Of a DNA stretch of 64,000 nt, positions 1 to 64,000 are shown one piece after another. The notes under the pieces are model-generated. The model was given only the letters and a program-made list of their open reading frames with translations, ran no database searches and was not told the DNA's origin. The number at the start of each line of letters is the position of its first letter. Within the stretch, counting starts at the first letter, position 1. This stretch comes from Leptodactylus fallax (taxonomy: Eukaryota; Chordata; Amphibia; Anura; Leptodactylidae). Location: contig CAMRHE010000011.1 in NCBI GenBank assembly GCA_947044405.1, positions 5,190,501 to 5,254,500 of the forward strand, in the 5' to 3' direction. A program made the translations under genes and the position numbers.

Positions 1-86
1 GTGAGTATAAGTGTTTGTTATTTTTAATCACTTTTTCTGGGCTTCTACTTATTATATTCTGGGGTCTGACCCCAAAGTATAATAAT
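1..86. repeat. Fragment of hAT-internal hairpin module
   Basis: Bases 51-86 hold TATATTCTGGGGTCTG followed by its inverted partner. The same palindromic hairpin occurs inside the hAT elements at 10779, 22997 and 32965. It abuts a truncated Tc1 at base 87. Confidence 0.55.
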
Positions 87-967
87 AGCAAGGCCTGGTC
101 TCAAGGAGGGCAGCAAAGAAGCCACTTCTCTCCAGAAAAAACATCATGGACAGACTGATATTCTGCAAAAGGTACAGGGAGTGGACTGCTGAGGACTGGG
201 GTAAAGTCATTTTCTCTGATGAATCCCCTTTTCGATTGTTTGGAACATCTGGAAAACAGCTTATTCGGAGAAGAAGAGGTGAGCGCTACCACCAGTCTTG
301 TCTCATGCCAACTGTAAAGCATCCTGAAACCATTCATGTGTGGGGTTGCTTCTCAGCCAAGGGAATCGGCTCTCTCACAGTCTTGCCTAAAAACACAGCC
401 ATGAATAAAGAATGGTACCAGAATGTCCTCCAAGAGCAACTTCTCCCAACCGTCCAAGAGCAGTTTGGCGCTCAACAATGCCTTTTCCAGCATGATGGAG
501 CACCTTGCCATAAAGCAAAGGTGATAACTAAATGGCTCAGGGAACAAAACATAGAGATTTTGGGTCCATGGCCTGGAAACTCCCCAGATCTTAATCCCAT
601 TGAGAACTTGTGGTCAATCATCAAGAGACGGGTGGACAAACAAAAACCAAAAAATTCAGACAAAATTAAAGCATTGATTCTGCAAGAATGGACTGCTATC
701 AGTCAGGATTTGGTCCAGAAGTTGATTGAGAGCATGCCAGGGAGAATTGCAGAGGTCCTGAAGAAGAAGGGTCAACACTGAAAATATTGACTTGCTGCAT
801 TAACTCATTCTAACTGTCAATATAAGCTTCTGTTACTCATAATATGAATGCAATTATATTTCTGTATGTGATAAAAACATCTGACAAACACACATAAAAA
901 CCAGAGGGCAGCAGATCATGTGAAAATATAATATTTGTGTCATTCTCAAAACTTTTGGCCATGACTG
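87..967 (+). mobile_element. Tc1-like element, 5'-truncated
   Basis: Homology to the full copies at 44942-46496 and 59211-60777 starts mid-transposase at about base 87 and runs to the terminal GGCCATGACTG, followed by TA. The left terminal repeat, promoter side and DNA-binding domain are missing. Confidence 0.93.
88..781 (+). pseudogene. Tc1-like transposase, C-terminal catalytic fragment
   Basis: Catalytic domain of a DDE transposase (cut-and-paste at TA). It shows IFSDESPF (first D), FQHDGAPCH (second D) and [11 protein letters not shown] (E), with 35 residues between the last D and E. The apparent start Met at 146 is an AGG-to-ATG change relative to the other copies and is not a real start. 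The stop TGA at 779-781 is a premature TGC-to-TGA change three codons before the normal end. No helix-turn-helix domain remains, so it cannot act alone. Confidence 0.9.
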
Positions 968-1236
968 TACATAAATTGGTTGATTAATGACAAAACTGTA
1001 AGCTTCCAACATTATTGTTGCCCAGAAAGTCACATAAACCTTCTCTCCACTGGTTTATGGATAAATTCCATTTACCATAAGTTTATCTTCACATGGAACA
1101 TCAGTCTGCCAATGGATCCACAGTGATCCCTTGCATATGGTAGGGAACAGTATGCTGGTCATTAAACTTGCTCATGTGGACACTTCTTACCAGTGAAGTG
1201 ATATAGAAAAACTGTGTCACACTATGAATGCAACAA

Positions 1237-2048
1237 TTTATTTTCAGTGTACAAGACACAGCCAATCCACACAACCAAGTACAATTTTGGACTGGAAACA
1301 CTACTAGACAAGAAATATTGTGTTTATTGCAGTAAGAACTGTCTTTCTACAGAAGTAATGAAGCAACAAAGTGGACAGAGCAAGCAAAAAAAAAACACAA
1401 CAAAAAACAGCAATATATGCTTTACACAAGATGCAGTGTGACCTTTAGGTTGAATAAAATAAACAGTCAACATATTGTCTATGGCTTATGTAAAAAGGTG
1501 CATTGATAAAATCATTGTGTCTTAGTTATTGCCACGCTGCATTGGGTTTGCGAGTACAGAAAGTAAATATTAAAAATAGATATACAGTAGAAGGAAATGT
1601 AGATTCCTAGTGAGCCAAAACTGTGCATAATACAACACAGGATTCAAATTCTCCTGCATGTGGTCTATTGTAATAACTCTGTCATAAACACTTTATACAT
1701 TTGGCAAATTAACATTTTTGTTCATTTCTTAAAAATAATATTAACATCAATAATGAGTCTGTAGAACAGCCAAGCTTCCCATCACTTCAATATACCACGG
1801 AAACAACTCACATGAACACATTATAAACATATATACATATTAAGTATCTGTGGCCCCATTTACAATCTATAATACAGGGAGGTATTATGTACATCAATCC
1901 TATTACTTTATACAAGAAATAGTTATCCTGATATAGCTAGGCAAGTCTTCAATACATTACAACAAAGCAATATATTTCAGGTTGCCTCTGCACATCAAGG
2001 GTTAAATACACAAAAGGTATACATTTCTGTTAGCCGGCTTCAGAATTC
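1237..2048 (-). other. CTTNBP2: Probable CTTNBP2 3' UTR
   Basis: AT-rich sequence after the stop codon without a recognisable repeat. On the minus strand AATAAA hexamers fall at 1323-1328 and 1237-1242, giving a UTR of roughly 0.7-0.8 kb. The real cleavage site cannot be fixed from sequence. Confidence 0.35.
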
Positions 2049-2216
2049 CTATTTCGAGTCTTTAGAAATGGCTATATGCCTTGTATTGCTGCTGCTTCTT
2101 CTGTTACTTCTTGGTATAGGAAGCAATGACTTGATTTTTGTACTGCCAGGTTCTAATTTTGGTTTCTGAACTTTGTAGTCTGACATCTGACTGCTGCTAA
2201 GAGGACAAGTTGCATT
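2049..2216 (-). CDS. CTTNBP2: CTTNBP2 terminal coding exon with stop
   Basis: 168 bp including TAG at 2049-2051, acceptor TTCTTTTCACAG. It encodes [20 protein letters not shown] and then HIAISKDSK. The [14 protein letters not shown] core matches human. The protein stops directly after the ..NSK-equivalent, so it lacks about 17 residues found at the mammalian C terminus (human end recalled from memory). Confidence 0.9.
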   Translation of the reverse strand, partial: NATCPLSSSQMSDYKVQKPKLEPGSTKIKSLLPIPRSNRRSSSNTRHIAISKDSK

Positions 2217-5200
2217 CTGTGAAAAGAAAGTCATTTGGCAAGTTAACTTTTCAGTTATAATATAAGAAAAAAAAATTAGACCCTCATGATGAGGGTCAAC
2301 GCACCTAAAATATATTGGTGTCAAGTGCTAATATCTATGCAACCCTTTTAGCTATGTGCTGGCAAAAAATTTTTTTTTTTAAATAGGCTGGGGAAGGTGA
2401 AAAAAAAAAAATTACCTGTCCCAGGTAGCCTCCCAGCGTGGTCCAGTCCTGCTGCTCCAGTGTCTTCTTGAAGTGAAACACCACGCCAGCCGTGATGTCC
2501 CAGATCCCTACCGCTGATTGGCCTGTGACCACTGAGGCCAATCAGCAGCCTCAGGAACAGACCTGGAACATCACAGGTAGTGATGTCACGTGTCATTCAC
2601 GGAGGCCGCTGATTGGACTCAGCAGTCACGTGTGGCAGGGACTTCCGCCGGAAAACAACAACTAACCGGCAGGACTGGACTACATGGGAACCTGAAAGAC
2701 GGAGAGCCTGTCTGCTTAAAAAGTGGTTACCCGAGGAGAAACGTGGACCCCATAGACTATAATTGCAGGGCTTTTCTCTCCTACAGAGACTACAACGCAG
2801 ATGTGAACCTAGATTAAACATGCACAGAAACAACAAAAATACAACGTTTCAGTGTTAGATGTGAGTAAACCGTAGAATATGTAAACACTGAACATCGTTT
2901 TACATACTTACAAGCCTTAGGCGAGGCCTTTTATCCACATTTATAGTGCAAAAATTAATGCCTAAAAAATTACTGTAAATGAATCAACTAATATTGCCCC
3001 CAAATAAAACATGCACATAGAACCTGGGAGGGTTGGCTGCAATATCTACAAAAATGCAAAGACCCTTTCCATGAAATGTACTGAATGCAATACAGTGTAA
3101 GAATATACATATATTATGATATATTTTTTGCACTTCATACATTTTTTAACCAATTAATAGAAGAGACATCAAGATTTCCCTTATACTTCTATTCTCCTTA
3201 GACTCCATTCCTGGTGTAGATGGTAAAACTGCATCAAAACTATGAAATGTGAACCTTAGAAGCAAGTAACTTACTTTATGTAGCTTTTGAGAAGACAGTT
3301 TAACTGTTGTTGAACTCTGGTCATTTGAAGGACTTTTAAAAATCACCAGACAGTTATCCAGGTCTGCAATCTGCAGAGATAAAAGTTAATAGTATTACAA
3401 TGTTATCTACAGAATTCTCCATATTGTAGGGCAATGGACTGAAAAAAATGGAAAATGTTATGGAGTGGGTTTTGAATATTAAACAGGAACGGTCAACAAA
3501 CTAAACTCTGCATAAACGAATGGTACAGGTGGTTATAGGAAAATTTGTAATATGCCTCATCAGAGAGAACTGCCTCTTTCTGCTCTTATTAGGCTGTTTC
3601 CCTGTCCCCATCCCCCATGATAAACAGAGACTCATTCTGAAAATTCTGCTATATCCATCTCAAGACAGACTGCAGGTCATATGACTGGGATTACACATGT
3701 CTAAAGAATTGTATGGAAAGGGATGGGAGGAATTGGTAGAAAGTGCAGGAGATAAGAAGAAACACAGGATTAGTGTGATGTTGGAGCAAAGTAGAAGATT
3801 TCTACTGCAACCAAAGTGTTTAATTTTATCAGTTCTTCTCTATTTAGATTTTACATGGTTCCGAGTGAGAGAGATAGTTATGGAGCAGATTCTTCTGTAT
3901 CCATTGTGTGCAGTGTATGGCAGGTAGTCTCCATCCACCAGCTCTGAGAGAACTGCAAACTACAAACATAGTATACAGAGAGGGGAACTGCAGAATATAA
4001 GTCATATAATGACCAGAAATGGTGTTAGTCTTCATGCACACACGTAACATAGCAATTTAGACCCAATACCTTGCTCCTTAAAAAGTCTGCTTTGTTAACA
4101 TTACCTTGGTAATGTCTGGTTCTGACTTGCTGGAACACATTGAGCGCAATTCTTTCACAAGGTCAGTCTCATCGTCAGAACTGGTTGACAGTCTTTTCTC
4201 TATGTGGAGAGATCTAGGATGATCACCACCAAGAGATCTGCAGAAATCAGAATGAAAAGATTTCCTCTTCAAAACATGTGTAACATATTTTAAACTCCAC
4301 TTTTATTTAGTTTTATTAATGTGAGACTTTGCCAAGAAATTGTATGTGTGAATGTTACATTGATGAATTCTGCTTTCTATTTTCAGGTTGGTAAAGAAGC
4401 TCTTCACCATAAGCCTAATATATCTAAATTACTGCAATAGGAAATCAGAGGAAAAAAAGACCACCACAATGGCTGTATAGAATTGTTATTTTTAATTAAA
4501 AATACATGGAGGTTTTTCCAGTACACAGTAAGGAAAATGTGTACAAAGTTATGCCACAAGTCCACATCTGCTCAATGATGGCAAAGCAAGATATTTTGTT
4601 GGTTTGAGGCGTGCACCTTTTGACATTAGAAGCATTATAGGGGCTATCTGGGGACAAAACAAGTTTACCAGTGTATTCTCAGCATTGGGTAAAGTCTTAT
4701 ATCTAATCTATAGGCAGGCCCCCCAGCTCCCCAATGTTTACCTTTGGAGAGCAGGGTGCCTTCTCTTTTGTTATGCCAACTCTCTGCAACATCACAGACT
4801 CCTCTGTACGCCAAAAGCCAGCCCATATGGTAGAGCGCCGTCAGTCATGTGAGAGAAAGTCAGAATGCCAACATAGGAGGCAGAGGAACAAGATTTCCGG
4901 CCTCCCTAGCTGTGCTCTGCAAATGGTAATAAATGGAACTCTGGGGGCCCTGCATATGTATTTGTAATAAAGCTTATCCAGTGCAGGGAAAGCACTGGCA
5001 AGTATTATTTTTTCCCAGGTTAACCCAGTTTAGATCCATTTAATATCAATATTTTTTTACAGTGCTGAAATTTGATATTGCACAATTTTGTGTGCAGGGT
5101 GAGACTGGCCCATAAGAGTACAAGAGGATTCTCCTGTGGCCTCAGAGTTGGACATAATAATAGGCCAAAAGGAGAATGCCCCTTTGGAGATGACTTTGCA

Positions 5201-8200
5201 GTCAATCACTTGCCACTGGGCTCTATATCTGGGTATTCCTATGGTTTGATTCACAAATGATCTTATTTTAACCCTACAGATATTCTTGTGTGCGTGCATT
5301 GATAACAACAAAGCTGCCATAAACTTGTAAACTGGTCATACTTTTTTTTGTTCCATGAAGAATTGTTTCCATTCTCCATCTCATTCCTTGACGAGTCCCC
5401 TGCAATGAAGCAGAAATCATTCATGAGAACTTACACTAAAGGGCATCATACTTGAATTGTTAGATATGTTGCTATTTACACATTTCACTAGGACAGTGCA
5501 GTAGTTACCCTATTGTATGACAGATGTAAAGTCCACCTCTAGATTAACAGTGGTTTTGCAATAATAAAGCTTGAAAACATAATGTAACAATAAAAATGAA
5601 GATAGAATCGGAGGCAAGTAAAGAGAACCAAGATAAAAATTTAGGAGGCTCAATCGAAAGGTTATCCTTCCATATTATAGTCTGTCCTGAGTCAAATCTA
5701 CTTCTATGTTACAACCGTGCCACAGTTTACCATGTTTTCATGTTCCATTATATATAGGACACTCAGAGAATGCATGATCTCACTGGGACCTATATTTGTT
5801 GATTGAAGTACAAAGACAGTACAGATAAAACAACATACATACAGTAAAATGCATAGGAACCTTATGCATCCAGAAGTAATTTCATCTCACATTACAAACA
5901 TGCACACTGGGCTTGGTCAAATGTACAAGTTTATTTCAATGGCGAGATGGGAGAAAACACAGGGCTACATCAGCATGTGGGATCCTTATTGCTAGAAAAC
6001 CCACCTGCAAAAATACCTTTGGGTTAAATGAAAATATACTTTAATAATATTCATTACTTAAAATACCTTTTTTTCTCTCTTCTGTAGAGTTCCATGAGGC
6101 ATTTAGGTTAGACTTTTTACGAGGGCTTGTACTGACTTTTCTCCAGGCTCCATGTTCTCCCTTTTTCTTTCCTCCACACTTATATGTAGAGCTCATTGAT
6201 AAAGTAAAGGTTCCTCCTTTAAAATCTGCCATATATTGTTCTATATCTAAAAATATCAGATGGTCAAAAATAATAAAATGTTTCCTTCTCTCTCTGTATA
6301 TACATATTTATTACACCCTCCTACACACAACAATAAACATTGAGATCACATAACAGCATACATATCCTGCTTTATACTACTCTACTATGTGTATTCTACA
6401 TATCTTGGTTTATGCCATCTACACAAACAACCTAAAAATTATACTGATTTCTATTAAAGGGACACTGAAACATCAAAAACATAAAAAAACAAAACAATAA
6501 ACACATGCAAAATGCCTAGCTTGCAAGAATTTCAGCAAGCTGCAGAAATAATCTGTTTTTGTGAAATTTTGCAGACAAAGAGTGTATCTTCCTCCCAGTC
6601 ACCCCCATCTTTGGCTGAAGACTATCTGACATCAGCAGCCTGCATGACATCACTAATGAAAGCTGGACTTGGAAATGCTGAAGGACCTGAAGCGGGAATC
6701 AGTGGAGCCTAAAGGCAAGGATTAAATCTGAAACAGATGCTTAATCTGACCAATTATACAGTAATATACTAGAGGGGAAATATGAACGATTCAGGAGCTA
6801 TAGAAAGCTGGATGGCTCTCCTTATAGTATATTTAATGGACAACCAGTTTCATATTGGTTCTGCCACAACTACCTTCTACTACGTCAGTCAGCAAAATAC
6901 TGCTAGATGGTGCCACTATGTGTGTAATACAACTGGCAATGTTACTAGTACAGGTAAGGAGATATCCTGCCAGAAAAATGGCCATGCTCGCTGAATACAT
7001 AAAAATATGCAGCCTAAACCTGGCCCCTCTTCCAAGACCACCTAGTGTAAGGGGAGAGTGAGGTGCTATAAAATAAGGCAGCTTCCTAAAATAGATATAC
7101 ACTGCATTCGGATTTTTTTTTTTTTTTTTATGTAAGATTTGAAATTGTGACGGATGAAATAGTAGCAAGAAAAATAAGCATATATAGATTTTATTTACTT
7201 ATTTAGGATATCTGAGGCTTCATTTGTTGTTTTTCCTTTATTCTTTATATTTAGGGGTCCTTTAACTGTTCCACTTATTATTCAGCAGATTTGTTGAACT
7301 ATTAGTGCTGACTGAACACTGACATATAGATTCACCATTACCACTGATATTTTTAGATTGTACTTTTTATTTACTGCTCCTGTCTATAAGCAAGTTACTT
7401 GTATAAATAATGGTGTCGCACTCAAGATTCACAGAGACATGTAGAACAAAAAACTACTGCACAGTCCTCGAGGTTGCTGGTGCAATAAAGACTTTTATTG
7501 ACAAGTCAGGAGTTTTTGATATTGACAGTGGAGTAACAGTGTTAAGTGATGTGACTGTAAAAAGATGTTTTGCGGTGCGATGACAACTTTCTCCATAAAT
7601 CTAGTCCAGTGCCATGCTTCTTTCACATGACGCACACCCATAGTTTAAACCATGCCCCCAGCATACCACATAGGCAGGGCCGGCGTTAGGGGGGGCAAAC
7701 TGGGCAATTGCCAAGGGCCTCCTTCCCCAAAGGGGCCCCCGGCATCCGATCTGGAGCATCAGGCTTTTAGCCTGATGACTTGAATCCCGGGAGCTCCACT
7801 GCTATATCGGCGTGCACAGCAGTTTAATCCTATGACGAGCAGGCAGCTGAAAAGTCCCTGCTCTGCCATAGAAGACCTAAGGAAATGAGTGATACGTCGC
7901 AGCGCAGGTGGCGTGATGATGTCACTGCATCGCGCCACTACTACAGGGAGAGACTTTGGCTGCTCTGCTCATCGTGGGAGTGTGGTAAGGTAGTACAAGA
8001 TTTATTGCTTTCTGATAAGGGAAAGGGATTACCTGATAAGGGGGAAAACCATTATTTATAGGGGGGGCTAATATTTATAGTAGAAGAACTAATATAAAGG
8101 GAAGCTATTGTAAGGGTGAAGTATTATTTATAAGGTGTAACTGTTATATATAAAAGGGGGGTACTATATATATAAGGGGAAACTGTTATATATAAGGGGG

Positions 8201-8707
8201 CCACTATATATAAGGGGAAACTGTTATATATAAGGGGGTTATTATAAGAGATAACATATTATATATTGGGGGGGGGGCTTTTGTATATAATTGTTCCCCC
8301 TTATATATTATAGTTCCTCCCTTATAATAGCACCATTATAAATAATAGTATAATTGTACCCCCTATGAATTAACAACCCCATTTATAAGGCAAGAAATCC
8401 CACTTATTAAACCTGACAGGGCACACCTGTGAAGTGAAAACCATTTCAGGAGACTACCTCTTGAAGCTCATCAAGAGAATGCCAAGAGTGTGCAAAGCAG
8501 TAATCAAAGCAAAAGGTGGCTACTTTGAAGAACCTAGAATATAAGACATATTTTCAGTTGTTTCACACTTTTTTGTTAAGTATATAATTCCACATGTGTT
8601 AATTCATAGTTTTGATGCCTTCAGTGTGAATCTACAATTTTTATAGTCATGAAAATACAGAAAACTCTTGGAATGAGAAGGTGTGTCCAAACTTTTGGTC
8701 TGTACTG

Positions 8708-8743
<36 letters not shown>

Positions 8744-11700
8744 GCTATTATAAGGGGGAACTATAATATATAAGTTTGACAGTTATAAGAGGGAGACTGT
8801 TATATATAAGGGGCTATTATGTATAAGGGAGGAACTATTATATATAAGGAGGCTATTATAGGAGAGGAACTATTATATATAAGGTGGATTGTTATAAGGG
8901 GAGACTGTTATATATAAGGGGGCTATTATGTATAAGGGAGGAAACTTAAATATAAGGGGGAAACATAAGGTGGGCTATTTATATGGAGGTGGCTATTATA
9001 ATGTGGTCGCTTTTATTTATAAGAGGGAAACTTTATAAAGGAGGGTATTGTTAAAGAGGCTATTTATAAGGGGCTATTATTTATAAGGTACTACTATTTA
9101 TAAGAGGGCTAACATTGATAACGGGGGACTATTTATAAGGGAGCAGTATTATCTATGAGGGGGGCTATTACTGATAAGAGGGAATTATTACTGATATGGG
9201 GCACTGTTTATAAGCAGGGACTATTATTTATAAGGAGGCACTATAATAACTGAGGGGGTGCAAAAATCTATTAGGCTGTACAAAGGTGGTTATTTGAATT
9301 GTTGTGTGGTCATAAGGGGGGTGGTTGTTACTGTTTTGGGGGCAGAAAGGGGGTGTTATTAAAGGGGCTGCCACTGGAAATATAAAGGTGTTGTTGGTAT
9401 ATCAGCATTTGGGGCCCCGCTTTTAATGTTGCCCAGGGCCACAGTGTCTAAAACCGGCCCTGCACATAGGATGCCAGCATAGCCCCACAGTTGCGTTTGG
9501 GACCCTGCAAGTGACGTCACATGACCTCTCAGTCGGCCTTCTTATACCGGCATGGATTCACCACCTTCTTTACACCACTTCTACCCGATGCAGAGCTTGC
9601 ACCTCTGCATATGTCTCCTTCCTTTCCTACTCTGTTAAGTATTTCTTAATCCCTCATCTTCCCTCTTCTCCATGTTATTAAACTTGTACTAGCCTTGGGC
9701 CGGCTTTATGGGAGGTCTGCAGTGATAAAACCTCTCACCATGTGGGTGGTACATCATTGTGTTTTTGCCTTGTTTCTGTGCATTCAGACAGGTGTGTACC
9801 TTTCCTAATCAAGTCCAATCAGTTTAATTAAACACAGCTGGACTCCAATGAAGGAGTAGAACCATCTCAAGGAGGATCAGAAGGAAATGGACAGCATGTG
9901 AGTTAAATATGACTTTCACAGCAAAGGGGCTGAATACTTATTCAAGATGGGGTGCTGAGTGTACATTAATGAGAAATAAAATGAACTTTTTTGCTTTTAG
10001 CAAATGGCTGCAATGAAACAAAGTGAAAAATTTAAAGGGGTCTGAAAACTTTCCATACCCACTGTATATACTTTCACATACACTGTATATCGTCCCTCAT
10101 TTCATTTCCTCCTTCCAGATTGATAAAGGAACATATTGTATGATTATACATATGACTTTATATACAGTTGACATTATATATTTTTGTTTGCATTTTAGCG
10201 ACTTTGTAAACTGATGTTTCGGCTGGATTGGCCTTTTTCAGTTGCGTCACTTATAGTTACTCTGCTGTGAATATCACAAGCACCTGACTTGTTAATAGTC
10301 TTTATTGCACGAGCAGCCTCGAGGACTGTGCACTAGTTTTTTTTTCTGCCTGTCTATAAACAGACATCATCTGAGGAAGCTCCTGGATGTCTGGAAAACA
10401 TTGAGTGTGATTTAATGTAGTTATGCACACACACACTATGTCTGCCCGATTGACAATCTCAAAGACATCAAATTCTTGCGGATTAATGGTGTACTTTTAA
10501 TTTCCTTCAATTTATATATAATAATTTTGGGCCTTCATGCAACACCTCCAAGCCAGAAAAGCCATCTTTCTATAGGCTACACTACGTGTGTTAGACTTCC
10601 AAATCTTTCAGTAATCACGCTTCAAAGTCTCAAACTATGGTATACAAGGTGAAAGTACACGGTAAGACATGCTACCTTCTATGCCGCCCCTGCTACTTCT
10701 TGAGTCACCCCCTCTACCTCATAGATTGCGAGTAGGGCCCTCAATCCCATTGTGTGAATTGACTTATTACTCTGTAATCTGAGGTGTAACTAGCAAAGAC
10801 TGAGCCCCCCCAGCAAACTTTTGACCTCCCACGGCATAGCGTTCCCTTTCCTGGTCTCCACCCAGTAAAACCCCCCATTTACACACACTATAATGTTCCA
10901 AAGTGGCCTCCACACAGTATAATTTCCCATAGCTTTCCCTCCACATAGTATAATATCCCATAGCGGCCCCTCCACACAGAATAATATCCCAAAGCGGCTC
11001 ATCCACACAGTATAATGTCCCATAGCGGCCCCTCCACACAATATTATGTCCCACAGTGACCCTGCACACAGTGTTATGCAACATAGTGGACCACCTACGA
11101 TTATTATACTCTGGGGCTCTGGCGCACTCCCTGCTGCTTTCGGCCCTCTTCAATGTCGGCACAGACGTCACGTGAGCCAGGCCGACACTGCGACGCATGA
11201 CAATGCTGGCCCGGGCCACATGACGTCTGGGATGCAGGAGAGGTGAGTAACACTGGCTTTTATGTTCCCTCACCTCCCATGTGCCTCTGATTATACTTGT
11301 GGGTCTGAAAAGACACCAGAGTATATTAGAAGCAGTATTTGTTGGGGTTCACCCAACAAATACTCTTCCCACGGGCCCGCGGCCTTACTTACCGATCCCC
11401 ACTCCTGCTCACAGCCACATCTGCTTCCCCTTCTGCCCTCCAGGGGAACCCAGTGACATGATATGTGACGAAAAAGGGGAAGCAGAGGCGGCTGTCAGCA
11501 GGAATCAGTAAGTAAATAGAGCCCGTTTCCTGCTGTTACTGCCTAGTTAAAAAAAAAAAAAAAAAAAAACACATCAGGGGCCCGCTGGGCCCCCTAAGGT
11601 CCCGGGCCCTGTGTCAGCCGCTACCATGGTGGGTACGCTACTGTCTGTAATGCCTCATTTTGTCTGTTGGCACTACATAAATAAAATGTATTATTATTAA

Positions 11701-14700
11701 TAAACGGTTCTGCTGTGCTAATCACCATCATTTCGGAATACATTGTTGGCCACTAGGAGGCATAAAGAAACCATTTTCATTCCTACATCCACTAGGTTGA
11801 AATAATTGGTATTTGATGGAAGTAAGCTATGTGCAGGTCAGTTTTTAGAGAATTTGGCCAACATAGAAAACATCAGATATGTGCTAACAACATTAATAAT
11901 AATTCTGTGTAATCAGATCAATGTAAATAAAAATATTTTGGACCCCGAAATTACAGTAATCAGACCCCAGACCAGACAAAAAAAATCACTTTGGCTTCAC
12001 ATACAAAATTCAAATGCAACATCAGGATCTTGTATTTACTGCCACATGTAGGTCTTTACAATGTAGGTCATCTTAGCAGCTGTTCAGAGAAGATCACTTG
12101 CTACTTAGGGTCCAAAACAACTGCTTGGTGACTGCCCCCTGCTGTAAGAAGGCTTTTATTGAATCTTCAGTATTTCCAACAGCCAAATACATTTTAAATA
12201 ATACTGAATGGAAAAACTATGAACTTGTTAAAAGACTTTTGCAGTATATTATTAAGATTATTATAAAATCAAACCTTTACTTCTAAATATTATTCCCAAC
12301 TATTTTACAGACAATTCTTACCATTTTTTGGAACGGGGCAGCCATGCAGAATAGCTTTATTAAGCAGAATGCTGAGAGCAGCCTTAACAATCGCCTGTTG
12401 ACCTTGGCTTGGAGCTTTTGTGGCTGTAACATGTCCGAGAACAGAGGGCCTTTTTGATGTGGCAATGGATAGGATTGCTGGTTGGACTTTTGGAACTATC
12501 ACTGCATTCCACAATTTGGACATCCACCTACAAATACATGTAACGCTACATATAAAAGGGATACTAACTATTTCTGCAATGCACCAAAGGGGTTGTCCAA
12601 CTTAAACACATTGCTTTTTTATTGATAGGTTGTTTTTGTAATTTTTTTTTTTTATTATGGAAATGGAAGAGAAAAGGAAACAAACAAGAATAAAAATAGC
12701 AATGTGTTTAAGTGAATAAAAGCAAAGCTCAATTAAACCTTTCTGTTCCCAAGCTGGTGCCCTAGTTATCACTGCCACAGCTCTGCTGTCTTGTCAGGCA
12801 CAATTTGAGGGCAGGCTACCTCTTCACCTATCACAGTCCTTAGTAATGTCCTCTGCACAAACAGCACGTGACTGACTGGCCTCAGCACTAACAAGCTGTT
12901 TGTGAAGAGGTCCCCACTGAAACATGTCATTGAGGGCAGATTACTAGACAATGGAAATGCTGAAGTTGTGGCAGTGATAACTGGGAAACCTGCTTGGGAA
13001 CAGAAGAGTGAGTTGTGTGTTTTTTTTTTTTTATTTATTTACTTACTTACTTAAAGGAGTTGTCCAGGAATTACAGCACTTGGGCAGCAGGCTGGAGAAG
13101 GTGAGAAAAAACAACAACTCATACTCACCTGTCCCTGGAACTCTGGTGTCCCCAAGTCCCTGTCTGGTCCAGCTCACACCAGGGCTTTTGCCGGCGGAAA
13201 TTCTGAGGCCACATGAGGCCAGCAGGTGAGAAGGATTTTTTATTATGTTTCACCTTCCCAGCCTCCCTTCCAAGTACTGTAATTCCTGGACAACCCCTTT
13301 AAAGGGAGTCCGGTTAACTTGAAAACAGCAATATCTTTAAAGGGAGTCTGTCAGTAATAAACTGGTTATAATTCTAGCCACAGTACCATGTAGAGGTGAT
13401 TCTACAGTTTCCAAATATGCCTCTATTATGCCTCTATAGTTAATAACCATTGTATTTATATGCAAATGAGGGTGAAAGTGATTAGACTGGGCAAACTAAG
13501 GAAGGTCTCCAAATAACTTTTCCTTTCATCTGCATATAAATAAAACATCAATGTACAAGAAAATGAGTCTGCAAATCTCAATAACAGTCTGTAAAGCTCA
13601 CTTCTACTATTAGGTTTATAATCTACTGCTGATAAACTGCTTTTTAGTTGCACAACCACTGTAAGCTCAATCTACATTAAGGCATTATATCAGACATGGG
13701 AATTAAAAGAAATATACTTAAAGCTTAAGACATATCAATAAAACATTATCATGACTGTATACTAGAATAACAATAACTATGGTGTCAACTCTAAAATATC
13801 CTTATAAGCTGATCAAGAAATATTAAAATGCTGAATTTCAGTTCAGATGGATAACATTACAAGGCAGCATTGGTCTTATGTATGTTATTTAAAAAAATGT
13901 ACAGTATGAAAGAACAGAAATGTGTACTCACTTCACCATTACATGATGATTTCCAGGTACTATTGGACAAGATATAAATGGTTGTGGGCCGATAAGGGCC
14001 TCTGGTGTGCCTAAACGGGACAAGCAGGAGTTCAGCTGGTGCCAAACCATATATATCCAGTCAGCGCCTCTACATAAAGGGTCACTGGGTGAAGGCATTT
14101 TACCTTTGAACTAAGAGATACAACAAATGTGATGTATTTCCTTTTAAGATATGCAGTATATAAAATGCTGAAATACTTTAAACTGAGCTTATCAGAGTAT
14201 GTGAGGCCCAATGACTCCACAATAGTTTACTAATATGACACTCAATCTAAATAGGAGAAAGCTGTCTCATAAAATCTGCATATTTGCTGGTTAACAGTGG
14301 TTATCAAATTAATGAAAACATCGATTTCAGTAAAACCTCTGCATATGACTTTTTTGGTCGTAGATAGTTGAGTTACTGGTATAAAATAGTGCATGCTTTG
14401 TGCAAGCATATGCAAGGAAGGGATGGTATGAAAAGAACACTGTAATGCAGTGTTTCCCAAACCTGACCTCAAGGAACCCCAACAATACAATCAAATAAAA
14501 CATTAAGTATTGATGCATTTGAAGTCATTAAATCACCTGTGCATTATTAAGAATACACTCAATATTTGACCCATAATGGGATGTTATTGGCTTATCATAG
14601 CGATTATGCACATTACAAGATATTGTGATGTATGGTCACAATTGCTCTAGTGAATTAGTATATTTTGCATAGATAACAATTAAATCTATGCTTCTCTGCT

Positions 14701-17700
14701 TACTGTCAATCCATTTAGGTGCACAACTTAAATGCATACTGCCTACAATCCAAGGCAGGAGAAATTATGCTAGGTTCACACTAGAGTTCGGGTTTCTGTC
14801 CTTCAAGTTCGCATGGGGACCCGAAAGATGGAAACCCTATCCGCTTAAAAAGCGTTTACACACAGAAACACGCAGATCTTATAGACTATAATGGGTTTCA
14901 CCGGGTTCCTGCCAATTTTATATTGAAATCAGTGCAGAGAAAAGTCCCCCTTGCAGGACTTTTCTCTCTGGCGATTTAATCGGAATCTGGGATGGAGACA
15001 AGCGAATGCTAATGTGAACCTAGTGTTAGGCTGCTTTTGGACTACGGAGGGGACTTAATATTCCCTTTTGCCAGTTTTCTGGCATAGAAAAAGTCACAAA
15101 CTGGAAGTGTGTGATTTTTTAAATTCCACTTGCAACAAAATTTGCAACAAGTGGCATTTTAACATCACCCTCACTACTTTCTGAAAAAGGCAGTGCTAGA
15201 TTTATCATTGTTTACACAAATTTTCTAAACTTCCTGGAGTACCCCTTTATTTTATTATTGTAACTAGCTGAACACACACAATACAATTCTGTATAAAACC
15301 CCTTACAAAATCCAAATTGCTGATATATAAGTGTTAACTGTAACTTGTTTGATGGCCTATTATAAATAAGGTTATACAGTACCTTCTGTAAAACCTTCTT
15401 CTTCAAAATCTTCTGGAGTAAACTGTGCATTGGCTCTCCATCCCATCTTAGCTGCACCCAACGGAAATGCTGCTGAACTAGTAGTTCAGATCCTTGTAGG
15501 CGAGCTCTTCCCACTGTACCCATCAAAAAGCAATCTTCATGGAAGTAGTATGCCTCGGATGCTCCATTTGCTTCAATGGTAAACATGTGAGATGTGACAG
15601 TGATCTTAAGAATGAATTAAAACAAATAAACAATGTACTTCACTTACCTCTCTGAACACAAAATGGATTTTCCAAGCCTCGATTTTCTAATGAAGACATT
15701 AAATCTCCAAGCAGTTCCAATATGGAGACCGTCTCCAGCTTTTTTAGAACAATAATGGTTTTCCTCTTAGATGGAGGGGTATCAATAACTGGAATCAGAC
15801 AACCTGAAAACAAAAAGTAATAATAATGATCATTTAAAAAAAGCATGCAACAGGCCAAGATATAATGAGTTTCTGACCATAACCAGCATGTCTAGAGGAA
15901 ATAAAATATTTTTTGTAAGACCAATCAAAATGGATTTGTGGGTCACATTGACATAATAGCCATTTAGCCTACAAGAGGAGATAGGCGGGGTGGAACTCAT
16001 CAGTGAATAAAATGCATCCTTTATTCTTAAAAATACAGCAAACGGGGAGCGTCACCACACGCTTCAGTGCTGGCGCTCCAGCTCCCTGTTTGCTGTATTT
16101 TAGAATTGAAGAATAAAGGACGCATTTTATTTATTGGTGAGTGCCACCCTATCTGTTTCTCTTGCATGCTATGTTGAACTGATTTCCAACTAAGCACCAC
16201 TAGGAGGTCCAATGTGGGCAGTTCCAGCTGAAGTGCTACTATGCCGATTTGTGCCTCACTGTCTTGGATATCATCAGTTGTGGTAGTGCCACTGTATTTT
16301 GCCTCTCCACATCAGTCAGAATAGTCATTTATCACAAGGATAGGCCATAAAGATGGAGTGGAGTCATATCTTCTTAAAGGGGTATGCCCATGTGGGACAC
16401 TTATGGCACTTCCTGTAGATCATGTCCTAAGTGATAAGACTCGCATCTACCTCAAAAACTAACACTCATAGTTGATAAGGTTGGATAAAGCCACAAGTTC
16501 ATCAAGTCAAACCTATAATTCTACCATTTTCATCTACAGGAAGGCAAAAAACTCCCATGGAGCAGATTCCAATTGTCACGTATATGGGGGGGAAAAAAAA
16601 TTTATGCTGACTCCAAATTTAGCAATCGGAAGAAATCCCTGAATCAGTTTCTAGTTTCCATAACTTGCAATATTTTTACTCTTAAGAAAGGTATCCAGGC
16701 CCCTTTTGAACTTGTGCAAGTTATCAACCATATAACATCCATTTATATATTTGTACACTGTATTTAGGTTGTCCCTATGCAGTCTTTTTCCAAAGTGCAT
16801 CACACCAAGTCATAACCTGTCTTTATACACCAATTCCCTTCATAACCTTGGTTGCTCTTTTTTGCACCCGATCTAGTTCAGCTATGTTCTTCCTATCTAA
16901 AAGGTGCCCAAAATTATGCACAGTATTCCATGTGTGGTCTGATGTCCTTGTCAAGAGTATCTATGCCTTTATTAATGCATCCCATGATTTTATGTGTCTT
17001 GGCAGCAGCAGCCTGACTCTGGTTGCTAAAGGTTAGTTTACTGTCTACCAACACCCTCAAGTCTTTTTTAGAAGCAGTTTTACCCTGTGTTTTATAATTT
17101 AAAGAGGACCTTTCACCAACTCCAACAAGTTCAGCTTGTTACATCCTAGCCCCTACCATTCTCAAGAAATCAATGCTGTTAGTTCTGGTGCTTGATATGC
17201 TATTTAGTCTCTGTACTGTCAGAAGGACGGTGTCAGGCAGGAGCAGACAAGGGGTGTGATTCAGCACTCTGACACTGGCTGCCTCTGACAAGCTCTGAAT
17301 CACACACCCTGCCTGTCACTGCCCTTCTGACATTACAGAGCTTAAATAGCACATCATATCACAAGGCATTATGGGAAAGGAGCTGGGGAGCTCATGCGCC
17401 CTCTGTTGGATGTAACAGATCCTCAATTTGCTTTTGACTCACCGAGCCTTGAGACAGCAAAAGGGATTTTAGCCAAGCCAATTTCACTTATCTGCATACA
17501 GCGCTGTTTCCGGATTGTTGTCCTTCATCAGTACAGAGCAAAGTGAATTGGCTGGCTTAGTGGGAGGCAATGAGTGGGTTAGGGACAAGAATCTCTCACA
17601 TTGAGGAGAGCACCAGTGAAGGTGTGTAGAGATTTTAATTGCCTTTTGCCCTCTACTTAGCATCTACATATCACAAGGCATTATGGGAAAGGAGCTGGGG

Positions 17701-20700
17701 AGCTCATGCGCCCTCTGTTGGATGTAACAGATCCTCAATTTGCTTTTGACTCACCGAGCCTTGAGACAGCAAAAGGGATTTTAGCCAAGCCAATTTCACT
17801 TATCTGCATACAGCGCTGTTTCCGGATTGTTGTCCTTCATCAGTACAGAGCAAAGTGAATTGGCTGGCTTAGTGGGAGGCAATGAGTGGGTTAGGGACAA
17901 GAATCTCTCACATTGAGGAGAGCACCAGTGAAGGTGTGTAGAGATTTTAATTGCCTTTTGCCCTCTACTTAGCATCTACATATCACAAGGCATTATGGGA
18001 AAGGAGCTGGGGAGCTCATGCGCCCTCTGTTGGATGTAACAGATCCTCAATTTGCTTTTGACTCACCGAGCCTTGAGATAGCAAAAGGGATTTTAGCCAA
18101 GCCAATTTCACTTATCTGCATACAGCGCTGTTTCCGGATTGTTGTCCTTCATCAGTACAGAGCAAAGTGAATTGGCTGGCTTAGTGGGAGGCAATGAGTG
18201 GGTTAGGGACAAGAATCTCTCACATTGAGGAGAGCACCAGTGAAGGTGTGTAGAGATTTTAATTGCCTTTTGCCCTCAGCACATCAGACATCAAAACTAA
18301 CTGTGCTTGTTGCTTGGGAACAGTGGGAGCTAGAGAAAAAAAATTCCAACTGTGCTGGACTCAGTGGAGCGGCACCTATTAACAGATGCTAAGAACTAGA
18401 ATTGGTGGAGGTGGTGAAAGGTAATACATAACTACATTTATCTGCAATAAAATTAATTTGCCATTTCCTCACTCAAACTTCTATCTTCCCTAAATCTCTC
18501 TGTAGTATTACACAATCCTCATCTGTGTTGGCCATTTTAGAGTGCTTAGTATCATCTGCAAATATTGAGATTCCACTCTGTAAACCCTCTACAGTGCAAT
18601 CCCACTGTGGACTGTGACAAATCTGAGTATGTACCAATAATAATCACCCTCTGTATTATAACCAGTTGTTAACCCAGTTACACATATTTTTTCTAAATTT
18701 ATGTACCAACCCTTTATGTGGTGCAGTATTAAATGCCTTTAAAAAATCCAGTTACAGTTTTGCTGTTTTCTATGTTGACTGTCTCAGTATTTTCTGATGT
18801 TAAACAGTTGAAAAATTAATAAAAAAACTATTGACACAAAAAATCCAGTTACACTACATCCACAAAATTCCCCAGATTGAGTCTAGAATTTACTTCCTCA
18901 GAAGAAGCAGATTAGATTAGTCTGACAGGACCGCAATCTTATACACCCATGATGATACTATGTTATAAATTTATTATCATTACCATACTCCAGGATAACA
19001 GCTCTTAGAAACCATTCAAATATTTTTCCCACAAAAGACCTGTTGTTTCCAGGATTGCATTTGGGCCACCTTTCTGAATACGGCAACACACCAGTTATCA
19101 CTGCATAGATATATCACCAGATCTAAGCCTAGGGCATGGATACAGTAACAGAAAAAAGCCTACTACATAGATGAAGTAGGTCAGTAAGCCAGTATCTAAG
19201 CCAGTAAAAACTAGTAATTGTTGTCAGACAAAAACCTACATTAGGCTAAGATCACACGTGGCGTCCCGTAGCAAAAAAGCACTGCAGGAACAACCGCGGC
19301 AGCAACGCATTTCGGTTCTTCCTGCAGTGCTTTTGACAGAAAGATTGCAGAGTTTTCCTCTGCGGACTTTCTGCTTCAATTATACCCATAGGGAAACTGC
19401 CGGCGTTTCATTAGGTATAATTGACATGCTGCGATTTCCAATACCGCAACAGCTTTGGAAATCGCCGCGGGTCCGCAGCACGTATTTTAACGCAAAGTGA
19501 GGATGGCATTCGTTAGATTCCCATCCACTTTGCTGTGACTGTAAAAAAAAATTTTTTTTGGCCAGTCGACACAGTATACGCTTTGTTCCGGAACGAGGGA
19601 ATATGTTGTCATTTCTTGGGCCACTTACCTGAATTGATGAATATATCTACAAGTTGCTGTTTAGATAACTCAGACTCCACCTCAACCTTTACGATATCAC
19701 AGCTAAAGCCAGTAGCCTCTTCTTTGTGCTGTTAGGAAAAAAAAAATATTTATTAGTATTTTAGTATTGTACATATGTAGTCATACCTAACAACCAGCCA
19801 CAGCATGATACCTTGATGCAGCATGACAACTGATCCACAATATATTCCTGCAGACTTCCTTCTGGACCTTGAAAGATAATATTGTGATATTGTTCAACCT
19901 GCAAAAACAATTTTAACATTAGAATTATTCAATATACACATGAACTATATAAATGAGAAATTATATAAACGAGATAATAACATAAAGTATGATCAAGCAT
20001 TGTAAAAGGGATACTAAATACCTTCTGTATTCATGCAGTAAAGAGGTTGTACCAAGTTTAGAAGTTATCCTCTATCGATAGTATAGACAATAACTTTATG
20101 AATGGTGGAGGTCTCACCGCTGAGACCCCCCACTTATCCTGACAGGGGGAAGCAGCAGGTCAAGCATGCGCCATGCCCATTCATTATCAAGGTAAGCACC
20201 ATGGATAGCCAAGTACAGTGCTCGTTTATCTCTAGCACTTCCAAAGAGAATGAATGGAGCAACAGGGCGAAATGAATGGAGCAACGGGATAAAATGAATG
20301 GGGTAGCAGAGTACACACTCATTTTTGTATCTCAGGGCAACTAAATGATGTTAACTGGAGGAACTGGAGGAGGGAGCTTTGGTGAATGAGATGGTTCTAG
20401 TTACTGACATGATAAGGAAAGCAAATATGAGATAGGTCTATACCATATAATTAGCATGATGTTTTTACTTAGGTTATTAAGGTTGCACTTCCATGTGGTA
20501 CAGCATGGAGGCAAGTGCAGATTTTAACAGTAGCTCATAAAACAGTGTTGTGAACGGTCACTGCACAAGCTACAATGTGTGGCCATTACAAATGCTACTG
20601 ATTTCATTTGAAAACTAGGACAATCTTGTGTCAGTGTATTTATCACATGCAACCCAGTGGTTCCTTGGTGGTGGTGGTGCCTTAAGAAATGCAATTCCAG

Positions 20701-23700
20701 AAAATAATGTACTTGATTTTAATACTAAAACAGAAAAAACAATCACAAGTGTTGCTTTTTGTTTACATTACCAACCAAATTTTTTTTTAAAGGAAATAAA
20801 ATGATGAAAAACTCATATCTACCCCAATATGCTACTAATAAAAACTAAAGCTTATGCCACAAAAACAAGCTTCCCCCACAGTTCAATCAACAGTTACAAG
20901 TATCAGAATATGGAGACAAAAACAAAAGATTTTTTTTTTAAATTAAAGGGCTTGTGTTTTTAACAGAAGTAATATATAACAAAATAATATATTATATTAT
21001 ATATATCAATACATCACCTGACCTATCAATAAACAAGTCATGTCGTTCTTACAACACACTAAAGTTGTAAAAACGAAACTCAAAACAGTGGCAAAATGCA
21101 GAATATTTTTATTCCATCCCACAAACTTTTCTTTTACAGTTTCTCAATACAGAATTTGAAAAGAGTCAAAGATATTTAATCTTCTTTAAAAACGTATAAT
21201 TCCCCTTAGGCTGTGCTTCTGCCTAAGTAAATAGTAGCTTAACAGGGGAGATAATAATCAACATGTCACTCATTATTATAGTAGAACTATTACTCTGTGA
21301 ATTCCTGTGAAACAAAGTATTGCAAAAGACTTGATCCCTCAGTTCTTGTGACTGGAGGTGGTCCCAGCTGATAGACCCTCAATGATCAGGAAATGGTGGC
21401 ACATGCTAGCAATAAGCCACTGTCAATACCCTAAAACAGCATAATCTACATCAATTATTTACAATATAACCTACCAAACGAAGAAAGTTTTGCAGTGTCT
21501 GGAGTGGGATCATTGATGCATAAGCCACACTATTAAGACATCCAACCTTTGGACCTGAAATAATAAACATAAAATATTAAATACATATAACAATAGAAAA
21601 TTTACAAATTAGTGGCAGAAAGTTGTTTTTTCTTTAAATGGGGAAATAACTGCTTGGCAACCAGAACATGGTTTTCCTTGAAAAGAAAAAAAAAATTCTT
21701 GCCTTAATATGATAAATATATTAATCTGCAGGTCATTTTATTAATCTGCAGGTCATAGTAGCCCAAAATATAACAGGTCTGGGTCCTATTATAAAACTTT
21801 TTAATTATTAACACAAACATATTTTACCATGACATGAGTATGTATTTACATTGTGGCAATTTGGGGGGATTTAGCCTCAAAGGCGGCAGCCTTCTGGACT
21901 CTACAGCGGTGTTGGTGGCACTGGGCGCCGGAGAAGCAGCATTCAGATGGTGCTAATCCAAAGTAAAATGGCTTTTATTCAGCTTACAAGTGGAACAAAA
22001 AATAACAAACAGCCTGGCTCAGTCAGTCCTTTCAGGACCCCAGTCCTCTTGGGACAGACCGCCTGTCCGTCTCCGACTGGTTCCCCGTCTCCCTGCAGAT
22101 CTCCACAGCACTCTCTCCTGCTGCAGACACTCCGTCTGGAGTTGGTGCCCCCACCTATGGGTGTGGCTGAGGAGCTTTTCAATCCTGGTTTTGGGTCGCT
22201 CACTAGCGCTCTCTGGGTTCACACCCTCACAACATCCACAGTTCTATACCCACTAGGCAAGCTAATTTACCTAACAATTTGAGGAGTGTAGAAAGAAATG
22301 AATTATCATGCATGTAGGAGATGCAAACTGCACACAGATATTTATCTAGTAGCAGGTTACCAGGGCTACAAAGCAACATTGCTAAACATTGAGCCATCTT
22401 GGTGCTTACAGAGTAATAAACACATTAGGCTATATTCACACCTATGCCAGTCCATTCTTCTGGTTCTTCAGCGGATAAGAAGAAATGAAAAACGCACTTC
22501 AAAAATTGTGAACATAAAAAGAGCCGGAGGGACTATAATGGGGTCTATCGGGTGTCCGTTTTTTTAACTGAAATAGACGGCCTAAAAAGTTGGGCTTGTG
22601 GCACTTTTTTGTTCAGCGATTTATGACAGATCTGCACTAGACAGACACACGGCTCAGATGTGAACTTAGCATTATAGAAATTAAAGCTTCCAATTAATGC
22701 AAGGAGAAAGGCTTTGATGACAAATGAGCAAGTGATAATAGGGACATACTCCATAAATTCATCATAGTGTAACTACTAATAAAAAAAATACTGCCAATAC
22801 TTTATGCAGTAGATGCTACTGCTAAGGGCACGTATCTAGGCAACAGGCCTACAGCATACTCTACTCAGGTCAATTAGGTTATTGATTTGGATCATGAATG
22901 AACTGGATTCAATTTAACTATTGTAAGCTTGAAATATATTTCTAAAATACACTTTAACCCATGGAGGACTAAAATATGAACTTAAATATTGATGGCCAGT
23001 GGCGTAACTAGGAATGGCTGGGCCCCAAGGCGAACATTTCAACATGGAACATTTTTATGTTCCCTCACCTCCCCTGGGCTCCCTCTCGTTATACTCCGGG
23101 GTCTGAAAAGACCCCAGAGTATAATGATAGCGGGGTTTGCGGTAGCGGCTGCCACAGGGCTCCGGGCCCCATAATATTCCGGGCCCTGTGGCAGCCGCTA
23201 CCGCAGCTACCCCGGTATTTATGCCACTGTTGATGGCCTATCCTTAGAAGGGGGTCTGATAACCGGTAACCTCATCAATTATATGTTTGAAGATTTTGCA
23301 GTGCTCATGAGAACCGAGGCCTCTTTCCTGTGTTCATCGGTCAAATGGTACAACTGTAGCTCAGCCTCATCTACTTGCAATACCAAGCACAGTCCTCATA
23401 CAAATGTGCAACAAAGTGCTTGCTATTCAGTGAAAAGGTCGCTGCACCCCTCTGAATGCTACAGTCTCTTCAAATAGCTGATCTGTGACAGTCCCAGGTG
23501 TCTGACCCCCCCCCCCCCCCCAAACGACCACATAGAGATAACCAGGTTATCAATATGCAAGTCATGAAAAACTCCTTTCACTGGGCATATACTGTATTAT
23601 ACCACATTGATACAACAGATACAAATGTTATTTTTTCATGTCATGGTTTGGTACTGTATATGCTCATACAGAATAAGCTTGCTATACAGTAGGTACGGAA

Positions 23701-26700
23701 AGTATTCAGACCCCTTTAAATTTTTCACTCTTTGTTTCATTGCAGCCATTTGCTAAAAGCAAAGAAGTTCATTTTATTTCTCATTAATGTACACTCAGCA
23801 CCCCATCTTGACAGAAAAAAACAGAAATGTAGATATTTTTGCAAATTTATTAAAAATGAAAAACTGAAATATCACATGGTCATAAGTATTCAGACCCTTT
23901 ACTGTGACACTCATATTTAACTCACATGCTGTCCATTTCCTTCTGATCCTCCTTGAGATGGTTCTACTCCTTCATTGGAGTCCAGCTGTGTTTAATTAAA
24001 CTGATTGGACTTGATTAGGAAAGGTACACACCTGTCTATATAAGACCTCACAGCTCACAGTGCATGTCAGAGCAAATGAGAATCATGAGGTCAAAGGAAC
24101 TGCCATAAGTGTTCAGACCATTTGCTCAGTATTGAGTAGAAGGAACCTTTTGAGCTAATACAGCCATGAGTCTTCTTGGGAATGATGTAACAAGTTTTTC
24201 ACATCTGGGAATTGGAGATCCTCTGCCATTCTTACTTGCAGATCCTCTCCAGTTCCGTCAGGTTGGATGGTGAACATTGGTGGACAGCCATTTTCAGGTC
24301 TCTCCAGAGATGCTCAATTGGGTTGAGGTCAGGGCTCTGCCTGGGCCAGTCAAGAATGGTCACAAAGTTGTTCCGAAGCCACTCCTCTGTTATTTTAGCT
24401 GTGTGCTTAGGGTCATTGTCTTGTTGCAAGGTAAACCTTAGGCCCAGTCTGAGGTCCAGAGCACTCTGGAAGAGGTTTTCTTCCAGGATATCTCTGTACT
24501 TGGCAGCATTCATCTTTCCTTCAATTGCAACCAGTCGTCCTGTCTCTGCAGCTGAAAAACACCCCCACCACGTTTCATTGTTGGGATTGTATTGGGTAGG
24601 TGATGAGCAGAGCCTGGTTTTCTCCACACATACCGCTTAGAATTAACACAAAATAGTTCAATCTTCGTCTCATTAGACCAGAGAATCTTATTTCTCATAG
24701 TCTGGGAGTTCTTCATGTGTTTTTTTGGCAAACTCTATGCGGGCTATCATATGTCTTGCACTGAGGAGAGTCTTCCTCTGGGCCACTCTGCCATAAAGCC
24801 TCGACTGGTGGAGGGCTGCAGTGATAGTTGACTTTGTGGAACTTTCTCCCATCTCCCTACTGCATCTCTGGAGCTCAGCCACAGTGATCTTTGGGTTCTT
24901 CTTTAGCTCTCTTACCAAGACTCTTCTCCCACGATTGCTCAGTTTGGCTGGACGGCCAGGTCTAGGAAGAGTTCTTGTCATCCCAAACTTCTTCCATTTA
25001 AGAATTATGGAGGCCACTGTGTTCTTATGAACCTTTAGTGCTGCAGAAATTCTTTTGTAACCTTGGCCAGATCTGTGCCTTGCCACAATTCTGTCTCTGA
25101 GCTTCTTGGGTAGTTCCTTTGACCTCATGATTCTCATTTGCTCTGACATGCACTGTGAGCTGTGAGGTCTTATATAGACAGGTGTGTGCCTTTCCTAATC
25201 AAGTCCAATCAGTTTAATTAAACACAGTTGGACTCCAATGAAGGAGTAGAACCAGCTCAAGGAGGATCAGAAGGAAATGGACAGCATGAATGTTAAATAT
25301 GAGTGTCACAGCAAAGGGTCTGAATACTTTTGACCATGTGATATTTCAGTTTTTCTTTTTTAATAAATTTGCAAAAATATCTACATACATATATATATAT
25401 ATATACACACACAGTACAGACCAAAAGTTTGGACACACCTTCTTATTGCAAGAGTTTTCTGTATTTTCATGACTATAAAAATTGTAGATTCACACTGAAG
25501 GCATCAAAACTATGAATTAACACATGTGGAATTATATACTTAACAAAAAAGTGTGAAACAACTGAAAATATGTCTTATATTCTAGGTTCTTCAAAGTAGC
25601 CACCTTTTGCTTTGATTACTGCTTTGCACACTCTTGGCATTCTCTTGATGAGCTTCAAGAGGTAGTCACCTGAAATGGTTTTCACTTCACAGGTGTGCCC
25701 TGTCAGGTTTAATAAGTGGGATTTCTTGCCTTATAAATGGGGTTGGGACCATCAGTTGTGTTGTTCAGAAGTCAGGTGGATACACAGCTGATAGTCCTAC
25801 TGAATGGAGTGTTAGAATTTGTATTATGGCAACAAAAAAGCAGCTAAGTAAAGAAAAACGAGTGGCCATCATTACTTTAAGAAATGAAGGTCAGGCAGTC
25901 CGAAAAATTGGGAAAACTTTGAAAGTGTCCCCAAGTGCAGTGGCCAAAACCATCAAGCGCTACAAAGAAACTGGCTCACATGAGGACCGCCCCAGGAAAG
26001 GAAGACCAAGAGTCACCTCTGCTGCGGAGGATAAGCTCATCCGAGTCACCAGCCTCAGAAATCGCAGGTTAACAGCAGCTCAGATTAGAGACCAGGTCAA
26101 TGCCACACAGAGTTCTAGCAGCAGACACATCTCTACAACAACTGTTAAGAGGAGACTGTGTGCAGCAGGCCTTCATGGTAAAATAGCTGCTAGGAAACCA
26201 CTGCTAAGGACAGGCAACAAGCAGAAGAGACTTGTTTGGGCTAAAGAACACAAGGAATGGACATTAGACCTGTGGAAATTTGTGCTTTGGTCTGATGAGT
26301 CCAAATTTGAGATCTTTGGTTCCAACCACCGTGTCTTTGTGTGACGCAGAAAAGATGAACGAATGGACTCTACATGCCTGGTTCCCGCCGTGAAGCATGG
26401 AGGAGGAGGTGTGATGGTGTGGGGGTGCTTTGCTGGTGACACTGTTGGGGATTTTTTCAAAATTGAAGGAATACTGAACCAGCATGGTTACCACAGCATC
26501 TTGCAGCGGCATGCTATTCCATCTGGTTTGCGTTTAGTTGGACCATCATTTATTTTTCAACAGGACAATGACCCCAAACACACCTCCAGACTGTGTGAGG
26601 GCTATTTGACCAAGAAGGAGAGTGATGGGGTGCTACGCCAGATGACCTGGCCTCCACAGTCACCAGACCTGAACCCAATCGAGATGGTTTGGGGTGAGCT

Positions 26701-29700
26701 GGACCGCAGAGTGAAGGCAAAAGGGCCAACAAGTGCTAAGCATCTCTGGGAACTACTTCAAGACTGTTGGAAGACCATTTCAGGTGACTACCTCTTGAAG
26801 GTCATCAAGAGAATGCCAAGAGTGTGCAAAGCAGTAATCAAAGCAAAAGGTGGCTACTTTGAAGAACCTAGAATATAAGACATATTTTCAGTTGTTTCAC
26901 ACTTTTTTGTTAAGTATATAATTCCACACGTGTTAATTCATAGCTTTGATGCCTTCAGTGTGAATCTACAATTTTTATAGTCATGAAAATACAGAAAACT
27001 CTTGGAATGAGAAGGTGTGTCCAAACTTTTGGTCTGTACTGTACATACACACACACACACACACACATACACACATTTCTGTTTTTTTTTCTGTCAAGAA
27101 GGGGTGCTGAGTGTACATTAATGAGAAATAAAATGAACTTTTTTGCTTTTAGCAAATGGCTGCAATGAAACAAAGAGTGAAAAATTTAAAGGGGTCTGAA
27201 TTCTTTCCATACCCACTGTACATTACACAAAAGTACAAATGCCCATGATATATTTGTTAAAGGGGTTATCCAATTTCGGGATCTCTGAATGTCTCAGGCC
27301 GCAGACCCACACAGATCTGACATTGATGGCCTATTCTAAGGCTATGTCATGAATTTAAGAAAGTGGATAACCCCTTTAATACAACCATACAATTAAGGTT
27401 AAAGGGAATGTATTATGTATATTTTTTTTTTACTAATTAAAACTAGTTAGCAAATTCCTCCCCTTTAAATGCACACTAGTGCTCCCCTTTAACTTCTTCC
27501 TGACATTTAACTTACATGTATGTCATAACATATGTAGAAAGTACTGGGGAGGTCTCAGGAGCTGAGCTCTCTTCATACATAACAGATGTCATCTGTATTA
27601 TACAGCAAGACACCCAGTGGCAGTTTCTGGCATTGGAACTCTTTTTTAACCTCTCAGATGCTGTGGCCAATTATGACTGTGGCATCTGAACAGTTACACA
27701 GAAGGAGGAATCTCCGTAGGGGGTGCCAATCAGGTGTCATGGCGGCCAGGGCCCAGTGAAGGCCCTCAAGCTTGCCATCTTTGTGCAACCATTTCACCCT
27801 GACTCAGACAGTATGTAATTGAGTGCTGATCAGAGCAATACATTGCAAGTAGAGCAGTGTACTATGCAAGCAATCAACAGATTGCATATTTAAGTCTCCT
27901 GGGGGGCCAAAAAAAAGTTTTTAAAAGCTTTTATTTTAATAATACATATAAAAAATAAAATAAACATATTGGGTATTGGCAAATCATATGACCCACACGG
28001 TGAAAAACAGAAAAAAAAAAAATCAAAATGTCCAAATTGATGTTTTTGGTTACTTTACCTCACAAAAAAACAAAAAGTGATCCCAAAGTCATATGTACCC
28101 CAAAATATTGTCAATAAAAGCTACCGCTAAAAAAAGTAACAAAATTAAGACAGTTATAGTTGTCAGAATATAGCAATACCAAGCAAAAAAATAAATATAT
28201 TTTTTTAATAGATATTTGGCATCCTTGTAAGCGTACTAACCCGCAGAGGAAGGATAGCAGGCAACATTTTAATGTTCAGTGATCACAATTAACAATGAAA
28301 CCCAAAAAACAAATATTGGAATTGTGTTTTTTTATTCCTGTTCACCCTACAAGTAATTTTTTTACTGTTAGACAATACATTAAATAGAGCATTAAATAGT
28401 GTCATTAAAAATTACAACTTGTACTGCAGAAAACAGTCATATGGCTTTTAGATCGGAAATAAAGTTATGGGTTTTTGAAGACGAAAAAAATAAAAAAAAA
28501 TATTGGTTATGTGATGATAACATTTAAAAAAAATATGAAAATGTTTGAGAAAGCCTACATTTTCTAATATATTATTAGTTATGACTTTTTGAAAACAGGA
28601 TGGAAAAAATTAAATCGATGTGATGATTGATGACATGTCAAAAAATGTAAAACTGTTTCGCATATTGTCAAGGGGCAGAATGGGATAATAGTTATATGGC
28701 GTACACATACATACAGTATACATTTGCTATTTAGTTATTTTTGCTGCTGATCTAGCTAAAAGAGTTAGCATTCCTGTTAAATTCAACTTTTTTCTAAATA
28801 CACCGTAACTAGTCTTGTGCCTCATGAGAATACCTGTGTGTGAAAAGAATTATTTCGCTGACCTTCAATCTGAAATGACAAGCAGAAGCACTGACATGAA
28901 TTCCTCCCAGGCACAATCTTTCTTACGCAGCACTATTTCACCTGTACAGCTAGCTGAGAGATGCATCACCACATTATTATTCTTCAGCACTACTTCTTCC
29001 TTGTGTGTCAAATGGGCAGATGTCTCAGCAATATCAATGAGATATCTATCATCAAATCCCTTCTAGTCTCTGGCTCAAGTCACAAAGATAGATATGTACA
29101 GATGTAGCAAAGTTTAACACTAAAAATAATATGTTAACTAAACTATGGCACATAATGTTAACTCAATTATTTTAACAGAATTCAATAGATTTTGTTATCT
29201 TCTGTGACAAGATAACATTGTGCATCACATTATCATTGTAATGTTAAACTTCTGTGTACCAGGCTTTACTCTGAAGTCATATTACTGTGTAAAAACAGCA
29301 GTGCATAGATTTGATATATTTTGGGAGAAGTTGCTGTTTTACTCATGTAGTATATTTCAGTAATTAGTGACAGATTACACAGGACAAAGACTGAATACAA
29401 CAGAATAAAACAGCCAAAATCAAGCATAATTACTACAGAATCAATAACAATTAACTAATAAAAAACCCTTACCTGGCATGAAAACCAATACTTGAGCCAC
29501 TTTGCTCATTCTGAGGAATTCCCATGGTGACTGCAGGAAAATCTGACCAACAGACCAGGTAGTATTTCCTAAAAACAATATTGAATATGGGCAATGTTTT
29601 TTTGGGTAATTTGGACATAGTTTTGTCTTTCACGTTATCAGACAATACTGTTTTTCTAGCTAAAATCAGATACTTATACATACAATAATAATACTTTACA

Positions 29701-32700
29701 GAAGCCACAAGGACCATAGGAACTTGTATTCTGGACATGACTCATTGAAACCTATGGGAAAGTGTTTTGCACTTGTTCTGTAATCTGTGCTGAGGTCACT
29801 GTGCAGGGAGGGGGGTAAGGTGAGCTGTCCAATCACCTATTGCCATTGATGGATCCAGTGATATCTGCTTCCAGTTGTATAACCGAACTGTTACCTTTTG
29901 TTGTAATTCTACATGTGATGTAGTTGTAATCACTGCAGAACTGGAGGCTCAGTGACCAGAGGGAAAATTATTTTTAATATAGTGACATGAAAAAAATAAT
30001 GTTTTTATAATATGTTTAACATAAAAACTTGATTTAAATAGAAGGTGTTGTCAAAAAATTACCTATATTTTTAATCAAGTTTTATGTTAAACATATTTTA
30101 GAACAATTTTTGGTGAGCTTTTTGTTTTTTTTCGGTTATAATTCTGCAGTTCTGACACTGATCACTGGGCCAAATAATATGCCGAGACTTTCCGTTTTCT
30201 GTAGGAGATTTCTTCTTATCAACACAATGATGATCACAGCTATCATGTATGTTTAGATAAGACTCAGAATCCACCAGTCACAAAAGGTGATTTCACAGTT
30301 TATCTACTCCCCTCTCTGTGCAGTGACCTCTGCAGAGGTCACATATAATGCTTAGAATACACTCTTATATATAAGTCAAAAAGGTCTGCTCCAGACCAGT
30401 GTGTCTATGACCCATGCTCTATCTCCAGGAGACAAGAGATAAAACTATTTTAGGCTTAGTGGCAAGAGTTGGAGATGCAAGATTTTTAGGATTGATTTAA
30501 ATATAGGTAATACCATGGAAAATTAGAAACAACATCACTATACACTTATGCGCACTGACACACACAAACACAAATGAGTACAACCCAACGGAATTCTTAG
30601 AAGCAAAGCTAAAAAATTTAGACTACAAAATTCTAATTAACAAGAATTCAACCAAATTATTTATTAAACTAGTGTTCAGCAGACAGTTGACTATAAAAGG
30701 GTGTTACTTAAAGAAAACCCTTTACCATTTCAGGCTGTCAGCAATGGCACCACATGGAAGAGAAAGGTCGCAATTTCTGTACACAAGAAAGGCGAAGGCT
30801 ACAAAAAGATCATCAAAGATTTACAATCAGAGTTCTGTAGCAAAAGTGATTGAGAAATTTAAGAAAGATGGAACTGCAACCATCTCATCGTCCATGCCAT
30901 CCATGGAAGCTAACACCTAAATAGGAGTGTCTTATAATTAAAAGGGTTGAAGAAAATGGCCATGCAAGTTCACTGCAGTTAGGCAAAGTAGTAGAAAACC
31001 AAACTGGGGCGAGTGTTTTCCATGACATAATACGACCTACACTGCAGAGGAATGACATGCATGAGTGTCATCCATGAAGGAAGCCGCTCTTAAATCACAT
31101 GCACAAAAAAGCCCAACCCATGCTGAAAAAGATGAAGACTACTGGGACTGGAGTAACTACTGGAGTGACAAGACCAAGACAAATGCTTTTGGAACTGATG
31201 GCTTGAAAACTATATGGCATTACAATGTGAGGAGTACAAAAAAAAAAATGGATGGTGCCTACAGTGAAATATTGTGGTGGCAGTGTCCTTATGTGGGGCT
31301 ACACAAGTGCTGCTGGTGTTGGGAAGCTGCATTTCATTGATGGTATCATGAATTCACAGATGTACAGCTGTATTGAAAGAGAAGATGTTACCATCACTCC
31401 ATCACCTTGGCTGTCATGCACGTTAGCAACAGGACAGTGACCCAAAACACACATCTAAGGCCACTGTTGAATTTCTGAAGATGACCAGGGTGAAAGTGAT
31501 TCAGTGGCCAAGTATGTGTTCTGATTTGAAGAATGGAAAAAGATGCTGCAATATGTCACCAACTTGTTCATTCCATGCCTAGAAAACCTGGTGTGGTCAC
31601 TAAAGATCATGGAGGTCATACAAACTAACTAATGTCTGTAAAATTGAAGATTTTGTTATCTAAGTTACATTATTAATCTTGCTTTCATGTTATGGGTTAA
31701 ACAAATGTTCTATGAAACAGTAAAAATTTTGGAAATTGTTCTTTTCTTCCGTGAGATATTGAATAAAATCCTACTTTTCAAAGGGCGTGTACTCATTTAT
31801 GCCAAGTATGTAAATACCCACACTATACTCAATATTATCATCTCAGTCACACAATCATGCAACAATGACACCACATCCATGCAGGCAACATATCTTATAC
31901 AAGTATTCCAGTACCTAGCTTGAATGACAGGTCAGTGATTGCGCCAAGTCCAAGGTTGGATTCTGTCAAGTTATTAAATGTCAAGGCTTCTTGGCTTTCC
32001 CATCCATCAGATATAATAACACTGAAATGGTTCAATACAGCCCGACTCACGGCTGTTGAGAAGTCATCCCATGTTGTGTGTTTGAGAATGCGCAGGTAGC
32101 AGATGCCTTCACTCTCAAAATCACTTGGGCTGTCGCTTATAAGAATATTATCATCCAGAAAAATTTTAACAGGAATCTTGAGTCCATCTGCAAATACATT
32201 TACATCCACTGCAATTACTGTCTATCATTTTCAATGTGTTGCACTGATTTGTGACAAAAGTATTGCAACTAATAAGATCGGTTTCAAGAATTTGTGGATA
32301 TTCAGTTAACCTATGAAGTGTAAAGGGTTATGGTACATATATATGTATCATGAAATTAAATATGGAAAAGCTAGATTGTTACCAAGCATTTGTCTCCTCC
32401 TCTGTTGTCAGCACAGTATCAGTAATACTTTAGTAACCTAGATGGAATTATTCTAGCTGTTTGGTTACTAGGGAACAACTGCCTACCAACCATAGTCTTT
32501 TCTAAGGAGTTATTAAGCAACATGTTCTAGGAATCAATATTACATTAATATCGTCTTCCAGTCAAGTCAGAATTGCCAGTGAAACTTGAAAAGGGGTGAC
32601 AAGGCTCTGCATGACCTAACCATACAACAGACTGTAAGATATAGGTGTATTAAAGAATTATTATTTTTATTAAGAAAGGAATGCAAGTTATGTGTCTACT

Positions 32701-34537
32701 GGTGAATTTTCTAATAGTTATGGCTTTTTTCATTCATGGGTGTACTTAGGAGATTGTTCCTTTGTGTAACTGTCTGTGCTTTGTCTCAGTGTTTCCTGTG
32801 TACAGTAATATAATGTGCAATCCACAGCCCAGGCTACAGTGGTCAAACAAGTCTCAGGTACTAATTCAATTGTGGCCACTCTAATTAGCAAGTCAGACGT
32901 GCTGAGTGTAGCAGACATTGCTACTCTGAATCATCTGAGAGCATTGCTGATCAAAGATCTAGATCAGGGGTGTCAAACTCATTTTCTCCGGGGGCCACTT
33001 CAGCCTCACGGGGTACCTTGAAGGGCCAAGATTATTTTACACATGTATAAAAGTAACTTCTCCTTAACAGTTAAGCGAGCTTTTAAGGAGTAGTTACATT
33101 TGTACATTACTACTGTTACAATCAGCCCTTTGAGGTCAACCAGGAAGAACATAATGTATTGTTAAAACCTAAGACATTGACATGTTACATACTATCCTCA
33201 TCCTTTTCTGAATATATCAAAAATTAAGCACTATACAAATACTGTTTACCCCTGCAAACGGTATTATGCTCTATAGTTGCCTCTGCACACGGTATTATGC
33301 CCCACAGTGGCCCCTGCACACGGTATTATGCTCCATAGTTGCCCCTGCACACGGTATTATGCTCAATAGTTGCCCCTGCACACGCTATTATGCTCAATAG
33401 TTGCCCCTGCACACGGTATTATGCTCAATAGTTGCCCCTGCACACGGTATTATGCTCCATAGTGGCCCCTGCACACGGTATTATGCTCCATAGTGGCCCC
33501 TGCACACTGTATTATGCTCCATAGTGGCCACTGCACACGGTATTATGCTCAATAGTGGCCCCTGCAAACGTTATTATGCTCCATAGTGGCCCCTGCACAC
33601 ATTATTATGCTCCATAGTGGCCCCTGCACACGTTATTATGCTCCATAGTGGCCCCTGCACACGTTATTATGCTCCATAGTGGCCCCTGCACACGTTATTA
33701 TGCTCCATAGTGGCCCCTGCACACGTTATTATGCTCCTTAGTGGTCCCTGAAATCGGTATTATGCTCCTTAGTGGCCCCTGCATTGGTATTATGCCCCAT
33801 AGTGGCCCCTGCACACGGTATTATGTCCCATAGTGACCCCCCACCCATGAACTATTATTATACTCTGGGGTCTTTTCAGACCCCAGAGTATAATGATCGG
33901 AGACCCAGGTGGTGACAAACATAAAACCAGTGTTACTTACCTGGGCTCCGGTGCGCTCCCTGCATTCGGCCTTCTTCAATGTCGCACAGAACGGCGTCGC
34001 GACATAATGACATCGGCCCGGCTCACGTGACGCCTGGGACGTCACCAAAGAAGGCCGAAGACGGCTGGGAGCAACATCGGATCGCCGGAGAGGTGAGTAA
34101 CTCTGGTTTTTATGTTTATCACCTCCCCTGGGTCTCCGATTATTATACTCCGGGGTCTGAAAAGACTCCGGAGTATAATAATAGTAGTATTTGATGGGGT
34201 TCGCCGGCCGCGGCCTCACTTACCATCCCCGCTCCTGCACACAGCCGCTTCTGCGTCCCATAGCAGAAGGGGAAGCGGGGGCGGCCACGACCAGCAGCGG
34301 GGATCGATAAGTAAATAGGCCGTTACGTGCTGGGGATACTCCAGCAGGCAACGGCCTATTTATATATATAAAAAACTTATCTTTACCTACCTCTGATGTC
34401 TTGATGCAGCCGCGGCCTCCTCCTCTTCTTGTCCCCGACGTCTGTGTGTCAGCGTAGGAGGCGCGATGACGTCATTGTATCGCCGCCTGCGCTGACATGC
34501 AGAGGTCTTGTAAACCAGCCCAGGACAGGTATCGCGC

Positions 34538-34573
<36 letters not shown>

Positions 34574-37500
34574 CGGCCTGTCCTGGGCTGGTTTACATTA
34601 CATAGACAATAAAAAATGCCGCGGCCCTGCGGGCCAGATAAGTGCCGGGCCGGATAACAGAAGGCAGGGGGGCCGGATTCGGCCCGCGGGCCTTGTGTTT
34701 GACACCTGTGATCTAGATTTTGAACAAAGCAAAAATTATGACATCACAGGTGGGAGGATGCAGGAAGTGAGCAGAGCTGCGGGTCCATTAATGTGAGGAG
34801 GTTCTGTCCATCTACTTCTGGCTGTGCTCCCCAGCCCCACTTTAAAACAGGTCTGTATGTTATTTCCATTTTATTTTACATTGTTTGAACGTATATGTAT
34901 TTTTTGTTCCATCTTGTTTGTTAAACACTATATTTTTTATGTATATTAAATCTAAAATTTAATAAGATTGTCCTCGGCTCTAAATATCCCCGCAAGTTCA
35001 AATATAGTAAACATTGCTTAGGCTTGTTACCTTTTTGTGTGCGGTTTGTGAGTGGTTTAGGTATATTGGTGTCTCACCTACCATAAGTGGTGAGTGGTGG
35101 CTGTTATTTGTGTTGATGTGTGATTGTAGGGGTCGCTTCACTGCTATGTAGCCTAGGGTGATAGGTGAGATGGACAGGAGTGTGGAAGCAGAGTTCTCCC
35201 TTTTTATGATAAGTGGATATATTTTGTGTGAGGGCTCGATCTGTGACATCTGAAATAGAGAGAACTAGTGACGTCAACTGCAATAATGCCTGGATTTTGA
35301 GACTTTGAGCACCTTTTAAGAGGTATTCTCTTGACTTAAAGGGGTATTCCCACCAACATAACCATTTTTAAATTTGTAGATAATTAAAAGTTAAACATTT
35401 TTGCAAGTATAAGTAATTAAATATTTTGCAGAGTTTTAAAGATTTTCTCTAAATATCTTGTGGCCACAGTCTTGTTGTCTTGATTGGTTGCCAATGGATA
35501 CGACCATGAATGCAGGATCTTTCTAAGGTCATAAAATCAGCTATGATTTGCTTATTGTGGTCGGGATATCTTCTCATACATGTAGTGTCCCTGCCTGATA
35601 ACCCAGCTACAATAAGAAAATCATGGCTGGGTTTTTGACAAGTCCCAGACCATAGAAAGTTTCTGCATTTGTGGTCGTATCCATTGGCAACCAATCAAGA
35701 CAACAGACTGTCACCACTAAGATAGTTAGAGAAAATCTTTAAAACTCTGCAGAATTTTTAACTACTTATATTTGCAAAAATATTTAACTTTTAATTATCT
35801 ACAAATATAGCTATGGTTATGATCATGGGAATACCCCTTTAATGTTATGGCATATCTGTAGGATATGCTATAATATTCTGATCTGTGGGAGTCCCTTATA
35901 TGTTTTCTCCTGCACAGTAGTACTCCTGTGCACTCTCTGGACAGGGGATCACAATACAGCTGAAGGGAGACCCTGAGAAGTAGCTAATATTGTGGCCCAC
36001 ACATTCTAAGGACTGATAGAGACCTTGGCAGTGGCACAGTCTCACCAGTAAGTAAGTGATGGTATATTCTAGGGATGTGCTATAATTTACTATGATCTCA
36101 AACCCCATTTAACAATAAACATATTATGAACATGAATATGACAAGATTTAATATATTTTCTGACTACCAGGCACACATAAGAAGCCACTTTGATCTCCCC
36201 CAAAATGGGCGTACACAGGGAAAAGAGACTCAAGTAATAATATTCAGTCATGCAAAAATTGTAGTGTCAGGAATAAGAGGTATAGCACACAATATCTCTA
36301 TCCACAGCATAGTATATTATACGCTACACCCTTACAACAAATGCATTTGTGTCTGTACAAAGGGTGCAGATTTAGTAGAAGATGCCATTACGTAAAATAT
36401 TACAACCCCTGATCAAATAGTATTAGGATTTTAAATGCAGATGATATTATATTGCTTAGATGATTTCTGAAATTGTGTCTTGTGAAGATAAATAGATGTA
36501 ACGTGATAATCTTTCTTCACAGACTGTAATAGGATTATGCGGTAAGGCTTTCTGACTATGTGTGATCTATGCAGCTTAAATGTTGAGCCACCAGAATAAC
36601 ATGACAAATAAAGAGTAAAGTTCACTCACTAAGATTCTCCAGGAGTTGTTTGCAGTCATCTGTTGCCACATCATGTACTGTCCTGTTACAATTATCTTTC
36701 TTTTCTGGCTCCAGCCCAGAATGACTGCATAGGATTTCTAAGCAATCCTGAAAAAAATCAGATTAGTTTGAAGAGGATTAGGGACAAAACATATCAAAGG
36801 CAGATAAACTTATCAATATAATTTATTTTACTATATTAAATATAGTTAGCAGCTGGGAAAACGTTCACATAACAGGTTGAATATGACACTTATGTGACAT
36901 TTTCTTTGTGTTGCCAAGCCCCATGATGTTTAAGTTACCCACTTGACTCCATTGAAGTTCTCCTGCCACTATAGCAGCACTATAGCAGTACTATCGCCAG
37001 TCATCTTCAGACTGAACTGTATCACCTTCTAATGGATGTAACTGCAGAATGGAAGTTAATGGAACTTAATGTCTTAGTCAAGTCAAAGGCTCTATAAATG
37101 GAAACCATGACAGACTGCACAAAAGATACTTATGATGGGGACTGTTGGTTTCCATTGCTTTGACAGAAATGATAGTGCGGCATGGAACCTGTGATAAAGA
37201 CTCCTATATGTGTTAACATATGCTTAATGTTTTAAGGCAGCCACACACCTAAGACAGCTGTTGTCCAAACACTTGTCCTGCTGACAACTATTGAGCACAA
37301 CATCTTGTACACTTGCATTCTTAGCTCAGTCAAGTGTGCAAGTATGCCATACCAGACATCTTTTGCAGCAGCTTATCCTCCATAAGAACAAAGGATCTGA
37401 CATGTTGAAATCCAACATGACTAATCCTTTTTTGCTTGACAAGATGGTGGCCAGTATTGTTTAAATCCAAACGTTTGGTTGACATCTGACTAATATGCAT

Positions 37501-40500
37501 GGTCGCCTTTTACTGCTATTGATAAGCACCCAAGCAGCTATACATTGTCATGTATTCAATAACGTGATCACACAAATTCCAATTGCAAATATTTCTGTGC
37601 TAAAGATGACCACAAGTAATTTGCGGCAAAAAACTGTCTAACTTGCTGTGCTCGACATTTATCAAGTGTTTTAGACACATTTATGACTTATGAAAAGGGG
37701 TGTGGATTAGTGGAAAGGAGCACAGCTTTTTGTTAAGAGGGCATGGCCTATGCAGCACCGCTGTTTGCAAAAATTTTGGTGCATTTTTCTGGCTTAAAAT
37801 AAACCAACTGTTTTGATCACTGCATAATCTCTATGATGACTGAAATCAGCCTCTGTCCTTAATGGGGATCACAACCTAATTTTCTATATTGGACACATGT
37901 ACATTACAACTGATTTCATAGAGAGACAATTAACCTTTCACGTTTATGAATATGGGAGGAAACCTTGCAAACACATAGAAAACATACAAACTCCATGCAG
38001 ATCGGATTTGAGCCCAGGACCCCAGTGCTGCAAGGCACCAGTGCAAATCACTGAGTAACCATGCATATCACAGTTAGTATAATAGGTATTCCCAATAAAT
38101 GCCTATCAGCATTAAATGGTAAGAACACCATACAATGACATCACTTGTTATTAGTGAAACACTCAACATTTATTTTTTAAACACAAAAAAAAAAAAAAAA
38201 TATGATAGTACTTTTAGACACTGGCACCACAGAAGCTATTTTACCATGGTGCCTTCTAGCTAATAATGGCTTGACAGTCAAATGCTGGGAAACTGCATCT
38301 GCTGTTAAATATAATAGATACAGTAAATCGACTATAACACTTAAGTATTAAAAAGCATTTACAGAGAAAACATTAACAATAATGCATTTAACTACTAGAA
38401 CAAAATGCTGCTTAGTAAAGCAGATGAGAAAAAGAAAATCTCTATAGAATACACAATAGATGGAGCCAATGACTAGCTGCATTCATTTATTGCTTTTGGC
38501 TAGCAAACATAAAATCTCTCCAGCAGAAGAAATCTATTATTCATACATGAACAGCGCTGAGGCAGATCATAAATAAAAAATCTTCCACCAGCCATCATTC
38601 ATGCCAATGATTTGCATTTAAAGGGATAATATATCCAAAATTAAGACAAATTGTTATATTTAACACAACACTATTGCTTTAGCATAGCTTCATGCCCATT
38701 CTAAAGTGTTTGATTTGCCCTTGTATTAAATACTACATGCTTTGTTAGTGACTGCTTGGTTGACCAGTCACATTATTATTCTTTAAACTGGATCATTAAA
38801 CTGCACAACAGATTAAGGTCAGTCAAACTTGGCACTTTCGGCACACCTAGTTGACAACTAATATATATCGGGGCTTTCTAACTCTCCCGCAATGGCAGAC
38901 ATCGGGAGATCAAAGAACGGCCAATTGGATTTCATTACACTTGATTGTGTTCAGGGAAGATGAGTCACCACTAGAGGAGTTTAGTAGCGGCTTACTCTAC
39001 TATTGAGAACACATGCATGCTTAGTCAAACTGTGTGTGCATGTGTATGAGGGGGTTGGGAGGAACAGTTATTGGCCATATAGCCACAAAGTTTATGGCCA
39101 GCTTTAGTTCCAAGCAGTGGATAACTTCAGTAAGACAATTACAAGCTGACAAAGGCTGAAATGAGAGCTTTTGAGTTTAGCATATATATGGTTCTCATAC
39201 AATAGACGTGTACTGTACTGTAAATGGAATTACAGTACTGTCTAAATAAAAGTTTTCCAATATGTACTTTGCGAATGTATACTAAAGGGATTGTGTCACC
39301 AGAAAATGTTCTGTTTTTTAAACCAACTCTTTATTAAATATGTTAAACGTATTTTAAGAATCTTTAAATATATTTTTAACTTTTCTATGTCACTATCTAT
39401 ATTTAAAAAAGTACCATTTATGACACTACCAAGCACACTGACAATAAACACTATTAATAACCATTTATAAGGCTTGGTGAGGGATGGGGAAATAACTGGC
39501 ATAAACATACTATATTCCCAATGGTTGCTTTGTATCAAAAACGAGACGTTCCTTGGAGAAGAAACTGGAATGTATGCTGAAATGCAACTTAAATTCTTGC
39601 ATGAAGGCTATATTTTGCCTAAAAGTCAATTTCTAATGGGACTGTCAGACACTGCAATATGCTGCAAATGTGGAGCTCAAGAAGCCGATTTGTTGCATTG
39701 CTTATGGAATTGTACTGGAATCAAGAGGTTCTGGAAAAAGGTGCAATCATATTTCAATAGGAAATTATGCATTCCATTTCAGTTGACCTCACAATGGGTG
39801 TTATTTGACATTCTTACACAAATCAATGTCTGCACTGTACCCAAACATCAGATGCCTCTTTTACTCATTATTATCGGTTGTATGGAAACCAGTATTACAT
39901 ATGTGGATTTAACATCGATGCCCCACAAATAGATTACCCTCAACAAACTGCATTAGCTTTTCAGAATGAATTGGTCACATGCGGTATACAATAAAGTCGT
40001 ACACTGGGAAGTTTTTTAGCATTTTGCTAATTTATTGCCGACTTCAACTAAAAGACACACAATGATTTCTACTTGACAGACTGGTACATTAAATAACAGT
40101 TGCTTGGCACTACAACCAGGCAGTTAGGGATTTAATTTAAATCAACATAACCGCCTCCACATGGGGTGAAGGGGGGTGGGGGACAAGGGACAACACCACA
40201 CCACTTAACACCCGTCATTACATCCACTACTGCCTATAGATGATGTCACAGCTTTACAACTGACCCTCCCTGCACAGGGCATGCTCCCAAAGATCTCAGT
40301 GAGTTAGCTCTTGACAATTGCTGACCATGGCCATGACTAGATAACAAAATACCCCAAAGGATGGAGAAAAAAGGAAGGATTCTGCACTCAAAGTAGTCCA
40401 GAAGAATGTCCTTTATTGACATCCATAAACACTACACGTTTCAGGGAATACAAAGTCCCTTTATCAAGTGTATATAATGGAGAGTAACATACATAGACAC

Positions 40501-43500
40501 ATACACCACTCTTTTATATGTAAACAGAAATAAAACACCCCCCTTCCTGGGAGGGACTTTCCAATTAGTATCACAAAAATACATAATAAAGGGGGACGGA
40601 GCTTGCCGCAGACTAAGATGGCCGCATAGATTCTCAGTTCCTGCAGTGAGCCTTTGACAGCGACGTTCATAGCCACGATCCTGTGGCTATCTAGGCAGAT
40701 TCTGGTTGGTGAATACCCGCTGGCTCCGGGGATGCCAAAAAAAAAAGGAAAACGGCCGTCAAACCACAGAAAATTTTGGATTTTTATTTCCCACACTGGG
40801 TGAGGGAGGGGGGGGTAGGTGGAGGCCCAAGATGGCGCTGGTTTCTGTGCGGGCGCAGGATACGGGGCCTCGACTCCCTCGCATACCTTCCCCGATGAGC
40901 CACTTACCTTATCTGGACACCGGTGAACCCTTTCCGCTCCACCGTTGCCGCAGATGATGACACAGTTACGGAGCCACGAAGTGCTGCATTGCCTCCAATA
41001 GGGGTTGTGGCCTGCTCGGAATGGTCGTCCTCCCAAGATGGCGCCGAGGAGATGCGCGCGTCTGGCTCTCCTTCCACAACGGCAGCACCATGGTCTCCTA
41101 CTGCCAGCCCAGCTAAATTGAGACCCCGACTTCATGATGCTGCAGTCTCTGATGGAGAGGTGAGCCATGACACACAATCTAAAACACCTTGTGTTGATTT
41201 TTTTGCTGATATACCGGCATCAGAGAATTTACTGACTGAGGCCACTATGAAAGTTATGTTGACAGCCTTCTGTAAATCAATGAAAGCTGATATGTCTCTT
41301 AAGATCACACCACTTGAGCGAGATATTCAAGATCTGAAAAGTCGCACTGTACATATAGACTCTAAGATGGCGGAATTTCCTACATCCCATAATGACCTTA
41401 TAGATGCCCATTATGATGTGGAAAATGATGTGACCTTTTTGAAAGCTAAAATAGCTGATTTGGAAGATCGGTCCAGAAGGAATAACTTGAAATTCAGGGG
41501 CATTCCGGAGACGGTTGCTACAGGAGAACTGCCCACTTTCCTTCAGGATCTGATGCGTGCCTTACTGCCTGACCACCAGTCTATAGATTTAACTATCGAC
41601 AGAGCACATAGGAGTACCCAGACCCTCACATTTGGATGAATCAATTCCAAGAGATGTTCTGGCGAGGATTCACTTTTTTCGCACTAAAGATTTGGTGTTA
41701 TTAGCAGCTCGTAAACTAGACCGCCTCCCTGAACCGTTTCACAAGATCTCCATTTTCTGAGATTTGTCGGCTGCAACTTTACAACTACAACGTCAGCTAG
41801 TCCCCATTACAGCAGCACTTCGTCAACATTGTATCCTGTACAAGTGGGGATTCCCAGTCCGAGTGATGATAACCCTAGATAATCTTACACATGTGATCAG
41901 GAATTTAGAAGAAGGAAAACGATTGTTAAGTAAATGGAACATTCCTATTGTTGATCTCCCACGTGCGAAAACGCCTGGCCACCTGTCTAACGGTTGGCAT
42001 CCAGCGAAGACCCGAAGACTTCCAGCCACAGGAATCAAACGCTGAAGGCTCTTTCTCCATTTCCCTAGGAAATTCCTATGTCTGCTGCTGCTGAACTTAT
42101 CCCCCTGAGATCACAACAGCTGCTGGTCCGCTGTACTATGTTACTTGTTATTTTCAGCTTGACCGTTGTTGAGCTCTATGGTTTGGCTGATTTATTTCTT
42201 AGAGGTTCTGGCACCTTGGTCGAAACGGCTTTCTGGCATGGAGACAACCTCCTACTTCTGTGCTTAAGTATTATTTCAATGTGTACTAGTCTATATGTGG
42301 CGATTCTTATAGCTCTTTTAGATTTGCAGGATGGTTCTTATGTCCATGAATGTTAGGGGGTTGAATACCCCTCAAAAACGAGCTAATTTGTGGGGTGAGG
42401 TTCAGGTTCAGGGTTGTGACATAATAGCAGTACAGGAGACACACCTTTTGAAGAAGGACGCCACCCGCGTTAAACACCCATCATATCCTCATATGTTCCA
42501 TGCTCATTACTCCAAAACGCAGGGGAGTGCTGATCGGGATCAGAGATTCAGTTGCGTTTCAGCTACTCTCCCAATACTCAGGCCCTGGGGGACGTTTCAT
42601 TATATTGGTGTGTCTCATCAACAATGTCACTTACACGTTGGTGTCAGTTTACGCTCCCAATAAGAGACAGGTAGCATTCTTCAGAAGACTTGTGAAGGCG
42701 ATTGAAAAAAGAAATCAGGGTTGCTTACTGTTGATGGGAGACTTTAACATAGCACCTGATCCTTTGGTAGATACCACATCTGGCCTCTCACAGCGACTCC
42801 CTTTTTCACAGGCTCTGTGGCACCATAATTTGTTTGACGCTTGGCGGAGCCTGCATAGCACTGAGCTAAACTATACTTTTTTCTCAACCGCACATAATAG
42901 CTACTCTCATATTGACCTATTTTTAGTGGACCAATGCACTGTCCCTCTTGTTATGCAGTCCGCCATCTCGCAAATAACATGGTCCGACCACGCGACGGTT
43001 ACGCTTCTCATATCGAGGAAATATGACTGTCCTAGGTCGCATGTATGGCGATGTAATGAATTCTTGATGTCACACCTGAAATTTAAGGCAACTTTGGAGA
43101 GTGAACTGAAGGAATTTTTTTCAGATTAATACTCCATCGGTATCTAGCCCTGAAGTATTGTGGAACTCCCATAAGGCTTTCATTAGGGGTACCTTTATAC
43201 GTCTTGGCCACATTGAAAAGAAAACTAGAATAGCAGAGATAGACCGGTTTATAAGTCAAATAAAAATCTTAGATACTGACAATAAAAAGTCCCCTATTTC
43301 CTCAAATACAGTTAAACTGGTAGAACTACGCCGACAACTTGCTACTTGTTTGTTACATAAGCATGAAAAGAACTTAAAGCGGGTGAGAGCTACCTATTAC
43401 TCTCAGTCAATAAAGCGGGGAAACTGCTAGCCTCTAAACTTAAACAGAGACATGTTAAATCCAGGATCCCGTTCCTCCATAGTAAGGACGGAACATATAA

Positions 43501-46500
43501 AATTTATGACCCTAAAGGTATAGGGGATGCATTTAGGTCCTTTTATGCGGATCTTTATAATATTGCAGACGACCCCTCGGTGGCCCCCCTCCCAAGCAGA
43601 TATTGATTCATTCTTAACCTCGGCCCATATGCCCCGACTTACTGAAGATCAACTAGCGTCCTTAAATGCTCCTATAACTGCTTTGGAGTTGTCTGCAATT
43701 ATTAAGTCGTTGCCCTCCCGTAAATCTCCGGGTCCAGACAGTCTTACTAAAGAATATAATAAAACGTTTTCCCAGATTCTGCTGGACCCGCTGTAGTCAT
43801 TTATAAGGGTTGAGTCTAAAGCATTTCCTAGGGAAAATCAAGAGGCATTGGTGGTTACTTTGCCTAAACCTGGTAAGGCCCCGACCTCGCCCCAGAATTT
43901 TAGACCCATTTCCCTGTTAAATTCCGATTTAAAAATTTATGCTAAGCTTCTTGCGACGCGCCTAGCAGACTGCCTCCCGAGCTTAATAAATTATGACCAA
44001 GTAGGATTTGTTAAGGGGCATCAAGCCTACAAAAATACCAGGCGGGTCTTGAATTTGGTTCAACGGGTCGGTTTGGGGGGCATGGGGGCGGTGCTGCTTG
44101 CTCTGGATGCCGAGAAGGCGTTTGATCGCATTTGCTGGTCGTATGCCTTCTTGGCTCTTAGGACTATGGGATTCTGGGGAATGATTTTGGGGGCCATAAA
44201 GGCGCTCTACTCAGCACCCTCTGCAAAAATTTTTACAAATGGTACAGTGTCAGACCCTTTCATAATTACTAATGGGACTAGGTAGGGATGCCCATTGTCA
44301 CCCTTGATATTTGTCCTCTCCATGGAGCCGCTGGCCCAGCATCTAAGATTAGATCCTGCTGTACAGGGCGTCACTATAAAAGATAGAGTCCATCTTATAT
44401 CGCTATATGCTGACGATATTCTTCTTACGTTAACCAACCCGGGGGTGTCTCTCCCACGTCTTATGGGTATTATTCAGACTTTCGTTCAGCTGTCCTATTA
44501 TAAATTGAACTTGTAAAAATCACAGGCCCTTCCCTTCGATGTTCCCACTTCCATGCTGAGATCCTTACAGTCAGCATATAATTTTGACTGGAGGAAGGAT
44601 AGCATTCAATATTTGGGTATACATGTGTCTTCCACTCCTTGGTCTCTTTATCAACAAAATTATTTGCCAATGATAAAAACTCTGCGAGACGAAACTAAAC
44701 GCATGCTACTAACAGATGTTTCCTGGATTGGGCGAGTGGCCACTTTTAAGATGCTACTATTGCCTAGACTTCTATACTTGTTCCGCAGGCTGCCGATTCC
44801 ACACCCTGCTTCATTTTTTTAATCTATACAGAGAGTGATTTTGAAATACATATGGGGTGGTAGAAGGCCTAGAATTAATAGAAGTTTCCTGTTTAAACAT
44901 AAACTGGCTGGAGGACTGGGTGTTCCCATTGTGTGTAACTACAGTCATGGCCAAAAGTTTTGAGAATGATACAAATATTAATTTTTACAAAGTCTACTGC
45001 TTCAGTTTTTCTAATGGCAATTTGCATATACTCCAGAATGTTATAAAGAGTGATCAGCTTAACAGCAATTACTTGCAAAGTCAATATTTGCCTAGAAAAT
45101 GAACTTTATCCCCCAAAACACATTTCAACATCATTGCAGCCCTGCCTTAAAAGGACCACCTAACATCGTTTCAGTGATTGCTCCATTAACACAGGTGTGG
45201 GTGTTGATGAGGACAGGGCTGGAGATCAATCTGTCATGATTAAGTAAGAATGACACCACTGGACACTTTAAAAGGAGGCTGGTGCTTGCCATCATTGTTT
45301 CTCTTCTGTTAACCATGGTTATCTCTAAAGAAACACGTGCAGTCATCATTGCACTGCACAAAAATGGCCTAACTGGGAAGAGTATTGCAACTAGAAAGAT
45401 TGCACCTCAGTCAACAATCTATCGCATCATCAAGAACTTCAAGGAGAGAGGTTCCATTGGTGCCAAAAAGGCTCCAGGGCGCCCAAGAAAGACCAGCAAG
45501 CGGCAGGACCGTCTCTTAAAAGTGTTTCAGCTGCGGGATCGGACTACCTGCAGTGCAGAGCTTGCTGAGGAATGGCAGCAGGCAGGTGTGAGTGCATCTG
45601 CATGCACTGTGAGGTGGAGACTCTTGGAGCAAGGCCTGGTCTCAAGGAGGGCAGCAAAGAAGCCACTTCTCTCCAGAAAAAACATCAGGGACAGACTGAT
45701 ATTCTGCAAAAGGTACAGGGAGAGGACTGCTGAAAAGTCATTTTCTCTGATGAATCCCCTTTTCGATTGTTTGGAACATCTGGAAAACAGCTTATTCGGA
45801 GAAGAAGAGGTGAGCGCTACCACCTGTCTTGTCTCATGCCAACTGTAAAGCATCCTGAAACCATTCATGTGTGGGGTTGCTTCTCAGCCAAGGGAATCGG
45901 CTCTCTCACAGTCTTGCCTAAAAACACAGCCATGAATAAAGAATGGTACCAGAATGTCCTCCAAGAGCAACTTCTCCCAACCGTCCAAGAGCAGTTTGGC
46001 TCTCAACAATGCCTTTTCCAGCATGATGGAGCACCTTGCCATAAAGCAAAGGTGATAACTAAATGGCTCAGGGAACAAAACAGAGATTTTGGGTCCATGG
46101 CCTGGAAACTCCCCAGATCTTAATCCCATTGAGAACTTGTGGTCAATCATCAAGAGACGGTTGGACAAACAAAAACCAACAAATTCAGACAAAATTAAAG
46201 CATTGATTCTGCAAGAATGGACTGCTATCAGTCAGGATTTGGTCCAGAAGTTGATTGAGAGCATGCCAGGGAGAATTGCAGAGGTCCTGAAGAAGAAGGG
46301 TCAACACTGCAAATATTGACTTGCTGCATTAACTCATTCTAACTGTCAATATAAGCTTCTGTTACTCATAATATTAATGCAATTATATTTCTGTATGTGA
46401 TAAAAACATCTGCCAAACACACATAAAAACCAGAGGGCAACAGATCATGTGAAAATATAATATTTGTGTCATTCTCAAAACTTTTGGCCATGACTGTATT

Positions 46501-47162
46501 ATCTTGCCTCCCTTGCTGTCCAATGCATTGGATGGTGGTCCATGGATGTGTCGGCTCCCTGGCTGCACATGGAGCACTCTTTTGTAGCGCCTTTGAGGCT
46601 TTGTATTTGCCCTTTTGGAACATCACACCGTCCTTGTTCTTTTAAATATGTAAAAACCTTCAATAAAAATTATTGAAACTAAAAATACATAAAACCCACA
46701 TTAGATTCTTAATTTTTTTTTTTATGCTTACTTGTATAGCGCCATCATATTTCACAGCACTTTATAGACATTGTCAGTCACTGTCCCATATAGGGCTCAC
46801 AATCTATATTCCCCATCAGTATGTCTTTGGAGTGTAATTCTTAAGCCTTTGTCCCAATGGCAAAAAAAACAGTTTCTTTGTGATATACCTACTGTTTGGA
46901 CGAAAGGTACATACATAACATACATTACATATATATTGTAAGGACCATCAGTGTTCGCCAATTTCTACTGTGCATGCATCTGGCAGAATTCCCGCGCATG
47001 TGCAATGGGAAATTTTACATGTCAGGTTGAATAACCTATGCGCATGTGAAGGGAAGGAAGGGAAATAGCGGCAGTAGTTATATACTGGCTGTAAAGAGAT
47101 TGAATTTCTTTCAGGGTAACCATAGGTAATATTAAAAGCTAAGAAGAAAAAAATAAAAATAA

Positions 47163-47207
<45 letters not shown>

Positions 47208-47210
47208 TAT

Positions 47211-47249
<39 letters not shown>

Positions 47250-47532
47250 TATCTACAAATGGGACCACATAATGCTGTAAAAACACATAAAATATACAGA
47301 ATAATAAAAGAGCATGTATGGACATATGATTATAAACTATAAAAACTTATATGGATGTAAGCAAGAAATGGTTAATTCATAACCGCACAATACATTATAT
47401 CGTTAACAGAACTTTATATCCTATACAAATAATGCAAATGAATGTCTAAAGGCGTTAGAACTGCCTAGAAATATATAAGAATAACTAAATAATACACATA
47501 ACACATAAATAAATAATAACTATCAATATAAA

Positions 47533-47566
<34 letters not shown>

Positions 47567-50500
47567 GTCAAAATAATTTTCGAGTGCTTCATTTAAACCA
47601 ATAGGCATAAGGGTATTTCATTTATAAATCCAAAACATTTCCCATTTACGGAGACTTTCAAATCAAATTAGTTTGACTAATTGGTATTTGGTCTATAGGA
47701 ATAACCGTAAACCCTTTAAAACTGCACTCGTGATTTGATTGAGCATGGCGAGAAACACTGTTTTTTGTACCCATTAATGGCATTTGAGCGATGTTTGTTT
47801 ACTTTTTTCCGGAGGCACAAGGGCACTCCAAGACAGATTACAAAAGATCACTGTGCTACAGCGATGGTTAATAGTTTGGCAGCATTTGCACCTAGAATGG
47901 TTGCAATGAAAACTCTCCTTTAAAGTTTTCATTCTTCTATACGTCACTCCTAGTTGACTAGGTATGTTATTTTTGAGAAAAGAATCGTTTAATAACATGT
48001 ACCAGTGTTTGGATAAAATGGACCAAATCTTATGTGCGGAATTGTAGGTGGTTTCTTTGGGATTAGGTTATCAGTTTGTTTCAGACTCCTCACTCTAGTA
48101 TGTGCTGCTTGAATCAAGCTTTTAGGATACGATTTGTCTTGAAACCATTTCAGAATGATTTTACTCTGGATTTCAAAGTCTATATCATCTGTACAATTTC
48201 ACCGAATTCTCTGAGGCTGGCCAAAGGGGACATTGTCCTTCCATTTGCTATGATGATCATCTGAGATAAATCAATAAATGAAGATGGCTAGATAGTCTTG
48301 TGCTGCTACATTGTCATAACAGTCTGAATAGCTATAAAGTTGACTATAATATTGTTGAAAAACATCAAGTATTTTGGTATTTGCCTTTAGCCAAGTTGGC
48401 CAAAATGCATCCTGCCTTATTGCTATGTCAAAATAATCTTGCCTCATAAAGAGAGTGGTGAAAACATTCCTTATATTCTACTGATGTCTCAAGATTGTCC
48501 CTTGTGCTTTTCTATACATCAAGAGTCAATGGGGATGAGTGTCGTAGGTAAGCTGTATATGCATTTCTGAGAGCCCTGCTACTGGTGTCGTACTGTTCTC
48601 TTGCTGCCTTTTTGAACTGCACAACATAAGCTTTTTGTCCTCTTATGACAGTATTAGGTATATCCCAATATAAGGTTGGCCTATTCTTGTGGATCTCATT
48701 ATGGTACTCATTCAGTCCACCAATTATTTAGTAGTAGAAGAAAGGTATCATCCTTCGCCAAGTATGAGGGAAATCTCCACATATAGGCAGTGACCCTTTT
48801 GTGCCCATCACTGAATGTCAGAGTGACTGGGGCATGATCTGACATGAGTAATTGTTAAATACCAGAGCTCTCAGCATGACGCACAAGCGATCATCCCACA
48901 AAAATATAACCAGTTCTGGACCAGGACCAGCACGCATGTGAATAGTGGGTACATTCCCTAATATAAGGGTGGTGAGGGAACCAAATATCAATGAGACCAT
49001 GATCCTCAGCAATGGCAGCCAGTATGGAGTCAGTAAAGTGTGGATTGCAGACCTTTCTGTCTTTTTCCTATCCTCAGAGAAGAAAGTGACTAAATCTATA
49101 TCTCCAACTACCACTTTGTTAGGGGAAGGGTCGGTGGCTAGGGAGATTCCCACCGTGCGAAAAAAATTCCCCAGAGTGGTCGTTTGGGAAGCAGCAGTAT
49201 GGTATGTGATTTTTAACTTTCACCTGTTTCCCACTGAGTACTAGGACCCTTTCCCTGCCATTAACTGTGGCAGAGCCAACCACCTCGCCAACCCACTGCC
49301 TCTTCATTCTAAAAATATCTCCTGACCGGAGATGGGTCTCCTGCAAAAGGGCAAAGTATATTTTGAGTTTGAGGAGGTGGGTGAGAACCATGGATCTTTT
49401 ATTTTGGGACTGGAGTCCCTTGACGTTCTAAGTAACTATTTTCATAATGTGCATAGTCAAGTTGTTTGTATGGCCACCGGTCCTGGGCCATTAGATCTAC
49501 CAAATTTGACAAATACATCATGACAACAGTATGAGTGTGATGACATTTGTGGCCACGCGGTAAGGTAAAAGTTTTTGTGGGGAGTCAGGCACACATCACA
49601 GTGTGATCAGATTCATAGTGATGTGTGTCTAACTGGTAATAAAGGAGTGTGGGGTGATGGAGCCCTACTTTCGAGTCATGTCTCAGTCTGTGTTGCAGAA
49701 GTGGCAAGCAGCTCAGTTGGCGACGATGATCTTAGGGCAGCAGTTCTGGTGATCTGCGAGGATCCTTGTGAGGTTTCAGGGTCTTTGGGAGGAAGAAGGA
49801 GGCTATTGCCTGTTGTGGACGCTCCGCAATCCCTGAATGCTGTTGAGAAGGCGGATGTCTAGGTCTTTACAGGCCTATACAATGCGTGTGCTCCACTTTG
49901 TATGGTCCATTAAGGCTCAACAGAATGGGAAATTGTATGGAGAAAATGTGAGGTAATGCACTGGCGGGGAACAACTCTGGAAGACCCACCAGGGACAGGT
50001 TGCTCTGTCTGGAACGATTTTCCAAATTGTCTATTTTGTCAAGTAGTTTTGTTTGGGTTTTAGTCAAGTCTTTGACAGGGGTGATAGTTCCTGCCAGATC
50101 ATCCTCCAGAGCTGAAATTCGCTTTTCTGGTGTACAAAGAGATCTCACTCTGCATAGACTTCAGGGTGTTGACGATGGTGGCTTCTACAGCATCTTGGAT
50201 ACTGGGTGTGTTCTTTTTGCCATTTCCCTGGCTAGTTTCTTGTGGCTAAGCTGTAGCTTCTGGTAAATGGCATCGGATTCTCTCAGCTCATCCTATGAGA
50301 GGTTGTCCTGCACTACTTGTGCTGCCGCCATCTTTTTTCCCCATTTATGCATAGAAGAAAGATGCAAAATGGCCACAAAGACATCTGCAGAGCCTTGTCA
50401 GTGGTATGTTCGGTGCCACGATATTAAGACTGCCTTATCTCTCGTTGAGTTTAAAGATTTGAGAATCGGGTGGACAGCAGAGGGGAGAAAGCTTGTAACT

Positions 50501-53500
50501 ACCAGCGGAGCTTCTCTCCATGTGTGTTCTCATTCTGGGGTTGGAATCCGAAGTGACCATCAATTTTTTAATTGAATAGTCAAAAAGTAGATAGGGATGT
50601 TTTTATTTCAATAAAAACATTTTTTTATGTTTGTAGTTTTTTAATACTTTATTACCGCTTTAATAATGGACGGCTGTCTGACATTACTAAGGTGAGGTTT
50701 AGTGTTAGCCTTTAAAAAAGGTTACCACTAGACTCCCATTATTATATGAGTAACCACTGGGGTGCTGGAAAGAGCCGGTTTGCACCAGTACCTAACAATC
50801 TGATGTTGTAGTAGAACACTGTGGTGGCCGCAGATTGGTATTATCAGGCTGGGAAAGATATCAAACTATGTGGGCCTTTCAACCCTATTATTGCTAGGCT
50901 AAGACAGCTTGTTGTATCTGCCTAGTTATAAAATAAAAAAGGAAATGACCCCATGTTTTCAACTTTTTCAAGACACATTGAACAATACAGCAATCTTAAT
51001 AAAGGTCCTGACTAGCACTGAATGCACCTGAATTATTAAGAGGTACTAGCCAGGCACTGTTGGCCAGGGAGCATCAGGGTGCTGTCATTGTTGCTGGGAG
51101 GGAAACACCCCAAACACATTGTTACTTAAAATTGGCAGTGATTTTTTTAATGCAGTATGTGGATGGGATTTAAATCTCATCCACTACACCACTACTGTAC
51201 ATTGTAGTGGGCTAGCCGACGGCAATTCCACCGGAGGCTAAAAGTAGGCCAATGAACTGGAGTAAAACCTGACTGTATCATTTAAAGCTGCCAATAACAG
51301 ACTTAAGCTATAATGGTCTAATGGTCAGTTTTATTGTGGAAGCAAGTTACTTCTGATGAATGACCATGAATAACTCTTCTTAGTGGAGGGACTCTGCACT
51401 TCTGAAAGAGTCCCCACACTAGCTGTGCACGAAAGGTTCACCACAATTGACAATAATATTATTATTATTTATTATTAACTGTGGTGCATCTACAGCTAGT
51501 GCAGAGACTCAACCAGGGACTGCCGTATATAGATTGGGTGGGGGGAGTTCAGGGCCTGGATGCATGTTGGGTGCTGTTGCATCCCCCTTCAAGCATTAGT
51601 CAGTGTTCAATGCAGTTTAAAGAGATACAGCACCACATATCCAGTGAGCAAGACAGAAAAAACTGCAGGTCTGGCACCACATGGCGGAATGGATCCAATA
51701 GAAAACTACAGGATCCGTACTCACTTCAGTTTTCTCTGCTCCATGCTGGAAGGAAAATGAAACTGATTTCATTTGCACCCTAAGACACTACCGTTATTAA
51801 TGCAATTTGACAATAATGACATTAACTGTAGCACAGTAATGGACACAAAAGGAGCCCCCTCCATTTGTATCCAAAACAACATGATGGGTGCGGTCTTCCA
51901 TAAATTTTGTTTACTTATTGTGGCAGTTAATGTCCAATGCTTTCGTCCTGTCACAGATGAGAGCAATGGACATTAAATAAAGGTAGTGTGAACCTAGCCT
52001 GGTAAATAAAGAATTAAAAGAAGTAAAAACACAAGTACATCAAGTCTGATCTATAATATTTAGGATGAAGTAAGGCAGGACAAAATAGACTGCTGGAGTC
52101 TATAGCAAATGAGGGACCTAAAAGGTACTCATGACCTGTCTACAGGATAAGTCATCATTATGTGATCTGTAGGAGTTCCGACACCCGAACCCCACAAAAA
52201 TTAGCTGTTCTGACAGCCTCCAGATACCGGAAACTTCTGCAGTGTACAAGGAGCAGCACCATCTACTGTATAACGGTGATGCCGGGGAAATGCAGCTCCA
52301 CTCCTATTATTAGAAAAGGAGCATACTGCTTCTGCTTCTTGTCCACTGCAGTAGCTTTTAGTGGCTATAGGCTTCGGGAACAGCTGATCTGTGCAAGGTC
52401 TGAGTGACAGACTCCCACAGATCAGATACTGATGACCTATCCTGTAAGTGAAAAATGCATTTGGGGCCGGAAAACCCCTTGGACTGTATCATAGACATAA
52501 CCTACATCTTTTTGAAACACTATGTAAATCCATGGCTGAATCGGGAGCACTGTCTGATAACTAGAGCTGTGGAGTCGTCAGGCCAAACCACCAACTCAGA
52601 TTCCTCTATGTTTCCACAGCCTAACTCGGGACTCATGCTCTAACTCCTTCATAAATGGCTGACAGCCATGGTTAGAGAGAAGCAGTAAAGATCTTTTAAT
52701 TCATGAAAAAAATCCAGTGATTGAAAACCTATAAAAATTACATATGAAACAAGCTCTGCATCTAATTAATTATATAATATTGATAATTGTATAATACAAG
52801 CCAACCCCTTCCCCCTGGAGGCATTTTTGATTTTTGTTTGTGACTTCCGCCATTCAAATCCCATCACTTTTTTATTTTTCCATTCACAGAGCCATATGAG
52901 GGTACTTTTGATTATTTTTCCCACTACACCATTCACTGTACGGGAAAAATATTTTTTATAACTTTGTAGACATGGCGTTTTCAGACACAGGGATACCTAA
53001 TATGTATGTGTTTCACTTTTATATGTGTTCTAGGGAAAGCAAAGACGTATAATATACTAAAACATAACTTTTAATAAATACAAATAAAAAATATACCACT
53101 TCTCAAAAAAACATTCAAAGGTACCAAGATAGATACCACCAATAACATTACATATAGATCTCTAATTCACCGACTCCTTATGTAAAAAAAGGTATAATTA
53201 AATACCATATATCTTATATCTCACACCAAACATATTAACATTAGCAGAGAATAGTGAACTTTTAAAAAAAAAAAAAATGAATAAATCAGTTTGATCTCAC
53301 CACTCCGCTGGTTCATGTAATTCGCCTGTATATCAGGTGGTCAGTCAGAATGGGTGCTGGGTCCCGTGCATACCCTAACTTACCCTCAATTCTCTCCTCT
53401 AACCCCCATAACTCCCGCCCTAACAAGGGCAGTACCAATGTAACTGTCCCTAAAAAAGGTTGTTCCTACGTACGTTTCACGGTGGAGAAACCGTTCATCA

Positions 53501-56500
53501 GGGGACCTATCTCCTAAGGAACTAATAGAAAAATCTATATAGGGTAAATCTCAATACTCCCATAGTGGAGGAGAATACATACTGGTCATCATTACATATA
53601 GACCATTTCACAGACAAAAGACAGCAGCCTCCTGATCAATACAGTGGTAAGGTCAGCAGTTAAGCTACTCTAATTCTAAAAAACATTGGTGGTAAAGTTA
53701 CCTGTCATCTGACATGTTTAAATACACCCCCTTATAAATTAACTACTGTACACATGCAGGTTCCACAGGTTAGATGGGGAGTGAGTGGTAATATCCACCC
53801 ATGTGTATATGATGCCGGCGTCCATAGTTTCCAATAGCGCATGAACCAGCGGAGTGGTGAGATCAAACCGATTTATTCGTTTTTTTAAAAAAAAGCTTAC
53901 TATTCTCTGCTAATGTTAATATGTTTGGTATGAGATATAAGATATATGGTATTTAATTATGCCTTTTTTACATAAGGATCCGGTGAATTAGAGATCTATA
54001 TGTAATGTTATTGGTGGTATTTATCTTGGTACCTTTGAATGTTTTCTTGAGAAGTGGTATATTTTTTATTTATTATTTATTAAAAGTTATGTTTTAGTAT
54101 ATTATACGTCTTTGCTGGTAATATATTTCTTTTTGGACGTTTTATGCTGACACAGTATCGTATCAGCTGTTTTGCTTGATTGTGTTATTTTTTTTTATAC
54201 TTTATTAGACCCCCTAGGGCAGGGGGCGGCAACCACCGTCACGCGTTCCAAGAGTGGCACGTGTGGCATATCTTGCTGGCACAGCATGCAGCAGGGGACC
54301 TGCAAGGGAACTCCCCCTTCTCTTGCAAGAGAGTGGTGAGGAAAGCCCAGGAAGAGGAGCTCACACTGTGCAGCAACAGAAGAGGAGGAGAGAAGAGCTC
54401 CATACAGCAAAGTGAAAGTAAAAAACACCAGGTACATGCTGGGGTTACTAATCTTATTAATGTCAGGCATTTGGGTTTATTAATTTAGTTTTAGTAACTC
54501 CATGTGCCTCACATTAATAGCAATTAACCCCATCATGTTCCTAACATTAACCCCCGTGTGCTTTACATAAGAGTTTCCATAGCTCCCAACCGTCCCGCAT
54601 CTGGCAGGACAGTCCCGATTTTACACTGCTGTCCCGCATAGCTTACAGTTTGTCCCGCTATTCCCCTGAAGTGTTTTGCTGTTAACAAACTTTATTATGT
54701 TAGGGTAAAGGCTAAATGGTAGATGCTAAATCGTAATGGCTAAAGGACCTTTGATGACGTCATGAACATGTGATCAGACTCGTGTGGGCGGAGCTATTCT
54801 GGATACTGTGGGACACACTGTGATGGTACACAGAAAGCTGGGAACAGAGAGTGATCGAAGATAAGTAGGAGAGAAGAGAGCATGTGTGAGCAAGAGGGGG
54901 GAACTGGGAGCAGATGAATGGGCAATTAAACTGAAGGCAGATTAAGGGGGCAATTAAACTGGTGGCAAATAAAGAGGACCTTAAGCTGGTGGCAGATAAA
55001 GGGGGACATTAAATTGGTGGCAGATAAAGGGGGACATTAAATTGGTGGTAGATGGAGGGGGCAATTAAACTGGGGCAGATGAAGGGGGGCATTAAGCTGG
55101 TGGCAGATGAAGGGGGACATTTAATTGGTGGCAGATAAAGGGGGACGTGAAGCTGGTGGCAGATGGAGGGGGGACATTAAACTGAGGGGGCAGATGGTGG
55201 GTGACATTAAACTGGGGGCAACTGGAGGAGGACATTAAACCATGGGGGATAGCTGGAGGGGGGACATGTCTGCCTCTAGTTGCTCCCAGTTTAATGTCCC
55301 CCTCCAACTACACCCACTGTTTAATGTCACCCTCCAGCTGCCCCATAGTTTAATGTCCCCCAACTACCCGCACTGTTTAATGTCACCCTTCAGCTGCCCC
55401 ATAGTTTAATGTCAACCTCCAGCTGCCCCATAGTTTAATGTCCCCCTCCAGCTGCCCTAGTTTAATGTCCCCCTCTAGTTTCCGCCAGTTTAAACTGGGG
55501 CACGAGGAGAGGGACTTAGTACTGTGGGGAAATTGGAGGGGACCAATATAATGTGGGGGCATATAATGTTAAGGTGACTGTAGGAGCATTATACTGTGTG
55601 GGGGCACATGGAAAAATAGATGAGAATGGGCGAAGTCAATATAGAAGTGTGTGGAGCTAAATTTGCCGCGGTGCGCATAGCGCTCCGCATATTTTGTCCC
55701 TCTTTCTGTCCTTTGAAAGTTGGGAGGTATGGAGTTTCTAATATGCGAGACATATATAGGGAGGTTCTAATAAAGGACCTTAATGATGAAGATACTTAAT
55801 TATTACCTCCATGTCTCTCACATATCAGTAACCTTTATGTAAAGCACACAGGGTTTAATGTGAGGGACATGATAGGGTTAACTGCTATTAATATGAGGCA
55901 CATGGAGTTACTAAACTGTAATGCACATGACTATACTTTTTATCTACAATTGTGGATAAAATTATGGACTATTATATTTCAATGGGCCCATACACACAGC
56001 CATTGTATTTGCGGCCATGTGTCTGGGCCAAATTGAAGAGCTGCAAATTATGGAGCAGGTCCTATATCTGTCCTATACATACCCTATATCTGTCTGCATT
56101 TGTACTCTGTCAATTCATTTTTAATGTATAGGTCAGTGAAAACCACATCCGTGCCATTTGTGTGCAGGAAGGCCTAAGGCTGAGGCCCCACGTTACGGAA
56201 ACGCAACTTTTTTTGTTGCAGATTTCGCTGCGGCTTTTTGAGTCAAAGCCAGGAATGGATTGAGCAGAAGGTAGTAGTATAAGTGCTTTCTATACATTTC
56301 CCATTTCTTTTGTAGCCATTCTTGGCTTTGGCTCAAAAAAATGCAGCAAATTGTGCACCAAAAAAAGCCGCGTTTCTGCAACGTGGCGCCTCAGCCTAAG
56401 GATGTTTCTTTTTGGGTGGTAACACTGTGTACCCAGGTGCGGCTATAGCCAAATCCAGTTCCCGGGCACCAGTGTTGTCACTTTGGGGTAAGTGTGATAC

Positions 56501-59500
56501 CCATTAATTCCTGGCTGGGGTTTTGCTGTTACCGCACTGCCAGGAATTAAATGTGGCTGAAATTAATCCGCGTTTCATTTACAGAAAAGTGAAAGTACTG
56601 GCGGCTTGGGATGCAGCATCCAGGTACATAGTGTGTCACTATCCTACAGGTGTTACCTCACTCTGCTCCCAGTCATATACATTTACCACTAATTGTGGGT
56701 TACACATGTACTTACGTTGCTTCTAATGGAAAAGTACAGGTGTATCAAGACAAAGAGCGGTAAACACACATGACTGGGTGCACAGTATGACAGCAACCCT
56801 GTGTTATGGTTTGCGGGATATAACTTTAGAATAGGGGTCATCAGCCTTACAATTATTGCTCGGCACTCCGAGAACCTAATCTTTGATTTTTTTTTTTATT
56901 TAAAACGGCACACCGAACAAAAAAGGTTGCCTACCCCTGCCCTAGGGGTACTGAACCCTGATCGGTAAGAATTCATCTGCCAGCACCACCACGAGCAGCT
57001 GGTATCAGCAGACACCAGCTGGTTTGAGAATCTATATATTTGACTGTAAAACTCCTTTAATTTGTTTAACTGCAATTCAAATCATTCTCTGCATAAGAAT
57101 ATTGGTTAGTGAGCCTCTACTACTCATCTGCTAAACTATACCATTTTCTTAACCCAAGGTATCAACAGTGTACAATAAGCATTCCAGTAAAGCAGTTTCC
57201 TCTAAAATCTTCTCAGATGGGTTTAGCAATTTTTCGTTTGCGGCCTTTTTTATGCAAATCCAAATGAGATAAAGGCAAGCAAAAACTGATTTCTGTGAAA
57301 ATTCTGTCTGCATTAGAAAAACAAAACAAAAAAACACACTCAAAAAAGCTTAGAAACAATGTATCTGTACTTTGGGAAATGTTATTCATCATTGTCACCC
57401 ATGACTGTGATTTAACTCCCCCACTGAGATAAAACTAGTGAACTGTAGAGTGAAAACAAAAGAAAAGCTGAAAACTAAAGACAGAACTAAGGAAGTCATT
57501 ACTATTTTAATGGTATACATAGAAACTACTTAGATGAATTAACCCTCAAATGTACTGACTCCAGTCACCACAATGGTTCTCTAGGTTTAAAAGTTCCTTT
57601 AAACTCTGTACATAGAAACTTTTTAGACAATCTATTTAGGAAAAAATGTAAATGTTAGAAAAGCAAAATTATATCTACAGAAATTTACCTATAAAATAAA
57701 GCAGATGTGTGTGTAGATTATTATTAAGGTCATCTATATTCTGACATTTCTAAGGGTCCTTTTACACAGACAGGTCATCATTTGGTGCTCCTTAAGGGCA
57801 CAAAACCTATGAAGCCGATCAGCGCTCATACTTTATTTCAGTTTCACTGTACAAAAACGGGAAGCCCCTTGTCTCATTTATATTATATGAGGCAATATGT
57901 TGCCGACAAACGATTACGGTTATGCCCAACATAATCTGGGCGATCAGCTGACACGTTTTTGCTGATTTGTGGGCATGTACGTATATGATCATTCATACAA
58001 ACATTAGTTCAGCCAATCTTTGGGCCATGTAAATAGTCCTTTACTTATTGCCTGACTTTCAGGCCAGTCACATGGTCTTTTTGAAAACCTTTTAAAACAT
58101 TCCATGATAGAGCTTATTCTCATACAAAGATACATTTAAGGTGGAGGGACATGTCATTTGAATGACGATCTAAAAAAAATCTAACATTATATGCTACAAA
58201 AAAAAAAAAGCTTTTAAGAGCATACCTTAAAGCCTCTTGATGCTGCAATATGTGCAGCTGTCCATCCCTCACTGTCTGAACTATTGATCAGTGTTGCCGA
58301 AATGACAGGTTCGAGACTACTACTTTCTTTGTTCTTTAAATCATAACGTCTCACATCAAATTCCTTACGAGAATCACAATGGCTTTGACTTCCATAATAC
58401 ATGAGGAGTGTGAGACAATCTGTATTTCCAGAATCTGCTGCAGCATGAAATGGTGTCCAGCCAGTCTAGAAAAGCAGAAACCATTGCATTTATATTACTA
58501 AGAACTATTCAGAATCAATATAGACTTTACCAGAGTGGAAAATAATGATCTCAACACTCAGCAAAATAAATTGCAAACAAAGTAAATCTCAGATCATCTT
58601 CCACATGCAGCTGAAATCTGATTAGATGGCTACCAAAGTTAGAAAAAAAGCAATCTATCCACACTTCTAAGGCTAGGTTCACATCTGTTCACGGGTCTCC
58701 ATTGTTCAGGTCCACTGGGGGACCCAAATGAGAGAAAGCCGGACAGCTAAAACAGTGATTACCTGCGGACCCTATAGACTATAAAAGTCCTTGTGGATTC
58801 AGTGCAGATGTGAACCTGACCTATATCTATATTTATCTGTCTATTTATATACACATATATCTAGCTATATTATACGTATATATTATAAATATCTCGCCAT
58901 ACTATTGGCTATTTAGACATTCTATTTGGAAGCATTTACAAGGTCATACCTACATTTGTCATAATATTTCGATTGGCACCAGAGTCCAGTAAAAGTTTAA
59001 CAGTTTCACAGTTTCCATTTTTACAAGCTAGATATAATGGGGTTTGTCCTCCACCAACAGCGTTGATATCAGCATTGTATGCAAGCAATTCCTCTGCACA
59101 TCTAAAGAAAATACCAGAGCAAGGATAATATTAAATTACAGTTACATTTTATGCTTATACATTTACAAAGTGTCAAGAGTTATTTTGTGTCATCTTTGCA
59201 TCATACTGTACAGTCATGGCCAAAAGTTTTGAGAATGACACAAATATTATATTTTCACATGATCTGCTGCCCTCTGGTTTTTATGTGTGTTTGGCAGATG
59301 TTTTTATCACATACAGAAATATAATTGCATTCATATTATGAGTAACAGAAGCTTATATTGACAATTAGAATGAGTTAATGCAGCAAGTCAATATTTGCAG
59401 TGTTGACCCTTCTTCTTCAGGACCTCTGCAATTCTCCCTGGCATGCTCTCAATCAACTTCTGGACCAAATCCTGACTGATAGCAGTCCATTCTTGCAGAA

Positions 59501-62500
59501 TCAATGCTTTAATTTTGTCTGAATTTGTTGGTTTTTGTTTGTCCACCCGTCTCTTGATGATTGACCACAAGTTCTCAATGGGATTAAGATCTGGGGAGTT
59601 TCCAGGCCATGGACCCAAAATCTCTATGTTTTGTTCCCTGAGCCATTTAGTTATCACCTTTGCTTTATGGCAAGGTGCTCCATCATGCTGGAAAAGGCAT
59701 TGTTGAGCGCCAAACTGCTCTTGGACGGTTGGGAGAAGTTGCTCTTGGAGGACATTCTGGTACCATTCTTTATTCATGGCTGTGTTTTTAGGCAAGACTG
59801 TGAGAGAGCCGATTCCCTTGGCTGAGAAGCAACCCCACACATGAATGGTTTCAGGATGCTTTACAGTTGGCATGAGACAAGACTGGTGGTAGCGCTCACC
59901 TCTTCTTCTCCGAATAAGCTGTTTTCCAGATGTTCCAAACAATCGAAAAGGGGATTCATCAGAGAAAATGACTTTACCCCAGTCCTCAGCAGTCCACTCC
60001 CTGTACCTTTTGCAGAATATCAGTCTGTCCCTGATGTTTTTTCTGGAGAGAAGTGGCTTCTTTGCTGCCCTCCTTGAGACCAGGCCTTGCTCCAAGAGTC
60101 TCCGCCTCACAGTGCGTGCAGATGCACTCACACCTGCCTGCTGCCATTCCTCAGCAAGCTCTGCACTGCTGGTAGCCCGATCCCGCAGCTGAAACACTTT
60201 TAAGAGACGGTCCTGCCGCTTGCTGGTCTTTCTTGGACGCCCTGGAGCCTTTTTGGCACCAATGGAACCTCTCTCCTTGAAGTTCTTGATGATGCGATAG
60301 ATTGTTGACTAAGGTGCAATCTTTCTAGCTGCAATACTCTTCCCAGTTAGGCCATTTTTGTGCAGTGCAATGATGACTGCACGTGTTTCTTTAGAGATAA
60401 CCATGGTTAACAGAAGAGAAACAATGATGGCAAGCACCAGCCTCCTTTTAAAGTGTCCAGTGGTGTCATTCTTACTTAATCATGACAGATTGATCTCCAG
60501 CCCTGTCCTCATCAACACCCACACCTGTGTTAATGGAGCAATCACTGAAACGATGTTAGGTGGTCCTTTTAAGGCAGGGCTGCAATGATGTTGAAATGTG
60601 TTTTGGGGGATAAAGTTCATTTTCTAGGCAAATATTGACTTTGCAAGTAATTGCTGTTAAACTGATCACTCTTTATAACATTCTGGAGTATATGCAAATT
60701 GCCATTAGAAAAACTGAAGCAGTAGACTTTGTAAAAATTAATATTTGTATCATTCTCAAAACTTTTGGCCATGACTGTATAAATTCATAACATGAAGACC
60801 AGAGTTCTCAAAGCTTAACATAGTTTTTAGCTACCACTGACCACAAGCAAATAACTTTTCAAGCACTATGAATGCATCATGGGAACCTTTCTAATGGGCT
60901 AATGAGTACATCTGACCTCAACAACCAGCAGCCTACAGGGCTACCATTTAGGTTGCAATTCCATGTTCAGGTTTTGATGAGGTTTTTTGCTTTTGTTTGT
61001 GAAGCCAAAACCCTCCTTATGATCTACACCTAACAATAATAATAATAATAGTTATTTATATAGTGCCAACATATTCCACGTCACTTTACAAATCAGAGGG
61101 TACATGAACAGACAATATTATTAGACATCACAGTGTGACAAAATAATTAACATATCAAACAATAGGAGTGGGGCCAGTGGGGCTTGCAAGAACATACAGC
61201 CTATGAGGAAATAGGGGGGACATAAGATAAACAAAACAAAAAAACTGAGCATGGAAACCAAGCAGTGAGATGGTGGGTAGGTATAAAATCTAAAAGGCGT
61301 TTCCCTTGTGTCTTTCTGATTGAGTCCCAAGAGTAAGACTAAATACAGTGATAATGTCCAAAATGACTGAGCACCGAGGTAATCAAAAATGAGGATGATC
61401 GTAAAATATTACAGGGGGATCTAAGGAAGCTGGAAGCATGGGCAGAGACTTGGCAAATTAAGTTTAATGTTGACAAATGTAAGGTTATGCATTTTGGTTG
61501 AAAAAAATAAAATGTATGATTATGTACTTAATAATAAATTACTGGGTAAGACTGCCACTGAAAAAGACTTGGGTAGACAGCTACTGCCAAGGCAAATAAA
61601 ATTATGTGATGCCTCAAAAGAGGTATAGATTCTCATGACAACAACATAGTTATCCCTTTATACAAATTACTGTTACGGCCACATATAGACTATTGCGCGC
61701 AATTGTGGGCTCCATTGTACAAGGAGGACATAATCGAACTAGAGAGAATGCAGAGGAGGACGACCAAGATTATTGGAGGAATGGGTGGATTGGAGTACAA
61801 CAATAGATTAACAAATTTACAGGGAGACCTAATAAAAATGTACAAATGCATGAAGAGACAGAACAAAGAACTTTCTAATTATTTTTTCACTCCTAGGCCA
61901 GTGACAGTGACCGGGTGACATTACGGGTTATGGGTTTTATATTTTGGCAAGGACAATTTGATCCAGGGATTTATACTGGATTGCCAAATTTGGAGTCGGC
62001 AACAAATTCTTTTAACCTGACATGGGGCAGTTGACATTCATTTAGCCTCATCTACTATGTAACTTAATGTGATTTCCTAAATCCTGATCATAACATTTAA
62101 TAATTTAATGAGTATAGTCAGCTTTAAGTTAACACTGTTTTCATTGGGTCTGTCCAACGTGTACATGGGTATATGAGTTGGGGTGGAAAGAAGAAAAATA
62201 AATTGACGGATCTTATTTTCCTCGACATTAGACAGTCCTACAGAAAACAAAGGATTTGGCCAATATTAAGAAGGATCAGGCTGTTGGATTTCAACATGCT
62301 TGATATTTTTGTTCTAAGCATAAAATAAGCACCACCAGAGGGTTCTAGCAGAGACTTATTCCCATCTCCCCATTTTGAAACACAGCATGTCTATGGCGGT
62401 TCAGCCGAATGAACTTCTGTTCAACAGCTATTCAATGACTACGGCCACACTTACTGCTACCTAGGGGTTTAGCTCTGTGTTTGTAAGCTATATGCCTAAC

Positions 62501-63144
62501 ATAAAGGGGGTTATCCAGTTACAGATAAATATTAAGAGACAAATGCTATTGCTTGTATAATGAAAAGTTATATAATTTTTCAATATACTTTCTGTATCAA
62601 TTCCTCACGGTTTTCTAGATCTCCGCTTGTTATCACTCATTCTGATTAGATCCAGTGTATAAAAATCAGTCCATGGTCATGTGATGGACACACAGGTGCA
62701 CAGCTCGTCATAGTAACAGCACAGTAATCAGACATCTGCCTGGTAACGAGCCGTGCACCTGTGTGTCCATCACATGACCATGGACTGTACATCACATGAC
62801 CATGGACTAACTTTTATACACTGGAAGTTAGTAGAATGAATGACAGCAAGCAGAGATCTAGGAAACTGAGGAGCAGATACAGAAGCATATTGGAAAATTG
62901 TAGAACTTTTCATTATACAAACAACAACATTAGTCACTCAATATTTGTCTGAAACTGGACAACCCCTTTTAAGCTCTATTGAACATACCACATAAAATGA
63001 CATGGGAAATGAAGGCTACACTTGCACAGTGTTCTGCTCCTTACTTTGAATGTCCCTGAGCAGCTGCTGTGCATAAGGCAGTGAAGCCATTTGAAACAGT
63101 AGCATCTACTCGTGCTCCTGACGTCAGCAGCAACTTTACACAGT
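2049..63144 (-). CDS. CTTNBP2: CTTNBP2 (cortactin-binding protein 2), 3' half, 18 exons, 5' part outside window
   Basis: In mammals this is a neuronal scaffold that binds cortactin and striatin/PP2A complexes and helps maintain dendritic spines. Coding exons in gene order: 63144-63045, 59101-58954, 58465-58226, 36747-36630, 32187-31915, 29568-29473, 21554-21475, 19898-19812, 19728-19629, 15803-15648, 15570-15383, 14110-13932, 12527-12322, 6246-6067, 5399-5342, 4237-4105, 3370-3275, 2216-2049. Every junction is GT/AG and the phases chain without a break. The conceptual protein carries ankyrin repeats, then [47 protein letters not shown] and [20 protein letters not shown], in the order I recall for human CTTNBP2. 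CTTNBP2NL lacks ankyrin repeats, so it is excluded. The AAA-like region resembles NAV proteins, but its Walker A lacks the catalytic lysine. Introns run from 77 bp to 21.5 kb. Identity to human seems moderate, so a lineage-specific paralogue is not fully excluded. Confidence 0.93.
2340..2830. repeat. Composite intron repeat (MITE-like fragments)
   Basis: GC-richer insertion in the last intron. The first part resembles the element at 13051-13302 (GGCTGGGGAAGGTGA, CTGTCCC, ATTACCTGT). The second part, ending GCAGATGTGAACCTAG, matches the right end of the MITE family at 14769-15024 and 58671-58820. The open frames here are not genes. Confidence 0.5.
3275..3370 (-). CDS. CTTNBP2: CTTNBP2 penultimate coding exon
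   Basis: 96 bp, acceptor ATCTCTGCAG, donor GTAAGT, phase 0 both ends. It encodes [20 protein letters not shown] followed by [12 protein letters not shown]. The IAD start matches the human continuation after ..ISK. The rest is weakly conserved. Confidence 0.85.
4105..4237 (-). CDS. CTTNBP2: CTTNBP2 exon: [19 protein letters not shown]
   Basis: 133 bp, acceptor ATTTCTGCAG, donor GTAATG, phase 2 to phase 0. It encodes [17 protein letters not shown], then [20 protein letters not shown] and EPDITK. Near-identical to the conserved acidic/serine patch of mammalian CTTNBP2. Confidence 0.93.
5342..5399 (-). CDS. CTTNBP2: CTTNBP2 58-bp small exon
   Basis: Direct joining of the flanking exons (6067 and 4237) breaks frame. 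A strong acceptor (TTTCTGCTTCATTGCAG) followed by 58 bp and donor GTATGA converts phase 1 to phase 2, exactly as needed. It encodes [19 protein letters not shown]. Joined to the next exon this gives [10 protein letters not shown], which aligns with the human NASLSKQKSL. Too short to appear as a long open frame. Confidence 0.8.
6067..6246 (-). CDS. CTTNBP2: CTTNBP2 exon: ADFKGG / [14 protein letters not shown] segment
   Basis: 180 bp, acceptor TATTTTTAG. It encodes [35 protein letters not shown] and [12 protein letters not shown]. The donor GTATTT leaves phase 1; an alternative GTAATG ten bases on gives the same phase. Basic and serine-rich, likely disordered. Confidence 0.9.
6247..7410. other. 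Intron sequence, no gene recognised
   Basis: AT-rich intron. A short MITE-like start (AAAGGGACACTGAAACATC) lies near 6457 and a T-run near 7109-7128. Nothing else is supported. Confidence 0.5.
8041..9260. repeat. Degenerate TATATAAGGGGG minisatellite
   Basis: Irregular tandem units of about 20 bp combining TATATATAAGGGGG with CTATTAT or AACTGTT. It is interrupted by a Tc1-like terminal fragment (8375-8707) and a (TA)n tract (8709-8742). Confidence 0.8.
8375..8707 (+). mobile_element. Solo terminal repeat of the Tc1-like family at 25412
   Basis: Matches the reverse complement of the left end of the element at 25412-27041, from AACCCCATTTATAAGG to the terminal GGTCTGTACTG. No partner end is present, so it is a deletion or abortive remnant inside the hAT minisatellite. 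Confidence 0.85.
9787..10064 (+). mobile_element. Solo terminal repeat of the Tc1-like family at 23687
   Basis: Matches the right end of the element at 23687-27218: ACAGGTGTGTACC through CAAATGGCTGCAATG to CCATACCCACTG, then TA. Only this end is present. Confidence 0.85.
10779..11643. mobile_element. Non-autonomous hAT element with 8-bp TSD
   Basis: Left end CTGAGGTGTAACTAG; right end inverted CAGTAGCGTACCC. Both relate to the CAGTGGCGTAACTAG end of the element at 22997. Perfect TSD TCTGTAAT at 10771-10778 and 11644-11651. The interior has a 31-bp minisatellite and a GC-rich block shared with the hAT at 32965. Confidence 0.88.
10866..11090. repeat. 31-bp minisatellite in hAT
   Basis: About seven units built on CCACACAGTATAATGTCCC and ATAGCGGCCCCT, period 31 bp where countable. 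The long minus-strand open frame here is only the repeat read through. Confidence 0.85.
12322..12527 (-). CDS. CTTNBP2: CTTNBP2 exon: [19 protein letters not shown] segment
   Basis: 206 bp, acceptor TATTTGTAG, donor GTAAGA. It encodes [20 protein letters not shown] and [19 protein letters not shown], then HGCPVPKN. All are near-identical to human. Phase 2 to phase 1. Confidence 0.93.
12740..13010. mobile_element. Foldback MITE
   Basis: CTGTTCCCAAGC and AGTTATCACTGCCAC at the left recur inverted at the right (GTGGCAGTGATAACT and GCTTGGGAACAG). A separate palindrome (12599-12625 with 12690-12717) sits just left of it. Confidence 0.65.
13051..13302. mobile_element. TTAA-flanked MITE
   Basis: Flanked by TTAA at both ends. 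The inverted repeat AGGAGTTGTCCAGGAATTAC matches the other end in about 21 of 22 positions. The TTAA target points to piggyBac- or Kolobok-type mobilisation (inference). Confidence 0.85.
13932..14110 (-). CDS. CTTNBP2: CTTNBP2 exon: [17 protein letters not shown] segment
   Basis: 179 bp, acceptor TCTCTTAG, donor GTGAGT, phase 0 to phase 2. It encodes [32 protein letters not shown] and [13 protein letters not shown]. The longest open frame here is in a different register; this reading is chosen for protein similarity and phase. Confidence 0.9.
14769..15024. mobile_element. MITE, CTAGGTTCACA family
   Basis: Begins CTAGGTTCACAC and ends GTGAACCTAG. The internal marker ATAGACTATAATGG is shared with copies at 22426-22671 and 58671-58820 and with the fragment near 2680-2816. 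Confidence 0.75.
15383..15570 (-). CDS. CTTNBP2: CTTNBP2 exon: [17 protein letters not shown] block
   Basis: 188 bp encoding [38 protein letters not shown] and the basic end [10 protein letters not shown]. This is the best conserved block of the gene. The acceptor ATTGAAG gives the correct phase; the open frame continues upstream, but that part is intron. The intron separating it from the previous exon is only 77 bp. Confidence 0.93.
15648..15803 (-). CDS. CTTNBP2: CTTNBP2 exon: Walker-B-like segment
   Basis: 156 bp, acceptor TTGTTTTCAG, donor GTAAGT. It encodes [20 protein letters not shown] and then [15 protein letters not shown]. The TIIVLKKLE stretch sits where NAV-type AAA+ domains have Walker B. 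Leaves in phase 1. Confidence 0.93.
15969..16160. mobile_element. Foldback MITE
   Basis: Two arms of about 75 bp (GATAGGCGGGGTGG, then AATAAAATGCATCCTTTATTC, then CAAACGGGGAGC, and its inverse). They form a hairpin with a short GC-rich loop near 16050. Confidence 0.8.
16480..17101. repeat. Old interspersed repeat, first part
   Basis: Degenerate sequence of a kind common in amphibian introns (AGGCAAAAAACTCCCATGGAG, AGAAATCCCTGAATCAG, TTGCACCCGATCTAG). It appears to continue at 18424 after the MITE at 17104. The short open frames in it carry no recognisable domain. Confidence 0.45.
17471..17558 (-). ncRNA. Hammerhead ribozyme (type I), array copy 1
   Basis: Minus-strand core CTGATGA (17531-17525), stem II with GGA/TCC pairs and loop CAACAA, GAAA (17510-17507). 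Stem III is ACAGCGCTGT (17507-17498), four pairs with a 2-nt loop. The unpaired residue before the predicted cut is A (17497), giving a GUA triplet. Stem I is TCTGTA with TGCAGA, then an internal loop, then CACTT/AAGTG and CCAATT/AATTGG. One weakness: the closing pair of stem II is A-G, not Watson-Crick. Cleavage is predicted, not shown. Confidence 0.75.
17783..17870 (-). ncRNA. Hammerhead ribozyme (type I), array copy 2
   Basis: Identical in sequence to copy 1 by eye, with CTGATGA at 17843-17837. Predicted cut 312 nt from that of copy 1, so two cuts would release a unit-length RNA. Confidence 0.75.
18095..18182 (-). ncRNA. Hammerhead ribozyme (type I), array copy 3
   Basis: Same core and stems as copies 1 and 2, CTGATGA at 18155-18149. 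The single base change seen in this copy lies outside the ribozyme. Confidence 0.75.
18424..18800. repeat. Old interspersed repeat, second part
   Basis: Continuation of the 16480-17101 repeat (ATTAATTTGCCATTTCCTCA, TGTGTTGGCCATTTTAG, AGTATCATCTGCAAATATTG). Continuity across the MITE is inferred from style and decay. Confidence 0.4.
19240..19505. repeat. MITE-like repeat, GC-rich
   Basis: Starts TTAGGCTAAGATCACACGTGG and has internal palindromes (AAGCACTGCAGGAA with TTCCTGCAGTGCTT). The plus-strand open frame here is repeat sequence. Confidence 0.5.
19629..19728 (-). CDS. CTTNBP2: CTTNBP2 exon: AAA-like region
   Basis: 100 bp, acceptor TTCCTAACAG, donor GTAAGT. It encodes [20 protein letters not shown] then [13 protein letters not shown], matching the human GFSCEIV segment. 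Ends in phase 1. The following intron (19628-15804) carries the hammerhead array. Confidence 0.9.
19812..19898 (-). CDS. CTTNBP2: CTTNBP2 exon: degenerate Walker A (GPEGS)
   Basis: 87 bp, 29 codons, encoding [20 protein letters not shown] and following residues. The GPEGSLQE stretch occupies the P-loop position of NAV/unc-53 AAA+ domains. The lysine and Ser/Thr that bind phosphate are absent, so ATP hydrolysis is unlikely (inference). Only 83 bp of intron separate it from the next exon. Confidence 0.9.
19899..21474. other. Intron, decayed repeats only
   Basis: Contains MITE-like segments near 20040-20340 (CTGAGACCCCCCACTTATCC) and an A-rich decayed repeat near 20760-20960, similar in style to 27900-28520. 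No gene seen. Confidence 0.4.
21475..21554 (-). CDS. CTTNBP2: CTTNBP2 exon: ASMIPLQ segment
   Basis: 80 bp, acceptor TATTTCAG, donor GTAGGT. It encodes [20 protein letters not shown] followed by LRL, a highly conserved segment. Leaves in phase 0. Confidence 0.9.
21860..22240. repeat. Unclassified GC-rich interspersed repeat
   Basis: Abrupt GC-rich block in an AT-rich intron. It carries open frames on both strands without a recognisable domain. It could be a solo LTR in antisense (TTTATTCAGCTTACAAG near its left part), but I could not define terminal repeats or a target duplication. Confidence 0.3.
22426..22671. mobile_element. MITE, CTAGGTTCACA family
   Basis: Left end AGGCTATATTCACACC, right end AGATGTGAACTTAG, with the shared internal GGACTATAATGGGG. 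Diverged copy of the 14769-15024 family. Confidence 0.6.
22997..23229. mobile_element. Small hAT MITE with 8-bp TSD
   Basis: Ends CAGTGGCGTAACTAGG and, inverted, CAGTGGCATAAATACC. Perfect TSD TTGATGGC at 22989-22996 and 23230-23237. The 233-bp interior holds two palindromes: the ACTCCGGGGTCTGAAAAGAC hairpin, and a longer one around GGTAGCGGCTGCCACAGGG. Confidence 0.92.
24115..25149 (-). pseudogene. Tc1-like transposase (DD34E), frameshifted
   Basis: The N-terminal paired HTH is recognisable ([20 protein letters not shown], then [20 protein letters not shown], then [10 protein letters not shown]). The catalytic part follows in two other frames: [12 protein letters not shown] (first D replaced by N), [10 protein letters not shown] and [11 protein letters not shown], with 34 residues between the last D and E. 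At least two frameshifts and several stops near the C terminus make it inactive. The start may be the third Met, as usual for MRSKEL-type transposases. Confidence 0.88.
25412..27041 (+). mobile_element. Tc1-like DD38E element nested in the right IR of another Tc1-like element
   Basis: Ends CAGTACAGACCAAAAG and CTTTTGGTCTGTACTG, 1630 bp. IRs of about 270 bp include an inverted duplicate of the transposase 3' coding end. It sits between (AT)n/(AC)n tracts that probably grew from the TA target. Confidence 0.92.
25826..26878 (+). pseudogene. Tc1-like transposase, one in-frame stop
   Basis: 351-codon frame (350 residues plus stop, usual Tc1 length), open except for TGA at codon 173 (26342-26344). 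The codon sits before CGCAGAAAAGAT and is probably CGA-to-TGA CpG decay. Domains in order: HTH pair ([38 protein letters not shown]), GRP linker (RKGRPRV), first D in [11 protein letters not shown], second D in [12 protein letters not shown] in [15 protein letters not shown]. By my count 38 residues separate the second D and E, unlike canonical DD34E. The last 34 codons lie inside the right IR. Confidence 0.9.
27257..27379. mobile_element. Short TTAA MITE
   Basis: TTAA flanks with inverted AGGGGTTATCCA termini; 123 bp. Confidence 0.8.
27900..28520. repeat. A-rich decayed interspersed repeat
   Basis: Sequence such as AAAGTGATCCCAAAGTCATATG, ACCCCAAAATATTGTCAATA and TTTGGTTACTTTACCTC, typical of an old amphibian DNA-element family. 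A related copy is near 20760-20960. No coding content. Confidence 0.4.
28521..29472. other. Intron, nothing recognised
   Basis: AT-rich intron. A short plus-strand open frame at 28815-29066 has no recognisable domain and I do not regard it as a gene. Confidence 0.4.
29473..29568 (-). CDS. CTTNBP2: CTTNBP2 exon: WSVGQ/SPWEF segment
   Basis: 96 bp, acceptor TTTTTAG, donor GTAAGG. It encodes [19 protein letters not shown]. This corresponds to the human WSVGQ..SPWDF segment, with conserved tryptophans. Confidence 0.92.
29740..30480. repeat. Foldback-type repeat region
   Basis: GAGGTCACTGTGCAGGGAGG near 29791 recurs inverted near 30315, and AAAAACTTGATTTAAAT near 30020 recurs inverted near 30080. 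This suggests overlapping foldback elements. Confidence 0.5.
30570..31803 (+). mobile_element. Old Tc1-like relic
   Basis: Left end AAATGAGTACAACCC and right end GGGCGTGTACTCATTT pair as decayed inverted termini around a broken transposase. Older than the other Tc1-like copies. Confidence 0.7.
30743..31600 (+). pseudogene. Tc1-like transposase relic
   Basis: Fragments in several frames: [19 protein letters not shown] with [15 protein letters not shown] (HTH part), [20 protein letters not shown] (first D), then [20 protein letters not shown] and [15 protein letters not shown] remnants. Many stops and frameshifts. The DDE E motif is no longer clear. Confidence 0.75.
31915..32187 (-). CDS. CTTNBP2: CTTNBP2 exon: post-ankyrin domain
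   Basis: 273 bp encoding [37 protein letters not shown] and LTESNLGLG, collinear with human CTTNBP2 just after the ankyrin repeats. The acceptor is TATTTGCAG and the donor GTACTG. It enters in phase 1 and leaves in phase 1. The open frame runs beyond both splice sites, so exon limits rest on splice signals and on phase. Confidence 0.92.
32965..34710. mobile_element. Non-autonomous hAT element with 8-bp TSD
   Basis: Ends CAGGGGTGTCAAAC and, inverted, CACAGGTGTCAAAC (12/14). Perfect TSD ATCTAGAT at 32957-32964 and 34711-34718. 1746 bp. It contains a 31-bp minisatellite, the GGGGTCTTTTCAGACCCC hairpin, a GC-rich block and a 30-base T-run (34541-34570). No transposase. Confidence 0.92.
33243..33840. 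repeat. 31-bp minisatellite (about 19 units)
   Basis: Unit built from CACACGGTATTATGCTCC and ATAGTGGCCCCTG, period 31 bp. No spacer-repeat alternation, so it is not CRISPR. Related to the 31-bp repeat at 10866-11090. Confidence 0.92.
35336..35842. mobile_element. TTAA foldback element with 200-bp arms
   Basis: TTAA at both ends, AGGGGTATTCCCA termini and arms of about 200 bp (for example TTGATTGGTTGCCAATGGAT in both orientations). An RNA copy would form a long hairpin. Confidence 0.88.
36630..36747 (-). CDS. CTTNBP2: CTTNBP2 exon: last ankyrin repeat
   Basis: 118 bp after a TTTTTTTCAG acceptor. It encodes [20 protein letters not shown] and then [19 protein letters not shown], matching the end of the ankyrin block. 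The donor is GTGAGT and the exon ends in phase 1. The intron between this exon and the one at 58226 is 21.5 kb and holds most of the large mobile elements. Confidence 0.93.
36748..39470. other. Intron, few repeats
   Basis: AT-rich. Only a LINE tail at 37930-38060 and short MITE-like motifs near 38620 and 39288 are recognisable. No gene. Confidence 0.4.
37930..38060. repeat. L2/CR1-type LINE 3' tail fragment
   Basis: ATGGGAGGAAACCTTGCAAAC, AACTCCATGCAGATCG and GAGCCCAGGACCCCAGTGCTG resemble the widespread vertebrate LINE tail. Confidence 0.6.
39474..39932 (+). pseudogene. L1 ORF2 C-terminal fragment
   Basis: Open 152-codon stretch with [20 protein letters not shown] followed by IKRFWKKVQ. 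This is the cysteine motif region near the end of L1 ORF2p. It lacks the endonuclease and reverse transcriptase, so it is a truncated insertion or remnant. Confidence 0.8.
40375..40574 (-). repeat. Penelope-like terminal repeat fragment with decayed hammerhead
   Basis: Minus strand reads AAAGGGACTTTGTATTCCC then TGAAACGTGTAGTG, with the Penelope-style tail CAATAAAGGACATTC. The expected CTGATGA is TTGATAA here, two core changes, so the ribozyme should be dead. It ends where the L1 inserted. Confidence 0.5.
40923..42045 (+). pseudogene. L1 ORF1 (RNA-binding protein)
   Basis: Nucleic-acid chaperone of the L1 RNP. A coiled-coil stretch ([20 protein letters not shown]) leads to the RRM-like block ([20 protein letters not shown], then IDRAHRS). 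The C-terminal domain continues in another frame after 41639 ([20 protein letters not shown], then [14 protein letters not shown] and [11 protein letters not shown]). A frameshift near 41620-41640 and a stop at 41758-41760 inactivate it. Confidence 0.88.
44942..46496 (+). mobile_element. Tc1-like element inserted in L1
   Basis: Complete 1555-bp copy, ends CAGTCATGGCCAAAAG and inverse, TA duplicated on both sides (44940-44941 and 46497-46498). It interrupts L1 ORF2 after a [14 protein letters not shown] stretch, dating it as younger than the L1. Confidence 0.95.
45315..46319 (+). pseudogene. Tc1-like transposase, two frameshifts
   Basis: Starts [23 protein letters not shown] and GRP linker (APGRPRKTS) are intact. 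An 11-bp deletion near 45732 breaks the frame before the first catalytic D, and a 2-bp loss near 46081 breaks it again before [11 protein letters not shown]. Same DD35E family as 59388-60404. Confidence 0.92.
46715..46830. repeat. L2/CR1-related LINE or SINE tail
   Basis: TTGTATAGCGCCATCATATTT, CAGCACTTTATAGACATTGT and CAGTATGTCTTTGGAGTG are typical of this amphibian repeat. A related piece is at 61020-61130. Confidence 0.6.
47161..47246. repeat. (AT)n/(AC)n microsatellite
   Basis: Uninterrupted AT dinucleotides followed by AC dinucleotides. A similar compound tract is at 47531-47567. The 125-codon minus-strand frame over it is an artefact. Confidence 0.95.
47560..48230 (-). pseudogene. Penelope-like element ORF, 3' part
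   Basis: Minus-strand reading across frames: [20 protein letters not shown], then [20 protein letters not shown], then [11 protein letters not shown], ending with [18 protein letters not shown]. This order (post-RT linker, cysteine cluster, terminal WI..L.TL.P.GLN) is characteristic of Penelope-like retroelements. The GIY-YIG endonuclease between them is largely lost and stops are present. Confidence 0.75.
48250..50580 (-). pseudogene. Second L1, minus strand, 3'-truncated
   Basis: 5' region with AAGATGGCGGCAGCAC. ORF1 remnant 50332-49867 ([32 protein letters not shown]). ORF2 endonuclease 49391-48818 ([28 protein letters not shown]), then the linker [20 protein letters not shown]. It stops before the RT, near the Penelope fragment. 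Many stops and frameshifts. Confidence 0.8.
50581..52090. other. Intron, low-information sequence
   Basis: Short ATT-rich tract near 51451-51478, and an inverted pair (CTAGCTGTGCACGAAAGG near 51420 and CTACAGCTAGTGCAGAG near 51490) suggesting a small foldback. No gene recognised. Confidence 0.4.
52090..52485. mobile_element. Foldback MITE
   Basis: CTACAGGATAAGTCATCATT and GATCTGTAGGAG at the left recur inverted at the right (CAGATCAGATACTGATGACC, then TATCCTGTAAG). Related termini end ACCCCTTGGA. Confidence 0.6.
53038..54116 (-). mobile_element. Penelope-like element with 278-bp inverted arms
   Basis: Arms 53038-53317 and 53840-54116 are inverted copies (for example AGCAAAGACGTATAATATAC and GATCTCACCACTCCGCTGG). 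The 522-bp centre carries a hammerhead on the minus strand. Inverted partial terminal repeats plus a hammerhead fit Penelope-like pLTR copies; no RT is present. Confidence 0.6.
53445..53520 (-). ncRNA. Hammerhead ribozyme (type I, minimal stem III)
   Basis: Minus strand: CTGATGA (53501-53495), then stem II ACGGT/ACCGT with loop TTCTCC (53494-53479), then GAAA (53478-53475). Stem III is ACGTACGT (53475-53468), three pairs with a 2-nt loop. The next base is A (53467), giving a GUA cleavage triplet. Stem I pairs GTCCC with GGAAC (one mismatch), then TCCTTA with TAGGGA across an internal loop. All core positions are canonical. The very short stem III is typical of Penelope hammerheads. Confidence 0.8.
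54578..55731. mobile_element. hAT-like element nested in hAT
   Basis: Ends CATAGCTCCCAAC and, inverted, CATACCTCCCAAC, with direct repeat GAGTTTC at 54571-54577 and 55732-55738 (7 bp matched). Contains a 28-bp minisatellite. Confidence 0.82.
54913..55490. repeat. 28-bp minisatellite with an inverted second block
   Basis: Units of GGTGGCAGATAAAGGGGG and ACATTAAATT up to about 55268. Then the same motif continues in inverted orientation (GTTTAATGTCCCCCTCC, AGCTGCCCCATA) to about 55490. A transcript could fold back across the turn. Confidence 0.85.
56173..56400. mobile_element. MITE inside hAT
   Basis: CTAAGGCTGAGGCCCCACG and its inverse GGCGCCTCAGCCTAAG bound a 228-bp foldback. A minus-strand 62-codon frame over it is not a gene. 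Confidence 0.85.
58226..58465 (-). CDS. CTTNBP2: CTTNBP2 exon: ankyrin repeats with linker
   Basis: 240 bp, phase 0 to phase 0. It encodes [20 protein letters not shown], a hydrophilic insertion of about 30 residues, then [15 protein letters not shown]. The insertion between ankyrin repeats is also present in mammalian CTTNBP2. The donor is GTATGC. Confidence 0.92.
58671..58820. mobile_element. MITE, CTAGGTTCACA family
   Basis: GGCTAGGTTCACATCTG at the left and CAGATGTGAACCTGACC at the right, with internal CCCTATAGACTATAA. Short copy in the intron between two ankyrin exons. Confidence 0.8.
58954..59101 (-). CDS. CTTNBP2: CTTNBP2 exon: ankyrin repeats
   Basis: 148-bp exon encoding [15 protein letters not shown] and [12 protein letters not shown], a classic ankyrin repeat. 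The acceptor is TTTCTTTAG. Two nearby donors are possible. GTAGGT at 58953 keeps frame with the next exon; the stronger-looking GTATGA five bases downstream would break it, so the former is chosen. Confidence 0.9.
59211..60777 (-). mobile_element. Complete Tc1-like element, nearly intact
   Basis: 1567 bp with CAGTCATGGCCAAAAG ends, TA on both sides (59209-59210 and 60778-60779). It lies in the CTTNBP2 intron between exons 59101 and 63045, in the same orientation as the host gene. Confidence 0.96.
59388..60404 (-). pseudogene. Tc1-like transposase (DD35E), single nonsense codon
   Basis: 338-residue frame from [20 protein letters not shown] to ..KKKGQHCKY, normal Tc1 length. Only codon 32 is broken: TAG at 60309-60311 where the sister copy has CAG. 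From codon 70 on it is open. HTH domain, APGRPRKTS linker, [17 protein letters not shown] and [11 protein letters not shown] are present; 35 residues separate the last D and E. It could only be translated by readthrough or from an internal Met that lacks the DNA-binding domain. Confidence 0.93.
61020..61130. repeat. (AAT)n and LINE/SINE tail
   Basis: AATAATAATAATAATAG followed by TTATTTATATAGTGCCAAC and TCACTTTACAAATCAG, a common amphibian tail with variable AAT repeat. Confidence 0.65.
61395..62075 (+). pseudogene. CR1 LINE 3' end
   Basis: C-terminal ORF2 remnant: [19 protein letters not shown] (with [10 protein letters not shown]), [18 protein letters not shown] and [14 protein letters not shown], with a deletion between the last two. 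The 3' UTR follows with GGATTGCCAAATTTGGAGTC. Truncated at the 5' side. Confidence 0.82.
62503..62972. mobile_element. Foldback element with about 220-bp arms
   Basis: GGGTTATCCAGTTACAG and CTGAAACTGGACAACCCC at the ends. The inner arms repeat GTCCATGGTCATGTGATGGA and ACACAGGTGCAC inverted. Sits 72 bp left of an ankyrin exon, on its donor side. Confidence 0.82.
63045..63144 (-). CDS. CTTNBP2: CTTNBP2 exon: ankyrin repeat (first exon in window)
   Basis: The acceptor (pyrimidine tract then TTGCAG) and donor GTAAGG bound a 100-bp exon. It encodes an ankyrin helix pair with [14 protein letters not shown] and [14 protein letters not shown]. The first two bases complete a codon begun in an upstream exon beyond the window, and the exon ends in phase 2. 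Nothing recognisable as the preceding exon lies between 63145 and 64000. Confidence 0.9.
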
Positions 63145-63589
63145 CTGCAAGTGAACAAAAATAGAGCATGAGAATGCAAAATAAAAGAAGAAAAGTACAA
63201 GAAATGAGTTGTGGGGGTAGAAGTGGATACAATACCTGCAATAAACATATGAACAGTATATACATAAATATAGAAAACTATTTACAAAATATGACAACTT
63301 GAGCTGCAGTTCAAGCTAATAAATACATTTATGCAACTTTATGTAACAAAACAGTGTAACAGATTTAATAATACATTGTATTTGTATTAAATTTGATTTG
63401 CGCATTGATAATTGGAGATGTTGCTACAGTATAATTTTCTTTTGGGATTAATAAAGTCTTTTATCATATTATATTCTATTCTAAATTACGGCTACCACAA
63501 ACATGAGATTTCTCAATGGTGTTGAAGAGATAGGAATTATGTATAAAATAAACACAACAATATTGTAAGGCTGTGTTCACATTTGCATG

Positions 63590-64000
63590 AGCAGTCCTGC
63601 ACATAGCCTTCATTGCATATCCCATTAAAGAGAATCTATCAATCTGGGACACTAAACCACCCACACGTCCATATGGACCTGGGGTTTAGTGTCCCAAAGC
63701 ACCCTGTTATAACGCAATCCATGGCCACATTAAAAATAAAAAAACTTTATGCTCACCCTGCCGCTGTACTCCCCGCACCTGCGCAGTTCTTCAATGAAGC
63801 CAGAGGAGTACCCCTTGGCTTCAGTGCGCATGCCCCGCAATTACGTAGTGAAGCCGGGGTGTCTATCTTTGGCTTCACTGAAGAATAGCGTAGGCGCTGG
63901 GAGGCGTGCCAACAAAGAAGCTCATGAATAAGCCAGACTGTTCTCACCAAACACCGTCAATCGGAGTCTTCTCTAGGTAAGTATAAAGGTTTTTTATGTT
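63590..64000. repeat. Interspersed repeat at window edge
   Basis: Starts near AAAGAGAATCTATCAATCTGG with palindromic CCATATGGACCTGGGGTTTAG and GC-rich sequence. The two strands carry overlapping open frames with no domain. Cut by the window end. Confidence 0.4.

Follow-up and report, generated by a model that had tools for sequence, protein, structure and literature searches.

A vertebrate non-LTR retrozyme with two preferred internal 3' ends and head-to-head copies, probably mobilised by a Penelope-type reverse transcriptase

The three 312-letter repeats found in the window (the whole stretch of 64,000 nucleotides that was analysed) form a single young insertion. The inserted element is a small mobile RNA with a self-cutting hammerhead, and the data support its assignment to the vertebrate non-LTR retrozymes, which are small non-coding retroelements. 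Across the genome, the copies of this element have two preferred 3' ends and often fold back head to head. This footprint is the new part of the present study; amphibian retrozymes were already known, Penelope elements (PLEs) were already suspected, and no account of such a footprint was found among the papers searched. The retrozyme is probably copied from two internal sites by a borrowed reverse transcriptase (RT), most likely that of a resident PLE.

The insertion in the window

TRF reported a repeat with a period of 312, 3.0 copies and 99% matches at 17355-18277, and our script found 2.95 near-identical 312-bp units at 17357-18277 with only one substitution when every position was set against that one unit away, in agreement with the earlier note on this DNA, which had described three near-identical units spaced by 312 bp. 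The coordinates given there, 17357..18277, turned out to be exactly those of the mobile insert. It comprises 921 bp (two units of 312 and a further 297 nt), the minus strand being the RNA sense, and is flanked on both sides by the 9-bp target-site duplication (TSD) AGCACATCA, at 17348..17356 and 18278..18286. In RNA sense, the 3' end corresponds to 17357 (unit position 140) and the 5' end to 18277 (unit position 156).

The GC content of the 312-bp unit is 0.46, and none of the stop-to-stop ORFs of at least 110 codons overlaps it. Without an ORF, the unit encodes no RT or GIY-YIG endonuclease, hence it is not itself a PLE. Two properties by which non-LTR animal retrozymes are recognised were found: the unit is a non-coding tandem repeat within the size range of 150-450 bp that contains a type I hammerhead and has a GC content below 50%, and the element is dispersed in many copies, with TSDs longer than 4 bp. 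The word 'vertebrate' in the earlier description also suits this genome, which contains one strong match to vertebrate telomerase RNA (187 bits).

The hammerhead ribozyme

Three complete ribozyme copies are present in the array. From sequence and predicted fold, they extend from stem I to stem I at 17471..17557, 17783..17869 and 18095..18181 of the minus strand, with predicted cleavage at 17497/17496, 17809/17808 and 18121/18120, respectively. All the parts previously listed for each unit were found on that strand, namely CTGATGA, a 3-bp stem II (GGA/TCC), GAAA, the 10-nt palindrome ACAGCGCTGT, the cleavage triplet GTA and a stem I that is long but imperfectly paired. The accompanying caveat regarding an A-G pair at the base of stem II holds for the window subfamily; other genome copies have G-C or G-U at this position.

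A lone copy did not adopt a hammerhead fold: its core CUG paired instead with CAG in the strand of stem III, at a folding energy no better than that of shuffles (z -0.55). Co-folding of two 120-nt segments gave a dimeric hammerhead with a shared 10-bp stem III. As modelled, the hammerheads of the window are of the dimer type and of type I, and they are predicted to cleave.

The core letters of type I (CUGANGA...GAAA...UH) are all present in the window copies and intact in 31 of 41 aligned copies. Across 40 distinct rows, 96.8% of the pairings at the 31 named pairs are standard, a share that falls to 19-39% if the partner is shifted by 1-3 columns. Two of the 31 pairs, both in stem I, had changed on both sides (A-U/G-C and U-A/C-G); the covariation score exceeded that of all 500 shuffles, but the number of such pairs was reached by 256 of the 500. 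No copy matched a covariance model at its curated cut-off. In the window copy, Rfam found nothing at the gathering threshold and no hammerhead family even when E values of up to 10 were allowed, whereas RF02275 (Hammerhead_HH9) matched older copies in 9 of 20 loci with 25.7-32.6 bits (E 5.7e-7 for the best match, at 32.6 bits), below the curated cut-off of 52.

Abundance and dispersal

The abundance of the element was taken from counts of the exact ribozyme pattern, which occurs at 3461 sites genome-wide, while the reversed control occurs at none. These counts, together with the proportion of standard pairs, show that the ribozyme is not due to chance; they also speak for a mobile element and against satellite growth. 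The copies are scattered across many contigs, and the dispersed tandem copies, the absence of which the earlier note had named among the refuting outcomes, are present. An empty site was recovered for one locus (L033), the joined 314-nt site of which matches 15 of 16 loci of PLE-A, a Penelope family described below, nearly end to end at 82-94%.

Tandem units would also be expected of an ordinary satellite that carries the ribozyme as a passenger and spreads through recombination or as circular DNA. Longer arrays, such as the 10 in-register exact matches at C5:3495939-3498777, as well as an 8.9-kb tandem family on contig C353 that contains a diverged copy of the element, fit such an origin. Instead of large local arrays devoid of insertion scars, however, the genome contains dispersed short arrays, with thousands of pattern sites across the contigs listed, and the copies show TSDs, an empty site, preferred ends and head-to-head arms. 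Satellite spread is already contradicted for the dispersed copies and, as an account of the whole, is very improbable, although local growth may have produced the long arrays. The preference of the earlier note for a retrozyme over satellite growth is borne out by the dispersal, TSDs far above chance, the one empty site, and fixed 3' ends with variable 5' ends.

Insertion footprint

The borders of a first set of 35 elements with 54 arms were determined locally; the copies on C353 (five matches; pieces L023, L044 and L045) and the second fragment in L026 were left out of the counts. The replication set consisted of 20 further loci of 40 planned, taken in the list order of the ribozyme pattern search, with predictions written down beforehand. 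A 35-bp 'tail' suggested by the match borders of the genome search was discarded as an artefact of that search once the borders had been redone locally.

In the first set, 45 of 54 RNA-3' ends are found at most 8 nt from unit position 140 (28 ends) or 230 (17 ends), with a binomial probability of 9e-35 against a uniform distribution, and 22 of 27 lie at the two sites in the replication set (3e-17). The 5' ends near these sites number 6 of 54 (p 0.54) in the first set and 7 of 27, above roughly 3 expected, in the replication set. We regard the two clusters as candidate start sites of reverse transcription. Site A (unit position ~140, between ...CCTTGTGATA and TG) corresponds to 17357..17360 on the minus strand and coincides with the RNA-3' end of the window copy. 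Site B (unit position ~230, between ...TTGTCCCTAA and CC) is not an end of the window copy; by arithmetic, it falls at 17577..17581, and also at 17889-17893 and 18201-18205, of the same strand. Both sites differ from the ribozyme cleavage site, within 8 nt of which only one of the 54 first-set 3' ends was located.

Fold-backs account for 26 of the 55 copies, and all of them are head-to-head (19 of 19 among the 35 elements of the first set, 7 of 7 among the 20 replication loci). One arm ends at each site in 14 of the 26 (11 of 19 in the first set; in the replication set, this prediction held in 3 of 7), both arms end at the same site in none (0 of 19 and 0 of 7), and the other 12 do not have one arm per site. 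Junction microhomology of at least 3 nt was found in 11 of 19 fold-backs, against 5.7% expected. The frequency and head-to-head orientation of these copies would suit self-primed hairpins, as in the proposal made for rotifer Penelope elements (PMC3846280). The arms of a hairpin would meet at one point, whereas the inner coordinates of the arms are 8 to 156 nt apart in the 26 fold-backs, and the outer ends cluster at two sites; we give this origin hardly any credence.

TSDs of 8-16 bp flank 34 of the 55 copies (L034 excluded). In the first set, 22 of 35 elements have a TSD of at least 8 bp (including that of L034, which is doubtful and lies in a local repeat) as opposed to 9 of 1190 mismatched flank pairs, and the corresponding values for the replication set are 13 of 20 and 6 of 380. 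The AT content of the TSDs is 0.652, compared with 0.598 in the flanks.

Arm lengths close to whole 312-nt laps, as if by copying round a circle, were noticed post hoc in 18 of 32 long first-set arms; as the replication set yielded no more than 7 of 19, this reading was dropped. Of the 670 element-by-site cells at diagnostic sites, 657 were uniform within the element, and few private variants were shared. Such homogeneity of the template fits a circle and a homogeneous multimer as well.

The retrozyme might also be moved by a LINE of the L1/Tx1, CR1/L2 or RTE type, in which case the fold-backs would be ordinary twin priming. LINE pieces with endonuclease and RT domains are resident in the window at 42452-44282, and the 8-16-bp TSDs are compatible with a LINE. 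Moreover, twin priming of LINE-1 yields head-to-head 5' inversions with junction microhomology; its second start is scattered. The arms described here tend instead towards fixed internal starts, often one each and never both the same, inspection of junctions by eye revealed neither an A-tail nor a simple-repeat tail, and PLE-A of the same genome has a like pattern. A LINE is thus an unlikely mobiliser.

The resident Penelope family PLE-A

PLE-A is the resident GIY-YIG Penelope family. Its reference copy (L056) was left out of the end count, and its counts exclude L051 (a GIY-YIG gene judged by eye not to be a PLE), L046, and families B and C, which were compared among themselves and gave no settled 3' ends. 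Of 25 aligned pieces from the non-reference loci, 15 terminate close to either of two sites separated by 38 nt (7 short, 8 long), and the remaining 10 end elsewhere. Each of the fold-back loci L052 and L072 has one arm close to the first of these sites and the other close to the second. TSDs of at least 9 bp were found in 6 of 8 cases; one of them lies off the border and two are located in AT-rich repeats. The null, for at least 8 bp, was 3 of 56. PLE-A therefore shows an architecture like that of the retrozyme copies.

Rfam called no hammerhead in seven PLE-A loci, and the comparison of the unit with the PLE loci gave no convincing similarity (best E 3.5; none at E up to 5 in a second comparison); nor did the start sites show an obvious motif or fold in common. 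The ancestry of the retrozyme from PLE-A was also considered and rejected, as no shared sequence was found among the PLE loci compared.

Discussion

Since PLE-A shares the two-site, fold-back architecture, we infer a Penelope-type, two-ended reverse transcription of the retrozyme from its footprint, with PLE-A as the resident comparison element. Paired internal starts, extension of both target ends, head-to-head arms and short TSDs all agree with a PLE mobiliser at the level of the footprint; a sequence common to mobiliser and passenger RNA was not found at the start site among the PLE loci compared. Also against a PLE speak the 12 fold-backs that lack one arm per site, the 5' ends near the two sites in the replication set, the PLE-A pieces that end elsewhere, and the fact that LINE-1 twin priming, too, yields head-to-head inversions.

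The following course of events may be proposed, in which transcription, cleavage, circular RNA and the identity of the enzyme are putative. The minus strand would be transcribed into RNA of 312-nt units, and paired (dimeric) hammerheads would cut this RNA into units, which, by analogy with the family, may be circularised. A borrowed RT, most likely that of the resident PLE, would copy the RNA into DNA, with the cDNA starting inside the RNA at the fixed sites A (~140) and B (~230). A staggered cut of the target would yield the 8-16-bp duplication and supply the primers, one target end for each start. With only one target end extended, the product would be an array of single polarity, like that of the window. 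Where both were extended, typically from A on one and from B on the other, the cDNAs would join head to head, often via a few bases of microhomology, giving fold-back copies.

We also find a wider reading plausible, while leaning slightly against it: one RNA, perhaps one circle, would be reverse-transcribed simultaneously from both ends of the staggered cut, the Penelope-type enzyme being bound at A and B as dedicated sites. The two-site 'tail' of Penelope and the retrozyme fold-backs would then represent one two-ended integration mechanism, distinct from those of LINE and LTR elements, and Penelope-delivered retrozymes would have left the amniote intronic hammerheads, HH9 among them, as their fossils.

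The published account of amphibian retrozymes leaves the mobiliser open, naming 'LINEs or PLEs among others' and calling PLEs 'a strong candidate' (PMC7229834). With the footprint, this question can be put sharply: the mobilising enzyme has to initiate cDNA at two defined positions inside the RNA and to make use of both ends of the target. Penelope biology gains many short natural substrates, in which start sites and cDNA joining are directly legible, and a recently amplified element family becomes linked to the conserved intronic hammerheads of amniotes.

Comparison with known systems

The older copies have the same stem I base (CUGCA/UGCAG) and CAAAAA loop II as RF02275, Hammerhead_HH9. HH9, which we take to be the C10 motif, is a conserved intronic motif, whereas the element described here is an abundant mobile array. 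Repeat-associated hammerheads similar to the amniote intronic ones of C10 and RECK are described in Xenopus tropicalis (PMC3088659).

The axolotl Rtz_331 and Rtz_353 and the newt satellite 2, as described in PMC7229834, are tandem repeats of 330/350 bp, compared with 312 bp here. Like the window element as modelled, they have a type I hammerhead with a weak palindromic stem III that is better as a dimer, and, when present, a TSD of more than 4 bp; they have no LTR, and the window element is likewise assigned to the non-LTR kind. In axolotl HHR_Amex2 (PMC7229834), the helix II base is also mismatched (U-U), the window subfamily having A-G there. Head-to-head fold-backs and two preferred starts are found here, and the terms 'inverted', 'head-to-head' and 'reverse transcription' are absent from the main text of PMC7229834. 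Circular RNA was demonstrated in that work (PMC7229834), whereas for the present element it is a putative product.

The plant LTR retrozymes are likewise non-coding hammerhead retroelements thought to move via circular RNA, but they are described as having a type III hammerhead, LTR, PBS, PPT and a 4-bp TSD, in contrast to type I and the 8-16-bp TSD here (PMC4918200, PMC7761336).

PLEs encode RT and a GIY-YIG nuclease and carry a minimal hammerhead, whereas the present element has no ORF and a 10-nt stem III palindrome. The spacing of the start sites, 90 nt here, 38 nt in PLE-A and 30-40 nt in published PLE tails, also differs and counts against the Penelope reading. For PLEs, internal initiation at two adjacent sites, with both target strands cut and extended (PMC11167929), and an inverted adjacent pLTR, a 9-bp TSD and an optional tail (PMC3846280) have been described. 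By these accounts and by PLE-A, PLEs resemble the retrozyme in the type I hammerhead, the tandem or partial tandem copies and the head-to-head inverted arm, as well as in the two 3' ends per family (tail), the short TSDs and an internal RT start downstream of the hammerhead, which in the retrozyme is a candidate one.

Results

The window holds a single retrozyme insert (17357-18277) of 921 bp, made of two 312-bp units and a third cut at 297, with one base difference in total between positions one unit apart, and it is flanked on both sides by the 9-bp target-site duplication (TSD) AGCACATCA. A complete type I hammerhead lies in every unit on the minus strand, which is the RNA sense (17471-17557, 17783-17869 and 18095-18181), as the earlier note had described, and no stop-to-stop open reading frame of at least 110 codons overlaps the insert. 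Other repeats in the window are LINE pieces of the Exo_endo_phos and RVT_1 type (Pfam) at 40899-44282, the first of which (40899-41636) gave no Pfam match, Tc1-type transposase pieces (DDE_3, HTH_Tnp_Tc3_2) at 24235-24636, 25652-26341 and 59391-60308, and many-copy minisatellites (TRF) at 33249-33840 and 54902-55475 with periods of 31 bp and 28/29 bp.

On co-folding, two copies are predicted to form a dimeric hammerhead with a 10-bp stem III common to both; a lone copy misfolds: its core CUG pairs with CAG on the stem III strand, and the fold is no better than shuffles. In 41 aligned copies of this genome (40 distinct rows), 96.8% of pairs in the named helices were standard, versus 19-39% with partners slid, and the catalytic core was intact in 31. 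True two-sided changes were few (2 of 31 pairs, not above shuffle level), hence covariation support for stem I is modest. At the base of stem II, 19 rows had G-C, 9 had G-U and 12 a non-standard pair, mostly A-G; the A-G pair flagged by the earlier note proved to be the mark of the window's subfamily, which makes up most non-standard rows. This subfamily is no dead end: an exact search for its 35-nt core gave 1748 places in the genome versus 0 for the reversed control. Rfam hammerhead models gave no match to the window copy with E of 10 or less. Older copies at 9 of the 20 loci searched matched Hammerhead_HH9, below the model cut-off, and one copy searched alone did so with E 5.7e-7.

The 2.5-Gb genome, vertebrate judging by its telomerase RNA match (187 bits), contains an exact 28-nt ribozyme pattern at 3461 places versus none for the reversed pattern used as control. 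Among the matches listed in the 28-nt and 35-nt searches, at least 12 distinct close opposite-strand pairs were counted by eye, every one ordered minus, plus, that is, head-to-head. For L033, a retrozyme copy inside a Penelope copy, the empty site was found: 15 of 16 loci of PLE-A, a resident GIY-YIG family of Penelope-like elements (PLEs), match the joined 314 nt at 82-94%. The retrozyme family is dispersed, young and mobile; these sites, the TSDs and the empty site bear out the earlier proposal of a mobile element rather than ordinary satellite growth.

Several loci have particular surroundings. A direct array at C5:3495939-3498777, with 10 exact window-subfamily core matches spaced 310-312 bp apart, is possibly a local expansion. 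An 8.9-kb tandem repeat on contig C353 (C353:145917-181844; L023:2116-3327) contains a diverged retrozyme piece and a 403-codon open frame with CCHC-knuckle-like cysteines (by eye). A U2 snRNA-like sequence (L027:1574-1727; Rfam RF00004, 52 bits, cut-off 46) lies about 110 bp downstream of a fold-back, a head-to-head copy of two opposite arms.

We mapped 35 elements with flanks of about 1 kb, leaving out the 8.9-kb tandem family, and found 16 single-polarity arrays and 19 fold-backs, with RNA-3' ends outermost in all 19. These ends lay no more than 8 nt from unit position 140 (site A) in 28 of 54 arms and from position 230 (site B) in 17, the inferred starts of reverse transcription; 5' ends showed no such clustering (6/54 near the two sites), and a single RNA-3' end (1/54) was near the ribozyme cleavage site. 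TSDs of at least 8 bp flanked 22 of 35 elements, one of them (L034) doubtful, as it sits in a local repeat, versus 9 of 1190 mismatched flank pairs. In a replication set of 20 of 40 planned loci, taken in list order from the ribozyme pattern search with predictions recorded beforehand, sites A and B together took 22 of 27 RNA-3' ends (12 and 10), all seven fold-backs were head-to-head, and TSDs of at least 8 bp occurred in 13/20 versus 6/380 mismatched pairs. The predicted one arm per site was true of three of the seven, and 7 of 27 5' ends likewise lay near the two sites, against about 3 expected.

Taking the two sets together, 14 of the 26 fold-backs had one arm per site, the other 12 had one or both arms elsewhere, and in none were both arms at one site; with sites drawn at the frequencies observed (40 and 27 arms), 14 of 14 mixed would arise by chance with a probability of 4e-5. 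Inner coordinates of paired arms differ by 8-156 nt, and arm junctions show microhomology of at least 3 nt in 11 of 19 fold-backs versus 5.7% expected; therefore the arms look like two separately started cDNAs rather than hairpins. Diagnostic sites were uniform within elements (657/670 cells), which fits one source RNA per insertion and is no proof of a circle. Lap-length arms had hinted at circular templates in the first set (18 of 32), a pattern that did not recur in the replication set (7 of 19).

Discussion

Twin priming by LINEs is able to yield head-to-head copies and could have made those of the retrozyme. We regard a Penelope-type enzyme as the likely candidate for the machinery moving it, and the insertion footprint makes the question of the mobiliser open to direct test. 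GIY-YIG frames are abundant in the genome (at least 112 matches, 150 of 647 candidates scored). Among 27 GIY-YIG loci examined, partly picked for variety, 16 were PLE-A, 13 of these with a minimal hammerhead 3' of the nuclease (fuzzy motif). Aligned to the reference copy L056, 15 of 25 PLE-A pieces from other loci end near one of two sites separated by 38 nt (7 short and 8 long) and 10 away from both; two PLE-A copies (L052, L072) are fold-backs with arms near one site each. Of 8 copies tested, 6 had TSDs of at least 9 bp (one off the border, two in AT-rich repeats); among mismatched flank pairs, TSDs of at least 8 bp occurred in 3 of 56. At least two more GIY-YIG families (L059, L061-L064, L070; L058, L060, L067) are present, some with long open frames.

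The window element is not new in kind, because amphibian retrozymes with dimeric hammerheads and circular RNAs are already described in PMC7229834, where PLEs are also called a strong candidate, on other grounds. The resemblance of Xenopus repeat hammerheads to two amniote intronic ones was noted in 2011 (PMC3088659), and TSD-like and inverted repeats are mentioned for schistosome W elements (PMC8490949). Neither a pair of preferred start sites nor fold-back retrozymes turned up in searches of the open-access literature, outside which subscription papers mostly lie, or in word searches of PMC7229834, PMC7761336, PMC11722881 and PMC8490949. With A-G at the base of stem II in a subfamily that was amplified recently, and with its fold-back architecture, the element is a variant deserving a name.

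Between the retrozyme unit and the PLE loci compared no sequence likeness was detectable, no shared fold at the start sites was obvious, and site spacing differs, 90 nt in the retrozyme against 30-40 nt in PLEs. Published work on Penelope describes an inverted adjacent pLTR, a TSD of 9 bp and a 31-bp tail that is optional (PMC3846280); in vitro, PLE activity starts internally at two neighbouring sites, and both strands are cut and extended (PMC11167929). PLE-A of this genome and published Penelope are alike in two end sites, fold-backs and TSDs.
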